In this document: positions 1-64,000 of the stretch, one piece after another | How the letters are laid out: the number at the start of each line of letters is the position of its first letter | Numbering within the stretch: position 1 is the stretch's first letter | Notes under the pieces: generated by a model | What the model was told of the DNA's origin: nothing | The model's database searches: none | What the model saw: the letters and a program-made list of their open reading frames with translations, nothing else | Position numbers and translations under genes: made by a program | Source: Chloranthus sessilifolius | Lineage: Eukaryota > Streptophyta > Magnoliopsida > Chloranthales > Chloranthaceae | Assembly (NCBI GenBank): GCA_021018995.1 | Contig: CM037598.1 | Span: forward strand, 77,518,671-77,582,670 | DNA: 64,000 bases | Direction: 5' to 3'

Positions 1-2
1 CT

Positions 3-1151
3 ATTAAAGAAATTGAAAATATTTTTTATCGATTTCTTTGGAGAGGACCGTCCTTGGCCCAATCTATGCATCCCATCAGTTGGAAGAGAATTTGTAAACC
101 AAAAGAGGAGGGTGGTCTTCGTATCCGCAATATTGGGGTTTGGAATAGGGCTGGTATGGCTAAACTCTTTTGGTCTATTATGAAAAATGAGTCTCTTTGG
201 GCTAGAGCTATGCGGGCTAAGTATGTAGAGCGACAAAGCATTTGGAATTATTCTTGGCCAAATGATCCTTCTTGGGCTTGGAGAGGTATTTTGGCTGCCA
301 GAGACGTCATTTTAAGAAACTGCCATTTAGTGTTGGGGAATGGGGCTACTACTAGCTTCTAGCTTGATCCTTGGATTAATGGGAAATCTCTTATTCCTAC
401 ATATAGTAGAAGACTTCTACTGCATTCCGGTCTTGATGAACACACGTTGGTCAAGGATGTGATCTGTGATGGAGAATGGATCTTAACACATCCCTCAACG
501 ATTCGATTGGAAGAAGTTTGGAAGGAGGTTCGTTCTATTGCTGCACCAAATACGGATTTGCATGATAGATGGACTTTGGAACCTCCAAGGGAAGGAAAAT
601 TTTCTCTTCGATCTGCTTAGCATGCTATTAGAACTAAAGGAGTGGTGGTTGACTGAAAATGTTTCATTTGGAATGCGGGAAATACTCTAAAGTACTCTTT
701 CTGTGCATGACAAGCAATAAATTTTAAGCTCATGACCATGGATAATCTTTGCAAAAGGGGTTTGAGTATCCCTTCTAGGTGTGTTCTATGTTGGGCGGAT
801 TCGAAAAACACTGAGCATCTATTTTTTAGATGTGAATATTTTCAATGGATTTGGAGATCCCTCAAGTACAGGATGGGAATCTGTACAAATAAACTTTCGT
901 TGGTTGAAGAGTTAAAGAGGTGTATGGAAAAGGCTAAGGGGAAGCAATGGAAGGACCATCTGATTCGAAATGCCTTTTACACTACCATTTCCTTTATTTG
1001 GAGAGAGTGAAATGACCGGATCTTTAGTGATGTGGTTACGCAAAAGAGGACGATTCTTTATAATATTATTAGAGAAGTCACTTTTCAGGTGGATTCTCTA
1101 AAGCTTCCCGAGGATGATACAGGTATTAGAGCGACATGGAATTTGTATTAA
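3..1151 (+). pseudogene. LINE (L1-type) ORF2 3' end, RT zinc-binding region
   Basis: One reading frame runs from the window edge to a TAA at 1149-1151. It encodes the C-terminal part of a plant non-LTR retrotransposon ORF2: the region after the reverse transcriptase ('WKRICKPKEEGGLRIR' near 79-126) and the RT-associated zinc-binding domain ('CVLCWADSKNTEHLFFRC' near 780-833, a C-x2-C...H...C pattern). Five in-frame stops break it, at 360, 618, 654, 708 and 1008. Four stand where the family has Trp (TGG to TAG or TGA), which suggests G-to-A decay. Catalytic RT and endonuclease lie outside the window, so size and 5' end are unknown. In a living element this protein nicks DNA and copies its RNA at the target site. 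This copy is dead. Confidence 0.88.
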
Positions 1152-1302
1152 GTTGATTGTGGAGATTAATGGGGGTGATGGCGATGCCGAAGCTCCCGTT
1201 GATCTTTACTGTTTGATTTTTTAGATTCTTTGTAATATGTAACTTCCTTTTAATAAAATGGGTGAGGACCCTACAACCTCAAGCTTACCTATCAAAAAAA
1301 AA
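1152..1302 (+). mobile_element. LINE 3' UTR with poly(A) tail
   Basis: About 140 bases of non-coding sequence follow the ORF2 stop and end in a run of nine A at 1294-1302. A 3' A-run directly after a LINE UTR is the normal signature of target-primed insertion. The target duplication cannot be checked because the 5' end is outside the window. Confidence 0.7.
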
Positions 1303-3039
1303 TTCTGGCTGTCACACCCGAAGATCAAAATCTTAGGATAGATTTTATTTTTAGTTTTTTAAATTTTCTGTGTTTTATTTTCTGCATATTAGAATAGTTT
1401 GTATCTAAGGATTTTCAATCTTAATTGATGACTAATGGAGAATTTTTGTAAGATCACTGTAACATAAATTTACTTTTCTTGCAATTTAATTTTGGCACGT
1501 AAATATCCAATGACTGACATATTTTATTTGACGACTAAAAGCTGGACGGCTGAAGATTAGATTTATTTTCTGTAATTTTATTTTTAGCACTTATGATTTT
1601 GAAAGTATTTCAGGTTTTAATTGACGCCTAAGATCTGAGAGTCTTGAAAGCTAGTGTAATGATTTTTAAATTCATAGAATAAAACAACAATTTTTTATTC
1701 TTTAAAGACATATAGAAGTTCTTTGGATAATAAGCTTGCTCGTGGAAATGATCCTATACTAGTGTTGCAATCACGGTGGTACACTTGCAATATGTTAAGA
1801 CAATATAAAATTTAAGAGTTACCAATTGCCAATTGAACAATTTTGATTGTCCACAGATGTATGTCATGTGACATAAAAGCACACCACACTTCAATGGTGT
1901 AAGGTCAAAAGTAAAAAATAATGTTGTAAGATCATTTAAATATAGTTTAGTATTGAAAAGTCGGCCAAGAGCCATTATCCCCAAAATAAAGGACTTGACT
2001 CTCTCGACGGTCATTTAAACACAAAAATGGTGTTTAAATAATTAATGGTTTAAGATATAACTAATTTGTTCCGTTAAAGTGATAGATCATACATTGAAGG
2101 CAATGGGCCCAAAAATCACTCTTTTCAAGGGATTTGAACCATCCAATTTGTGGATTCTAATACCAACCATTTTTATTAATTTTTAATTGGTTGATATTCC
2201 AATCGGTTGGTTCACATGACTTATAAGCATGAGTCTTTGGGTGAGATATGTTCCAATAATGGAGAAATTTAAATTGATCACAGTTGTGTTTTGCGTGAAT
2301 AAATCACACTTCAATGGTGTAAGATAAAAAGTCAAATTTAATGATATAAAATCATTTAAACACCATTTTAAGGTTTAAATGTTTGTCATAGCCATTATTT
2401 GAAAAATAGAGTAGGACAAATTACTAAAATGTTACTCGACAAGTTTTAATGACCAAACAACAAAGTTGATTTATTAGTCACCAAAACATTTCAAGGGGTA
2501 CAAGCCAATCCAAATGTACTTTGTAGGGGTATGTCATCGTTTCTTTGCCTTCGGGTATTTTCATTATTAATTTCTTCCGTCTATCTTTCAGCAATCGCAT
2601 CTCATACTATGCTTCTGTGAAGGGATCCATTACATGCACAAGAGAAGTTAATTCGTGCACGTCATATCTAAGCCGTCTGATTTGAAAGTCATGATCCAAT
2701 GATGTTAGGTGCAATGGATTTGATAAAAAACACGATCTTTAGCATATGATTCATTGTCGTCAAAAGCTATTATATAATTCAATAGGCGTTTAATCGAGAG
2801 GGGCCAATTCGATGGATATTAAAAAATTCAGAGAATTTTTTGACAATGGGGCAGGTGTCACGTTTAGAAAGCCGTGCACAGCTTTTGGTAGACGGGCCTG
2901 TTCAACAAATACCAACCCATGACTTCAATTCTGAGTCACAAGCATTCGATCTCTGCTTCTCCCGCTTAGAAAAAAAAAAGAGAGAGAGAGAAAAGAAAAA
3001 TGGTGTTTACAAACGCTAATAAATGGTAGCCATTGATTC
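1303..3039. other. AT-rich intergenic stretch, no gene seen
   Basis: No supported coding region. Two diverged copies of a segment containing 'ACTTCAATGGTGTAAG' and then 'ATCATTTAAA' occur near 1888-1940 and 2308-2360, so an old internal duplication or two related repeat copies are present. A purine-rich AG run lies at 2968-3000 just upstream of the candidate exon. Confidence 0.5.
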
Positions 3040-3338
3040 ATGGATTTTCTATTACCAACCAGTTTCTCCACCCCACTCTCTTGTCCTTCTCCGAACTTCT
3101 TCTTCAATGGCGATTTCTCCCGCCGCAGTTACAGAAAGATATTTAGTGGCATTTCGTTTCCCTCCCCAATTCTTTTGTGCAATTCGACATCATCGTTACG
3201 GAGCGGTTTTTCTCACGATCCAGAAAGCTCGAGAGATTTGGATTCTGTGGTGGAAGTGATCGGGATCGGTAGCAGGAAGGATGCCATACTCGATTACTGC
3301 CTTGAATCTTCTTTGGAATCGACGGTTATGAGATTCTG
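3040..3338 (+). CDS. Orphan first exon, possible organelle-targeted protein
   Basis: An ATG at 3040 opens about 100 codons. The N-terminus is rich in Ser, Pro and Phe with few acidic residues (starts MDFLLPTSFSTPLSCPSP), as in chloroplast or mitochondrial transit peptides. It is followed by a more structured stretch containing 'DSVVEVIGIGSRKDAILDYC'. A consensus donor (CTG|GTAATG) falls at 3339, only a few bases before an in-frame stop, and the DNA after it is T-rich like a plant intron. I therefore read it as exon 1 of a nuclear gene. I do not recognise the family and cannot find exon 2. A +1-shifted overlapping frame beginning at 3023 or 3106 is less protein-like. The gene may be a fragment cut off by the repeats downstream. 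Confidence 0.4.
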
Positions 3339-3984
3339 GTAATGCGAGTTCTATCTATTTTCTGCAGTTTAGTTAGAATTCTGTATGTTTTTATACTTTT
3401 ATGGTGTGCTTTTTGGTCTTGTTATGATTTTGAGACTAGTTATATGCATAGTCACAAAGTTGGTTTGAGAATAAGTTGGCAAGAGGAAAATTTGGAGATA
3501 TTCGGTAAAAAATCGGAAAGTTAAGGGAGAAATAATAAAATCTTAAAAATAAAATAAAAAAGTTCAAAAAAGAGAAGAATAATTCACAAATTAATTGTAA
3601 ATTAATCCTAATTTTCTGAATATCACTTTTTGTCTATCAGGTGTAGCATATGTGTCAAGTTAGGATTTCACAAAAGTATTTGGTACAATAAAATGAGACT
3701 TCACAATGTGCATATGAAGCAATGTTGGCATTTTTAGATGGGGCACTCACTTTGGGCCATTGGGATGCACATCAAAGTATGTGAGAAGCAAAAATTTTAG
3801 GAGATCTGTATACCTAGCTCCTGCTTTTGATCAATGTGGGCAATCCTTTATCGATATAAAAAAAACTGTGGGAAATCCTGGGGTTTGTGACTTTCAAATT
3901 GCATATGATGCCATTGATGATTTCGTTGTCACAAAATTTTGGCTTAAGGCATGCTACCTAGTGGCCGACCAATTGAGGTCCGTT
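3339..3984. other. Probable intron and flanking non-coding DNA
   Basis: T-rich sequence follows the GT donor at 3339. Short open frames here (for example 3342-3524 and 3760-3996) show no family motif and look like chance. An acceptor-like pyrimidine tract ending in CAG occurs at about 3630-3641, but the sequence after it does not extend the upstream protein convincingly. Confidence 0.35.
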
Positions 3985-4150
3985 GCTCCAACTTGACATG
4001 CAGTAATTTCCCTACTATATTGATGTCTCACAACCTTAGGGATGTTGAGACCAACCCCTTTTGCCCCTTCACTTGCAAAAATGAATGACGAGGCATCTCC
4101 TATGATGACAATATCATCCACATACATAATTAGAATGGTGCAATCGCTCC
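3985..4150 (-). pseudogene. Copia reverse transcriptase scrap (YVDD motif)
   Basis: Read on the minus strand, a short stretch encodes 'CTILIMYVDDIVIIGDA', which is the Ty1/copia RT active-site region (YVDD, catalytic Asp pair near 4113-4118). Copia-like coding is lost soon after the motif, so only a fragment of roughly 20-50 codons remains. It is opposite in orientation to the Copia 3' end at 5817-6218 and so probably belongs to another copy. Confidence 0.5.
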
Positions 4151-4549
4151 TGTCAAGAGTGCACAAGCACCGTGTAATGAGACTAACAAAGTTTGAAATG
4201 CATATGAAGAACAACGGCTAAGACAATAATCAAATATATTAGAGAATCAATTTGGATTTATGTCCCGAAGATCAACAACCGAAGACACTTTTATATTGAG
4301 GCAACTATTGGAAAAATTAAGGAGAGAAGGAAAAAAATTTACATATGATATTTTTATTGATTTGAATTTGGAAAGGTCTATGATAGATTTCTAAGACATA
4401 ATTTGGCAGGCGCTAAGGTATAAATTAATCTAGCCTGAGCTTATATAGTGAGAATTATCTAAGACATGTATGAAAAGGTAATAAGTGGTATAAGAACTAC
4501 TTGTGAAGAGATGAATGAATTCCCTATCATAGTTGGACTCATGGGAAAA

Positions 4550-4690
4550 ATATCAGAAATCTGATACGTATCTTCCAGACCTCCTGGGGGATATGTATCG
4601 GCATATCGGCCGATACATTGGATGTTTCACCGATACATTAATCAATGTATCGACCAATACATTTTTTAAAAAATTTAAAACATGAAAAAA
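4550..4690. repeat. Repeat rich in TATCGGCCGATACA palindromes
   Basis: A cluster of related words appears: GTATC, CATATCGGCCGATACATT, CACCGATACATT, AATGTATCGACCAATACATT. The core TATCGGCCGATA is an exact palindrome. The cluster sits alone, without LTR or coding signals, so it may be a small non-autonomous repeat. Boundaries are approximate. Confidence 0.4.
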
Positions 4691-5816
4691 AAATCTTTAA
4701 AAATTTATTTTTTATTCGATATTTTGGAAAAAATTTTAACATATTTACCTATTTTCTACTATATTTCAACCCTTTTTATAGTGCATATTTGACTTTTTTC
4801 GTATGTAAGGTAGAATAAATTTGACAGAAATAGAGTAATTAAAATTTAAACAAGTAAAATCTTGAAGCTATATATTTAGGATAGATAGTACCTACAAGGC
4901 TACAATTTGCAACAACATTGACTTCCTAGATGGTTTTTCTTCATCGTTACATTGGTTTTGCGTATAATATTGGGCATATTCATACCATGCCCATGTTGGT
5001 TGTTCTTCCTCTTCATCATCAAATCCGTTGAAAACTTTCCCAGGTTGAAATTGACATAGATGATGGAGTGCGGGTGATGCGGGACAAACGCTAAAACCCT
5101 AAATGAGGCAAATTTGGGATTAACCTTAGATTTAATTGAACACTAAAATATCCGAAATTCACCCAACACATCAAATTAATTTAATGAGTTTAATAAAATA
5201 ACTAGGTTAATTTAATTTAGCATTCACATACATCTATATTTCCAATCTAAAAAAACAGATTCGATGAAGGATTTGAGTTTCAATCTAATTTAGAGCATCA
5301 TGCCACAATTATGATGTCGTCTCTCGACTTCTCAAAGATTTGGGAAAATGAAGGCGCAAAGGATTAAAGTAATCAAAAGAGTAGATCAAAAGATTTAAAC
5401 TAGCAATATTTGGGGTTTTGGGATTTTTATAAAGAAACGAATAGAATGGATATTACCCGATGAATATTAGAGAAAAGATAGAACAAATGGATAGAAGTCC
5501 AAGGCTTCACACCAAGGATTTCCGAGGCTTCGCACCAAGGTTGTACATCGCACGAGAAATGAATGAACACTCCTAAGATTTTGAAAGATTCGCTCCTTCG
5601 ATCGAAAACTCTCACAAGTCTCCTAGGGTTTGCACAAAAGCAAGCTCAAATTTTCATTCAATAATAATCTCCTTCTTCATTATAAAGTTATAAAAACCTT
5701 ATATAGTAGGTCATAAAATAAAAGAAAACCCTACAACAATTAAATAATAAAAAACAAGTCTGCCCCTAAAACTAATTTCCGTCATTTGGTGGAGCTAACT
5801 CTCACAAAAAATCGAG
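4691..5816. other. AT-rich non-coding DNA
   Basis: No supported gene. The 5427-5615 minus-strand open frame is short and without motifs. A local repeat 'AGGCTTCRCACCAAGG' appears at about 5501-5516 and 5524-5539. Confidence 0.4.
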
Positions 5817-5992
5817 CATATTGAAGTTGATGTGCATTTTGTCCACAAAAGGTGTGGGATGATTCTCTTGAGCTTATTGATGTTCCTTTTTCTCATCAGC
5901 TTGTCGGTATCCTTACTAATGCTATTATGCCTGGTCCTTGTCAAGATATTATTGTCAAGCTAGGCATGTTTGATGTTCATGCTCCAGCTTGA
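5817..5992 (+). pseudogene. Copia RNase H C-terminus
   Basis: The sequence encodes the last part of a Ty1/copia polyprotein. 'HIEVDVHFVHK' occupies the first frame. After a frameshift near 5850 come 'LELIDVPFSHQLVGILTNA' and 'KLGMFDVHAPA', ending in TGA at 5990-5992. The pattern 'HIEVD-HF', then 'HQL..I.T.A', then 'KLGM.D' is characteristic of the end of Copia RNase H. The frameshift makes it non-functional. Only this 3' end of the coding region is seen. Confidence 0.75.
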
Positions 5993-6218
5993 GGGGGAGT
6001 GTCGGAATATGTATATATATGTGATTAGTAGATTGTGGATGTGTTTGTAGTCGTATAGTGGTTTGGCTTATGTATTGGAGAGTATACTTGGACTTTGTCA
6101 TATTTTTCTATAACATAAATGCTAGTGAGACACATGGTCTCTCAACGCCTACTCTATAGTTCTCTCTTCCCTTTTCTCCTTTAACCCTAAACTGAATACC
6201 ACCTACCTTTAACACACA
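5993..6218 (+). mobile_element. Copia polypurine tract and 3' LTR
   Basis: Immediately after the Copia stop lies a purine tract (GGGGGAG, 5993-5999), then TGTCGGAATATG at 6000, the expected 5'-TG start of an LTR. The LTR probably ends at the ACACACA around 6212-6218, giving about 220 bp, short as is usual for Copia. The exact end and the target duplication are uncertain because the other end of the element is not visible. Confidence 0.6.
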
Positions 6219-7279
6219 TTACTGACCCTAATCCTCTATTCCTTCTATCACAAAGTATCTCTTCATGATTAAGAGAGTTGAAGTCATACATGTTCTTCAT
6301 TAATTTCGCCATAGGAAATTGATTACTAACTACCACTCTATATTCATCCATGATACCGAATAGAACAAAATTGCAAAAAATGACTACAACATATATGCAA
6401 CACAGCTAACAATTATCCACATGAATCCACACTAAAGAAATTCCATCACCACAGTTTTAATCCAACTAGCATTCAACAACTACAATTGCACTGCAATTAT
6501 CTCTGAGATACTGCTGAGTGAAAAACTAGTTTCAACATCCCTTCAACCACCAACAGACTGCTACCATACTGCAGCAATTGTAACACCCAACAACTACTGG
6601 TATTAAGCGGTACGATTCATGACAACGACATCCCTTAAAAGAAAGCCACAATCCAACACCTCAAAAATAAATAAATTATGTCCTATGATCCTTTAATCTC
6701 AGCCCATCAACTCCCACAAGAAGACAGCAACATATATCATGTGAAATCGACCCACCCGCATATTGGTAATGATTTCATATAAAATGAGACATCTGATGCC
6801 ATAAAACAGGTTAATATGATAAAAGATGGGTGTCGTGACTGTAGTAGCCCAAAAAAACACGAGATATCTCATTCAACAGTTATGAGAGGACACTGAGACC
6901 CAATTCATTTACTAACTACCACTCTATATTCATTTAAAAGGTAATGTAATTTTGATGGTAATACACACACTATACCTCATCATCCGACGGATGATGCACC
7001 CAAAGATTCTTGAAACCAAATTGAATGCAGAAAGTAGGAAATCAACAGAAGTACCTAAAATCTTCATCATATTATGCAAGACTGGAACCAAATGAAAAGG
7101 GATGTGAATCTAATCCCCCCCTAGCAAAAGCCCCCTGTTATCAAGGGTACGTGTGATGAATATGCAGGAAAATGTGAAATTGAAGATAATTTATTTTTGT
7201 TGAAACTCATTTTGGGGCCATCATACCACACTACTCCAAGACACAAGTTTTATGCAAAGGTAATTTCAATCATTTTGTA
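6219..7279. other. Non-coding DNA, nothing assigned
   Basis: No protein-coding or RNA feature can be supported. A 24-base word beginning TTACTAACTACCACTCTATA occurs at about 6324 and again at about 6909, so a short duplicated segment is present. Confidence 0.35.
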
Positions 7280-7411
7280 TTAAAAAATTGCTTTGCAGGT
7301 CAACACTTTGACCCTGTTGGCATCAGCATGACGTGAGCGCAAAATAGTGACGTTAGCAACCTGTTGATTTGCCGAACCTTGCTCTGGTGTCAAGTTGGAA
7401 TTTCTACCCAT
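7280..7411 (-). CDS. Small unrecognised ORF (43 codons)
   Basis: On the minus strand an ATG in good plant context (AACAACCATGGG) at 7411-7409 opens 43 codons to a TAA at 7282-7280. The peptide begins MGRNSNLTPEQGSANQQ and is polar. A pyrimidine-rich leader (rc of 7430-7490, CTTTCTCTCTTCC type) precedes it, as in many plant 5' UTRs or retrotransposon leaders. It could be the start of a retroelement gag or a first exon. No family is recognised. Confidence 0.2.
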   Translation of the reverse strand: MGRNSNLTPEQGSANQQVANVTILRSRHADANRVKVLTCKAIF

Positions 7412-7699
7412 GGTTGTTGAGATTAGGGTATACGAGAAATTAGGGTTTGAGAAGGAAGAAGGAAGAGAGAAAGCGAGAGATAGGTAAAAGATTATGGTTC
7501 TAAGTTAGATTACTCACATCCTTCTTTATTATTTTATATATCATTTACAAAACAGAATCATGTATAAAGCATTAATACAAATGTGTAATATTCTACTACT
7601 ATTATCTGCACACCAACTGTAACTTCCCTAAGTTTTAACCCATGAACAGTATGCCTCGGTACACGTGTCTGACTATCTGCACGTCGATGACTATACCGA

Positions 7700-8209
7700 T
7701 AGACTAAGTAATGCCTATAAATCAAATCCAATGGAAAGGATTTTGTATAAGTAGGCTAAGTTATGGGTTAGTGAACCCTCATACACCCAACCTTGGTGTA
7801 GTTGTTTTGTACCTAAGCCTATAGCTTGGTTATAAAAGGAAATAAATGTCTCATTTATATTTGCATTCAATACCCTAGTTATTGCTTATCATAAGGAATT
7901 AAGAGGAGAGAGAGGGTGAATCGGGTGTTGTATGCGAGTTGAATGCAAGAACGATTCGTTCTCGATGCTTGCGGCAAAAGGTTTGGAAGAAGTGCAAACC
8001 GCTATTCACTTGGTGAACCCTAGTCCGATCTAGAAGCAAGGATTGGGGATTCGGAGGAAATCAAGGTATAAAATTTAAGGTTAGGTCGTGAAATTGTGTT
8101 AGTTATTGTTTTTATTCAATTTAGGATCAAAGAATCATAAGAAATGGGGTTTGATTTGGGAAAGAAAAGAGAACGAATGCGAAAACCCAAGAACAGATAA
8201 AATCTGTTC
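7700..8209 (+). promoter_or_regulatory. LTR-like leader with TATA box
   Basis: TATAAAAGG stands at 7831-7839, followed by an AG-rich leader (7895-7912) and no coding. This resembles the promoter and R/U5 portion of a plant gypsy LTR in + orientation, with the word array at 8210 downstream, like the layout of the solo LTRs at 54683-57081 and 59590-62105. LTR ends were not found. Confidence 0.35.
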
Positions 8210-8590
8210 ATTTCGACCGATCGAAATCTGGTTTGATCGATTGAAATGGACTTAAGAAGGAAGAATTCGAAGTCTAAAGAAATTCATTCGATCGAAATCA
8301 ATTTTGATCAAACGAAATGTGTTTCAATCGATCGAATCTCACACTCGATTAATCGAAACGTATAGAACAGAGATTTTGAAAAACTTGCTGTGAGGATTCG
8401 ACCGATCAAAATATTTTCGATCGATCGAATTAGAAATTCGTTCAATTGAAATGTGTGGTCTGTTAATTAGCTTCTGAGAGATTCGACCGATTGAAATATT
8501 TTTGATCGATCGAATTATATGATTTCGATCAACCGAATTAGAATTCGATCAACCGAATTGGAATTCGATCAATCAAATTGGGCGACGGGT
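8210..8590. repeat. Degenerate array of TTCGATCGATCGAAT words
   Basis: More than fifteen variants of GATCGATCGAAT, TTCGACCGATCGAAAT and TTCGATCAACCGAATT are spaced about 10-40 bases apart. Most contain the palindromes ATCGAT or TCGA. Spacing is irregular, so this is not a simple satellite or CRISPR. Confidence 0.75.
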
Positions 8591-8890
8591 TCGGGGAGTG
8601 GTACGGATGGATGAACCTGGGACGTGGGATTTTGCGCGATGTATTTTTGGTTAACGGTCCCATAGTTCAAAAAGCCTCAAAAGACAAAAACAAAAACCAA
8701 ATTTGAGAGAAAGTTAGGGTCTACCGATCAAACAGAGCGAAATCCGAGTTGAATGTGCTTAGGAAGAAGCTTCGGTAGACGGCAAATAGTCCAAAGGTCG
8801 CTTGAATGCAAAGGAGCTAAAAACCCTCTTGAACGATCAATGTTTTCAATCGTGTGAATGAGAAAGAAAAACCCCAATCGTTATTTAAAA
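8591..8890. other. Spacer between two GATCGATC arrays
   Basis: Non-coding. It may hold the junction between two LTR fragments, since leader-like sequence on the left reads on + and material on the right would fit minus orientation. Confidence 0.3.
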
Positions 8891-9232
8891 TGATAGGGTT
8901 GATAGATCAATGCTCAAATTGATTGATCAATTCTTAAGTTAATATGCTCTAGCCCGATACCTTGATTGATCCATGTCCTTGCTTGATCGATCAAAATACA
9001 AATTTGATCGATCAATACCAAAATTTGATCGATCAATGTCAAAATTTAAAGTGTCCTACCTCGACAACCTTGATCGATCAATCCACAAAATTGATCGATC
9101 AATGTCCACTGTTGATCGATTAATCATTAAACTTGAGTACAAGGTTCCAACTACAGTTGATCGATCAATACTTATCATTGATCGATCAAAAGTTCAATTG
9201 ATCGATCAATTCACTAAATTGATTGATCAAGC
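8891..9232. repeat. Array of TTGATCGATCAAT words
   Basis: About fifteen close copies of the perfect palindrome TTGATCGATCAA and its one-base variants occur, often paired, separated by 10-30 unrelated bases. The word differs from the array at 8210-8590 (CAAT arms instead of GAAT arms). It lies just downstream, in minus orientation, of the Tekay-like pol. Confidence 0.8.
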
Positions 9233-9428
9233 ATGATAGTAAAGTGACTTCTTATATTTAGTACTTGGGAAATGCAAACCAACTTCATTTCGAAACTGAG
9301 GACCTATGATACTGGGTATATCGCACCCATACAAGCAGATTATAATAATCAAAACATGCTTGCTTACATTTGATAAGCATATAATCGCGATAATGAACTT
9401 AAACTGAATAGTGAAATTACCTTCCACA
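9233..9428 (-). other. Region after Tekay-like pol stop
   Basis: Minus-strand DNA following the chromodomain. No clear polypurine tract or LTR start could be found, so the element is probably truncated or rearranged here. Confidence 0.35.
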
Positions 9429-12400
9429 TCAAGTAAACAAGTGCGGGTACTGCTCACGAATCTCGGCTTTACGCTCCCAAGTAGCTTCCGAAGCTGAATA
9501 ATTACACCACCTTACGAGCACAAGTGGAATCAACTTGGTCCGTAAAACCTGGTCCTTACGATCCAAGATCTTGACTGGTTCCTCAATCATAGTCAAATCC
9601 TCTTGCAGCTCAATCCGTTGGAAGTCCAACACATGAGTCGGGTCTCGCACGTATCGCCGTAGCATGGAAACATGGAAAACGTTATGCGTGCTCGCCAATT
9701 GTGGTGGCAAGGCAATCCTATATGTGACTTTGCCAACCCGTCCGAGTACCTCAAAGGGTCCAATATATCGAGGAGTCATCTTTCCTTGTTTTCCAAAGCG
9801 CATCATGCCCTTTGTTGGCGAGATTTTCATAAATACCTTGTCTTCGACCTGAAAATAAGGGTTAATTCTATAGCTAATTGATGTAACTATGGAAATTTAA
9901 GTTTCTGTAACGCGTTTAAGTATATCTGAAACTCAACGTGTGTCCGATGAAGATCGGCATAAATATTTTGGCGACTTTGAGCAACTCGTAATCTCTCACG
10001 AATCAACCGAATCATCTCGGTTGCACTGTCCACGAGATTAGGTCCTAAAATAAGCTTTTCACCGACTTCTTCTTAGTTCAAAGGAGATCTGCATTGTCGT
10101 CCATACAAGGCTTCTAAGGCACCATCCCAATACTGGACTGATAACTATTGTTGTAAACGAACTCCATCAGAGGCAAATGTTGATCCCATGAACCATGAAA
10201 GTCCAACATGAATGCACGCAACATATCCTTTATGATCTGGTTCACTCTCTCAGTCTGCCCATCTGTCTGAGGATGAAACGCTGAGCTGAACTCTAGTTTA
10301 GGACCCATGCCTTCTTGAAATCATCGTCAGAATTGCGACGTATAAAGCGGTTCTCAATCGCACATGATGCTGACTGGTATGCCATGTAATCGAACTATTT
10401 CTTTTATGTACAGCTCTGCAAGCTTGTTAGCTGTAGACATAGTACGGTATGGTAGAAAGTGTGCCAACTTCGTCAGCCTATCAACAATGAGCCAGATGAC
10501 ATTATTTTTTCTCAATGTGCTCGGCAACCCTAATATAAAATCTATAGAAATGGCTTCCCATTTCCATTCAGACACTGGTAAAGGTTGCAATAAACCTATT
10601 GGATTTTGATGGTCTACTTTTACTTATTGGTAGACCAAACATTGAGAAACATAATCCGTAACATCCTTCTTTAGTCCTCTCCACCAAAAGCTTCGCTTGA
10701 AATCTTAGTACATCTTGGTACTCCCAGGTTGTATAGCATACGTTGGCTAATGAGCTTTTTTCAAAATAGTATCTTTAAGATCTTTATTAGCAAGTATGCA
10801 CATTCGATCTCTGAATAGTAAAGTACTATCATCCTTGATGGAGAAATCAGGTCTGATCCCATTGATCACATCCTTTCTAATGACCATAAGCTCATCATCA
10901 ATCATCTGAAGCTTACGCACGTTATCAAAACATGTGGACCGTATAATAAGGGTAGCCATCAATGCCCCTGAACCTTTGACATCTATCAGTGTATCGCACA
11001 AGGCCAGGTCCTCAAGTAGATGCCACCTCTGTACTCTGGTAATAAGATGTGACAACTGAGCTGAAGATTTTTTGCTCAAAGCATCCGTCACAATGTTGGC
11101 CTTCCGAGGATGATACTGAATGAAATAATCGTAATCCTTTAAAAATTCCATCCATCTGTGTTGTCGCATGTTCAAGTCCTTCGGGGTAAAAAGATACTTG
11201 AGACTCTTGTGGTCGGTGAAGATGTCAAACGTCTCACCGTATAAGTAGTGCCTCCATATCTTCAAAGCAAAAATCACCGCCGCTAACTCTAGATCACGAG
11301 TCAGATAATTCTTCTCGTGTTCCTTGAGTTGTATAGAGCCGTACGCAATAACTTTCTTGTGCTAGTTGAGAACACAGCCTAAACCACTGTAAGATGCGTC
11401 ACTTTATATAGTAAAACCTCCTTTGCCAGAAGGTATAGCTAGCATTGGTGCTGTAGTCAGACGCGTCTTAAGTTCGTGAAAACTCTTCTCACACTGATCC
11501 GTCCAGTCAAACTTAGCATTTTTCTTCATGAGCTGAGTGAGCAGACTTGACAGTTTGGAGAACCCTTCTACAAATCGCCTGTAGTATCCCACCAAGCCAA
11601 GGAAACTATGGACCTCAGTTACCATTCTCGGTTGCTCCCAATTTACTATCACCTCAATCTTCGTCGGATCAACTGTTATACCCTTCTCAGAGACAACATG
11701 ACCCAAGAAACTGACTTAATAAAGCTAAAACTCACATTTACTGAGTTTTGCATATAGCTTGTGATCTCTGAGAGTCTGTAGAGCCACATGCAGATGTCGT
11801 TCATGGTCTTCTTTCGTCCTTGAATAAATGAGAATGCCATCCACAAAGACGACCACAGACTTATCCAAGAGTGGTTTAAACACTCGGTTCATTAGGTCCA
11901 TAAAAGACGCAGGTGCATTCGTCAATCCAAATGGAAAAACCAAAAACTCATAGTGTCCATATCTGGTTCTAAACATCGTCTTCTCCATATCCTCTGCTTT
12001 GACTCATAGCTAATGATAACTCGATCGCAAGTCAGTCTTCGTAAAGAACCTCGCTCCTTGTAATTGACCAAAGAGATCATCTATCCTTGGAAGTGGGTAA
12101 CGATTCTTAGTCATCAACTTATTCAACTGCCGGTAGTCAATGCATAGACACATCGAACCATCCTTCTTCCTAACAAATAATACTGGTGCTCCCCAATGAG
12201 ACACACTAGGTCGAATGAACCCTTTGTCAAGCAACTCTTGCAACTGCTCTTTCAATTCTTGCAACTCTGAAGAAGCCATCTGATACGGAGCTTTAGATAC
12301 TGGCTCAGTACCCGAAACTAGATTTATCGCAAATTCAATCTCCCGAGCAGGTGGTAGTCCTGGTAAATCCTTGGGAAACACATCGGGGTACTCGCAAGCA

Positions 12401-12735
12401 ACATGAATGTCGGATATCATATTTTTCTCTTCCCGTTGCTCTTACAGAAAAGCCATATAGCCACTGTACCCATTCTTTATCATTTTCTCGGCTCGAATAG
12501 CTTATATCAACGGAGTTACCTTAGACTTTACCCCGAAGAATCCAAATGACTTCCTCTTTAGAGGGCAGAAAACTATAACTTTCAGCAGGCAATCAATGCC
12601 CGCATGGTAAGCGGATAGTCAATCCATCCCTAAGATCACATCGAAGCCTACCATGTTCATCAATATCAGGTCTGCTCAAGTTTCTTCTTCCTCAACTCTA
12701 ATGACCACTGCCTTGTCTAAAGGAAGACTTGATAT
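9429..12735 (-). pseudogene. Tekay-like chromovirus pol (PR-RT-RH-INT-chromodomain)
   Basis: A Ty3/gypsy pol read right to left. Protease end 'GFDVILGMD' lies near 12640. RT follows at 12420-11725 with '[20 protein letters not shown]' and '[12 protein letters not shown]'; its active site reads FVDGILIYS instead of the usual V-D-D, so a catalytic Asp is lost. RNase H is at 11706-11030 and integrase at 10590-10114 ('SIDFILGLP', 'HPQTDGQTERVNQ' with the catalytic Glu). The chromodomain is at 9830-9429 ('LVRWCNYSASEATWE', 'YPHLF'). The chromodomain and 'MRFGKQGKMTPRYIGPFEVL' fit the Tekay/Del lineage. Frameshifts and stops occur at most domain junctions. Gag and both LTRs are missing: the 5' side ends at about 12735 against a Tat fragment. 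Confidence 0.85.
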
Positions 12736-13045
12736 CCATTACTTTGAAAGATATGGAAAAGGTCATTGGCCCGATCACGAGCTCAAGATCGACTTCCCCG
12801 ATATTTCTCTTCTCATGTTATCAAACCCTTTGGCGCTGATTTCTATCGGCCTTAACATACAAGGATCTACCCCTATTTTGGTAGTTGTTCTCAGAGGGCG
12901 CACATTTAAAGCAGACCCATTGTCGATCAATACCAATGGGATTACCAGATTTCTAGTTTCAATAGTGATATTGAGGAATTTGGAATGATTATTTCCCTCC
13001 TCTGGTAAATCAGCATTCGAAAAAGAGATGGCATTGGGAAGCCAT
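12736..13045 (-). pseudogene. Tat-lineage protease fragment, inverted
   Basis: The minus strand reads 'SFSNADLPEEGNNHSKFLNI' and then 'LIDNGSALNVCPL', the Tat/Ogre-type aspartic protease signature (active Asp-Asn-Gly-Ser). Next is 'ISAKGFDNMRREISGKSIL', followed by stops. The reading then passes into the Tekay-like protease at about 12735. The fragment is head-to-head with the Tat pol that begins at about 13082 on the + strand, so an inversion or two separate insertions separate protease from RT. Confidence 0.65.
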
Positions 13046-13081
13046 AAGGGCTTTCTTTCGATAAATGGAGATTACATTCTC

Positions 13082-13740
13082 AGAGGCTTCTTAGGCAGGA
13101 TACAGTACATAATTCGATTCATCGCACATCTCACTCCTATCTGCACGCCGATCTTTAAGCTACTAAGAAAAGTTTTGCTCGTTGAATGGAACGACGACTG
13201 TCAAGCAGCACTTGATAAGATCAAGAGCTACCTTCTCAACCTGCCAGTGTTGGTACCACCCGAACCAGGGAGACCACTCTTAATGTACCTCTCCATAATG
13301 GAAGTTTCGATGGGATGCGCTCTAGGGCAGCATGATGAGACAGGAAGAAGAGAGCAAGTCATCTACTACCTGAGCAAGAAATTTACTGATTACGAGACAC
13401 ACTATTCTCCTATGGAGAAAGCATGTCTAGCTCTCATATGGACTACACAGAGGCTCCACTACTACTTGCTATCTCAAGCCATTCTACTCCTAGCACGAAT
13501 AGATCTGTTGAAGTACCTATTCGAAAAGCCGGCCCTCACTAGCCAAATTGCACGCTGATAACTTTTCTTATCTGAATTCGACATCACGTATGTCACTCAG
13601 AAGTCAATCAAGGGGCAAGCACTCACCGATCATCTTGCCAAGAACTCCTTACCCAATTATGAGCATTTAAGGATCGAATTTTCAAATGAGGACATCTTGT
13701 TCATGACAAAGGATGATATAATGGAGACAAAAGAGTCTTA
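13082..13740 (+). pseudogene. Tat-lineage RT end and first RNase H
   Basis: 'LRGFLGRIQYIIRFIAHLTP' marks the end of a Tat-type RT and the tether, followed by RNase H ('EVSMGCALGQHDETGRREQV', 'YYLSKKFTDYETHYSPMEKA'). The frame stops at 13556. Family-like sequence continues in another frame ('FLSEFDITYVTQKSIKGQAL', then 'DHLAKN') to a TAG at 13739, where the family has Trp. The catalytic half of RT is missing. In the intact family this domain degrades the RNA strand during reverse transcription. Confidence 0.8.
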
Positions 13741-15065
13741 GGTAATGCACTTCAACGGGGCAGCAAATGCCGAAGGTCAAGGGTCAGCGCTATCCTAATC
13801 TCGCCAAAAGAATCTCATATACTAGTCTCCATCAAGCTCAATTTCCCCTGCACTAATAACATGGCCGAATATGAAGCCTGCGTAGCAGGCCTACAAGCAG
13901 CCTTGGGCCTGAATGTGACTCATCTCAGGGTGTTTGGCGACTCACAGTTGATCATATGCCAGACAAATGGAGATTGGAAGACGAAGGATGAGAAGTTGAT
14001 CCAATACCATGAGCACCTCGAAGATCTGATAGCATGCTTCGATGATATTACCATCTCCTATATCTCACGAGCAAGAAATCGCTTTGCCGATGCATTAGCA
14101 ACGTTGGCATCAATGGTAGAAATCCCCTATGGCGTCAAGGTGAAACAAATCATGATCGAACAAAGAAACGAGTCAGCTTTCTGCCTCAGGATTGAGGGAC
14201 CCGCAGGGATAGATGACGAGCCTCCATGGTTCTCGAATATCAAAAGTTTCCTCAAAACACGAACATTCTCGAGAGGTACGTCCAAGATGGACGGGTGGAC
14301 CATTCAGCGTTTAGCAGCTAATTAAGTCATCTATGGCGAGTGCCTCTACAAGCGGTCATATAGCAATATACTGCTCTGATGTCTAACTGAGGGTGAGGCA
14401 GCCAACATCATGAAAGAGATCCACGAGGGATTATGTGGGGCCCACGTCAATAGGCACATGCTCGCCAAGAAGATCCTATGGCAAAGGTATTTCTGGACCA
14501 CCATGGAAACTGACTATTGCAAGTACATGCAGAAGTGCTACAAATGCCAAGAACATTCCAGTCTGATATATGCTCCTGCTATAGATCTACACAACATGAC
14601 CACTCCCTGGCCATTATCCACATGGGGCCTCGACGTAGTCAAAAAAGTTAATCTGAAAACATCAAATGAGCATCAGTTTATCAACGTCGGCATCGAGTAC
14701 TTCACAAAATGGGTAGAGGCAGCATCCTATGCAAACATCACGACCAATCATGCCAAGAAATTCATCAAAAATAATATTGTGTGTCGATTCGGTGTACCCA
14801 AGGACATCATCACGGAGAACGACACCAACTTCACCAACAAGAGCATAAGAGCCTTTTGCGAGTAGTACAAAATAAAATATCATCGCTCATCACCATATCG
14901 GCCACAAACCAACGGAGCCATGGAGACGGCTAACAAAATAGTCATCTGCATCCTTGAGGAGATAGTTGTCACATACTGTGATTGGAGCAAAATGTTATCA
15001 TTTGCACTATGGGCTTACTAAACGTCGATCTATACCGCTACAGGGGTCACGTCGTTCTCCCTTGT
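13741..15065 (+). pseudogene. Tat second RNase H and integrase, copy 1
   Basis: The extra 'archaeal-type' RNase H typical of the Tat/Ogre lineage is present: 'NNMAEYEACVAGLQAALGL', 'VFGDSQLIICQTNGDWK' and 'RARNRFADALATLA'. After an in-frame TAA at about 14323 comes integrase. The zinc-binding part includes 'IHEGLCGAHVNRHMLAKKIL' and 'CYKCQEH'. The core has 'WGLDVV' (first Asp), 'IITENDTNF' (the second catalytic Asp, normally TDNGTNF, is replaced) and 'QTNGAMETANKI' (Glu). The frame is broken by several stops. It ends at 'SLVYG', where it is fused to a second copy of the RNase H starting at 'YGDSQ'. Confidence 0.85.
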
Positions 15066-16197
15066 GTATGGTGACTCACAGTTGATCATATGCCAGACAA
15101 ATGGAGATTGGAAGACGAAGGATGAGAAGTTGATCGCATACCATGAGTACCTCAAAGATTTGATAGCATGCTTCGATGATATTACCTTCTCCTATGTCCC
15201 GCGAGCAAGAAATTACTCTACTGATACATTAGCAACATTGGCATCAATGATAGAAATCCCCTATGGCGTTAAGGTAAAACCAATCATGATCGACCAAAGA
15301 AACGAGTCGACTTTCTGCCTTTAGATTGAGGGACCCGCAGGGATATATGATGAGCCTCCATGGTTCTCGGATATCAAAAGTTTCCTCAAAACACAAACGT
15401 TCCCAGAAGGTACGTCTAAGATGGATGGGTGGACCATTCAGCGTTTAGCGGCTAATTACGTCATCTGTGGCGAGTGCTTCTACAAGCGGTCATATAATAA
15501 TATATTGCTCTGATGTCTAACTGAGGGTGAGGCAGCCAACATCATGAAAGATATCCATGAGGGAGTATACGGGGCCCACGTCAATGGGCACATGCTCTCC
15601 AAGAAGATCCTATCGCAAGGGTTTTTTTGGACCACCATGGAAACTGACTATTGCAAGCACATGTAGAAGTGTTACAAATGCCAAGAATATTCCAGTCTGA
15701 TATTTCCTCCTGCTATAGATCTACATAGCATGACCACTCCCTAGCCATTTGCCACATGGGGCCTCGACGTAGTAAAAAAAGTCAATCTGAAAGTATCAAA
15801 TGGGCATCAGTTTATCCTCGTCGACATCGAATACTTCACAAAATGGGTAGAGGCAGCATCCTATGCAAACATCACGGTCAATCATGTTGAGAAATTTATC
15901 AAAAATAATATTGTGTGTCAATTCATTGTAGCCAAGGACATCATCACGGAGAATGATACCAACTTCATGAACAAGTACATAAGGCCTTCTATGAGTAGTA
16001 CAAAATAAAATATCCTCGCTCATCACCATATCGGCCACAACCAACGGAGTCGTGGAGGCGGCTAACAAAATAGTCATCCGCATCCTTGAGAAGATGGTTG
16101 TCACATACCGCGACTAGAGTGAAATATTACCATTTGCACTATGGGCTTACTGAACATCGATCTGTACCGCTATAGGGGTCACTCCGATCTCCCTTAT
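13931..16197 (+). repeat. Tandem duplication (1.13-kb unit) inside Tat pol
   Basis: Copy 1 spans about 13931-15065 and copy 2 about 15066-16197. The offset is 1134 bases near the left end (GACTCACAG at 13939 and 15073) and 1132 near the right end. The junction joins integrase 'LVYG' to RNase H 'VFGDSQ'. Both parental sites share a TGTxTGG word, which suggests microhomology-mediated or slipped duplication. The copies have diverged by point changes, so the event is old. Confidence 0.85.
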
Positions 16198-16608
16198 GTG
16201 TGGGATCGAAGTTATCCTGCCAGTCGAAGTTGAAGTACCCTCACTTTGCATTCTCATCGAATCTGATCTACAGAAAGCTGAAAGAGAGAGGTCCCACTTT
16301 GAGCAACTAAACCTACTTGATGAGAAAAGGCTCCTAGCCTCATGTCACACCCATGCCTGTCAGAGAAGGATCGCACATGATTACAATAAGCATGTTCGCA
16401 TCCGAGATTCAAAGGTGGGTGACATAGTACTCAAAAAAAAATTTCCTTCTCTCCACGCCAATCCAAGAGGAAAATTCAAGCTCAACTGTGAGAGACCTTA
16501 TGTCATCTGAGAAGTGCTCCCGAGGTTCACTCTCCACCTTACCACCATGAACGGAGATCACTTTCTCAAGCCCATCAACGTTGGATACGTACGACGATTC
16601 TATTTTTA
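15066..16608 (+). pseudogene. Tat second RNase H and integrase, copy 2, with C-terminus
   Basis: The duplicate begins inside the RNase H ('YGDSQLIICQTNGDWKTKDE') and repeats the RNase H end, zinc finger and integrase core with many point differences and extra stops (for example a TAG in place of Trp in 'TPW-PFATWGLD'). Unlike copy 1 it continues into the integrase C-terminus at 16196-16608: 'IEVILPVEVEVPSL', 'LDEKRLLASCH', 'QRRIAHDYNKHVR', 'PRGKFKLNCERPYVI' and 'PINVGYVRRFYF'. Copy 1 plus copy 2 therefore represent one original element with an internal duplication. Non-functional. Confidence 0.82.
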
Positions 16609-17250
16609 AGTCTTCTACGGCAAGGTAAGTATTGATAAAATAGATACGTGACTACTTAAGGACCCCATAAAAGAGGCCATCTTTTCAAAGCCAAGTAGCC
16701 AAAAAAGTGTCACTGAACACTCATACCCTTTGCCACACCTATTGAGCCATGAGCCTTTCTTTTCCCCTCCCAGGAAGAAAAAGAAGAGGTAAAAATGTAT
16801 ATACCAAATAAAAAAAAGAGGGAAGAGAAAAGAGTTACCCTCAAAATCTAAAAAAATTAAAAAAGTAAAACCCTAAAAAGAGATTATCTGAAAAGAAAAA
16901 TAACAAAAAGATATATATAGACAAGAAAAGAGATAGAAATATCATAGGGCACGTACAGTGAAAATCCCCAAGTAAGAAGTGTATTACGACAGCTGGAACC
17001 CAATCAAGGAAACCTTAATACCTTCAAAATTTCTAACCTTACTCGTGGCCACGATTCATCCATAGAGAAAGCCCTCTTTAAAGTCTATGAGCAGCCATAG
17101 TATCTATTGCGTCAGCACGAGCCAAGCTGTGAGACAACAAAAGAACTCCATCCAACCGGCTATGACGGAGTTGACGTCCATGTCCTGGCCTTTGAGAAAA
17201 TAAAGAAGAAAAGAAAAAGAAAAAAATACAAGCTCAAAGTAAAAAGGACA
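16609..17250 (+). other. Tat 3' untranslated region, A-rich
   Basis: Purine-rich non-coding DNA follows the integrase C-terminus. No ORF with a recognisable motif is seen. Confidence 0.5.
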
Positions 17251-17440
17251 AAGTGAAAACAGGAAAGGGCGTCATGGGTAAAAATAACGAGCTTGTGTGG
17301 ACCAAGTGAAAACCTGAAAAGGCGCATGGGATAAAAATACATACCCATGGACGTAGTGAAAACCCAAAGGGGCGCTACGGGTAAAAAAAGGGGTGATAAC
17401 GGGCATGGTAAAAACTCATCTTGGGCGCTGTGAGTAACAA
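17251..17440 (+). repeat. Four degenerate GTGAAAAC...GGGCG...GGGTAAAAA units
   Basis: Units beginning GTGAAAAC or GGTAAAAAC, then GAAAGGGCG-like, then ATGGGTAAAAATA, occur near 17253, 17305, 17356 and 17407, each about 50 bases. Such units are common in the 3' UTR of Tat-like elements as far as I recall, and they support the assignment of this tract. Confidence 0.55.
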
Positions 17441-17718
17441 GGCTAAGAGAAAAAGAAAAGGAGAAGAAAAAAATCTTTAGTTACTCTCTTGGTTACATTA
17501 TCGATTACCTGGTTGCCAACTGGGCCACTCATGTTCACTCAAATATGGTCTTGACCAGGCAGATCCTTCAGACTGCACCGTCAGACGCATGACCCGAGGT
17601 AAAGATAAATGATTGATTTAGTCCAAAGGAATGGACGTTCTGACCTTGGCAAGGATTCCAAATCTCACTTAGGTCCGACCATGAATGGGTTTCGACTATG
17701 GTCAAAATGGGACCCGTT

Positions 17719-17828
17719 TGTGACGTGGTCACGATCAATGTGCATTGTTATGCACCAGGGGCAAGGTGAGAGGGCCTGCTAGTGGATCGATGTGCATTGT
17801 TATGCACCAGGGTCGTGACCACGTCACA
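17719..17828. repeat. 16-bp inverted repeat enclosing a 27-bp direct repeat
   Basis: TGTGACGTGGTCACGA at 17719-17734 is exactly complementary to TCGTGACCACGTCACA at 17813-17828. Between them a 27-base segment (17734-17760 and 17786-17812, one mismatch) is repeated. Each copy contains GTGCAT-TGTT-ATGCAC, a perfect 6-bp stem with a 4-base loop. The arms carry TGACG and ACGT cores of plant bZIP-type sites. Confidence 0.8.
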
Positions 17829-18597
17829 CGTTGCTTTATCTCACGTTTAAGCCAAAAAAAAAAAGAGGATAGAAGAAAAGATACTTATATAAGATAAAAG
17901 ATTTCCCTTTTCCATTTTTATACATATAGAGAAAACTAGAAAAAGATAATAGACTTCCCTTTTCCATTTTCATCTTTTACACTTTACTCGCACCACATCT
18001 CAAAAAGATAATCGGTGTGGTACCCAACTCTTTACCTTTATAAAAAAGTGAAAAGAGAGACAAAATATATATATATATATATACCAAAAAGATATCTGTC
18101 AGGGGTTCTTATGCCCCTTCCTATGGTGTTTGATCTATATAAAAAGTATGTGTTGGACCAGGTCAATGACCCAACTCGCGCTTCAAGACACGAATCTCTG
18201 TATGTAAAGCATCTTTGTGAGCATTTCGATCAGTCATCCAGCGACCATGAAGGCCCTTATATCACTTTTCGGGAAGCATCAGTAGCACCAAGAGCGTCAC
18301 TCAAGGATCCTTCCAGACGAAGAACCTCACACTCTGCAACACCAGCACTTGTTTCTGAACATCAGCACTAACCTGCTTTCTCTAAATGCTCGTGCAGGAC
18401 CCACTTCTCATCTATCAGCAACTCAATCTGGCTGAAGCACTGACTCCCTCCTCAGCCTGGTCCAAGCGACAAGCAGAAGGCCTCTCAGATAGTAGCCAAG
18501 CCTCTTACCTTGAAGAAGTCAAAGTCAGATTCCCTTGCTCCAAGTTACACACATTCCCAAAAAGTGCATCAACCTTCATTTGATCCGCTGGAAAAAT
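17829..18597 (+). other. Tat 3' region, possible weak ORFs
   Basis: An (AT)n microsatellite lies at 18065-18083. Open frames 18015-18371 and 18386-18583 form Ser-rich peptides of no known family. They lie where Tat elements have non-coding DNA or a poorly conserved extra ORF. I do not assign a function. Confidence 0.35.
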
Positions 18598-20770
18598 TGT
18601 GCTAAAATAAAGGTGTTTAAAGGTCAATGAGCACGCTCAAAAAACCTCAAATGAATAAATAAAAATAAAAAATATATAAAATAATATATACACAGAATAA
18701 TATATAAAAACATAAAATAACATAAATATGTGGCTTGATAAATGGCACACACTCTCAAAAAGCATTGCGACATCAATATTCACTCTGCTCGGGTAGTTGT
18801 GCTAAATTAACCTCGAGATCGATGGGTTCGCCCAAAAATCTAGAACCCTACCTCACGTACGGACACTCGTGACCAATCAAATGGGGTAATCAATGACTCG
18901 TAAGATTGGGTAAAAACTATGGATCTTCGCGTCATTTGCTTTACGCCCATCTTTAAGTATAGGTCGATCACCCTCCCACTTACGGGGCTATCTTGTTCAA
19001 AATGGCACTCAAATATCACACCTCACCAATCATATCAAGGAGCAGACATTTTTTCCCAATATGTTGGGCTTCCGCAACTCGGGCTATCTTGGTCATGCTC
19101 AGTAATGTCGCTAAGCGCTTGGGGACCAATAGCCTTGAGGAACGGACATTTTTTCTCAACATACAAGGCTTCCGTACACTCACCATGTTACCATCTGATA
19201 TTTGAGGTTCACTTTGAATATGATGGACCCGTTAGCGTGCCTTGGGCCTCTCTGGACGTCTCCTTCTTTAGCATGCGATCATTAGTGATCGAATACCAGA
19301 GAGAGACATCTATAAACACTCAAACTTGGCCCAAGGCCCGATTAACTTATACTTCGAGAAAGGTGTACCCTCCGAGCTTTTGAGAGCACTTTTCGAACCC
19401 TTAGAACTTAACCTAAACCCTTAGAATCCTATCCCTCACCCTTAGGAACCAACCCTAACCTATAGAACCCCTTCCGAACCCTTTTTAAACCCTCTCGGGA
19501 AGTGGTTGAAAAGAGGAGTGCCAAAGTTTACACAAACCTCTGCTAGAGCTGAGACCTATCCCATCGAAACGAGGATGTTCCCAGCTTTCCAATGAGCTAA
19601 GAATCGCCTCAATCCGATCTGTATATCGAAAGTTATAACAGTTTGAAAATCGGGCAGAAAGGCAGGAAATTAGCTTAGCGTGTGTATTACACACACTAGG
19701 CAAAATTGGCTTTTGTGGGCCCCATGATGGGTTTTAAGCCTCCAGGATTCTCAGAGAACATTGTTCCCAAACCTATCATGTCTAATACACATGCTAGGCT
19801 TAGGAATAATAACTTTTGGGGGTTTGATCAGATCTCGAATTTAGAGTTTGACTTGTTGACCACCCCATCCATTGGGGTTGGTTTCGTTAGGACTATTGCA
19901 CTCCCATTAGCCCTCTTTTTAACCCTTTTTCCACTTAGAACCCCACCCTATCATCTACCATTGAAACCCAATTCCCACCTATCTAAGCCCTAGAAAACCT
20001 AGAAAAACTTAGATCCCTATTACCTAATTACTAACCCAATTAACCCTTTAACCCTTCATGAATCATCTCATCTTTAATAAAGAGAGAGCCACCCCCCCTT
20101 GATTAAGGGCTTGAAAATTTTCCAAAAGAGAGAAAAGCATTAGAGACTTCCTCCTCCCTTTTGAACACCAAACCCATAAATTCGAAAACTGAGTTCACCC
20201 CTTTTGATCCCATTTTCCATCATCTATCTCTTAGTTTTGGTAGGAACTAGGCCTTAGCCTTCTTCTCTTATCGTCTAGCTTCCTAGCCTTAGAGTTTTAG
20301 AACCATCCTACAACCCATTTGCTATTGGAAGCTCACCGGTGTCTTTCTCGTGCGAAGGTCCACAGTGGTGCTACAAGGGCACGAGAGCTCCGAATCTATC
20401 CTCTATTCCTCTACCTTCTTTGCTTTCCCTCTATCCTTGAATTGAGTCATTACGCTACCCAAATTTCATCGGGTTCGAAGGGCTCAATAGGATCGGAGTG
20501 CCTTCGGGCAAGGGGGAGTGCTGCCTTTTTTTATTTTTTATTTTTTATCTATAATTATATATATATATATATATGTATTATATACACATCCAAGCATCCA
20601 TAGTAAAGACCGCTCACGAGCGGGTTTATCAAGTGCCTAACACCTTCCCGATCAATAACCGAAGTCCTTACTGAAGAGCCTTTGGCATTGACCGGTAAAT
20701 TAGAGTCATATCTTGCAATTCGGTGCTTAGAACATTGATTTTGGTATCCCGAAACACCAAAAGCTATGGG
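18598..20770 (+). mobile_element. Tentative Tat-type LTR
   Basis: The stretch begins with TGTGCTAAAATAAAGG after an A-rich tract. It contains degenerate CCCTTAGAA words (19395-19450) and an (AT)n run (20556-20574), and ends near 20770 just before TGGCGACTCC (20771-20780). TGGCGACTCC resembles the tRNA-Arg-type primer site of Tat/Ogre elements, which would make this a 5' LTR. No matching second LTR or target duplication was found, so the limits are a guess from these two landmarks. Confidence 0.3.
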
Positions 20771-20780
20771 TGGCGACTCC

Positions 20781-22334
20781 ATCCTTTGTTCAAAGGAAGC
20801 GCACCGTCACGACGAACCCGCAAAGCCCACGATTGCATAATTATCTAACTATAGTTTACAAGGAATATCGAGCAGAGGGGGAGTGATGCTTACTTAATTT
20901 TTCTCACGATGGGACATTGAACCGCTTCTTTCCTCTTTTGTTTCTGTTGTGATGGGGCATGGTGGTGTGGTGATGGGACCTTTGGGAGGTTTGGCTCTTT
21001 GCTCTTTGTGATGGGTCATTGGTTATACCTTCCTTCTGTTTAATATGCGAGGTCACGTGGTGGGGCTTGATGGTTATGCAATGGGACAACTATGTTTATT
21101 TATTTCTTTGGCAAATCTTGGGTTATATGATGAGATCGGATTGTAGTTGCGTCGCAACGGGACTTGGCTTTAGCGTTATGATGCGGCCTAGCTTCGATGA
21201 AGGTGCGCTTATGGGTGTATGGATGGTGCATGCAAGACTACGCGATGAGGTAGTGTAGCGATGGGACTGTTATAAGCGTGCGATGGGACAAGGATGTTGG
21301 GAGGATAGGGGGTCTTACCTATTCGCAAGATCACACAACCACCCACATCATCAGAATTAGTTGACTTTGTCACCTCTTCGACTACTTTGCCGCTTGCTGA
21401 ATTTTTTTCAGGTGAACTCAAAGCCTTCTTGCTGGTGTTTCAGCCTCGTCTCTTTTACGTCAGGGATGATTTCTCATGCTGCTCTCTTTGTGAGAGACTT
21501 TAATGCTTGAGTATCATCATTGTCATCTTCGAAGTTGAGTCTTCCAGATCGTGGAGTGATCCCTGGTGGGAATATATTTGATCTCCAACTTGATGGAGGA
21601 GAGGGGTCTGTGGCTCATCCTGATCAATGCTTCTCTTGCTGGCAACAGGTAGATGGATCCATTTCGTTCTTTGTCGTGGCAGCTTTCAGCTCATATTCTA
21701 TTTGTCGTAAGTCTTGGTCGGCACTCCGATAGGATTTGAGCTTTGGGTGGAGTTGTGCTTTCTTAGTCGGTTGTCGTAATGGGACCGTGGGGGGATAGGC
21801 CTTCCTAGTTTTCGATTGTGGTGGGGCATTATTTATGTCACTCCTTAGTATGTGCTTTGTTCTCGTTGTGTCCTCATCGCTATGGGACATTGATGAACCT
21901 CCCCTTCTGGTCGCTTGCTATGATGATCAGTGCTGGGAATGTACTTACCTGAATGAGTGCAGAGACCTGCATGTAGAGGTGAATCCTTGCTCGAATATTC
22001 TTTGAAGAGGGGATTGATATCGACTATTGTCTTCCTTATCTCAAAGTAAGAAGGTTTGATTCATCCGGAGACCGGTTGTGACGATCGAGGGGCTTTTATC
22101 ACTGTCGTGGGTGCATGTCGCGACTGTACGAGGGACTATATCGCATTCGAGGCACATGTGTATTAGTACGCACTTTTTATGGGTTCCTTTCGGTCCCCGA
22201 AAAGAGTGTCCCAATTTAGTCCAAGTGGACTCTGGCAAAGGCGATGATGGAGTAATAAATTAGGAAATATTAAATGTTGAAATTAAAGAGGCGAATTCTA
22301 AATGAAGAATACCTGAAAAGATGTGATCGCCAGC
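20781..22334 (+). repeat. Host tract with dispersed GTGATGGGACATTGG words, left copy
   Basis: At least ten variants of GTGATGGGAC occur at irregular 40-150 base spacing (for example near 20907, 20949, 20971, 21008 and 21259). No coding is supported. Open frames here are chance products of the G-rich word. A diverged second copy lies at 50090-51270. The tract is cut at 22334 by element A and resumes at 32690. Confidence 0.6.
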
Positions 22335-23079
22335 TATTAGTCATTGGTTTTTCCCACTTTCTACCTCCTAACCTGGGCTTTACTAGAACCTAGAGCCATT
22401 TAATAACTGATGTTTAATGTGTTTTTGTAGCTAGGCAATAATATGCAGTCATCCATATAAAAGGTGCCAAGAGGAGGATTTAAAGTTAAGATAGTTGTTG
22501 TTGTTGGAATAAACAGCAGAAAGAGCTTTCAAGACAATATTTCGAGTAGTGTCAGCAGCTATATATTTGGGCAAATGAGAGCTTCAAAGATGCAACACAA
22601 AGCATTCCAAGCTTTCAGCTGCTGCATGTGATTCAACACATTTAAATAGCCCAAGTAGAACCAGCAATGCATGTGAAAACTGGCTGCATATTTCAGTAGT
22701 TGCACACTAGCTGGATGTACCCCATTTGCCTCAGCACTTTTGAGAAGAATAGCTTCAGCAAATGCACATTAAGGGCAGCCATTTGATTCACCTATGGTGT
22801 GCTTAAGCTAAAGAGGAGCTACAGCTGTGTGCACACTAAAGAAAACAGCAATGTGCACATTGCAGCAACCGCCTCAGCAACATATAAAGCTGTGTGCACA
22901 TTCATTTGGCTCACCATCTCCAAGCAGCTACAGTAAAGTACAAGTGAAGTGCATGAAAGCTTAGCAGTTTCAACAACTCCAAGACATACAGTTCAAGCAG
23001 TACATTGTTGGAATCCATCCTGTCAAATGAACTGAAGGGCTAAGAGGTGTTAAAACTGCACCTATCGAATGGATGCTGA

Positions 23080-23560
23080 AAAAGAATTCAACTAGTCGAG
23101 CAGTGCACTCTAATCCTGTCGAGTGCAAGTGCACTACAGCCTCTCGAGTACATGGCTGCACTTTAAACCTCTCGAAGGATTTGATGTGGTGGTTTAGAAC
23201 CTCTCGAATGACTGAGATGCACATGGCTGAAGCTGGTAACCAACCTATCGACTTGTAGATGCACACCTTCAGCAACCTGTCGAATAATTCAGCTCCCAAG
23301 CAATCCTCTCGAGTGGACCACAACAGTCTTCAGCAACTATTCGAGCAGCTTGAACTCCATTTCCCCCAACCTGTCAAATAGATTGCTAGAACATGCTCAA
23401 AACGTCTCGAGCAGTACTTCTCCAAACAACAACCTGTCAATTTGTTCACTCCATCCTCACGAAAGGATTGCTGAAGCTGCTCAAGTAGACCTGCCACAAC
23501 TCCAACCTCTCGAATTCTCAGCAATAGCCTTTAGAACCTCTCAAATTTGCACTCTAACCT
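23080..23560. repeat. CTCTCGA/CTGTCGA word array, 5' LTR of A
   Basis: About sixteen copies of ACCTCTCGAA, CCTGTCGAGT, CCTATCGAAT and relatives are spaced 20-40 bases. Several read TCAA where the 3' LTR copy has TCGA (for example 23378-23390 and 23540-23550), consistent with loss of CpG by deamination. Confidence 0.8.
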
Positions 23561-24123
23561 CTTCAAGCTCGGGACCTAGCTGCCATCAGCTGTTATCAGT
23601 GATCATTTGTGGGCTATCTCGGGTTCCGAATGCAGCCAATGGATTGTGAGCTACTTTTGGGCATTCACAACAGCAAGGATAGGTGCTGAGCTGTCATATA
23701 TTTCAAAATACTCGAAAAGTGCTACATTTCAACCTGATCCTTTCATTCTTCAAATATGTAGCAGCATTGGACTCCATTGGGTTCCAATTGGTTTTCAACA
23801 GGTGTGAGGGTTGTTTTGGTAAAAAATAGCAGCTAATAAACTATGGGATTTATTTCGGGGTCCATCAGCAATTACCAATGGTTGGCAGGGGCGGATTTAG
23901 GAACTCCAATATGCACATGGGGCAGCCGACCACATGTAAACTGTTTTTCGAACTAAATGGAGTAATTCTTGGCGGGAAGCAAACTGCTTCAGCTAAGCAT
24001 AACATAATTGAGTTCTCTTCTCTCTAATTGGTCAAAATACCAATCACTTGGATTAGCATAAACTGAATTAAAATTCTCCTCTCTGATTGGTTGAAACTCA
24101 AGGCACTTGGATCAATGCATATG

Positions 24124-24132
24124 TATAAATAC
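24124..24132 (+). promoter_or_regulatory. TATA box of element A 5' LTR
   Basis: TATAAATAC in a conserved context. The identical word is at 31647-31655 in the 3' LTR. Transcription would start about 30 bases downstream. Confidence 0.6.
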
Positions 24133-25173
24133 CCATATGTTTTCTGTAATTCTTCAGCAAGGAATTACCAAGGAATAGCTTTAGTTTTCCTTAGCTCAAT
24201 TTAGGTTTAATTTTAGTTTTTCTTTTCACTTTTTTTGTCCCCCTTCTCTCTCTAATCCAGCCTGTTGGATTAGATCTAAGTAGTAGCTCAGATTTGATTT
24301 GTAATTATAAATTCGGTATGGAGATGTGTGGATTGATGCACAGACTGTAGATCTGAGAACAATCTATTATAAGTTGTTTTGAATTAATAAATTGTTGGTT
24401 TTAAAGTTCATTTAAATCTATAGATCTTTTGGTTCCATTAGATTCTCAATCGGATTTATGTATTTAGGAATACCCATTCATTTAACCTTTAAATCTTTTG
24501 ATTGCCATATGATTTTCCTAGGTTTAATATTCCTGTGGATGCTTGAGCTTGTAGCCTTGCATCCACAACATCTGTAGTGATTTTATTGTTCTAATTAAAG
24601 CCTTTAGATTGAAGGAAATCCCTAGGATGATCTATGACCATTAAAGTGGACAGATCATAGCCTTAAGATTAATTCAAACCTCTGATGTAAATTGGATTCT
24701 TCTACCTTGCACTTGTGCTTGTAGCCAAGTGAAGGACAGCTGCAAATCAACAAATCTTGATCTATTTTGTAATAAGAACCAGTCCCTAGCTGTCTATTTC
24801 TCCCCATTTTATATTTTATTTTACCATTCATCTCCATCATCTTGTAGATCTAGCTTTGTATTTCTGTTTTGTAGTTTAGATCTAGTGACACCCAAAAAAC
24901 TCTCTTCCTTTCCCTATTTTCTTAGACTAGGTTAGAATTGTTAGATCTTTAGCAGATCTGGAGGTCTACTATACAACCTACTAGGTTTTAGATCACTACT
25001 CCCTGTGGAATAAACTCTTACTTTTAAAACTTGCTACAAAAGGGCTCTGTATCTTGCAAGTCTGTATATTTTAGAGTTGTTGTTCTCATCTCATCCACTT
25101 CTCTTTTTGATTAAATTTTTACCACTGTGTTTTAATAAAATAATCAGCACTCCAAAATATCTAAACAAGTTTT

Positions 25174-25191
25174 TGACGCCGTTGCCGGAGA
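25174..25191 (+). promoter_or_regulatory. Primer-binding site of element A (tRNA-Asp type)
   Basis: TGACGCCGTTGCCGGAGA lies 6 bases after the LTR end and matches the Athila-type site seen intact in element B (TGGCGCCGTTGCCGGGGA) except for two G-to-A changes. Confidence 0.8.
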
Positions 25192-25674
25192 GTTTTGATC
25201 TAGTTGGTAGATCTGAGTTTTTCTTTTTGTAGATCTGATTTTTTTTAGTTTTTGACATAGATCTAATTTTTTCTTGCTATTTTGTTTTAGATCTGATATT
25301 GCATCTCAATTGTTTGAATAAATTACTGCTACAGTATGTGAATATAAAATATCTTTTACTGCTGCAGTATTTCTAAGTTTTCTTTCTTTTTCTGAGTTTT
25401 TCTTCATTGCCTTATAGCTGTTTGAATAAAATACTACTACAGTTTTTGAATTTTTACAGATTTGGAATAGTAGCCACAAGAGGAGCAAATGGATTGCGGC
25501 TGGAGCAGAATTGCCTGAGTTTGCATTTCCTTCTCCTTTGTTTTCAATTTCATTTTTGAAATTCTTTAAAACCAGTAGTTCTGCTGTGTTTTGTGTTTAT
25601 TTTTGTTTTTATTTCTACTGTCATTTTTCTATATTGTTGTGTTTTGTTTGCTTCAAATCTGTTCTGCTATGTGT
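25192..25674 (+). other. Element A leader
   Basis: T-rich non-coding leader between primer site and gag. Short open frames are chance. Confidence 0.6.
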
Positions 25675-27141
25675 ATGCTTGGTAGACGATCCCTCAACCC
25701 CGAGATTGTTCCTTTAGATCTTGAAGTTGAGAGGCATCTTAGGCCTAAGCATCCCCCACACACACCTGTGGTTAATTGTGTGCCATTTGTAATGTGTGAG
25801 CAATAAAGGACCTTGAAGGAATACTATGCACCAGGACCATATTCTTCTCCCTTTTGCATTCAATTCTCTGCTGTTTAAGACAACTATGAAATCAAATCCT
25901 CAACCATTCAAATATTGCCATCTTTTCGTGAGCTTAGTAAGGAAGACCCATATAAGCATGTAAATGAGTTCCTTGCCCTATGCACTATATTCAATATTAC
26001 TAGCCTGGGAAAGGAAGCAACTAAATTAGGGCTATTTCCTTTTTCATTAATAGATAAAGCTAGATCTTGGCTCTCTCTGCTCCCAGCATATAGCATACAG
26101 TCTTGGAATGATTTGCAGACCCAATTTTTGACTAAATTTTTCCCCATACACAAGACCAATCAGTTGAGGAAGAGCATCATTTCTTTTGCTCAGTCACAAA
26201 CTGAAAATTTTCATGAGGCATAGGAGAGATTTAAAGAGCTGTTGAGGCAGTGCCCACACCATCAGATACCTAGATGGCAGCTTGTTCAAAGCTTTTATCA
26301 GGGTATTTACTCTAAATCTAAATCCATGGTGGATGCATCATGTGGAGGCACTTACCTTAACAAGACTGATGAGGAAGCCTGGGAGTTGTTTGATGTAATT
26401 GGTGAAAATTCAACTCAGTAGGAGGCTCTATTAAAGCCTGATATTGAGCCAGCTGCTGAAGTTACAAGAGACCCCACTTCCAAAGGAAAGTTGTTTAAAT
26501 TAAATGTGTGTAATGACCTGGAGAGGAAAATAAACAGTTTGGCACATCAATTTGATAAATTGGTGAGTGTGTTGCAGCCCTCACTACCTTCACAAGTGCA
26601 GGAGGCATGTCTGATATGTCAGTCCCCCACACACTCCATTCAGGACTTTCCCTCTGCTAGTCTTTATCCTGATTTGGTTATGGAGCATGCCAATGTAGCT
26701 CAGTCCTATGCGCAGCAGTAGCAGCAACTTGCTAGGTATCCATGGAGAAACCACCCCAATCTAAGGTGGAATCGAGACAATCAGCCCCAGCAACAACAGG
26801 CAAGGCCCTATAGACCAGCCCAACAATACCAACAAAATTTTTTCCCAAACCATCAGTCCTAACAACCAATGGCCCAAGAAAATCATATGTCTGCACAAGC
26901 ACCCCAATCTAGTATTTCCTCCTTTGAGGAGCAGATTCTGTCCTCATTACAGAGCCTCAGCTCCTTAGCACAGATTGTGCATTCCCACAGCCAGAGAATC
27001 AAAAAGATTGAGGACCAGCTTGGTCATCTCTCCAATGCTCTGACAAAAAGGGATGAGGGTAGACTCCCCAACCAACCAATAAATAATCCTAAGGGACTGC
27101 ACATGATGGGTGAATCTTCTTCCAATGAAGATGGCAGATAG
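25675..27141 (+). pseudogene. Element A gag
   Basis: A single reading frame starting MLGRRSLNPEIVPLDLEVER extends to 27141 and is cut by stops at 25804, 25876, 26221, 26419 and further points after 26721. The core is a plant retrotransposon gag domain: 'LSKEDPYKHVNEFLALC', 'LGLFPFSLIDKARSWLSLLP', 'ERFKELLRQCPHHQIPRWQL' and 'MVDASCGGTYL'. A zinc-knuckle relic 'CLICQSPTHSIQDFP' has lost its last Cys (Phe instead). The C-terminus ends 'SQRIKKIEDQLGHLSNALTK', a likely short coiled coil. Gag forms the particle that packages element RNA. The TAG at 26419 is at the same site as in element B. Dead in its present form. Confidence 0.85.
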
Positions 27142-29763
27142 CAAGGGTGTTTTTAAACCAAAAAGAGGTGCAGAAGAACAAGGCAACAAGGTTCCTTACT
27201 GCAGTTTCAGATTTAAGCATGCTGTTATTTTTTGTGTAAAACAATAAAAACAAAAAAAAAAAATAACAGAAAATATATACACAAACAAAAAAAAAATTCA
27301 GACTTGTTTTTCAGCAGTTGTTTTTAAATAAGGGTTGTTGTTGAGCCCCAACTGATAAAAAACAAATGAAAATATATATAAAAAAAAGGAGAATAATTTT
27401 AAAACATAAAAAAAAAAAAAAAAATCAGATCTAGATGGGCTATTCTCTTTCACTGTCATTCATATACCCTCATCTGTAACTGTTGAGATCATGGATCTTA
27501 ATTTTTGGGAAGCATCATAGGCAGAGGATCATATCCTATTTTGAAATTTCTATGACTCATTCACTTTTAAAAACCTTCCCACCTGTTAGTTGATCTTAGC
27601 TTCATAATGTCCATATGAATCTTGCTTTTAATGTATGCTATTCATGCTGATCATTTTTTTTAACATTCACATAGATTCATAAGTTTCAACATCAACTGGT
27701 TCATTTTTTTCACCACATACTTCCGTTGTTTAACAATCATACTCAGCTCATTTTAGGAAGTCTTCAGATTTTTTTCTGTTTTAGGAGTTTTGTTTTGCTG
27801 TTTTTAGTTTATATGCTATTTGTTTTATTTGCTGATTTTCCTTTCTTAGTATAATGTGTGTGCTATTTTACTGTTTTTCTTCATTTTTGTATATTTGTAT
27901 TCAGTTTTTGACTTTGTCTTGCTATTTTTGTATTAAAATTTCTGTTTTTGCATAAATTTTCTTCCATTTGTAAAGCATTTTTTCTATTTTTCTGTCAATA
28001 TATTCAGTTTTGTGCTTTATTTTTTCTTTTTTTCTGCATATAGTTCATTCTTTCTTGTATACAAACCGTGTTGTCCCTAGTTACTCACTGTGTAAACATT
28101 GAGGACAATGTTCATCTTAGGTTTGGGGGTATGGCAGGGTGTGCCAATGGAATAGTTAATGCTAGTGCAGCAATGTTGGATAAAATTTTTCTCAAAATAA
28201 AGTGAATTCCACCTGATTTTTGAAAAAAAGAGGAAATTAAAAACATTTTAAAACTGAAATTTGTTGTAGCTCTAATACTTTAATGAAGTAAATGTCAAGA
28301 ATTTTTCACAAATTGGTATTTCGTGAATCTGAAAAGAGAGAAAATTGTGAGGATATACCCCAAGAATTTGATGGAAGACCATACCCAGTGAGATTTGGGC
28401 CTGTAAAAAAATTCTTTTAAGAGTATTTTGGTAATTTTTTCTGCTCTTAGGACTGATTGAATCTACTCTTTTTCACTACAAGTTATGCAACTCCAAGTTG
28501 AAACAAATTGACAGAACTCATGACATTAAAGACATGATGTAAGGCCATCCTTTGGACAGTTTGAGCTAAAAAGATCCCTACCCTTTGAACTGCCCTTATT
28601 ACACACCATTTGAGCTTGAAAAATCTAAGTTTTCTTTGATAAAAACCAAAGAATTTGAACCCAAACCTCAATGACCTGATGCAGCCTGACCCTCATCCTG
28701 AAATTTTAGAATGTAAAGGTGAAGGAGTTGAAGAAGGTAGAGTTGGTTTGATATTTGGTGGAAGGAGAAGAAAGCACATTCGAAAGCTGTGTGTCAGATG
28801 TATAGCTGTGGCATTCCAGCCCATAAAAAAACATGGGAAAAATATAAAAGAAAAGAATACAAAAAGAAAGAGAAAAAACAAAAAAGTAAAACAAAAATGA
28901 GAAAGAGAAGTCATTTCATTGGAAGTTTTATAAAAGAAGAGAAGAAGCTAGCCACTTTGGCTCTGAAAATTCAAAAAGATGATGGAATTGTGCTGAAATG
29001 AAGAAGGTGAAGTCATGAATCACCTCCTTACCTTACAGATTTCTTAATTTGAATCCTTTTATTCCCTTTTATTCTTTATAAACCTCACCCATAAGCCACA
29101 TTACAACCCAATAAAAAGACCCTACTGATCTGAAATTGATTGAACTGTCATGTGGAGAAAAGGAGCTGTGTAATCTATGGTGAAAAAAGTTAGAAGATTT
29201 CAGAAATTAGAGCAATGCCTATGCTCATACTTGCAGTCCTATTTGAGGGCTGTAACTACTCTTGAGCTGAGTGAAATGATACACCTTCTATTTTTATTTT
29301 GAGTGACAGCCCTGGTGAGACTTGGGTCTAAAATTAAATTTGTTGGGGGCATTATCAAAACATAATTCTCAAATTAATAGTGAGCTTTACACTAATTTTC
29401 ACACACTACACCCTTGATATGAGCTGATTGATTGTGGAGGAAGTGAAACATGATTTCAGTGTTAAAATGTTGTTTTACTGTTGTGACTCCTCTAAAAATT
29501 AAATGAGTTAGGTGTGGAATTAAGCTTTATTTGTTTAAACTTTGTTTTAACATGTTGCACTGGCATTAACTATTTTATTGGAGAAGTTTGTGGGTACCTT
29601 CATTAGAAACCCTCAGGAGACTTCACTCCTCCACTAGGGATCACCTAGGGGTTTAAAAGGCTTTGTGCATATGCTAAATGCATCCGTGCTCCTTAGGAAA
29701 GTCGCATTTAGTTTTGTCGGTTATTTGTTTAATTTTCACTTTGCTCGAGGACTAGCAAAGATT
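27142..29763 (+). other. Element A 3' non-coding region
   Basis: A- and T-rich DNA with A-runs at 27249-27262 and 27408-27424. An internal polypurine-like AGGTTTGGGGGT sits at 28119-28130. From about 28130 onward the tract matches element B 44620-46209 in order (for example 'TGAAGTAAATGTCA', 'CCAGTGAGRTTTGGGCCTG', 'CAATGCCTATGCTCA', 'GTTTGTGGGTACCTTCA'). No ORF is conserved between A and B here. Confidence 0.7.
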
Positions 29764-29774
29764 AGGTTTGGGGG
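29764..29774 (+). promoter_or_regulatory. Polypurine tract of element A
   Basis: AGGTTTGGGGG immediately before the 3' LTR start (TGTTAGTC at 29777). It is the same tract as before the 3' LTR of element B. Confidence 0.75.
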
Positions 29775-29776
29775 TG

Positions 29777-32689
29777 TGTTAGTCACTAGTTTTTACCACT
29801 CTCAACCTCCTAACCTGGGCTTTACTAGAGCCTAAAGCCATTTAATAACTGATGTTTAATGTGATTTTGTAGCTAGGCAATAATATGCAGTCATCCATAT
29901 AAAAGGTGCCAAGAGGAGGATTTAAAGCTAAGATAGCCATTGTTGTTGGAATAAACAGCAGAAAGAGCTTTCAAGACAATATTTCCAGCAGTGTCAGCAG
30001 CTATATATTTGGGCAAATGAGAGCTTCAAAGATGCAGCACAAAGCAGTCCAAGCTTTCAGCTGGTGCATGTGATTCAGCACATTTAAATAGCCCAAGTTG
30101 AACCAGCAATGCATGTGAACACTAGCTGCATATTTCAGCAGTTGCACACTAGTTAGATGTACCCCATCTGCCTCAGCACTTTCAGAGCTTCAGCTTTGTG
30201 CACATTGAGAAGAATAGCTTCAGCAAATGCACATTAAGGGCAGCCATTTGATTCACCTATGGTGTGCTTAAGCTAAAGAGGAGCTACAGCTGTGTGCACA
30301 CTAAAGAAAACAGCAATGTGCACATTGCAGAAACCGCCTCAGCAACATATAAAGCTGTGTGCACATTCATTTGGCTCACCATCTCCAAGCAGCTACAGTA
30401 AAGTACAAGTGAAGTGCATGAAAGCTTAGCAGTTTCAACAACTCCAAGACATACAGTTCAAGCAGTACATTGTTGGAATCCATCATGTCAAATGAACTGA
30501 AGGGCTAAGAGGTGTTAAAACTGCACCTATCGAATGGATGCTGAAAAAGAATTCAACTAGTCGAGCAGTGCACTCTAATCCTGTCGAGTGCAAGTGCACT
30601 ACAGCCTCTCGAGTACATGGCTGCACTTTAAACCTCTCGAAGGATTTGATGTGGTGGTTTAGAACCTCTCGAATGACTGAGATGCACATGGCTGAAGCTG
30701 GTAACCAACCTATCGACTTGTAGATGCACACCTTCAGCAACCTGTCGAATAATTCAGCTCCCAAGCAATCCTCTCGAGTGGACCACAACAGTCTTCAGCA
30801 ACTATTCGAGCAACTTAAACTCCATTTCCCCCAACCTATCGAATGGACTGCTAGAACATGCTCAGAACCTCTCGAGCAGTACTTCTCCAAACAGCAACTT
30901 GTCGATTTGTTCACTCCATCCTCACGAAAAGGATTGTGCTGAAGCTGCTCAAGTAGACCTGCCACAACTCCAACCTCTCGAATTCTCAGCAAAAGCCTTA
31001 GAACCTCTCGAATTTGCACTCTAACCTCTCAAAGCTCGGGACCTAGCCGTCATCAGCTGTTATCAGTGACCATTTGTGAGCTATCTCAAGTTCTGAATGC
31101 AGCCAATGGATTGCTAGCTACTTTTAGGCATTCACAACAAAAAGGATAGGTACTGAGCTATCATATATTTCAAAATACTCGAAAGGTGCTGCATTTCAAC
31201 CTGACCCTCTCATTCTTCAAATATGTAGCAGCATTGGACTCCATTGGGTTCCAATTGGTTTTCAATAGGTGTGAGGGTTGTTTTGGTAAAAAATAGTAGA
31301 TAATAAACTGTGGGATATTTTTTGGGGTCCATCAATAATTACCAATGGTCGGCAAGGGCAGATTTGGGAACTCCAATATGCACATGGGACAGCTGACCAC
31401 ATGTAAACTATTTTTCGAACTAAATGGAGCAATTCTTGGTGGGAGCCAAACTACTTCAGCTGAGCATAACAGAATTGAGTTCTCTTCTCTCTAATTGGTC
31501 AATACCAATCACTTGGATCAGCATAAACTGAATTAAAATTTTCCTCTCTGATTGGCTGAAACTCAAGGCACTTGGATCAGCATAAACTGAATTAAAATTT
31601 TCCTCTCTGATTGGCTGAAACTCAAGGCACTTGGATCATGCATATGTATAAATACCCATCTGTTTTCTGTAATTCTTTAGCAAGGAATTACCAAGGAATA
31701 GCCTTAGTTTTTCTTAGCTCAATTTAGGTTTAATTTTAGTTTTTCTTTTCCCTTTTCTTTTCCCCCTTCTCTCTCTAATCCAGCCTGTTGGATTAGATCT
31801 AGGTAGTAGCTCAGATTTGATTTGTAATTGTAAATTCGGTATAGAGATGTGTAGATTGATGCACATACTGTAGATCTGAAAATAATTTATTATAAGTTGT
31901 TTTGAATCAATAAATTATTGGTTTTAAAGTTCATTTAAATATATAGATCTTTTGGTTCTATTAGATTCTCAATCGAATTTATGTATTTGGGAATGCCCAT
32001 TCATTTAACCTTTAGATCTTTTTATTGTCATATGATTTTCCTAGGTTGAATATTCCTGTGGATGCCTGAGCTTGTAGCCTTGCATCCACAACATCTGTAG
32101 TGATTTTATTGTTCTAATTAAAGCCTTTAGATTGAAGGAAACCCCTAGGATGATCTGTGACCATAGAAGTGGACAGATCATAGCCTTAAGATCAATTCAA
32201 ACCTCTTATTTAAATTGGATTCTTCTACCTTGCACTTGTGCTTGTAGCCAACTGAAGGACAGTTGCAAATCCATAAATCTTGATCTGTTTTGCAATATAA
32301 ATAGTCTCTAGCTATATATTTCTCCCCATTTTATATTTTATTTTACCATTCATCTCCATCATCTTGTAAATCTAGCTTTGTATTTCTGTTTTATAGTTTA
32401 GATCTAGTGACACTCCAAAAACTCTCTTCCTTTCCCTGTTTTCTTAGACTAGGTTAGAATTGCTAGATCTTTAGCAAATCTGGAGGTCTACTATCCAACC
32501 TACTAAGTTTTAAATCACTACTCCCTGTGGGACAAACTCTTACTTTTAAAACTTGCTACAAAAGGGCCCTATATCATGTAGGCCTGTATATTTTACAGTT
32601 CCTGTTCTCATCTCATCCACTTCTCTTTTTGATTAAATTTTTACCACTATGTTTTAATAAAATAATCAGCACTCCAAAATTTCTCAACA
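29777..32689 (+). repeat. Element A 3' LTR
   Basis: Starts TGTTAGTC and ends CTCAACA. A 59-bp segment is tandemly duplicated here only (31513-31571 and 31572-31630), partly explaining why it is longer than the 5' LTR. The CTCTCGA word array at 30535-31030 keeps more CpG than the 5' copy. Confidence 0.88.
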
Positions 32690-33742
32690 CTAGCTACAGA
32701 TATTTATCGACGCTGCAACACATCACTGATCACCCTTTAAGGGGAGCGGGGGCTTGCAGGTTGAAGTCCTTTACTGAATCATCCGTTGACGAATGTCAGT
32801 AGCTGTGGGTTGCCTTTAGTCTAGCTGGTTTGGTTTTCCTATTTCTGTTGGGATTTTAATTAACTTGGTCTCCTAATCCTACTGAGAGTCTGAAAAAGGT
32901 CTCCTAATCCTATTAGAAGTCTAATTGATCTAGTCTCCTAATTCTACTAGGAGTCTAATTAATTTAAATATCATAATCTTACTAAGAATTAATTAAATCT
33001 CATAATCCTACTAGAAGTCTAATTAATTTAAATGTCCTAATTTTAATTAAAATTTGAATTAATTAGAAAAAAGGGGTTTGGGCCCACTATGCTAAGGAGG
33101 ATCGGCCCCATTCTCGGGTACCCTCCATAAGCTTCCTTGGGCAAATCGTGTGGCTGAGATTAAAGCAAATTAAATTTTGAGTTATAAGATAGTATTTTTT
33201 TTTTATTTTTAAAGTCAATAATTTTGGATTATAATTATGAATTAAATTTTGAAACTAGAAAATAAGAACTGAACTATAAATCGGGATTTTTAAAAATCTT
33301 AAATTAAGAAAATTAAGACTAAAATTTAAAATCTAAGGACTGAATTTGGAACCGAAATCAGATAATCAGACCGTATGATTAACGACTGGTTCTAAAAAAT
33401 AAGAACTAGAACCAGAGATTAATAATAGGACTGGAGATTGAGATTTTAGAATAAAATTTAGGTTTAGGGTTGGGGATTAGGCAGTCTGATTAAGGACAGG
33501 TCCCAGATTTTAAGAACTGGAACCAGGTATTAAAAATTATGATATAAAAAGAGGGTGCTACGGTCTAAAATTAAAAATTTAATGCTAATAGTTAAAATGG
33601 AAAAAATCTAAATCTAAGAATTAAAAACTAGGATAAAAAACTAAAAGCTAAAAGGAAAATTTTACCTAAGGCCGGGGCTGCAGAGAGGAATCTCCAAATT
33701 CGAAGCCTAGATGCGGAGGACTTGAAAATTCGATTGCTAGAT
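32690..33742 (+). other. Host tract between elements A and B
   Basis: Non-coding. A repeat of CTCCTAATCCTACTAGGAG-like units lies at 32868-33043, then AT-rich DNA to 33660. The segment rejoins 20781-22334 on the left and 48124 onward on the right once A and B are removed. Confidence 0.6.
32868..33043. repeat. ~33-bp tandem units with CTCCTA...TAGGAG stems
   Basis: Five units of GTCTCCTAATCCTACTAGGAG followed by TCTAATTAATTTAAAT-like spacers. In the best one CTCCTA (32935-32940) pairs with TAGGAG (32948-32953) around a 7-base loop. The others are partly decayed. Confidence 0.65.
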
Positions 33743-33996
33743 TGTTGACAAGTGAAAACTACCATTTTTCACCCCTAAACTTAAGTCTTGATAGACCTTT
33801 GAGAGAACTAAATAAGTGTTTTAAGTGCCTATGTTGCAGCTAACAATAAAGACAGGCTTAACCATAAAAGCAGCTTAAAAGTGCCAAAAAGATGACAATC
33901 CATGTCAGTCCAAAGGAAGGAAGTGAAGAAACAACCTCATTAGCTGTTGAAAGGTCTAAAGTGAAGAGGCAAAGACCTGTAAGAGAAGCAGGGAAC

Positions 33997-34265
33997 AATT
34001 CGAACAGAGAAATGCACTACAGAGTTCTTTTCGCAAAGAACCTGTACTTTTCGTAAAGAACCTTGAACTTTGTGAAAAGGACTAAAACTCCAGGCTTAGC
34101 TTTCGAAGAGCATCTGAACTCCTCGAAGAGAAGATTGAACTTTGCGAAAACGAGAAAACACAATTCGAAGAGAAGATTGAACTTTGCGAAAAGGAGAAAA
34201 CACAATTCGAAGAGAAGATTGAACATTGCGAAAAGAGCTTCAGAAGTCACAGCACTCTGCGAAAA
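33997..34265. repeat. TTTGCGAAA/TTCGAAGAG word array, 5' LTR of B
   Basis: Three tandem 42-bp units (CGAAGAGAAGATTGAACTTT, then GCGAAAAGGAGAAAACACAATT) follow looser words. GTTCTTT (34024-34030) pairs exactly with AAAGAAC (34035-34041) around a TCGC loop. Confidence 0.85.
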
Positions 34266-34622
34266 GGTATTCTGGAGATTCACAGCTTTAACAAGGGCAA
34301 TTCAGTAATCTGTTGCACGCATCCCAATGCGTTTTAAAACCTAGGGACATTCCAGAGGGTTCTAAGCATGAAGCGAAGGAATATTCCACCTCACGTGAGC
34401 ACCTAGAGAGGGAATAACTTGGCGGGAACTTCTAGAAACTCTAAACAAACTTTCAAAATGCATAACAGAATTGATGCCTTTTTCACCTGATTAGCTGAAC
34501 CAGATCGAGGAATTCTAATTGGCCAGAACAGATCTGGATCCCCGTGCTCGACTACCATTGGTCAATCTGATCCGAGAACCTCGATTGGTTGATACACATC
34601 CGAAATTTGGACTCGGGGAAAG

Positions 34623-34632
34623 CTATAAATAG
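34623..34632 (+). promoter_or_regulatory. TATA box of element B 5' LTR
   Basis: CTATAAATAG, a consensus plant TATA box. It is repeated at 47138-47147 in the 3' LTR. Confidence 0.7.
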
Positions 34633-35605
34633 AAAGCATTTGCCCAATTAGGGCATCCAGATTTTGAGTTTCATTTCTAATCTCCCATTCCTGCATGACA
34701 TTTGTCTGTAATCCTTGTAATAGCCTACTTTGTACTTGCATTTGAGAGCTGTGAGATACTGCTGTAACTCAAAGGAGAGTTTGCATCCAAGACTGCAAAT
34801 CCGAGAGCTGTTAAGTCGTGCTCTGTAATTATAATGGTGGATTTTAAAAGGTTGCTGTAAACTATGCATTCTCCATTGGACTCATGTCAAGGGTTCCCTC
34901 TGATCTCCTCAGTACAATAGACTCCTTTAGATTCATTGTTTTGCATGCAATTTCCCTTGATTCATTAATCCTGTGAGAATTAGTGTTGGTAACCTAGTCT
35001 CTTACAGCATTTGTAGTATGTTTCTTGTTCTGAATTGAGGATTTGGATTAAAGACTATTGGATGGTTTGTGGCCATTAAAGTGGACAGACCATAGCCATA
35101 AGTGTAAGCCTAATCCTTGAATTAGATTTATCTCTCTTACATCTGTGCTTGTAGCCAGATGAAGATTGGATCACCTCTGTTGAGCTGCAGTTATTCTCAT
35201 TAGATTTCAAAGACCAAATCAGATTTAGATATTACTTCTCCATCTTTGTTTCAATCACCCCCCCAACTCGGATCTGGATCATTTAGTTTAAATTTTTTTT
35301 TGTTTGTAGTTAGTTAAACGTGACAAATTCAAACCTCTCATCTTATCAGTTTTCTAGATAGGATAAGAAGCCAGATCTGGAGGTTTATCTTACATTTTAG
35401 ACAAATTCTCTGTGGACGATCTTTCACTCACTTACTTTTAAAACTTGCTACAATTGGCCCTGATCTTGCAGGCTAATTCTCTTCTAACTGTGCTGATATT
35501 TCTTTATTTGTTTATATAGTCTAGAGCCACTGTAACTTAGCAGCTATAAATCTGTTTTCAAAACTCACATAAATCAAGCACACTAAGAAGTAAACAACAA
35601 GTTTT

Positions 35606-35623
35606 TGGCGCCGTTGCCGGGGA
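35606..35623 (+). promoter_or_regulatory. Primer-binding site of element B (tRNA-Asp type)
   Basis: TGGCGCCGTTGCCGGGGA, 6 bases after the LTR end. This is the standard Athila-type minus-strand primer site. Confidence 0.88.
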
Positions 35624-35797
35624 ATTTGTTCTAAAATAGATAGACCTAAGTTTTCATTTTAATTTTTATCAGTACTAAACTATTCTATTGTTTATACTTG
35701 TGCAGTTATTCATATTCAGGTTTTTGAAGAAGGGAAACTACTTAAAGGAATTCTGAAGGTTTGCTGTGAATAATCAGATTTTTTTGTTCTGAGTTGT

Positions 35798-37345
35798 ATG
35801 TTTGGTAGGAGGACTCTCAGCCCTGAGATTCTCCCATTGAATTTAGAAGTTGAAAGGCTACTACAAACCAAACAAACAACACAGAATTCTGCTACTATGG
35901 GTGAAGAACCTCGACTTTTGAGGGGTTACTTTGCACCTGGTGCTTATAATTCCCCCTTTTGCATTCAATTTCCTACTGTTGAAGGAAGTTATGAGATCAA
36001 GTCATCAACTATCCAAATGCTTCCTTCCTTCCATGGGTTGAGTAAGGAAGATCCATACAAACATGTGGATGAATTATTGGCTCTTTGCACCACATTCAAC
36101 ATAGCTGGACTTGGTCCAGAAGCAACCAAGCTTAGGCTCTTTCCTTTTTCATTAAAGGATAAAGCTAGAGCATGGTTATCTATGTTAGCACCAAACAGTA
36201 TCACTTCTTGGAATGATTTGCAATGTCAATTTTTAGCCAAATATTTCCCAATGTCTAAAACAAGCCAATTGAGACAAAGTATCATTTCCTTCTCCCAAAA
36301 CTCAACTGAAACTTTCCGTGAAGCATGGGAAAGATTCAAGGAACTTTTAAGGCAATGTCCTCATCATCAAATTCCTAGATGGCAGCTAGTTCAAAGCTTC
36401 TATCAAGGAATTAATCAAAAAGGTAAAAATATGGTGGATGCCTCCTGTGGAGGCACTTACTTGCAAAAAACAGTTGAAGAGGTTTGGGACTTATTTGAAG
36501 TGATTGGTGAAAACTCAACTCAGTAGGAATCTCTGTCAAGAGAAATTGAAAATCCTGTTAGGTTGAACAATCATCAATCCACCAAAGGGAAGATCTATGA
36601 GGTGAATGAGTTGGAAAGAAAGATGGACAATCTAACCACAAAGTTTGATAGATTGATGGACTCACTTAAAAATCCAAATGTTTCAAGAGTAGAGGAGGCA
36701 TGTCTGATATGTCAGTCGCCTACTCATTCACTTGACCAATGTCCTGCTACATCACAGTTCCCAGATTGAATGGTGGAACAAGCTCATGCTGCTCAATCAT
36801 TTGGACAGATGCAGTCAAATGAATATCCATGGAGAGCACACCCCAATTTGAGGTGGAACCAAGGGAATTACCAATCCCAACAACAGCAACAACCAAAAAA
36901 TCAAATGCCTTTCAAAGCACCTTATCGCAGAATTTTTATGTCAAACCAAACTTTCTGACCCATTCCACAACAACATGCGTGATCTACCCCAGTTCAAACC
37001 CCCTCCAGGTCCCTTTCTTTTGAAGATCAAGTCCTAAATTCACTCCAGAATTTAGGATCTTTAACTCAAACTGTGAATTTTCACAGCCAGAGCATAAAGA
37101 AGATTGAAGAAACATTGGGACAGCTTTCAAATACTTTGGCAAAAAGAGAGGAAGGAAATTTACCCAGCCAACCTTTGAACAATCCCAAAGGACAGTTCAT
37201 GGTTGGAGAAGCTTCTAATTCACATGAAGAAGTAAAAACTGTTACCACTTTGAGAAGTGGAAAAATGATAGATAACAAAGTGGGTACTGAAGAAGAAAGA
37301 AATGAGGAAGAGGATAAAGATATGCAGCAAGAAGAGCAAAGATAG
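35798..37345 (+). pseudogene. Element B gag
   Basis: A frame beginning MFGRRTLSPEILPLNLEVER holds a well-kept gag domain (35798-36526): 'LSKEDPYKHVDELLALC', 'RLFPFSLKDKARAWLSML', 'ERFKELLRQCPHHQIPRWQL' and 'MVDASCGGTYL'. After a TAG at 36524 the same frame continues to an intact CCHC zinc knuckle (C-LI-C-QSPT-H-SLDQ-C near 36699-36740). Gln-rich DNA follows, then 'SQSIKKIEETLGQLSNTLAK' and the Athila-typical 'TLRSGK' (about 37247). Further stops lie at 36767, 36956 and 37343. Gag builds the particle and the zinc knuckle binds RNA. The start is the first ATG after the primer site in frame, and the same start word is present in element A. Confidence 0.9.
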
Positions 37346-37477
37346 TGATAGCAAGTAAGGTTTGATGTACCTCAGAAAAACCAAAAAAATGAAAAACAGA
37401 AAATTCAAAAAACTTCTGAAAATACTTCTAAAGTTGTAGATGAAAGATTAGTTCCTCATTTACCATTTCCTCATGCA

Positions 37478-38047
37478 ATGAAATCCGTATCCCCTTTTGA
37501 TAAAGGGAACACAAAAATAGATGACATGATGAAGACTTTTAAGCAAGTCAAGATAAATTTACCTTTGCTTGAAGCAATCAAACAAATTTCAGCATATGCA
37601 AAATTTTTGAAAGATGTTTGCACTCACAAAAGACAGTCTAGGATACAGTTGTCCAAGAAGGTCTTTGCTGTGGAAAGAATTAACCAGGTGTTATCCATTG
37701 CTACACCTCCTAAACTTCAAAATCCTGGAATCCCCACAATCCCTTGCATTATTGGGGAACACACCATTGAAAAGGCTTTATTAGATCTGGGTGCTAGTGT
37801 CAACCTACTTCCATATTTTGTATATGAGAAACTAGGTTTGGGAGAATTAAAACCCACTCATGTGGTGTTACAACTAGCAGACAGATCTGAAAGAAAACCA
37901 GTAGGGATGATTGAAGATGTATTGGTGGGAGTAGATAAATTCTTCTATCATGCTGATTTTCTAGTTTTGGATATGGAACCAACCAAAAGCAAAACTTCCA
38001 TCCTCACATCATTTGGGAAGACCATTCACAGCTACAAGAAATGCTAG
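37478..38047 (+). pseudogene. Element B aspartic protease
   Basis: It continues in the gag frame. The spacer 'KINLPLLEAIKQISAYAKFL' is typical of the Athila gag-protease linker. The protease core has 'ALLDLGASVNLLP' with the catalytic Asp codon at 37784-37786 (DLGAS, the usual Athila form of DTG/DSG), then 'VVLQLADRSERKPVG' and 'FLVLDME'. It would cleave the polyprotein. The frame ends in a TAG at 38045. Since gag, protease and RT share one frame here, the ancestral element encoded one polyprotein. Confidence 0.88.
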
Positions 38048-38164
38048 CATTCAATGCAGGTCTGGTATTATGGAAGTCTCATTTGGAAACATGTAGGTAA
38101 GATTAAATGGTTATAATGCCAAATTTCTCAATTCAGCTCTGAAGAATGTTTTCATGTTGATCTA

Positions 38165-39415
38165 TTGGATGAACTTGTGGAAGGGACTTTACAACAATTT
38201 CTGCAGGGTGAAGACTTCACCACAGATGTTAAAGATGCTTGGGGATATGCTGAAAATGAAGCAAGTTGTATCTCAAATTCTGAGGAAATAAATGTTGTGC
38301 AAGGAACTCTTAATCAATTAGCAAGTTTCTCTTCTTGGAAACCTGCTACTCTCCCCCTTCCACAAACGTCTAAGGTACCTTTGTTACCTTCTTTTCTCAG
38401 CTCACCTGATTTAGAACTAAAGCAGTTGCCAGAAAATTTGAATTATGTGTTCTTAGGTAATCATAAATCATTGCCTGCCATTATTTCTTCCTTTTTCACA
38501 AAGGAGCAAGAGGAAGAGCTGTTGATAGTCTTGAAAGAACACAAAAGGGCAATTGGTTGGACTATTGCTGATTTAGGAGGAATCAGTCCAGCTGTTTGCA
38601 TGCACAAAATCCACTTGGAAGAAGATGCAAAGCCTTCTAGGGAAATGCAAAGGAGGTTGAACCCTCATATGCAAGAAGTGGTCATGAAAGAGGTTGTTAA
38701 GTTGCTGGATGCAGGGGTCATCTACCCCATTTCAGATTCAGCTTGGGTGGCACCTACACAGGTGGTACCTAAGAAATCTGGAATCACTGTTGTAACCTCA
38801 GATTCTGGTGAGCTCATGTCAACCAGACAAACAACTGGATGGAGAGTCTGTATTGACTACAGAAAATTAAATGCACTGACCAGAAAAGACCATTTCCCCC
38901 TCCCATTCATTGATCAGATCTTAGATAAGCTAGCAGGAAAAGCTTATTACTGTTTTCTTGATGGTTACTCTGGTTACAACCAGATTCCTGTGTACCCACA
39001 AGATCAGGAAAAGACCACATTCACTTGCCCTTTTGGCACTTTTGCCTATAGGAGAATGCCTTTTGGTCTTTGTAATGCTCCTGCTACCTTCCAAAGATGC
39101 ATGTATGCCATTTTTTCTGATATGATTGACCAATTTATGGAAATTTTTATGGATGATTTTTCAATCTATGGCGACAGTTTTTCCCAGTGTTTACACCATC
39201 TCAAATTGGTACTACAAAGATGTGAAGAAACCAATCTGGTTTTGAGCTGGGAAAAGAGCCATTTCATGGTCACTCAGGGCATTGTCCTTGGCCATGTTAT
39301 TTCCCACAAAGGCATTGAGGTGGACAAAGCAAAAATTGAGTTAATTGCACATTTACCACCTCCCAAAACTGTTAAACAAATCAGAAGTCTTTTAGGACAT
39401 CTTTGGATTTTCTGA
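38165..39415 (+). pseudogene. Element B reverse transcriptase
   Basis: 416 codons in the gag-protease frame. Canonical gypsy RT blocks follow in order: 'EVVKLLDAGVIYPISDSAWV', 'WRVCIDYRKLNALTRKDHFP', 'FLDGYSGYNQIPV', 'FGTFAYRRMPFGLCNAPATF', and active site FMDDFS (catalytic Asp pair near 39152-39157), then 'LGHVISHKGIEVDKAKIELI'. All catalytic Asp residues are present. The TGA at 39413 falls in the tether ('LLGHLWIF'). A frameshift lies between 39415 and 39583. The enzyme copies element RNA into DNA. Confidence 0.93.
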
Positions 39416-39935
39416 AGGTTCATCAAGGACTTCAGTAAAATAACCAAACCTCTTTGTCATCTACTGTGCCAAGATGCCCCTTTTGTTTTCAATAATGAAT
39501 GCATGAAGGCTTTTGAATTCCTAAAAAGTCATCGATTTCAGCCCAATATTGCGCTCCAGATTATTCATTACCTTTTGAACTGATGTGTGATGCATCAGAT
39601 TATGCTTTGGGAGCTGTCCTTGGACAGAGAAAAGATAAGTTGCCTCATGTCATAGCTTATGCCAGTAGATCAATGATTGATGCACAGTTTAATTACACAA
39701 CAACTGAGAAAGAGCTGCTGGCAATTGTTTTTGCTTTAGAAAAATTCAGGTCATATGTCTTGGGTTCACAAATAGTGGTGTTCACTGACCACTCTGCCTT
39801 GAAATACCTTCTGTCTAAGAAGGACACCAAACCAAGATTAATCAGGTGGATTCTCCTATTACAGGAATTTGATCTACAGATTAAAGATAAAAAGGGGGTG
39901 GAAAATGTGGTGGCTGATCACCTCTCCAGAATTTT
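39416..39935 (+). pseudogene. Element B RNase H
   Basis: After a tether ('RFIKDFSKITKPLCHLL') a shifted frame from 39583 encodes 'MCDASDYALGAVLGQRKDKL', 'YASRSMIDAQFNYTTTEKEL', 'VFTDHSALKYLLSKKD' and 'KKGVENVVADHLSRI', the complete Ty3/gypsy RNase H with its acidic residues. It removes RNA from the hybrid during replication. The frameshift separates it from RT. Confidence 0.9.
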
Positions 39936-41435
39936 AACTGCTGAGATTGATAGGTTGCCTATCAATGAATCTTTTCCTGATGAGCAACTTTTTGCCATTA
40001 GTATACACACTCCTTGGTTTGCAAACATAGTCAACTTTTTGGCTACTGGAAGAATTCCTCAACATTGGAATAGAATGGATAAAGATCTTTTCTTCTCAAA
40101 GGTTAAACACTTCATCTGGGAGGATCCTTATCTGTTTAAGAGTTGTGCAGATCAAATAATAAGGAAATGTGTCCCTGACCAAGAATTTCATAGAATACTT
40201 TCTATGTGTCATGAACAGGCCTGTGGAGGTCATTTTAGTGGGAACAAAACGGCTGCAAAAGTTTTGCAGTGTGGATTTTATTGGCCTACACTTTTCAAGG
40301 ATCCCTGTAGCATTGTAAGTCCTGCCAAAACTGCCAGAAATTAGGCAGCATTTCCAAGAGGAACTCAATGCCTTTACAGCCTATTTTGGTAGTCGAGTTG
40401 TTTGATGTTTGGGGGATAGATTTCATGGGTCCCTTTCCTCCTTCCAATGGGAATAACTTCATTCTAGTAGCTGTGGATTATGTATCCAAATGGATTGAAG
40501 CCACAGCTACTAAAACAAATGATCACAAAGTGGTTTTGAAATTTCTTAAGGATCACATTTTTTCCAGATTTGGTTTTCCCAGAGCCATTATCAGTGATGG
40601 GGGAAGCCATTTTTGTAATAGACATTTTGAAACTTTGTTGAAGAAATACTCTGTGACTCATAGAGTAGCCACTCCATATCATCCACAAACCAGTGGATAA
40701 GTGGAGATTTCCAATAGAGAAATCAAACATATTTTGAAAAAGACTGTGAAGAAGGACAGAAAGGATTGGTCCTTTAAGGTGAATGATGCATTGTGGGCAT
40801 ATAGGACAGCCTATAAAACCCCAATTGGTATGTCCCCATTTAGGTTGGTCTATGGCAAAGCATGCCATTTACCAGTAGAGTTAGAATATAAAGCTTTTTG
40901 GGCCATTAAAACATTGAACATGGATCTAACTACTGCTGGTAATCACAGGAAACTGCAACTTGCTGAGTTAGAAGAGCTACGAATGGATGCATACACAAAT
41001 TCAAGATTGTATAAAGAGAAAGTCAAAACTTTTCATGATAAAAATTTATTGAGAAAAGAGTTCACAGCTGGTTCTAAGGTATGGTTATTTAACTCAAAGC
41101 TCAAGTTTTTCCCAGGAAAACTGAGATCCAGATGGGAAGGGCCATACACTGTCATTAAGGCAGCCCCTTCAGGAGCTGTTGACATCATTGATCCAAGTAA
41201 TGGAAGAATCATAAAGATAAATGGCCAGAGGCTCAAACCATGCATTGCCCAGCTATCATCACGAATCTCCAAAAATCTGATGGTAGAAAACTGTACATTA
41301 TGTTTGTATATCATAGTTTGTGCTTATTTTCTCTGTTTCTGCTTTTATCTCTTTTCGCATAGTTTAAACATGCTTAAAGTTCAGTCGCAAAGTAATAATT
41401 CGCTTTTCGCAAAGTCCAATTTGCTTTTCGAATAG
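39936..41435 (+). pseudogene. Element B integrase
   Basis: The zinc-binding N-terminus spans 'CHEQACGGHFSGNKTAAKVL' and, in another frame, '[13 protein letters not shown]' (near 40310-40350), so a second frameshift lies between. The core has 'GIDFMGPF' (first Asp), '[11 protein letters not shown]' (second Asp) and '[12 protein letters not shown]' (Glu). A TAA at 40698 replaces the usual Gln just before the Glu. The C-terminus has '[20 protein letters not shown]', '[20 protein letters not shown]' and 'INGQRLKPC'. The frame then runs on to 41435 through DNA made of TTTTCGCAAAG words. No chromodomain is present, as expected for Athila. Confidence 0.9.
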
Positions 41436-41580
41436 ACTCTGGAGCTGTAATAAACTGCTCGAAAGCAAAGATGTGCTTTTCGAATAGTTGTTTCTGGAAA
41501 CATTTTCTTTTCGAAAAGAGAGTTCTGAAGCTAATTCCTTTGCGAAATAATGTTTCTGAAGCTGTTAACTTGTCGAATGG
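41355..41580. repeat. Internal CTTTTCGAA/TTTGCGAAA word array of element B
   Basis: At least nine words (TTTTCGCATAG, CAGTCGCAAAG, TTCGCTTTTCGCAAAG, CTTTTCGAATAG twice, CTCGAAAGC, CTTTTCGAAAAG, TTTGCGAAATA, TTGTCGAATGG) lie at and after the pol stop. It is the same word family as the LTR array of this element, 7 kb away. Confidence 0.75.
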
Positions 41581-41944
41581 TACTGATGCCATTCACAATT
41601 GTAAAAAGGTCTCTTTTGGAACTTTTCAAAAACTTAAAGGCGCTTTGTGATATTAACTTTGAGTATATTTAACCCCTTTCGAAGTTGGGGTTTCATTTCA
41701 AACTCTTTCTGCAAAGCGACTCTTCACTGCTACCCTACTTCGCTCTCTCCTTGCACGAGTTAACAAGTTTACTACCCTTTTGTAACTGATTGTGTAGATC
41801 ATTTGCATTTTCAAAGAAGGATTTCAGCTTGTAATCTGGGGATTTCGCAGCAAACAACTGCTCAAACATAAACCCTAGATCTCGGTATTTCTCTACCCAT
41901 TCTCTCTCGGTTATCGCTTAGTAATTTGATTCAGGTCAAGATCT
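41581..41944 (+). other. Element B spacer between pol and 3' ORF
   Basis: Non-coding, with no supported feature. It may act as leader for the 3' ORF, for example in a spliced or separately promoted transcript, but no signal decides this. Confidence 0.4.
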
Positions 41945-44420
41945 ATGTTGGGCATTTTTATACATCAATCTAGAATGGGAAAAGCAGAGAAATCATTGGC
42001 TGCAATGTTCCCCAAATCCTCTGCTAGGAAAGTGAGCAAATCGACCCCAAAAGCAAAAGGAAAAGCCAAAACTTCAGCTAAACGAAAACTTTCAATGGAT
42101 AAGGCAGACAGGGAGGAGAAAGGAAAGAAAATTAGACATGAGGAACCCACCCCTGCTGCTGCTAGCCCTGAGCCTAAGCTTACTCCTCTGCCCATTCATT
42201 TGGTCCTACCAAATCCCTTCATTGAAGCTCGGTTAATATCGATGGTAGACGAAACTTTTTTCGTCACCAAACCAGAGTGCTTGCCATCCTTAAGATACCT
42301 TAGAGAGGCTTCACTAAGCAATATCCTTACCCCCTTGCCAGAGAAAATTTACCCAAGAATGGTGAAGTTATGGTACCAAAACCTAGTCAAGGTCGCTGAA
42401 AAAGATGCTGATGTCCCTACCCTTGTCATTTTTATTGATGATTGCGATCTTACTGTGACATTTGAAGACATAGGAAATGCTTTAGGGATACCATTCCAAT
42501 TTGATCCCTCTGGTCCTTTGGCTGCTCCAGAAAAGGCGTCTTTTAGAGAGATGCCCATTTAACCCAAGGTATTGTGGGCACTAGGCAGTCCATCATGAGA
42601 AGAGACCTTGCCCCCAATTTCTATTGATGGATTCCATTTTAAAGGCTTTTTATGTCATCAAGCACACCAAGAGAGGAGAACACCAATTTTAGAGGCCCTC
42701 TTTCATTTCTCCAAGGCGTTTTTCAATGCCCCTATGTTAATTTTTTGAAGTTATGGCGATGTTGCATCAAGTCAAGAAAGAGCGTAAGATATGGCCTACC
42801 ATTTGGCAAATTGATCACGACCTCCTCGAGCCAAATTCAACATTGATAGTGAGGAGCCATTTGAAGTCATTACCCTCACAATTTTGGGAAAAAGGCTTGG
42901 ACTACAAGCCGTGCTATCTTGAGAAGGATGAGAGGCTGCACTGCACATGCCCTCGCTGCACGAGAACTGCGGTTGTGAGTGAGCAGAACCCACCCTTGCA
43001 GATGAGCTGCACACTGAAGCCACCCTGCTGAATTTGAGCCTACACTGAGCCTACCTGCCATGTTGCAGATCCAAATTTGTCGAATCAACTTTGCCCCGAT
43101 CCAATTCGACATGTGGTGACCAGCTCTTTAGTTGCACCCATTTTAGATGACACCTCCCTCCCTTTGGTGACCAGCTCTTCAGCTGCACATACTCTGGAGG
43201 AAGCTGGCCTTACACCCTACTCCCCGACTCAAGCCCCTGCACTTTCACCAATCCCAGCTGTCCCATCTCCCACACCTTCCATCATTCCAATTGTGGATTC
43301 CCCTCTACACCAACCATACTCACACCACCAATTTCTCCCACCAATGCCTGTGTTTTAGAGGAATTAGCTCTGATTTTATTGCCCCATCTCCTGCACTCTC
43401 CGCTCCAAAGCCCTCACATTCCCCTACTAATTCAACCCCACACACGAGGTCTCCCATTCACCGAACACAGCCCTTCACTCTGAGGCCTACTCTTCTTTAT
43501 TGGGTTCTATTTTTGAAACCATGGAACTGGACCCCACCCCTATACCTCCTCCTCCCTTCACCCACTTTCCAACCTCTCCCTTTACACCATTGCACCTCCA
43601 CCTCCACCTCGCTTGTCCCTCTCTACTATGCCCACCTCTCCCACACTGCATCCATTTCCCAAATCCTTACCTACCTCCAATCCATCCAAGCCCAACTTCA
43701 AATCAACACAGACAATCACCAGAACCATGGAACTGCCCATACCTTAGCTTCCACATCCCAAACAACCACCATTACCCTTGTACCTATTTTTTCTTTGTGC
43801 CACCCAAAGCGGATCCAGAGGTAATATTGGTTGACCCGCCCACCCCACCACTACTACCCATGCAACACATACTCAAACAAGTCCCTTTAGTTCCATCCCT
43901 CCACCACTCTCCATTTACCCATGCCACTGCACCTGCCCCCCTTCTAGCCACTTCTCCCTCCCACACTGGGCCACCTTTAGTCCCCTACCATTCCATTCCC
44001 CTCCCCCGATACGCCACCCTCATCAAAGCCATGGAAAATAATCCTTATATCCGCAGAGATGTTCAAAAGGGGCTAGCTGATTTGCAAGCTTACATCCACA
44101 CCCCCTATGAAAACCAAATCCGGAAGTTAGAGATCTTTATGCAATTTGAAAGAGATAAAATGAGGGACCTGCTGGGTCAAACATTTCAGCTGGTGAGGAC
44201 TGAGCAACACAAGGTATCCATGTTGCAAGCCCAACTGGATCAAGAAAAATTGAAGACCACTAGCCTCAGCAAACACCTTGGCCTCACCAAAAAGATCAAA
44301 TCTGAGGAGTATACTGAGCTACAAAACACCATTCCGGAGAAAGCTCAATCAAGTTCGGACTCCAACACTGACTCTAGCTTTGATTCAGCGGTGACTCGAT
44401 CAAGCCACCGAACAACCTAA
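41945..44420 (+). pseudogene. Element B 3' ORF (Athila-type, non-pol)
   Basis: After the start at 41945 (or Met at 41975) comes a strongly basic, Lys/Ser-rich N-terminus resembling a nuclear localisation region (about residues 10-65). A folded domain follows ('LVLPNPFIEARLISMVDETF', 'YPRMVKLWYQNLVKVAEKDA', 'VTFEDIGNALGIPFQFDPSG'), reminiscent of the 'putative plant transposon protein' domain found in Athila 3' ORFs. The frame is lost at 42562 and resumes at 42753 ('VKKERKIWPTIWQIDHDLLE'), then runs with stops through a long Pro/Ser/His-rich linker (43077-43950). It ends with a charged, probable coiled coil ('LVRTEQHKVSMLQAQLDQEK' near 44200-44255). I see no signal peptide or membrane segment, so an envelope role is not supported. 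Confidence 0.6.
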
Positions 44421-46209
44421 GGATACAAATTTTGACCCCAGTTATTAGCTCTCATTGTACTTTTTGTGTTATAAAGTTGTAATAGAAAATTCTATTTTGT
44501 GTATACTACTGTGCATTTCTATTTGTCTTCTTGCCATCATTACTTTTGTTGTTTTTCTTTCTTGCATATATTTTTCCTCTGTTTTGGACCAGTGTGGACC
44601 CTGCTCCCCTTTGCTTTGGGGGTATGGCAGGTATGCCAATAAAATAAGTAAGTTAATGCTTGCTACAGCTTATGATCAGTAGAACTTTTGAAAATGAAGT
44701 CATTTCACACCTGTTGTTTTGAAAAATGAGGAAGTTAAAACTTTTTAAATTGAATTTATACTGTAATTCTAAAGACTTTCATGAAGTAAATGTCAGGAAA
44801 TTTCCAAAAGAAAATTGATGTTTTAGTAAACCTAAAATGAAGGAAAACAGTGAAGATATACCTCAAGAAGTTGATATAAAACCACACCCAGTGAGGTTTG
44901 GGCCTGAAATGTATTCTTTGGAGGTATGCTTTGGCAATCATTTCTGCTTTTGGGACTATGTAAATCTGCTTACTTACACTAGAAGTTACACATATCCAAA
45001 TCGAAATAATTTGATAGCACTCATGATATTAAAGACATGATGTAAGGCCTCCTTTTGGACAGTTTGAACCTTACAAAGCCCCACCTTTTGAAACTGCCCT
45101 TGATACACACCATTTGAGCTAAATAAATCTATGATTCCTTTGAAATCTCCCCCAATAAACCTCATCAACCTCATTTGGCCTAACCCTACCCCGAGAAGGC
45201 AGAAGATAAAGGGAAGGAAGCTGAGGAAGGAGAATTGAGTAACAATTTAATAGCAAAAGAAGGATAAAAGTTGAAGGCAATGATGAAACAGCAGAGGGAA
45301 TGTGGCACGCAGTCAATGCTAATTCGAAAAAGAAAAGAAAAATATTTGAGCAAAACAAAAGAAAGAAGGCATTTTCATTGGAAGTTTGAAAAAGAAAGAG
45401 AAAAAGATGGCCACTTTGGCTCTGGAAATTCAAAAGAAGAAGATGAAACTATGCTGAAGAAGAGTGGGTTTGTATATAACCTCCTGACCTTGACTGACTT
45501 CTCAAATATGAACACCATTCCAACCCTTTTGAGAAATTTCACCCATAAGCCGCAATAAAACCCAAGTAAAAGTCCTTACTGATCAATGATGGATTGAGCT
45601 ATCACATGGAGATAAGAATTTGTGTAATTTATGGTGAAAGGAGCAGTGAATTTATAACTAAAAGCAATGCCTATGCTCACCTACGGTCCTATTTGAGGAC
45701 TAGAATCGCTCTTGAGTGTGAAATAGTACAACCCTCTCATTTGCTTATTGAGTGAAAATCCTGGTGAGAATTGGGTTTAAAATCAACTGATTAGGGCAAC
45801 ATCGAAGCTGGATTCCTAAATCAAAGGCTAGCTGTTCGTTAATTTTCCCTGTAAATGGCCTCTGACATAAATCGACTGAGTAGTAACAAGAATTACTGCA
45901 GAATTTTAGTTTTAAACTGATATCTTTCTTGAAAAACCTTCTTACAAAATAACTGATGCAGGTGCGAATAATCAATTGAGGAAAGTGGTCGCAATGTAAT
46001 CGCAGTGATCTTAACTAACTTATTGAAGAAGTTTGTGGGTACCTTCACTAAAAACCCTCAGGAGACTTCACTCCTCCACTAGGGATCACCTAGGGGTTTA
46101 AAAGGCTTGTTGCATATGCTAAATGCAACTGTGCTCCCTACAAAAGTGGCCCTTTACTTTGTTTTTTTTTTTTTTTATTCTTTTCTTTGCTCAGGGACTA
46201 GCAAAGCTT
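44421..46209 (+). other. Element B 3' non-coding region
   Basis: It matches element A 28130-29763 in order. It holds a polypurine-like CTTTGGGGGTATGGCAGG at 44614-44631 and the shared block 'AAACCCTCAGGAGACTTCAC' just upstream of the LTR. Open frames on both strands here are not conserved with A. Confidence 0.65.
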
Positions 46210-46220
46210 AGGTTTGGGGG
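46210..46220 (+). promoter_or_regulatory. Polypurine tract of element B
   Basis: AGGTTTGGGGG, two bases before the 3' LTR. Plus-strand DNA synthesis would be primed here. Confidence 0.8.
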
Positions 46221-46222
46221 TG

Positions 46223-48123
46223 TGTTGACAAGTGAAAAATACCATTTTTCACCCCTAAACTTAAGTCTTGATAGACCTTTGAGAGAACTAAATAAGTGTT
46301 TTAAGTGCCTATGTTGCAGCTAACAATAAAGACAGGCTTAACCATAAAAGCAGCTTAAAAGTGCCAAAAAGATGACAATCCATGTCAGTCCAAAGGAAGG
46401 AAGTGAAGAAACAACCTCATCAGTTGTTGAAAGGTCTAAAGTGAAGAGGCAAAGACCTGTAAGAGAAGCAGGGAACAATTCGAATAGAGAAATGCACTAC
46501 AGAGTTTTTTTCGCAAAGAACCTGCACTTTTCGTAAAGAACCTTGAACTCTGCGGAAAGGACTAAAACTTCAGGCTTAGCTTTCGAAGAGCATCTGAACT
46601 CCTCGAAGAGAAGATTGAACTTTGCGAAAATGAGAAAACACAATTCGAAGAGAAGATTGAACTTTGCGAAAAGGAGAAAACACAATTCGAAGAGAAGATT
46701 GAACTTTGCGAAAAGGAGAAAACACAATTCGAAGAGAAGATTAAACATTGCGAAAAGAGCTTCAGAAGTCACAGCACTCTGCGAAAAGGTATTCTGGAGA
46801 TTCACAGCTTTAACAAGGGTAATTCAGTAATCTGTTGCACGTGTCCCAATGCATTTTAAAACCTAGGGACATTCTAGAGGGTTCTAAGCATGAAGCGAAG
46901 GAATATTCCACCCCAGTGAGCACCTAGAGAGGGAATAACTTAGCGGGAACTTCTAGAAACTCTAAACAAACTTTCAAAATGCATAACAGAATTGATGCCT
47001 TTTCACTGATCATGAACCAGGATCGAGGAATTCTAATTGGCGAAGCATCCGGATCCCCATGCTCGACTACCATTGGTCAATACAGATCTGAGAACCTTTG
47101 ATTGGTTGATACACATCTGAGCTGGACCTGGGGAAAGCTATAAATAGACGAAGCATTTGCCCAATTAGGGCATCCAGATTTTGAGTTTCATTTCTAATCT
47201 CCCATTCCCCAGCCAGACAGCTTGTCTGCAATCCTTGTAATAGCCTACTTTGTACATGCATTTGAGAGCTGTGAGATACTGTAACCCAAAGAAGAGTTTG
47301 CATCCAAGACCGCAAACCGAGAGCCGTGTCGCGTGCTCGTAATTGTAATGGTGGATTTTAAAAGGTTGTCAGAACTATGCATTCTCCATTTGACTCATGT
47401 CAAGGGTTCCCTCTGATCTCCTCAGTACATTAGACTCCTTTAGATTCATTGTTTTGCATGCAATTTCCCTTGATTCATTAATCCTGTGAGAATTAGTGTT
47501 GGTAACCTAGTCTCTTATAGCATTTGTAGTGATGTTTCTTGTTCTGAATTGAGGATTTGGATTAAAGACTATTGGATGGTTTGTGGCCATTAAAGTGGAC
47601 AGACCATAGCCATAAGTGTAAGCCTAATCCTTGAATTAGATTTATCTCTCTTACATCTGTGCTTGTAGCCAGATGAAGATTGGATCACCTCTGTTGAGCT
47701 GCAGTTATTCTCATTAGATTTCAAAGACCAAATCAGATTTAGATATTACTTCTCCATCTTTGTTTCAATCACCCCCCCAACTCGGATCTGGATCATTTAG
47801 TTTAAATTTTTCTTTGTTTGTAGTTAGTTAAACGTGACAAATTCAAACCTCTCATCTTATCAGTTTTCTAGATAGGATAAGAAGCCAGATCTGGTAGCTC
47901 AGATCTGGAGGTTTATCTTACATTTTAGACAAATTCTCTGTGGACGATCTTTCACTCACTTTTAAAACTTGCTACAATTGGCCCTGATCTTGCAGGCTAA
48001 TTCTCTTCTAACTGTGCTGATATTTCTTTATTTGTTTATATAGTCTAGAGCCACTGTAATTTAGCAGCTATAAATCTGTTTTCAAAACTCACATAAATCA
48101 AGCACACTAAGAAGTAAACAACA
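46223..48123 (+). repeat. Element B 3' LTR
   Basis: Matches the 5' LTR closely. It has four instead of three 42-bp units in the TTTGCGAAAAG array (46600-46760), which accounts for most of its extra length. Small deletions occur near 47000-47130. Confidence 0.93.
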
Positions 48124-48960
48124 TAGATGCCCTCCTTTTTTGGGACGAGGTAAAAAAGTCTATTTATAGGTTTTTCCTAATTACGCGCCTTGTGGGGTGC
48201 ACTTAATTTTTAATTGCACGCCCTGTTTCGGGCGTTTAATTAAATTGCGCATCGATTATCTGGCACTTATTAACTTTGAGTCGGTCACCAACTCAGTGAG
48301 CGACCGACTGATTGGCTCAGCCAGGCTTCCTATTTCTAATCACGTTAGGACTAATTGCCCGCTTTCTTTGGAGTGCACAATCTAATTAAGCGCTTCATTC
48401 AAGGTGCTTAATCATGGAATTTTGGCGATCGAGGACTGTGAGACTAGGCCAGGCATAGACCAATTAAGCGCCTGTGATAGGGCGCTCAATCCGATTGCGC
48501 ATGCTGATTAGGGCATGCAATTGAGTCTCGAGGAGGTTTGAAGAAAGGAGGATTGGTCTTAAAAGGGGTTGATTGCACATTTGTGAGTAGATTTTAGACG
48601 TGTAATTAGTGATTGTCTGAGTCCGGGTCGGGTCTGAAATGCCAGACTATTGTTTCAGTCGGCATTTCGACTATATACTATTGTTTCAGTATATAGTGTC
48701 CCTATGTTGAGATCTGAGCCACAGAGCTATTGTTTCAGCATGTGTTCAGCCATGTACTATTGTTTCAGTGCATGGTTCCCAATTTAGGGTTAGGGGGTCT
48801 GGGCCACAGAGCTATTATTTCAACCTGTGTTCAGTCATATACTATTGTTTCAGTATATGGTTCCCATGTTAGGGTTTCGAAACTCTCAGAGAAGGTAAGT
48901 CCTTTTCAAAGAGTCATAGTCAAGGTCAAAGGTTGATCGAATAGATTTGTATACTCCGAG
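48124..48960. repeat. Host tract: two consecutive families of stem-loops
   Basis: Family 1 (48180-48525) has a conserved stem type ATTAAGCGCC/GGCGCTTAAT and changing loops: 48212-48223 with 48230-48241, 48385-48393 with 48404-48412, 48463-48472 with 48481-48490, and 48494-48504 with 48513-48521. A GTCGGTC/GACCGAC stem lies at 48280-48286 and 48302-48308. Family 2 (48636-48860) has a constant loop TATTGTTTCA, once TATTATTTCA, six times, with arms that change together. No coding is seen. Confidence 0.8.
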
Positions 48961-50090
48961 AGGGCAAAATGGGGGTGTATACAGATGCCCCTCTTTGGCG
49001 CGCTCTTGTGACGTAAGAATGCGTCGAAGAAGTAGACACCCCTCATTCTAGGTGTCTTCTCGTTTCTCTTGAGAAATCGCAAATGTGAACTAGGGACGCT
49101 GACATGACATGCTTGGCTTTCTTATCTATCAGTGCAAGCTAAAATGGAGCATTCGGGGGCCTAGTGGTAGCTGTCAAAAGGCGTATTCCATGCCGTGGAT
49201 GCAAGTGATCCCGTCACATATCATGACCCGCTGTCATAGACAATCGACGATGGAAGTTTGCGTATCCTAATCCGCAGGTGTAAGGGGCATCCCATATCGT
49301 GGCGTGACCTGCTATGAATGACAGTCAAACGAAAAGGAGAATCATCATATCCTAATCTGTGGGTGAAACGGGCATCCCGCTGCATATCGCGATCTGCTGC
49401 AAGGGGCAGTCAAATAGAGGGATATGACGCAATCGAGGAACCGGGGGGCATCATACAAATGTCCATAAATAAGGTCCAGAGATCGATAATAAGATACAAT
49501 ATCATGTAATGTCGAAGGCTTTCTCAAGTCATGTCAGATTGGGCACGTCATTGCTCACACCAATGCATGTCAGGCATTCCTTTTCTAATAGGCATTTGTA
49601 AGCTCTTAGATTAAATATACTCATTGCTCGATTTCCCAAGGGGAATGGCTGGTTTGGATAAGTGGTGAATGAGATGAATTTTGGCAGGTAAGAGGTCTCT
49701 TTGTTTATTATTATTTTGGTTTCTTTTTTTTATTGTTTTATTTTTTTTGTTTTGGTTTTTTTCTTTTTTTTGGAAGTAAGGGGTTTTGAAAATTCGGAAA
49801 TTTTAACTTAAGATCAATTCAGTGATAAATCTTCAAAAAGCGTGGCTTTCGAGGCGTCACTGAGCAGATCCATTGGTACGGGATTTATAGACCCGACTGT
49901 TTATGTGGTTGTCAAGACGACACTTGGCATGCCGGATACTTCGTCTAACCTTCTCGATGAATACTGATGATTGTCTCTTATGGGGGGACTATAGTGGTTT
50001 GTGAGTCGAGGGAGATGGGTTTTGAAAACATTTTAACTTAATCATAGCTAACTATATATATCAGAAGCAACATCGAGTAAAAGAGATGGT
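48961..50090. other. Host tract: ~84-bp degenerate repeats and a T-rich run
   Basis: Repeated blocks containing 'TATCCTAATCYGYRGGTG' and 'GGGCATCCC...ATATCG' occur at about 49263-49347 and 49348-49430, with a weaker relative near 49170-49250. A long T-rich tract (about 49690-49770) follows. No gene is supported. Confidence 0.5.
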
Positions 50091-51700
50091 GATACTTACC
50101 TGAAGTAGTGATGCTTACCTGTGTAGCCCGCGATGGGATTGATCGATTGTCATGATGTCATGATGAGATGTTCGGAGGGTCTTTTCATCATTTCTGCTGT
50201 AGCGGGGACTTGGTGGCCATTGCGGTATGCAATGTCTTGGGGAAGTGAGCGTTGTGATGGGACATGGTGGTCTTTCCCATTACAGTTGCATGCTAGGATG
50301 AGTCCCGATGGTTGCAGGTGCGACGGGATGCGAGAAAGTCTTTTCTCTTCCTTCTTGTCATAGCGGGTCATAGATGTGATGGGACATTGGGGGTCTGCAT
50401 TAAGATGCTAGGGTATTACTAGTTGTAGGTTTGATAGGGGCATTTGGATCCTGGTGGGATTTTCGTGTTGAGGTACGATGGGACATTGAGGGATCCTTCT
50501 TCTGTTGATAAGTGTATGTGGAGTCTAGCGACTGCTGCGTAGCAAGGGATTTGGGAGGTAGGCTCTCTGCTTCCATGATGGGACATCGATTGAGCATAGT
50601 TAGAGATGAGACTTTTTGAAGGTTGGCTCCTTTTACAATGGTGCTTTGAGCGAGGTTCCCCTTTTGTTGTTTATTTATGCAAGGCTATGTGATGAGGATC
50701 TCGGGGAGGTGTGATTGGTGTCGGGGCTACAAGACAAGATGAAGTTACAACCGTGTTGTGATGGGATATATGTAACTCAATTGAGTGATAGGGTTCGATA
50801 GCCGCTGAATGCGGGATGTTCGGATCGCTTGGTGAGATATCTCGATGAGGTGTTGACCGTTGATAGGTGTGATTATTATGTTTCTTCTTTTGACAGATCT
50901 TAGGCTATATGAGACAACATTGCAGTTGCGTCATGACTAAACTCGTCTTTGTCTTTGGTTTCATGGTAGGACGTGTCTATTTCATGTCGATGTGTCCTGG
51001 TCGTGATAGGATAGGGTGTCGTCAAGAGTTACGCGATGGGATTATCCTTCTCTAGTCAAATCGTGACGTGATAATGGAAGGTGGTTCTGATTGTGAGGAG
51101 GGTGCTCTTGGCTTTTGCGACGGGATGCGTGATGAGGTTATGCGATGGGACGTGGGAGAAGGATCGTGATGGGATAAGTAGCATGCTCTTTGCTTTAACT
51201 GTGTCGTGATTGGGTATGCTAATTTGTGTTGCTGATATGTGTGTCCTGTCGCGATGGGACAGGGGGTGCGAACAATGCATCCTTTGAGATGGGGTCTTCT
51301 GGGACCTCGAGGTGCGAGATCCTTCATGATGTTCCTTGCAGATCTGTTCCAGGAAGTGGAGGAGCATGCTCGTCTATCTGCTAAGGCGGTTAGAGCACCC
51401 CCTCTTGAGTCAATCCCGAGGGTGAGTTTCTTTGCTTTACTGGTGCATTGCCCCTTACGCTCGGATAGCTTACACTTTTTCTTATTTGCAGGTTTATGCG
51501 TCAGCGATCCATCTTGCATAGCACTATCGTCAGATTGCTAACCTTCAGAGGGCTGAGATTGTGAGTAAAAATATTTTCCTATATATTTTCTTTCCGATCA
51601 CCATCTTTCTTGTCTGACTGTTTTAAGAGATACTTTTAGGAGGCTCGAGAGAGTGAGTCGCGCTCATTTCGAGGTCAGTTTGCCTAGTTGTGGTCTCGGG
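50091..51700. repeat. Host tract with GTGATGGGACATTGG words, right copy
   Basis: At least a dozen variants of GCGATGGGAT, GTGATGGGACATTGG and GCGACGGGATGCG lie between 50125 and 51260. It is related to 20881-21900 ('TTTCTTTGGCAAATCTTGGG' versus a similar stretch near 50885). The minus-strand frame 51052-51519 is an artefact of the word composition. The tract ends where CRM-like sequence starts, about 51701. Confidence 0.6.
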
Positions 51701-52948
51701 GCAACTGCCCGAATCGATAATGAATCGACACACTTTACCCTGGATCATTCACGTCGATTGGAATATGTTGTTTCACAGCCATCCGTTCCCATCAACCACT
51801 CTAGGAGTTAAACATGTTCAGCGTACCACAACCAGCCACCCTTCATCACCCTCGACATGTTCCTCTTCCGTGGTGTCGAAGATGGGATTTCTTTCAGGAT
51901 CGACGTCCTCTTGATCCAGGATCGTCCAGATGGTCTATAAAAGGACATTTTCTGGCGCGATCTCCTATCCGACAATCTGCAATTCAGTGTCTGACCTCCC
52001 CGCATTTGAAACATCGAGGACCACCAGTAGGGGCTAGAGAAGGCAGCCCACTGATCGATGGCTTATCGGTTCCCCGCGATGTATTTGTTCTGTCAGCTTG
52101 ATTTTTGCCAGCACCCTAGGTACCACTCCATGTCGCTCTGCCTGATCTGTGACCGAGTTGTTTTTCAAACTTCAAGGTACTTTGGTGTGCCTCTACGACA
52201 TTTAAAGGGGTCAAACAAATTAAGAGTGTCCTGAAATTGAATCTGCATACCCCCAACATATCAAGAGACTAGTTGGTCGTCGGACTTCGTCAGGTCGTTG
52301 CGTGCCAGCAATCAGTAAAACTCTATTGTGTACACATCAACAGTTTTTGCCCCTACCTCAAGTTCTGTAACTGTTGATATAACACCCTGATAAAATTATG
52401 GGATAGAAACACCACTCACAAAAATTTCTTTAGGTTTTCCCATGTATCTACCTTTCGCTTCCCTTGTCGAGAGCGTGTGACCTTAATTTGTTGCCACCAT
52501 GCGGCGATTCTCCCTCGAAATCTAGTTGAAACCAAAGGCACCAACTTGTTTTCGAGCACCACTTTGAATTCCAAGATCTCCTCGATGGAATAAAGCCAAT
52601 CGAAAAACTCTTCTGGTTGCACACGGCCTTGGAATTCTGCAGATCTATACGTTACCCGACGTCCCATCGTCATGGATTCCCCTCCCTGCATCTCCGCGGA
52701 GGATCTGGATCACCAAATATGTTTTCAAGCTCGAGTTCTTCATCATCCTCATACACCGAATGATCTAGGATTTGATTCGCCCATCGTTCGTCCCTGGCCA
52801 TTTAGGTCGAGAGCGCCTCCATTTGTCTTATCAATCGGGCGATGTCATCACCCTCTTGTACTTCGTGTATAGGCACTTCCTAGCGACCACCACATCTAGG
52901 CGGCATGGTGTAGAAATGATCCCTGGATCTTAGGGTTTTGATACCAAC
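51701..52948 (-). pseudogene. Second CRM-like copy, truncated gag
   Basis: Read from 52948 downward: primer-site relic TGGTATCAAAACC (52946-52934), then a gag containing 'LYSIEEILEFKVVLENKLVP' and 'GRIAAWWQQIKVTRSRQGKR' (52691-52416). It continues to the end of gag and the start of protease, and breaks off at about 51701. The same sequence occurs in the full element at 62771-62106 plus 59589-59020. Here the target of the second solo LTR is empty ('AAGAGACTAGTTGGTCG' near 52265). Several stops are present. Confidence 0.8.
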
Positions 52949-53550
52949 TGATGCAGCGCTATACTGCAACCTTCCACTAGAACTATTGATTTCTGGATAG
53001 AAATACTAGATCTCTAATGGGCATCCACCTTTCTTGTTGATTCACACGAATACCAAGAGAAACGGGAAAACAAAGATCTCAAAAGACCTCAAAATTTAAT
53101 ATATTCAATTATAATTTTCGTTTGGCTTACATCCATTAAATAGAAAAGAAAGCAAAAATTACTAAAAATAGCAAAAACAAGATAAACCTTTAGACGGAAA
53201 GATATTCTTGTTAGAATCAATCCAGAATCAAAACGGAATGATTCTGAGTTGTAAATCTCTGGGAATTGCGAAAGAGAATATTTTCTAAAATAGCAAAATT
53301 GCTATTTTCAGGCCTTAACCCAAGGAATTTACCTAAAAAATGCGAACCTCACAGCTATGTTGTAACTATTGACCCTTTTGGCATTTCCATTCCAGAATGG
53401 TCCTTCACGCAATTTTCTGACGTTTGAGACCATGATTTCTACTAATCCCTTACCCAAAATTCTAACAATAGGCTATTATGTTAACCCCGAGTGGACCTAC
53501 GTCGACCCAGGGCCTTCATGTATTCATCGGCGGTAATTTGCACTACATCA
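52949..53550 (-). repeat. Shared LTR of two tandem CRM-like copies
   Basis: On the minus strand it starts TGATGTAGTG (53550) and ends GCTGCATCA (52949). It is the 3' LTR of the pol ending at 53548 and, at the same time, the 5' LTR of the gag starting below 52934, whose primer site follows directly. An open frame of about 23 codons (DVVQITADEYMKALG...) continues the integrase into the LTR. Confidence 0.85.
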
Positions 53551-54677
53551 TTCTCCCCAAGCTGAAGAGAATTCACCCCTTGAATTCGTAGCCTCGTCTT
53601 CCAAACTTTTACCATGATAAAGAACTAAGTGTTTGACATTAAAGACATCATACGTATGATAAGTGCTCAGGAGTTTCAACCGATAGGCATTAGAATTTAT
53701 TTTCTTAACGATTTCGAGTGGACCAATCTTTTGAGCGGCTAGTTTGCTATATTCTCCCACTGGGAATCAATCCTTTGTCAGGATGGCCCACACAAAATCC
53801 CCAACGTCAAATTCCAGAGGATGACGCTTTTGGTCCGCAGCTTGTTTATACCTGGCGGTGGCGTCCAAGAGGTTCTACTCCGTAGCCTTGTGCACTATAT
53901 GGATCTCAATAACCAGGTCATCTGCGTTCTTAGGAACACCCTTCAAGTCCTGTACGGGGGACCAAGTCCAGTGGCGACCTTGGGTCGGTGCCATATGTGA
54001 TATGGAATAGAGAAAATCCCGTGCTGCAATTGATCGAACGGTTGTAGGCAAACTTTTCCTTATATAGCCTTTGGACCCACGATTTTAGATGATCCCCTAC
54101 CAAGCAGCGCAAAAGATTGCCCAATGAGCGATTCACCACTTCAGTTTGACCATCAGTCTATGGGTGATACGCGCTGCTGAAGTCCAACTTTGTGATAGCA
54201 ATGCGCCATAAACTCCTCCATAAGTGAATAAGGAATCGTGTATCCCGATCAGAGACTATGGACACGGGTAATCCATGAAGTCGATACACCTCTCGAAAAT
54301 ATAGCTGAGCGATGTTAACAGCATCCGTACTCTTCTTGCAAGCTATAAAGTTTGCCATCTTTTAGAACCTATCTACCATAACAAAAATGGGGTCCATCCC
54401 TAGCTGTGTTCGAGGAAGTCCCAGGACGAAATCCATGCTCACATGATCCCATGACCGATTTGGTATAAGCAGAGGCATATAAAGGCCTGCATTGGTCGCT
54501 GTTCTCTTAGATACTTGGCAGATGCAACATCTCTCCACGAACTTTGTGATCTCGCGACGCATCAACGGCCAGAAGTAAGTACCCATCATGGCATGCAAAG
54601 TTTTGTTTCGACCTACGTGACCCTCATCATGTATCTACTTTATTATCTTCAAGCCGAGGCTAGACTTGGGAATGCAT
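53548..54677 (-). pseudogene. CRM-like integrase core and C-terminus
   Basis: From 54598 downward: zinc finger end 'VERCCICQVSK', core 'WDHVSMDFVLGLPRTQLGMD' (Asp), 'VSIVSDRDTRFL' (Asp), 'TDGQTEVVNRSLGNLLRCLV' (Glu), then the C-terminus 'LAAQKIGPLEIVKKINSNAY' and 'TYDVFNVKHLVLYHG'. Stops fall in 'VDRF' (54360) and 'AYHP' (54158). The last frame ends exactly on the first three bases of the LTR (TGA at 53550-53548). The alternative frame reads through into the LTR, so a nearby frameshift is likely. The region is separated from its N-terminal part by the solo LTR at 54683. Confidence 0.85.
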
Positions 54678-55304
54678 AAGATTGTGACAGCCCGTATTTT
54701 TCCAACCTAAATTTCTCGAGATATTTTTTTTTTCTTTAAACCAAAATACATGGGAAAACCCGGACCGCCATATCGTAGATCAGAATCTGATACAGAATAC
54801 ATGGTACATCTACACCCATGCGGAAATCAAAGCAGATAAAACATATGGCATAATTTAAAACTCCAATTCTAATATCCAAAATGATAGTAATTAAAACAAA
54901 CCACCGGTGATGACTAACCATCACCTAACAGTGGTGTACAACAGTACGGAAGTACCAAGCCAAAACTTGCCACACTCCACAAAGTACACAATCTACGATC
55001 CCGAAATCTTAGCACTCATCAAGTCCTAAATCCACAAGCTCTGTGTCCTAATAAAGGTTATACCTGTGACGTATAGTCAGGGTGAGCTAACAACTAAGCT
55101 CAGTAGAGGACATTCAATATCAATTCACATTTTATCATAAGAAATCATAGATTTCAATGACAGGAGTTTAAAACATCTTTCAAAACTGGGTTTCAAAGAA
55201 TTTATCATTTTCTTTCTCTTCAAAACAAACATTCAAAGCATTTAATTTCTAAAACGGGGTTTCATCAAAACAATGCATATAAAAGAACATATTAAAACAG
55301 TCAG

Positions 55305-55500
55305 AAGTGTCCAAGGGTGTCCAAGTTCAGATCCAAGTCCAAACGAATTTGCAAATGATGTCGAATTTGCAACTAAAACAGTACAAGGGTGTCCAAAAGT
55401 GTCCAAGTTTATCCAAGGGTGTCACAATGTTTCCAAGGGTGTCCAAGTTATCAATGATTGTCCAAGGGATGAATGATGTTTCCAAGGGATGCATATGCAG
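55305..55500. repeat. GTGTCCAAGG array in solo LTR 1
   Basis: About nine copies of GTGTCCAAGGGTGTCCAAG-like words (also TTTCCAAGGGATG). The solo LTR 2 counterpart uses a different word, AGTTCAAGCAAGTG, at the corresponding place. Confidence 0.75.
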
Positions 55501-56194
55501 CGTATGTATGAATACATGTACGGATTATACTACCATACCAGCCCAAGGGATGCAATCAAAAGAATCCAAAGGATTCACAATGCAAGTTCCATGTCAAAAG
55601 TCAAAGTGTTGGGTCAATCAACATATGCAAGCATCAATGATTCACATCTTTCTAATACAATCAAAGCTTAATGCGAATTCACAAACCCTTTTTGAAATTG
55701 AATTGATCATCGTACAAAATCAAGACAATATCAAGCTAAATTTTCACTTATCAAAACATATCTTAGCTTATTCAACAACTATCATGTAAGTCTATACGAA
55801 TCAAGATTTAAGTGCAAACAGGCATTGAATTTCCCCTACCTTAACCCTTGAAGTTACGTGGAGCCAAACAAAGTCCTATCGATGGATTTCGACCCTCAAT
55901 CTACATCACAAGCACACAATGATTCATCAAGGATTAACTTTAATCACTAATACCTTAGACATATTTAAGTGTATTCTCAAAACAAGGTGGAAACGGACAA
56001 GTTCTCGCTAACTTGGAAGTTGATAGAAATTCCCCTAAAGTTTGACCTTCAAAACATTGGATTCACAAAACTGTTAATTTACAAAAGTTGTAGATCTTGT
56101 CGTCTTCTTTCCAGCGCCATAATAATCGCATCAATCGAAGTTTAGAGTAAAAAGTTATGTCTAAAATACCGAGGCAGTGTCAGCAAGCACAATC

Positions 56195-56345
56195 AAAATC
56201 GACCGAACGGTTTTGAAACCGACCGAACAGTTTTTCAAACCGATCGAATGGTTACTTATTTTGATTGAACAGTTTTCATTTCAATCGAATGATTTTGTTC
56301 TGAAGCCTTCAGATTCACAGCTCGATAAAATCGATCGATCGGACG
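56195..56345. repeat. AAACCGACCGAACGGTTT-type array in solo LTR 1
   Basis: Five imperfect units (near 56198, 56216, 56237, 56258 and 56280), each roughly 20 bases, whose flanks AAACC and GGTTT are complementary around a CGACCGAA core. A final CGATCGATCGG cluster follows at 56330-56342. Confidence 0.75.
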
Positions 56346-57086
56346 ATTTTGTCAGATTTCACTGCAAACTCGGGTTTTAACTTCCCAACTCATTTTTCTT
56401 TAAAGCCTAACCTCTTCTCTTAAATTTTCACACACTTACTAACTAAATTCCTAACACATATGCAAAAACACCACTTAATCAAAATTCTTACCTCTTAAAT
56501 CGATCGATTCCTCGTTCCAAGCTTTCACACAACAAGCTAGGTTTTCTTAGCTTGGAGCTTCAGATTCCACACAATCCCAAGTTCGGAATTAAAATACCTT
56601 CTTTAATCCTTCACACACATGCATACAACGCATTTAAAGCCCTTCTCTTCTTCTTTCTCTTCTCTCTCTCAAACCCAAAAACCCCCAAGCAATTTCCAAA
56701 TGGTTTAAGCTTCCCTTGGAAGCTTGCCTTTTATAACATAAAGGGCTAATTCCCCCATACAACACATACACTCCTCTTGGATGTTAGCCTTGTCCAAGGA
56801 ACTAGACTCTACGTGAAACCAATACACCTAAGTGAGGTGTTATCTATTATAGAATTAATCTTTTAATTCGGTGTGGGGTCTGTACACCCAAACCACCTAT
56901 CAATAGGATTCGGTATTGGGCCAATACACACCACCACAGTGTATGAACTTGTCCTAAAAATTTCACACTTGTTCAAATGGACTCAAAACGATCTCGTTTG
57001 AAAAATCTGAATGGTGACATGTTTCTTAACAGACATGCACCCAATCAGTACCTATATTTTCAAAATTTTCAGGACGCTACAAAGAT

Positions 57087-57799
57087 ATTCCCTTTGAAAA
57101 GGAAATAGTTGTGTATCACAAATTTCGATCTTGTGCCTGCCATTACATCACACCAAATGGGAGCAAAATAGGGCTCAACAGATAAAAGCTCAAGAAATGA
57201 ATCAAATCGAGTACCTTTGTTTGCATCGTAGTTAGCAAGGAGGTACGCATGCTAAGGGCATCTACTACCCTATTCAAGGCACCAGATTTGTTCTTAATGA
57301 TGAACGTAAACTGCTGAAGATATGCAGCCAATCTAGCATGCCGACTGGAGAATTTGTCCTAATTGTTGATGTGCTGCAGAGCATCAAGATCCATGTACAA
57401 AATAAATTCATGGTAGGACAAGTAGGATCACCAATGCCATAGGACTCAAACCACCACATCATATGTGCTATAATTTAATTGTGCCCCATTCAACTTGGTA
57501 CTAAAAAGCGCAGCAGGTTTACTGTTCTAGCTCAAAACTGCCCCAATACCGGCTTTGGAAGCATCAGAGTGCAACTCGAATGCTTGAGAAAAATCTGGCA
57601 ATACGAGGACTGGTGCAACGGTAATGAGCTGCTTGATTCTGCAAAAAGCTTTTGTGGCTACTTCGGTCCATGAAAATTTTCCTGCCTTCATGTAATTCGA
57701 AACTGGTGTCATGATCATGCTAAAACTCGGAATGAATCGCCTATAAAAGGACACGAGGCCGTGAGAGTTGTGCACTTCGAACAGATTAGTAGGTATAGG
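57087..57799 (-). pseudogene. CRM-like RNase H region
   Basis: 'GLVSFYRRFIPSFSMIMTPV' (tether) and 'FELHSDASKAGIGAVLS' (RNase H start, catalytic Asp) at 57775-57527. After a frame break come 'QFTFIIKNKSGALNRVVDAL' (57331 onward) and the start of the integrase linker, up to the solo LTR target at 57086. Confidence 0.82.
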
Positions 57800-58720
57800 C
57801 TATTGCTTGATGGCTTCCACCTTTGATTCATCCACTGAGATACCATCCTTGCCCACCACGTTGCCCAAAAAGAGGATTCTATCCATCAAAAATGTGCACT
57901 TGTTAGTAGCAGCAAAGAATTTATCCTTGTGCATCACCAAAAGAACCTCTCGCAAGTGTTGCAAGTGAAAATCTGGGTTAACACTATAAATCAAAATATC
58001 ATCAAAATAAATCACAACAAACTTGCCAATAAAAGGACGAAAGGCTTGGTTCATCACTCACGTAAAAGTGCTTGGGGCATTGGAAAGTCCGAACGGTATA
58101 ACCATCCATTCGAATAAGCCCTCATGAGTTTTGAAGGCAGTTTTCCATTCGTCTACACGGATTCTGATTTGGTGGTATCCGCTATTCAAGTCAAGCTTAC
58201 TAAAGATAGTAGCTCCTCCTAACTGATCTAACAAGTCATCCAACCATGGGATGGGAAAGCGGTAGCGCATGATAATTTTATTTATAGCCCTGCTATCGAC
58301 ACAGACGCCAGGACCCACCCTTTTTCGGTGTAAGTAGTGCTAGTACGACACAAGGACTGAGGCTCTCCCTAATGTGCCCCTTCTCAAGCAACTCTTCTAC
58401 CTATCGTTGCAACTCATCATGTTCCTTGGGACTCATATGATAGTGAGGTCTGTTTGGCTGAGCAGATCCTGGGACAAGGTCAACCTGGTGTTGAATGTTT
58501 CATAGGGGTGGTAGTCCAGGGGCTAGGTCTATAGGGAACACATCTTGAAATTCATCGATTATTTTTTTTATTGGGTCAGGGATCTTCCCATCCACATGAT
58601 TTTCCTTCCCGATTAACACATATACCACTCCAGTTTCTGATGCGATCTCAATAAATCGATTCATAGAAAAGAGGTTGGATCCCTCCCCAGCTGGTGGTTT
58701 GGGTGTCAACTCTTTCTTCG
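57800..58720 (-). pseudogene. CRM-like reverse transcriptase
   Basis: From 58709: linker 'IIDEFQDVFPIDLAPGLPPL', a damaged stretch (58500-58320), then '[20 protein letters not shown]', '[20 protein letters not shown]' and '[14 protein letters not shown]'. The frame is interrupted near 58058. It continues with '[14 protein letters not shown]' (YFDD active site intact) and '[20 protein letters not shown]'. The SRAINKI signature separates it from the Tekay-like RT at 12 kb. Confidence 0.88.
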
Positions 58721-58801
58721 GTATTAATATAATTTGATGTTATGAAACATAAAATTGTATGTGTTCGATCGACCATCATGTGAAGCACTTCGATCACACT
58801 G

Positions 58802-59374
58802 TCATGGTCTCTCCAACAAAATATGACATGCATCCATCCGAACAACGTCACACCATATCTTATCTTTATAATTGCACCTAATAGAAAATGAAACCAAATA
58901 GCGTTTAGAAATTGTTACCATGTTCCCTGTCTTAAGCCAAGATAATTTGTATGGATTGGGATTCACTTCTGTAGGTAGTCCCGACTTCTGTACCGCTTCC
59001 TCTGTGATCACATTCTCGCAGTTGCCTGAATCGATAATGAATCGGCACACTTTACCCTCTGTCGTGCACGTCGACTGGAATATGTTGTTTCGCAGCCACC
59101 CGTTCCCATCGACCACTCTAGGAGTAAAACATGTTCGGCGTACCACAAGCAACTGCCCTTCATCACCCTCGACATATTCCTCTTCCGTGGTGTCGAAGAT
59201 AGGATTTCTTTCAGGTTCAACATCCTCCTGATCAGGATCGTCCAAATGGTCTATAAAAAGACCTTTTTCGATGCGATCTCCTTTCCGACAATCTGCAATT
59301 CGGTGTCTGACTTCCCCGCATATGAAACATCGGTGACTACCAGTAGGGGCTCGAGTAGGCCACCCCCTGATCAA
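58802..59374 (-). pseudogene. CRM-like zinc knuckle and protease
   Basis: 190 codons, the longest intact piece of this element. A CCHC knuckle (C-FI-C-GEVR-H-RIAD-C) is near 59320. An acidic linker follows, then the protease 'CRFIIDSGNCENVITEEAV' with DSG active site (about 58984), 'YKLSWLKTGNMVTISKRYLV', and 'CDVVRMDACHILLERP', which is the usual 'HILLGRPW' block with Gly changed to Glu. Downstream the reading becomes disordered until the RT. Confidence 0.85.
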
Positions 59375-59589
59375 TGGCTTCTCAGCTCCTCACGGTGTAT
59401 TGGTTCTTTCCGCTTGATTTTCGCCAGCACCCCTGGTACCACTCCATGTCGCCCCCGCCCAATCTACGATCGAGTTGTTTTTTGAACTGCAAGGCTCTCT
59501 GGTGTGCCTCTACAACATTTAAAGGGTCAAACAAATTAAGTGTGTCCAGAAATTGAATCCACATACCCCCAATATATCGAGAGACCAGT
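59375..59589 (-). pseudogene. CRM-like gag, distal part
   Basis: Encodes 'FLDTLNLFDPLNVVEAHQRA', 'LQFKKQLDRRLGGGDM' and on toward the zinc knuckle, with a stop near 59384. It is separated from the proximal gag by solo LTR 2, and the parallel uninterrupted sequence is at 52090-52265. Confidence 0.75.
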
Positions 59590-60499
59590 TGCGACGACCT
59601 CGACTTTTCTCCCTACACGAAAAATTTAGGAAAAGTCGGTCTGTCATCGAATCTAATGCTCAATGATCACACTAAACACTTAATTCTCTGACATTAACTA
59701 TGACTATCACACAATTCGAAAATCAGATAACAATATCTTATACAGATGTGGAATTTAAATCAGAACGTGCAAATATCCTATGGCATCTACATAAAATTCC
59801 TATACATATACAGGACAAAATCCAAAAAGAATAACCACCGATGACTGCCAACCATCACCTAAACAGTGGTCTATAAAATTCCCTTATACCTAGTCTAAAG
59901 CTCTATGGAAAGAAGTCCTCAGACGAAGGCTCCTCTTCTTCCAGTACGTAATCAGGATAAGCCTCAAGCTCCAAATCCTGAACAAAACCTACACCTATGG
60001 CATAAAGTCAAGATGAACTAATAGTTTAAGTTCAATAGAGAAAATCTGGTGCCAATTCATAATTTATCAAGCAATGCATAATTCTATGACTGAAGTTTCA
60101 AAGCATTTTTCTTATTTCAAATCAAGAATTCAAAATCTTTGAGTTCGGAATCATAAAACTTAAAACAAGTCATGTCAGAAAACAAGATCTAAACGTATCA
60201 TATCAAGAACGGGGTCACAAGATCTAAACGTGTCATGTCAAGAATGGAATCATATGCAGAATATATACAGGGTTCAGATGCAAAGCACTCCATGAAAACA
60301 GAAACAAGGTAAAAACCTCAAGGACTCTACCCCTCTCTAGATACACTTTCACTTTCATATCAAGACCAATATTCCATTAGGGTTAAAGCATCTCGTAGCG
60401 AGAACGGGCATCCTGTGAATGGGAACAGGATCATAACCCCGGGGACTCCACCCCTCTCTGGAGACTCCACTCCTCTTTACCCACTTGGACTTCCAGAGT

Positions 60500-60690
60500 A
60501 ACATTCAAAGTTTAAGTTCAAGATCATATTCAAGTAATAGTTCAAGCATATTCATGTTCAAGCAAGTGTTCAAGTGCAAGGTTCATATTCAAGCAAGAGT
60601 CTAAAGATTTCAAGATCAAGCATGCAAGAGTTCAAGAATTCGAGATCATATTCAAGCAAGTGTTCAAGAGTTCAAGTTGAATCTAATTAC
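60500..60690. repeat. TTCAAGCAAGTG array in solo LTR 2
   Basis: Around a dozen TTCAAG words (AGTTCAAG, GTGTTCAAG, ATATTCAAGCAAG). It is at the same relative position as the GTGTCCAAGG array of solo LTR 1. Confidence 0.7.
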
Positions 60691-60989
60691 CTTTCATGAA
60701 TCTAAGCTGAAAACAAAATATCAAGGCATGCAAATCAAATACACTTTCAAAATTCAAGCTCGAGCATATCATGGAATCTATGAATCGAATCAAAATGAGA
60801 TTGGGCATTGAGTTTTCCCTACCTCGGCCTCAAGGTTGTGCAAAGCAAGCAAAGGGGCGGTCTTTATCGATGATGTCCAGCTCACCAAGACCTACATATG
60901 TTCATGAATCATGTGTCAAGGTTAATCGACCAAGACGAATCGAAGTTATTCGAGTTTCATCAAAAGAAATCAAGAACAAGCCAAACTGG

Positions 60990-61160
60990 CAAATTCGCGT
61001 GAGTGATTCCAAATTCGCTCGAGCGAGTCCCAATGACACACATATTCTCGCTCGAGCGAGTTGCACCAGAGAAATTTAGCCTGATTTCTAGGCTAAATTC
61101 GCTCGAGTAAATGTTTTAGAATTTCTTCTCGCTCGAGCAATTTCTAATTAGCTAGAGCGG
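60990..61160. repeat. TTCGCTCGAGCGAGT array 1 in solo LTR 2
   Basis: Six to seven words built on CGCTCGAGCGAG, mostly perfect palindromes around CTCGAG, separated by 15-40 bases. Confidence 0.78.
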
Positions 61161-61724
61161 ATTCACTCGACTCTACAACTTTTGGGGTTCTTCTTCCCCA
61201 AACCAAACTCTTCTAAAAACTTCCAAAAATCATTTCTTAAGGGTCCTAACCAAAATCTAACCAAACTTAAACATATTTCACAACTCAAATCTCAAACCTT
61301 ACCTTTCTATGCTCCGTGTAAGAAGACCAAGATCATTGCGAATCACAAAGAATCAATGCCTAAACTTCTCATTCCAACGACGACTCAACTTTCTTGAAGA
61401 TCTTTAACCATGCATGCCAAGCCTAAGATTGCCAAGATCGGAAGGAGTGACACCAAGGTCTGTCGTTCATTTGATGCTTGAACCGCTAATCTTGTGGTGT
61501 CAAAATTGACGGTTTTCTCTCTGCAAAAGAAGAAAAAGTTTGCGAGAAAATCAACGGCGACAATCTCACCAAGAGCAAAGTTGAGAAGAAAAGATCAAAG
61601 GTTTAGATCTTCAAGTAGAAGGAAAAATGGAGCTAGGGTTTCTTATCCCAAAATATCTCAAAAAGCAAACGGAATGAAAATAAATGGATAAGAATGGGTG
61701 AGAAGCCCATATATAGCATAAAAG

Positions 61725-61915
61725 TCGCTCGAGTGATTGCAGAATTCACTCGAGTGATTTCCTATTTACAAAGGGCTGCTCGAAAATTCGCCCGAGCGAG
61801 TTCAACCAGTGAAATTTGGCCTTAAATAGTCACTCGTGCGACTTGTCGAATGCTCTTTGGACTCCGATTTTCTGAAGGATTCGCTAGAGCAATTTTGAGG
61901 TCGCTCGAGCGGATT
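61725..61915. repeat. CTCGAGTGA/CTCGAGCGAG array 2 in solo LTR 2
   Basis: Eight or so words (GTCGCTCGAGTGATT, TTCACTCGAGTGATT, TTCGCCCGAGCGAGTT, GTCACTCGTGCGAC, GTCGCTCGAGCGGATT). Same word family as the array 600 bases away. Confidence 0.78.
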
Positions 61916-62105
61916 TTCCAGTTTTCCTTTAACATTCTCTGGACTATTCCGATTTATGTTTGGGTTTATGTACCCAACCAAAATAGATGTGCTAGAAGCC
62001 ACATCACTGTCATTAAAAGTTTGACCAGATTCGAACCTATCAATGTAATCATATCATCGTCGAAAATCAACGATTCAATGCCAGAAACATTTTAGGGTCA
62101 TTACA

Positions 62106-62770
62106 CTAGTTGGTCGTTGGACTCGACAGGTCGTTACGTGCCAGTAATCGGTAAAACTCCATTGTGTGCTCATCAATAGTTTTTGCCCCCGACCTCAAGT
62201 TTCATAACTATTGCTACAACACCTTGGAAAAGTTATGGGGTAGAAACGCCGCTTGCAAAAGTTTCTTTAGTTTCTCCCATGCATCTACCTTTCCTTCCCT
62301 TGTCAGGCATGTGTGACCTTAATTTGTTGCCACCATGCGGCAACTTTCCCTCAAAACCTAGTTGCAACCAAAGGGACCTGCTTGTTTTCAAGTACCTCTA
62401 TGAAATCCAAGATCTCCTCAATGGAATAAAGCCAGTCGAGAAACTCTTCTAGTTGCACGCTGCCTTGGAATTCGGGCAGACCTATACATAACTTGGCGTC
62501 CCATCGTCGTGGATTCCCCTCCCTGGGTCCTCGCGACGGATCTGGATCGCCAAATACGTTTTCAAACTCGAGTTCTTCATCATTCTCATACACTGAACAA
62601 TCTGGGGTTTGATTCGCCCATCGTTCGTCCCTGGCCATCAAAGTGGCCATTTGGGTCGTGAGCGCCTCATCAATCAGGCGATTTCATCACGCTCGTGCAC
62701 TTCATGTATAGGCACTTCCCACGACCACCACATCTAGGTGGCATGGTGTAGAAACGATCCCTGGAAGTTA
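62106..62770 (-). pseudogene. CRM-like gag, proximal part
   Basis: 'MARDERWANQTPDCSVYEND', 'GLPEFQGSVQLEEFLDWLYS' and 'ENKQVPLVATRF' (62650-62351), then a stop where the sister copy reads Arg, followed by 'GKVAAWWQQIKV'. This is the chromovirus gag core, with the conserved pattern of Phe-Leu-Asp-Trp-Leu and later Ala-Trp-Trp. Several stops follow. The start codon is uncertain because the region near the primer site is damaged. Confidence 0.8.
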
Positions 62771-62771
62771 A

Positions 62772-62784
62772 GGCTTTGATACCA
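62772..62784 (-). promoter_or_regulatory. Primer-binding site of CRM-like element
   Basis: On the minus strand TGGTATCAAAGCC, one base from the usual tRNA-Met type TGGTATCAGAGCC, lies 2 bases inside the 5' LTR end at 62787. Confidence 0.75.
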
Positions 62785-62786
62785 AC

Positions 62787-63406
62787 TTATGCAGCGCTAT
62801 ACTGCAACCTTCCACTAGAACTGTTGATTTCTGGATAGAAATATCAAATCTCTAATAGGCATCCACCTTTCTTGTTAATTCACACAAACCTTTTTTGTTG
62901 ATTCACACGAATACCAAGAGAAACAGGAAAAAAGAGATCTCAAAAGACCTCAAAATTTAATATATTCAATAATAGTTTTCGTTTGTCTTACATCCATTAA
63001 ATAGAAAAGAAAGAAAAATTACTAAAAATAGCAAAAACGAGATAAGTCTATAGACCGAAAGATATTCTTGTTAGAATCAATCCAGAATCGAAACAGATCG
63101 ATTCTGAGTTGTAAATCTCCGGGAATTGCGAAAGATATTATTTCCTAAAATAGCAAAATTACTATTTTTAAGCCTTAAATGAAGGAATTTGCCTAAAAAA
63201 TGCAGACCTCACAGCCTATGACTATTGACCATTTTGGCATATCCGTTCCAGAATGGGTCTTCATGCAATTTTCTGATGTTTGGGTCCATGATTTCTACTA
63301 GTGCCTGACCCAAAATTCTAACAACAGGCTATTATATTACCCTCGAGTAGACCTATGTCGATCTAGGGCCTCCATTTATTCATTCGTGGTAATTTGTACT
63401 ACATCA
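62787..63406 (-). repeat. CRM-like 5' LTR
   Basis: Matches 52949-53550. It is longer because a segment around 'CTTGTTAATTCACACAAACC' is duplicated at 62869-62910. Its internal end is TTATGCAGCG on the + strand, where the other LTR has TGATGCAGCG, so a terminal base is mutated. Confidence 0.85.
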
Positions 63407-63407
63407 C

Positions 63408-63527
63408 ATAGGAGAGGAGGATGGCGAAGCTGAAGATGAGGATTACAAAGAAGAAGAAGATACCTCAGATGGCGAATCGAATTCCAATAGCAACGACAAC
63501 TTTGCATCTGTTTCAGTGACCCTATAG
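63408..63527 (+). pseudogene. Acidic C-terminus of an interrupted ORF
   Basis: Directly beyond the CRM-like LTR an open frame reads 'GEEDGEAEDEDYKEEEDTSD' and then 'GESNSNSNDNFASVSVTL', and stops at TAG 63525-63527. Acidic and Ser/Asn-rich tails of this kind occur in plant hAT-like transposases and in nuclear proteins. The upstream part is missing because the LTR abuts it. Family not recognised. Confidence 0.45.
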
Positions 63528-64000
63528 ACAGTAGTAGCTTTTGTGACTAATATAGCAGTAACGTATTTTGTATTTTGTATTGGAATAGGGCTTTAGTTGG
63601 GTTTTAATTACTTATGTGAAAGAAGTTATCGTAGAATGCACTCTTTCATGACCCAATGATTTTGTAAGAATTTTATCGTACATAGAATGCTTGAAGTCTA
63701 CTTTCAACTATCTATTTTTCGAGTTTCATGAGGTTGTGCAAATTTCATACGCCTAAATGTCTAGCATCATCAGCCTACCACATAAACCGAATTTAGTGAA
63801 ATAGTAGTGCTTTATGAGCAAAAAATCTTAATTTTGGAGATTCTCTCAAAAATTTTACGCTAACCTGTTGGTGCGCGCTTTTCTGTGCTCCTCTCGACTC
63901 CCGTTGAATCAATGGCTCCAATTCTGTCTAGGTGGACTCTAGCGATGAGACATGTGGAATGAAAAAAATAAATAAAAAGGGGGGATTTTTCTAGGAAGGT
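63528..64000 (+). other. 3' flank of the interrupted ORF
   Basis: T-rich DNA resembling a plant 3' UTR with 'TTTTGTATTTTGTATTGGAA' near 63560. No further gene is seen up to the window end. Confidence 0.35.

Follow-up and report, generated by a model that had tools for sequence, protein, structure and literature searches.

A tandem array of stem-loops with a shared loop, probably a constrained cis-element, in the long terminal repeats of a Chloranthus sessilifolius retrotransposon

Overview

Six stem-loops carrying a common loop lie side by side in the window (the whole 64,000-nucleotide stretch of C. sessilifolius DNA analysed here), and their array is part of the long terminal repeat (LTR) of a gag-encoding retrotransposon present at many places in the genome. 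Judging from the comparison of related copies, the LTR probably has in this array a cis-element under constraint. The explanation that we favor, and whose chances we put at about even, is that of a constrained, tandemly amplified cis-element in U3, most likely made up of repeated recognition sites for transcription.

Six stem-loops of four types

The preliminary description of this DNA reported six stem-loop units with a constant loop, and the six loops are present in the sequence at the positions it gave (48648, 48679, 48728, 48758, 48813 and 48843), as are the complementary arms in the form in which it quoted them. The loop at 48813 is the variant TATTATTTCA, and the other five are exact copies of TATTGTTTCA, a sequence with five matches in the window against 0.33 expected; none of 100 shuffled sequences reached five. 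When the array was folded against shuffled controls, as had been proposed, it lay far beyond the shuffles as RNA on both strands and as DNA on the minus strand. For 48636-48860, z was -5.9 for the plus strand as RNA, -8.5 for the minus strand as RNA and -7.5 for the minus strand as DNA, with none of 200 shuffles folding equally well in each case. In a ranking of 285 segments of 225 bases by the summed z of both strands (16 shuffles per segment), the array segment took first place in the window.

The six loops thus stand, but they do not represent six independent units. Since the third and fourth units and the fifth and sixth are copies within an 85-bp tandem duplication, the array consists of four hairpin types (A, B, C and D), listed here with a further hairpin, E:

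48636..48668, minus strand: hairpin A, GAAATGCC(A)GAC - TATTGTTTCA - GTCGGCATTTC, with one bulged A
48670..48697, minus strand: hairpin B, ACTATATAC - TATTGTTTCA - GTATATAGT, 9 pairs
48714..48749, minus strand: hairpin C, first copy, with a bulged A and, in the window copy, one mismatch
48750..48775, minus strand: hairpin D1, CCATGTAC - loop - GTGCATGG
48799..48834, minus strand: hairpin C, second copy, with the loop TATTATTTCA
48835..48860, minus strand: hairpin D2, TCATATAC - loop - GTATATGG
48713..48876, no strand: 85-bp tandem duplication holding C-D1 and C-D2 (Tandem Repeats Finder, 87% matches; repeat family D8)
48209..48244, minus strand: hairpin E, inverted repeat I1 with 15-nt arms, 87% complementary, near the TATA candidate

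The central motif common to the four types is CTATTGTTTCAG, which reads CTGAAACAATAG on the sense strand. The two units that had been described as pairing only partly, at 48728 and 48813, are both of type C; the first of them has the mismatch noted above, and the commonest form of this type in other loci, CACAG-A-GC / GC-CTGTG, has seven pairs and one bulged A. As for the constancy of the loop, it is common to most hairpins but not absolute, hairpin B of the L041-like subfamily having a different loop on the same stem. On the sense strand, GAAACA is common to the loop of hairpin E and the array loop, and an E-like hairpin was recorded in 13 of 41 loci, several of the 41 not being long enough at that place.

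The array is located within an LTR

The genome to which the window belongs (2.17 Gb, 32 contigs) was searched with a 251-bp stretch of the array, which gave 79 matches at the 40 scored candidates of 4790 first-look candidates; these 40 main loci are the best of the 4790 by likeness to the array, which thus looks more conserved in them than it actually is. First-look candidate places of the family number in the thousands both in this search and in one made with adjacent sequence (4790 and 4919, respectively, with 40 scored in each). The related loci have in common the array and a surrounding block of homology with sharp edges, which lie about 90-150 bp past the array at one end and roughly 2 kb from it at the other. 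Read on the minus strand, the block begins with TGTAGACACCCCC or similar (TGTA...), with variants, in 27 of 28 printed flanks, and in 27 of 28 loci this LTR-edge motif comes after the last hairpin; the 3' end is of the CACCAACA type, with variants, in 15 printed ends. The block is therefore a long repeat with TG...CA ends and sharp homology edges, as an LTR should be. Behind its 3' end, a stretch resembling a primer-binding site (PBS) is found in 7 of 15 ends, with TGG usually 2-3 bases behind the LTR end (the PBS is placed 0-5 bases behind the LTR in the accessible part of PMC6317226), and a purine-rich, polypurine-like tract lies beyond the 5' edge in 8 of 28 loci, so that the PBS and the polypurine tract that mark an LTR retrotransposon are both represented. 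In addition, three loci (L021, L026 and L027) encode gag (PF03732) behind the PBS, on the minus strand. Together, the sharp edges, the PBS-like and purine stretches and the minus-strand gag identify the block as an LTR with the minus strand as its sense strand. Its length is 2.5-2.85 kb in the 7 of 12 copies that were properly bounded, the ends having been misplaced for L022, L025 and L017 and not found for L028 and L011.

The earlier remark that no named plant repeat has this design takes on a different meaning in these surroundings, which are the LTR of a gag-encoding retrotransposon and not an unnamed free-standing plant repeat; a free-standing repeat or satellite was rejected because the array sits inside LTRs. 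In the window, the LTR is in three pieces, cut by two nested insertions:

48134..48983, minus strand: LTR 5' (U3-side) piece, with the LTR start at 48983 (TGTATACACCCCC on the minus strand)
48984..48996, minus strand: polypurine-tract-like stretch adjoining the LTR (AAAGAGGGGCATC on the minus strand)
32688..33742, minus strand: LTR middle piece, from BLAST of related LTR loci against the window, parted off by a nested element
22163..22336, minus strand: LTR 3' end piece (L026 2129-2301 matches 22163-22335, 93%), parted off by another nested element

The matches of L007, L014, L019 and L028 (4 of the 10 loci compared) end at 48983, and the interior of the array-bearing element runs from 48984 to at least 51118, as given by the match of L017. 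The insertion at 33743-48133 is itself an LTR element, with repeats 12.5 kb apart that are 92-100% alike in the listed families and with gag, RT and integrase matches on the plus strand; it entered the LTR near the inferred transcription start. The repeats of the other nested element that splits the LTR, at 22337-32687, are spaced about 7.4-7.5 kb. At 63865-64000 lies the left end of another LTR of the same superfamily; there is a single A-B-C-D set there, as in L041, and in both places the B hairpin is without the usual loop. This stretch was rejected as the sister LTR of the window's element, the adjoining PBS-like stretch being absent and the two longest LTR matches of L041 being 70-71% alike.

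The array-bearing element is probably a high-copy Tat/Ogre-like Ty3/gypsy retrotransposon. The sole gag/pol domain shown in the element itself is gag (PF03732); RVT_3 and RNase H domains in L026 were rejected as part of it, because they lie beyond an LTR end without a PBS and so probably belong to another element. Two same-strand LTR pairs spaced 21.4 and 21.7 kb (one 91% alike over 452 bases, the other 83% over 411) make elements of about 24 kb likely, and other same-strand pairs are 19-65 kb apart. Very large size is a mark of the Tat/Ogre group, and it is gag and size, set against the traits of that group, that suggest the assignment.

A TATA candidate downstream of the array

A candidate TATA box was read in the sequence of the window copy:

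48161..48168, minus strand: TATA box candidate, TATAAATA (sense)

It lies about 480 bp from the A loop, with the array about 470-690 bp upstream of it. Twelve of 41 loci were too short for this comparison; among the 29 that were long enough, the window copy included, a TATA motif was found 434-511 bp from the A loop in 20 and was missing there in 9, against a background of 219 of 851 windows of 240 bp. From the TATA motif downstream of the array we infer that the array is placed in U3. A promoter beside the LTR start, where a TATA-like motif occurs at +31 to +33 in L009, L016 and L021, was set aside, the motif near +900 to +1060 being found in more copies. In the LTR of L012, structure is densest between the LTR start and about the TATA motif, some windows within this stretch being unstructured; a few windows in other parts of that LTR are structured as well.

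Two other short features were noted in this piece of the LTR. An inverted repeat at 48924-48938, GGTCAA-AGG-TTGATC, close to the LTR start, resembles paired W-box cores; its second arm reads TTGACC in many copies. At 48893-48900, AGGTAAGT resembles a splice donor on the strand antisense to the element and is present in many copies.

Copy number, order and subfamilies

The 40 loci contain 450 hairpins (67 of type A, 67 of B, 159 of C and 157 of D), with 6-35 hairpins per locus and a few loci having two arrays. The order is A-B-C-D-(C-D)n or repeated A-B-C-D-C-D blocks of about 248 bp, and some arrays are irregular. One locus (L018) has 35 hairpins in A-B-C-D-C-D blocks of about 248 bp and looks like an early step to a satellite. 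The bulged A is kept in type A (66 of 66 units) and type C (96% of 153), and D occurs in two forms: the first D behind A-B mostly has G-C at pair 4, and the D hairpins that come later mostly have A-T there. Hairpins with more than two loop mismatches in the 40-locus set, or more than three in the array-blind set described below, were not counted, and decayed units are under-represented.

A second subfamily (L041 and its relatives, 8 of 10 read) has one A-B-C-D set with a different B loop. L041 was met by position, and the single-set loci were found by likeness to its stretch holding the array, the spacers and some flank. Twenty LTRs were also fetched by adjacent U3 sequence, without regard to the array, and all 20 carry it. 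These array-blind loci are 20 of the 40 scored from 4919 candidates, namely the best new ones in order, except that the last was picked outside this order, being a possible sister LTR.

The arms do not co-vary among homologous copies

From arms that differ between units and stay complementary, the preliminary description had concluded that there was paired change, and it named homologous copies with independently varying arms as a refutation. Independent change of the arms is what was found among homologous copies. Over the 450 hairpins of the 40 loci, with D pair -4/+4 excluded, there are 54 double changes against 48.9 expected from independence, and 33 Watson-Crick double changes against 28.4. 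In the array-blind set of 20 loci, where a usable A-B-C-D module was present in 15 and the same pair was excluded, the corresponding values are 17 against 16.7 and 9 against 10.1; compensated changes beyond independence were found among homologues in neither set. D pair -4/+4, with 57 double changes against 29.8 expected, tracks position in the array, and its excess reflects one old D1/D2 split. Many of the stem changes are one-sided transitions, as expected of decaying copies, and at A pair -5/+4 only 25 of 67 units have Watson-Crick bases. Strand-specific selection was seen neither in folding nor in G-U-compatible changes: over the 40 loci the mean z is -5.56 for the antisense and -5.58 for the sense strand (p 0.56), z is below -2 in 39 of 40 loci on the sense and 40 of 40 on the antisense strand, and one-sided changes that pair as G-U number 289 on the plus strand only and 307 on the sense strand only (cells of the 40-locus table).

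Between hairpin types, five of the seven differing pairs are compensated (A/C 3 of 3, B/D2 1 of 2 and D2/D1 1 of 2), and the other two are wobbles. With the bulges removed, the three left-arm changes between A and C coincide with the three right-arm changes and all restore pairing. This gives a P of 0.03 if only transitions are allowed and 0.001 for any base, with type A given A-T at pair 4 (15 of 67 units) where the commonest state is an unpaired C with T (22 of 67); by hand count, entering C at A pair 4 raises the 0.03 to about 0.11. For B/D2 and for D2/D1 alike, P is about 0.22 or 0.07. Pairing of the arms was probably maintained in older evolution, as far as modest statistics on these few pairs go, whereas it is not in recent copies. 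Complementary arms in a single copy therefore do not establish co-variation, since homologous copies decay arm by arm.

Stems and loops change less than spacers between two subfamilies

The proposal of selection for structure draws support from slower stem and loop change between subfamilies and, modestly, from the compensated pairs between types; co-variation among homologues does not bear it out. The commonest bases of 32 multi-set loci (of 33, L024 being left out) were compared with those of 8 single-set loci (of 10, L047 and L049 being left out because the script missed their array). Stems differ at 4 of 83 sites, a class that includes 4 bulge or unpaired arm sites, spacers at 14 of 37 and the flank at 75 of 376; the loops of A, C and D differ at 4 of 30 sites and the B loop at 2 of 9. 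Fisher tests, which take sites as independent and so yield flattered p values, give 1.1e-5 for stem versus spacer, 2.7e-4 for stem versus flank and 0.02 for loop versus spacer. By the commonest letters, no stem pair changed on both sides between the two subfamilies.

Within the first set, variation at A/T sites is 0.026 in loops and 0.035 in stems, as against 0.117 in spacers and 0.120 in the flank, a pattern not repeated at G/C sites (loops 0.229, stems 0.109, spacers 0.098 and flank 0.212). The 15 array-blind modules point in the same direction at A/T sites, not significantly (p 0.08 and 0.20), and at their G/C sites the reduction was not seen (p 0.97 and 0.26).

Possible functions of the array

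In the array, the four inverted-repeat types, in the order A-B-C-D, have a common central motif; tandem amplification has multiplied the C-D pair and larger blocks, and in the mobile lineages spacers have changed more than stems and loops. In the favored explanation, the units would most likely be repeated recognition sites that help to drive or adjust transcription starting at the TATA candidate, about 470-690 bp downstream; from the pairing of the arms, they may be recognised as an inverted repeat or a hairpin. A transcriptional role is considered most likely because of the inferred U3 place and the tandem form, as in the U3 repeats of other elements, and the equal folding of both strands suits a site at the level of DNA. 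Several observations nevertheless count against it. A site recognised in double-stranded form has, by itself, no need of complementary arms in four different sequences, G/C sites are without sign of constraint, and the B loop differs in the second subfamily; the TATA motif is missing in place in 9 of 29 loci, some copies have the rival TATA-like motif at +31, and other structured windows occur elsewhere in the L012 LTR.

An alternative is an element acting in RNA, in which hairpins in the transcript, U3 being its 3' end, would show the loop CTGAAACAATAG many times to Gag or to a host RNA-binding protein in packaging, processing, export or strand transfer. The sense strand folds strongly (z -8.5 in the window, below -2 in 39 of 40 loci), the loop core recurs in hairpin E and is thus borne by five different stems, 5 of 7 differing pairs between types are compensated, and the B stem was retained where the B loop changed. 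We hold such a role to be possible but rather unlikely, given that folding of the antisense strand is just as good (z below -2 in 40 of 40) and that G-U-only changes are similar in number (289 versus 307), that arm letters barely differ between subfamilies, with no two-sided pair change, and that homologous arms vary independently. Folding on both strands would also fit small-RNA precursors cut by Dicer-like enzymes; this we regard as highly improbable, since the stems have only 7-12 pairs, known precursors having longer ones, and Rfam gave no match above its curated score in 48000-50000. The independence of homologous arms and the absence of strand preference are, on the other hand, what would be expected if the hairpins were a functionless by-product of mutation, in which a switch of template in reverse transcription or replication gave copies of a 12-base motif their complementary arms, and tandem duplication raised the number of these copies. 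Hairpin stems can be both created and repaired by template switching (accessible part of PMC8794818), and tandem repeats, common in Tat elements, are ascribed in the available text of PMC7004042 to illegitimate recombination or abnormal strand transfer. An origin of this kind is unlikely to account for the array, however: stems and loops have changed less between subfamilies than spacers and flank, the bulged A persists in A (66 of 66) and C (96% of 153) where re-copying of an arm should have removed it, and the D1/D2 difference, as the arms read, is unlike a single re-copying of one arm. Returning to a functional array, a further reading, which we consider rather unlikely, is that the LTR of this lineage presents a single loop in multivalent form, on several unrelated stems that are each conserved. 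A protein of the element or the host would then recognise the folded state, as RNA or as single-stranded DNA, and tandem amplification would adjust how many hairpins are shown.

Relation to known systems

In 48000-50000, Rfam gave one match up to E 1, outside the array and with 21 bits against a cut-off of 100, and a known RNA family was therefore rejected. A two-loop pattern had 0 matches in viral and prokaryotic collections, and among the titles and abstract openings of the literature no array of this design appeared, which is not proof of absence.

Tandem repeats are often found in retroviral U3, can act in the regulation of transcription and are present in Tnt1 (PMC3601003, accessible part). 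Like those of retroviruses and tobacco Tnt1, the repeats described here are short, variable in copy number and located upstream of the TATA motif in the LTR; unlike them, they are inverted repeats with a shared loop and type-specific stems, and they change more slowly than the rest of U3 examined. U3 tandem repeats are already known; the unusual point here is the build of the single repeat, a stem-loop in which the loop is shared and the stem is specific to the type. In the same part of PMC3601003, U3 is described as much less conserved apart from the TATA box, and that of the Tnt1 family is highly diverse according to the available text of PMC1838419; short stem-loops that change more slowly than their surroundings therefore lie within an LTR part described as much less conserved. 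Should the arms matter, a plant retrotransposon would have in this array an unusual control element, both structured and variable in copy number. With the satellite-seeding repeats of Tat/Ogre elements, as presented in the available part of PMC7004042, it has in common tandem amplification in plant Ty3/gypsy elements and higher-order units, here of about 248 bp; those arrays are hypervariable and lie in the 3' untranslated region downstream of gag-pol, whereas this one lies inside the LTR and has slowly changing units. The stem-loops in the long R regions of retroviral LTRs likewise have both sides of the stem conserved within the LTR, but the present array is in U3 by the TATA motif, and a loop shared by many stems is not among the features described for R in the accessible part of PMC3601003.

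Two further palindrome arrays were observed in the window. At 8524-9230, the palindrome TTGATCGATCAA recurs at a spacing of about 20 bp, with 8 perfect and 2 variant copies in 8950-9260, and 9001-9225 within this array is the third-best folding segment of the 285. The second-best is 60976-61200, where palindromes of the form CTCGCTCGAGCGAG and variants are repeated; on the plus strand, 60960-61210 folds with a z of -7.2.
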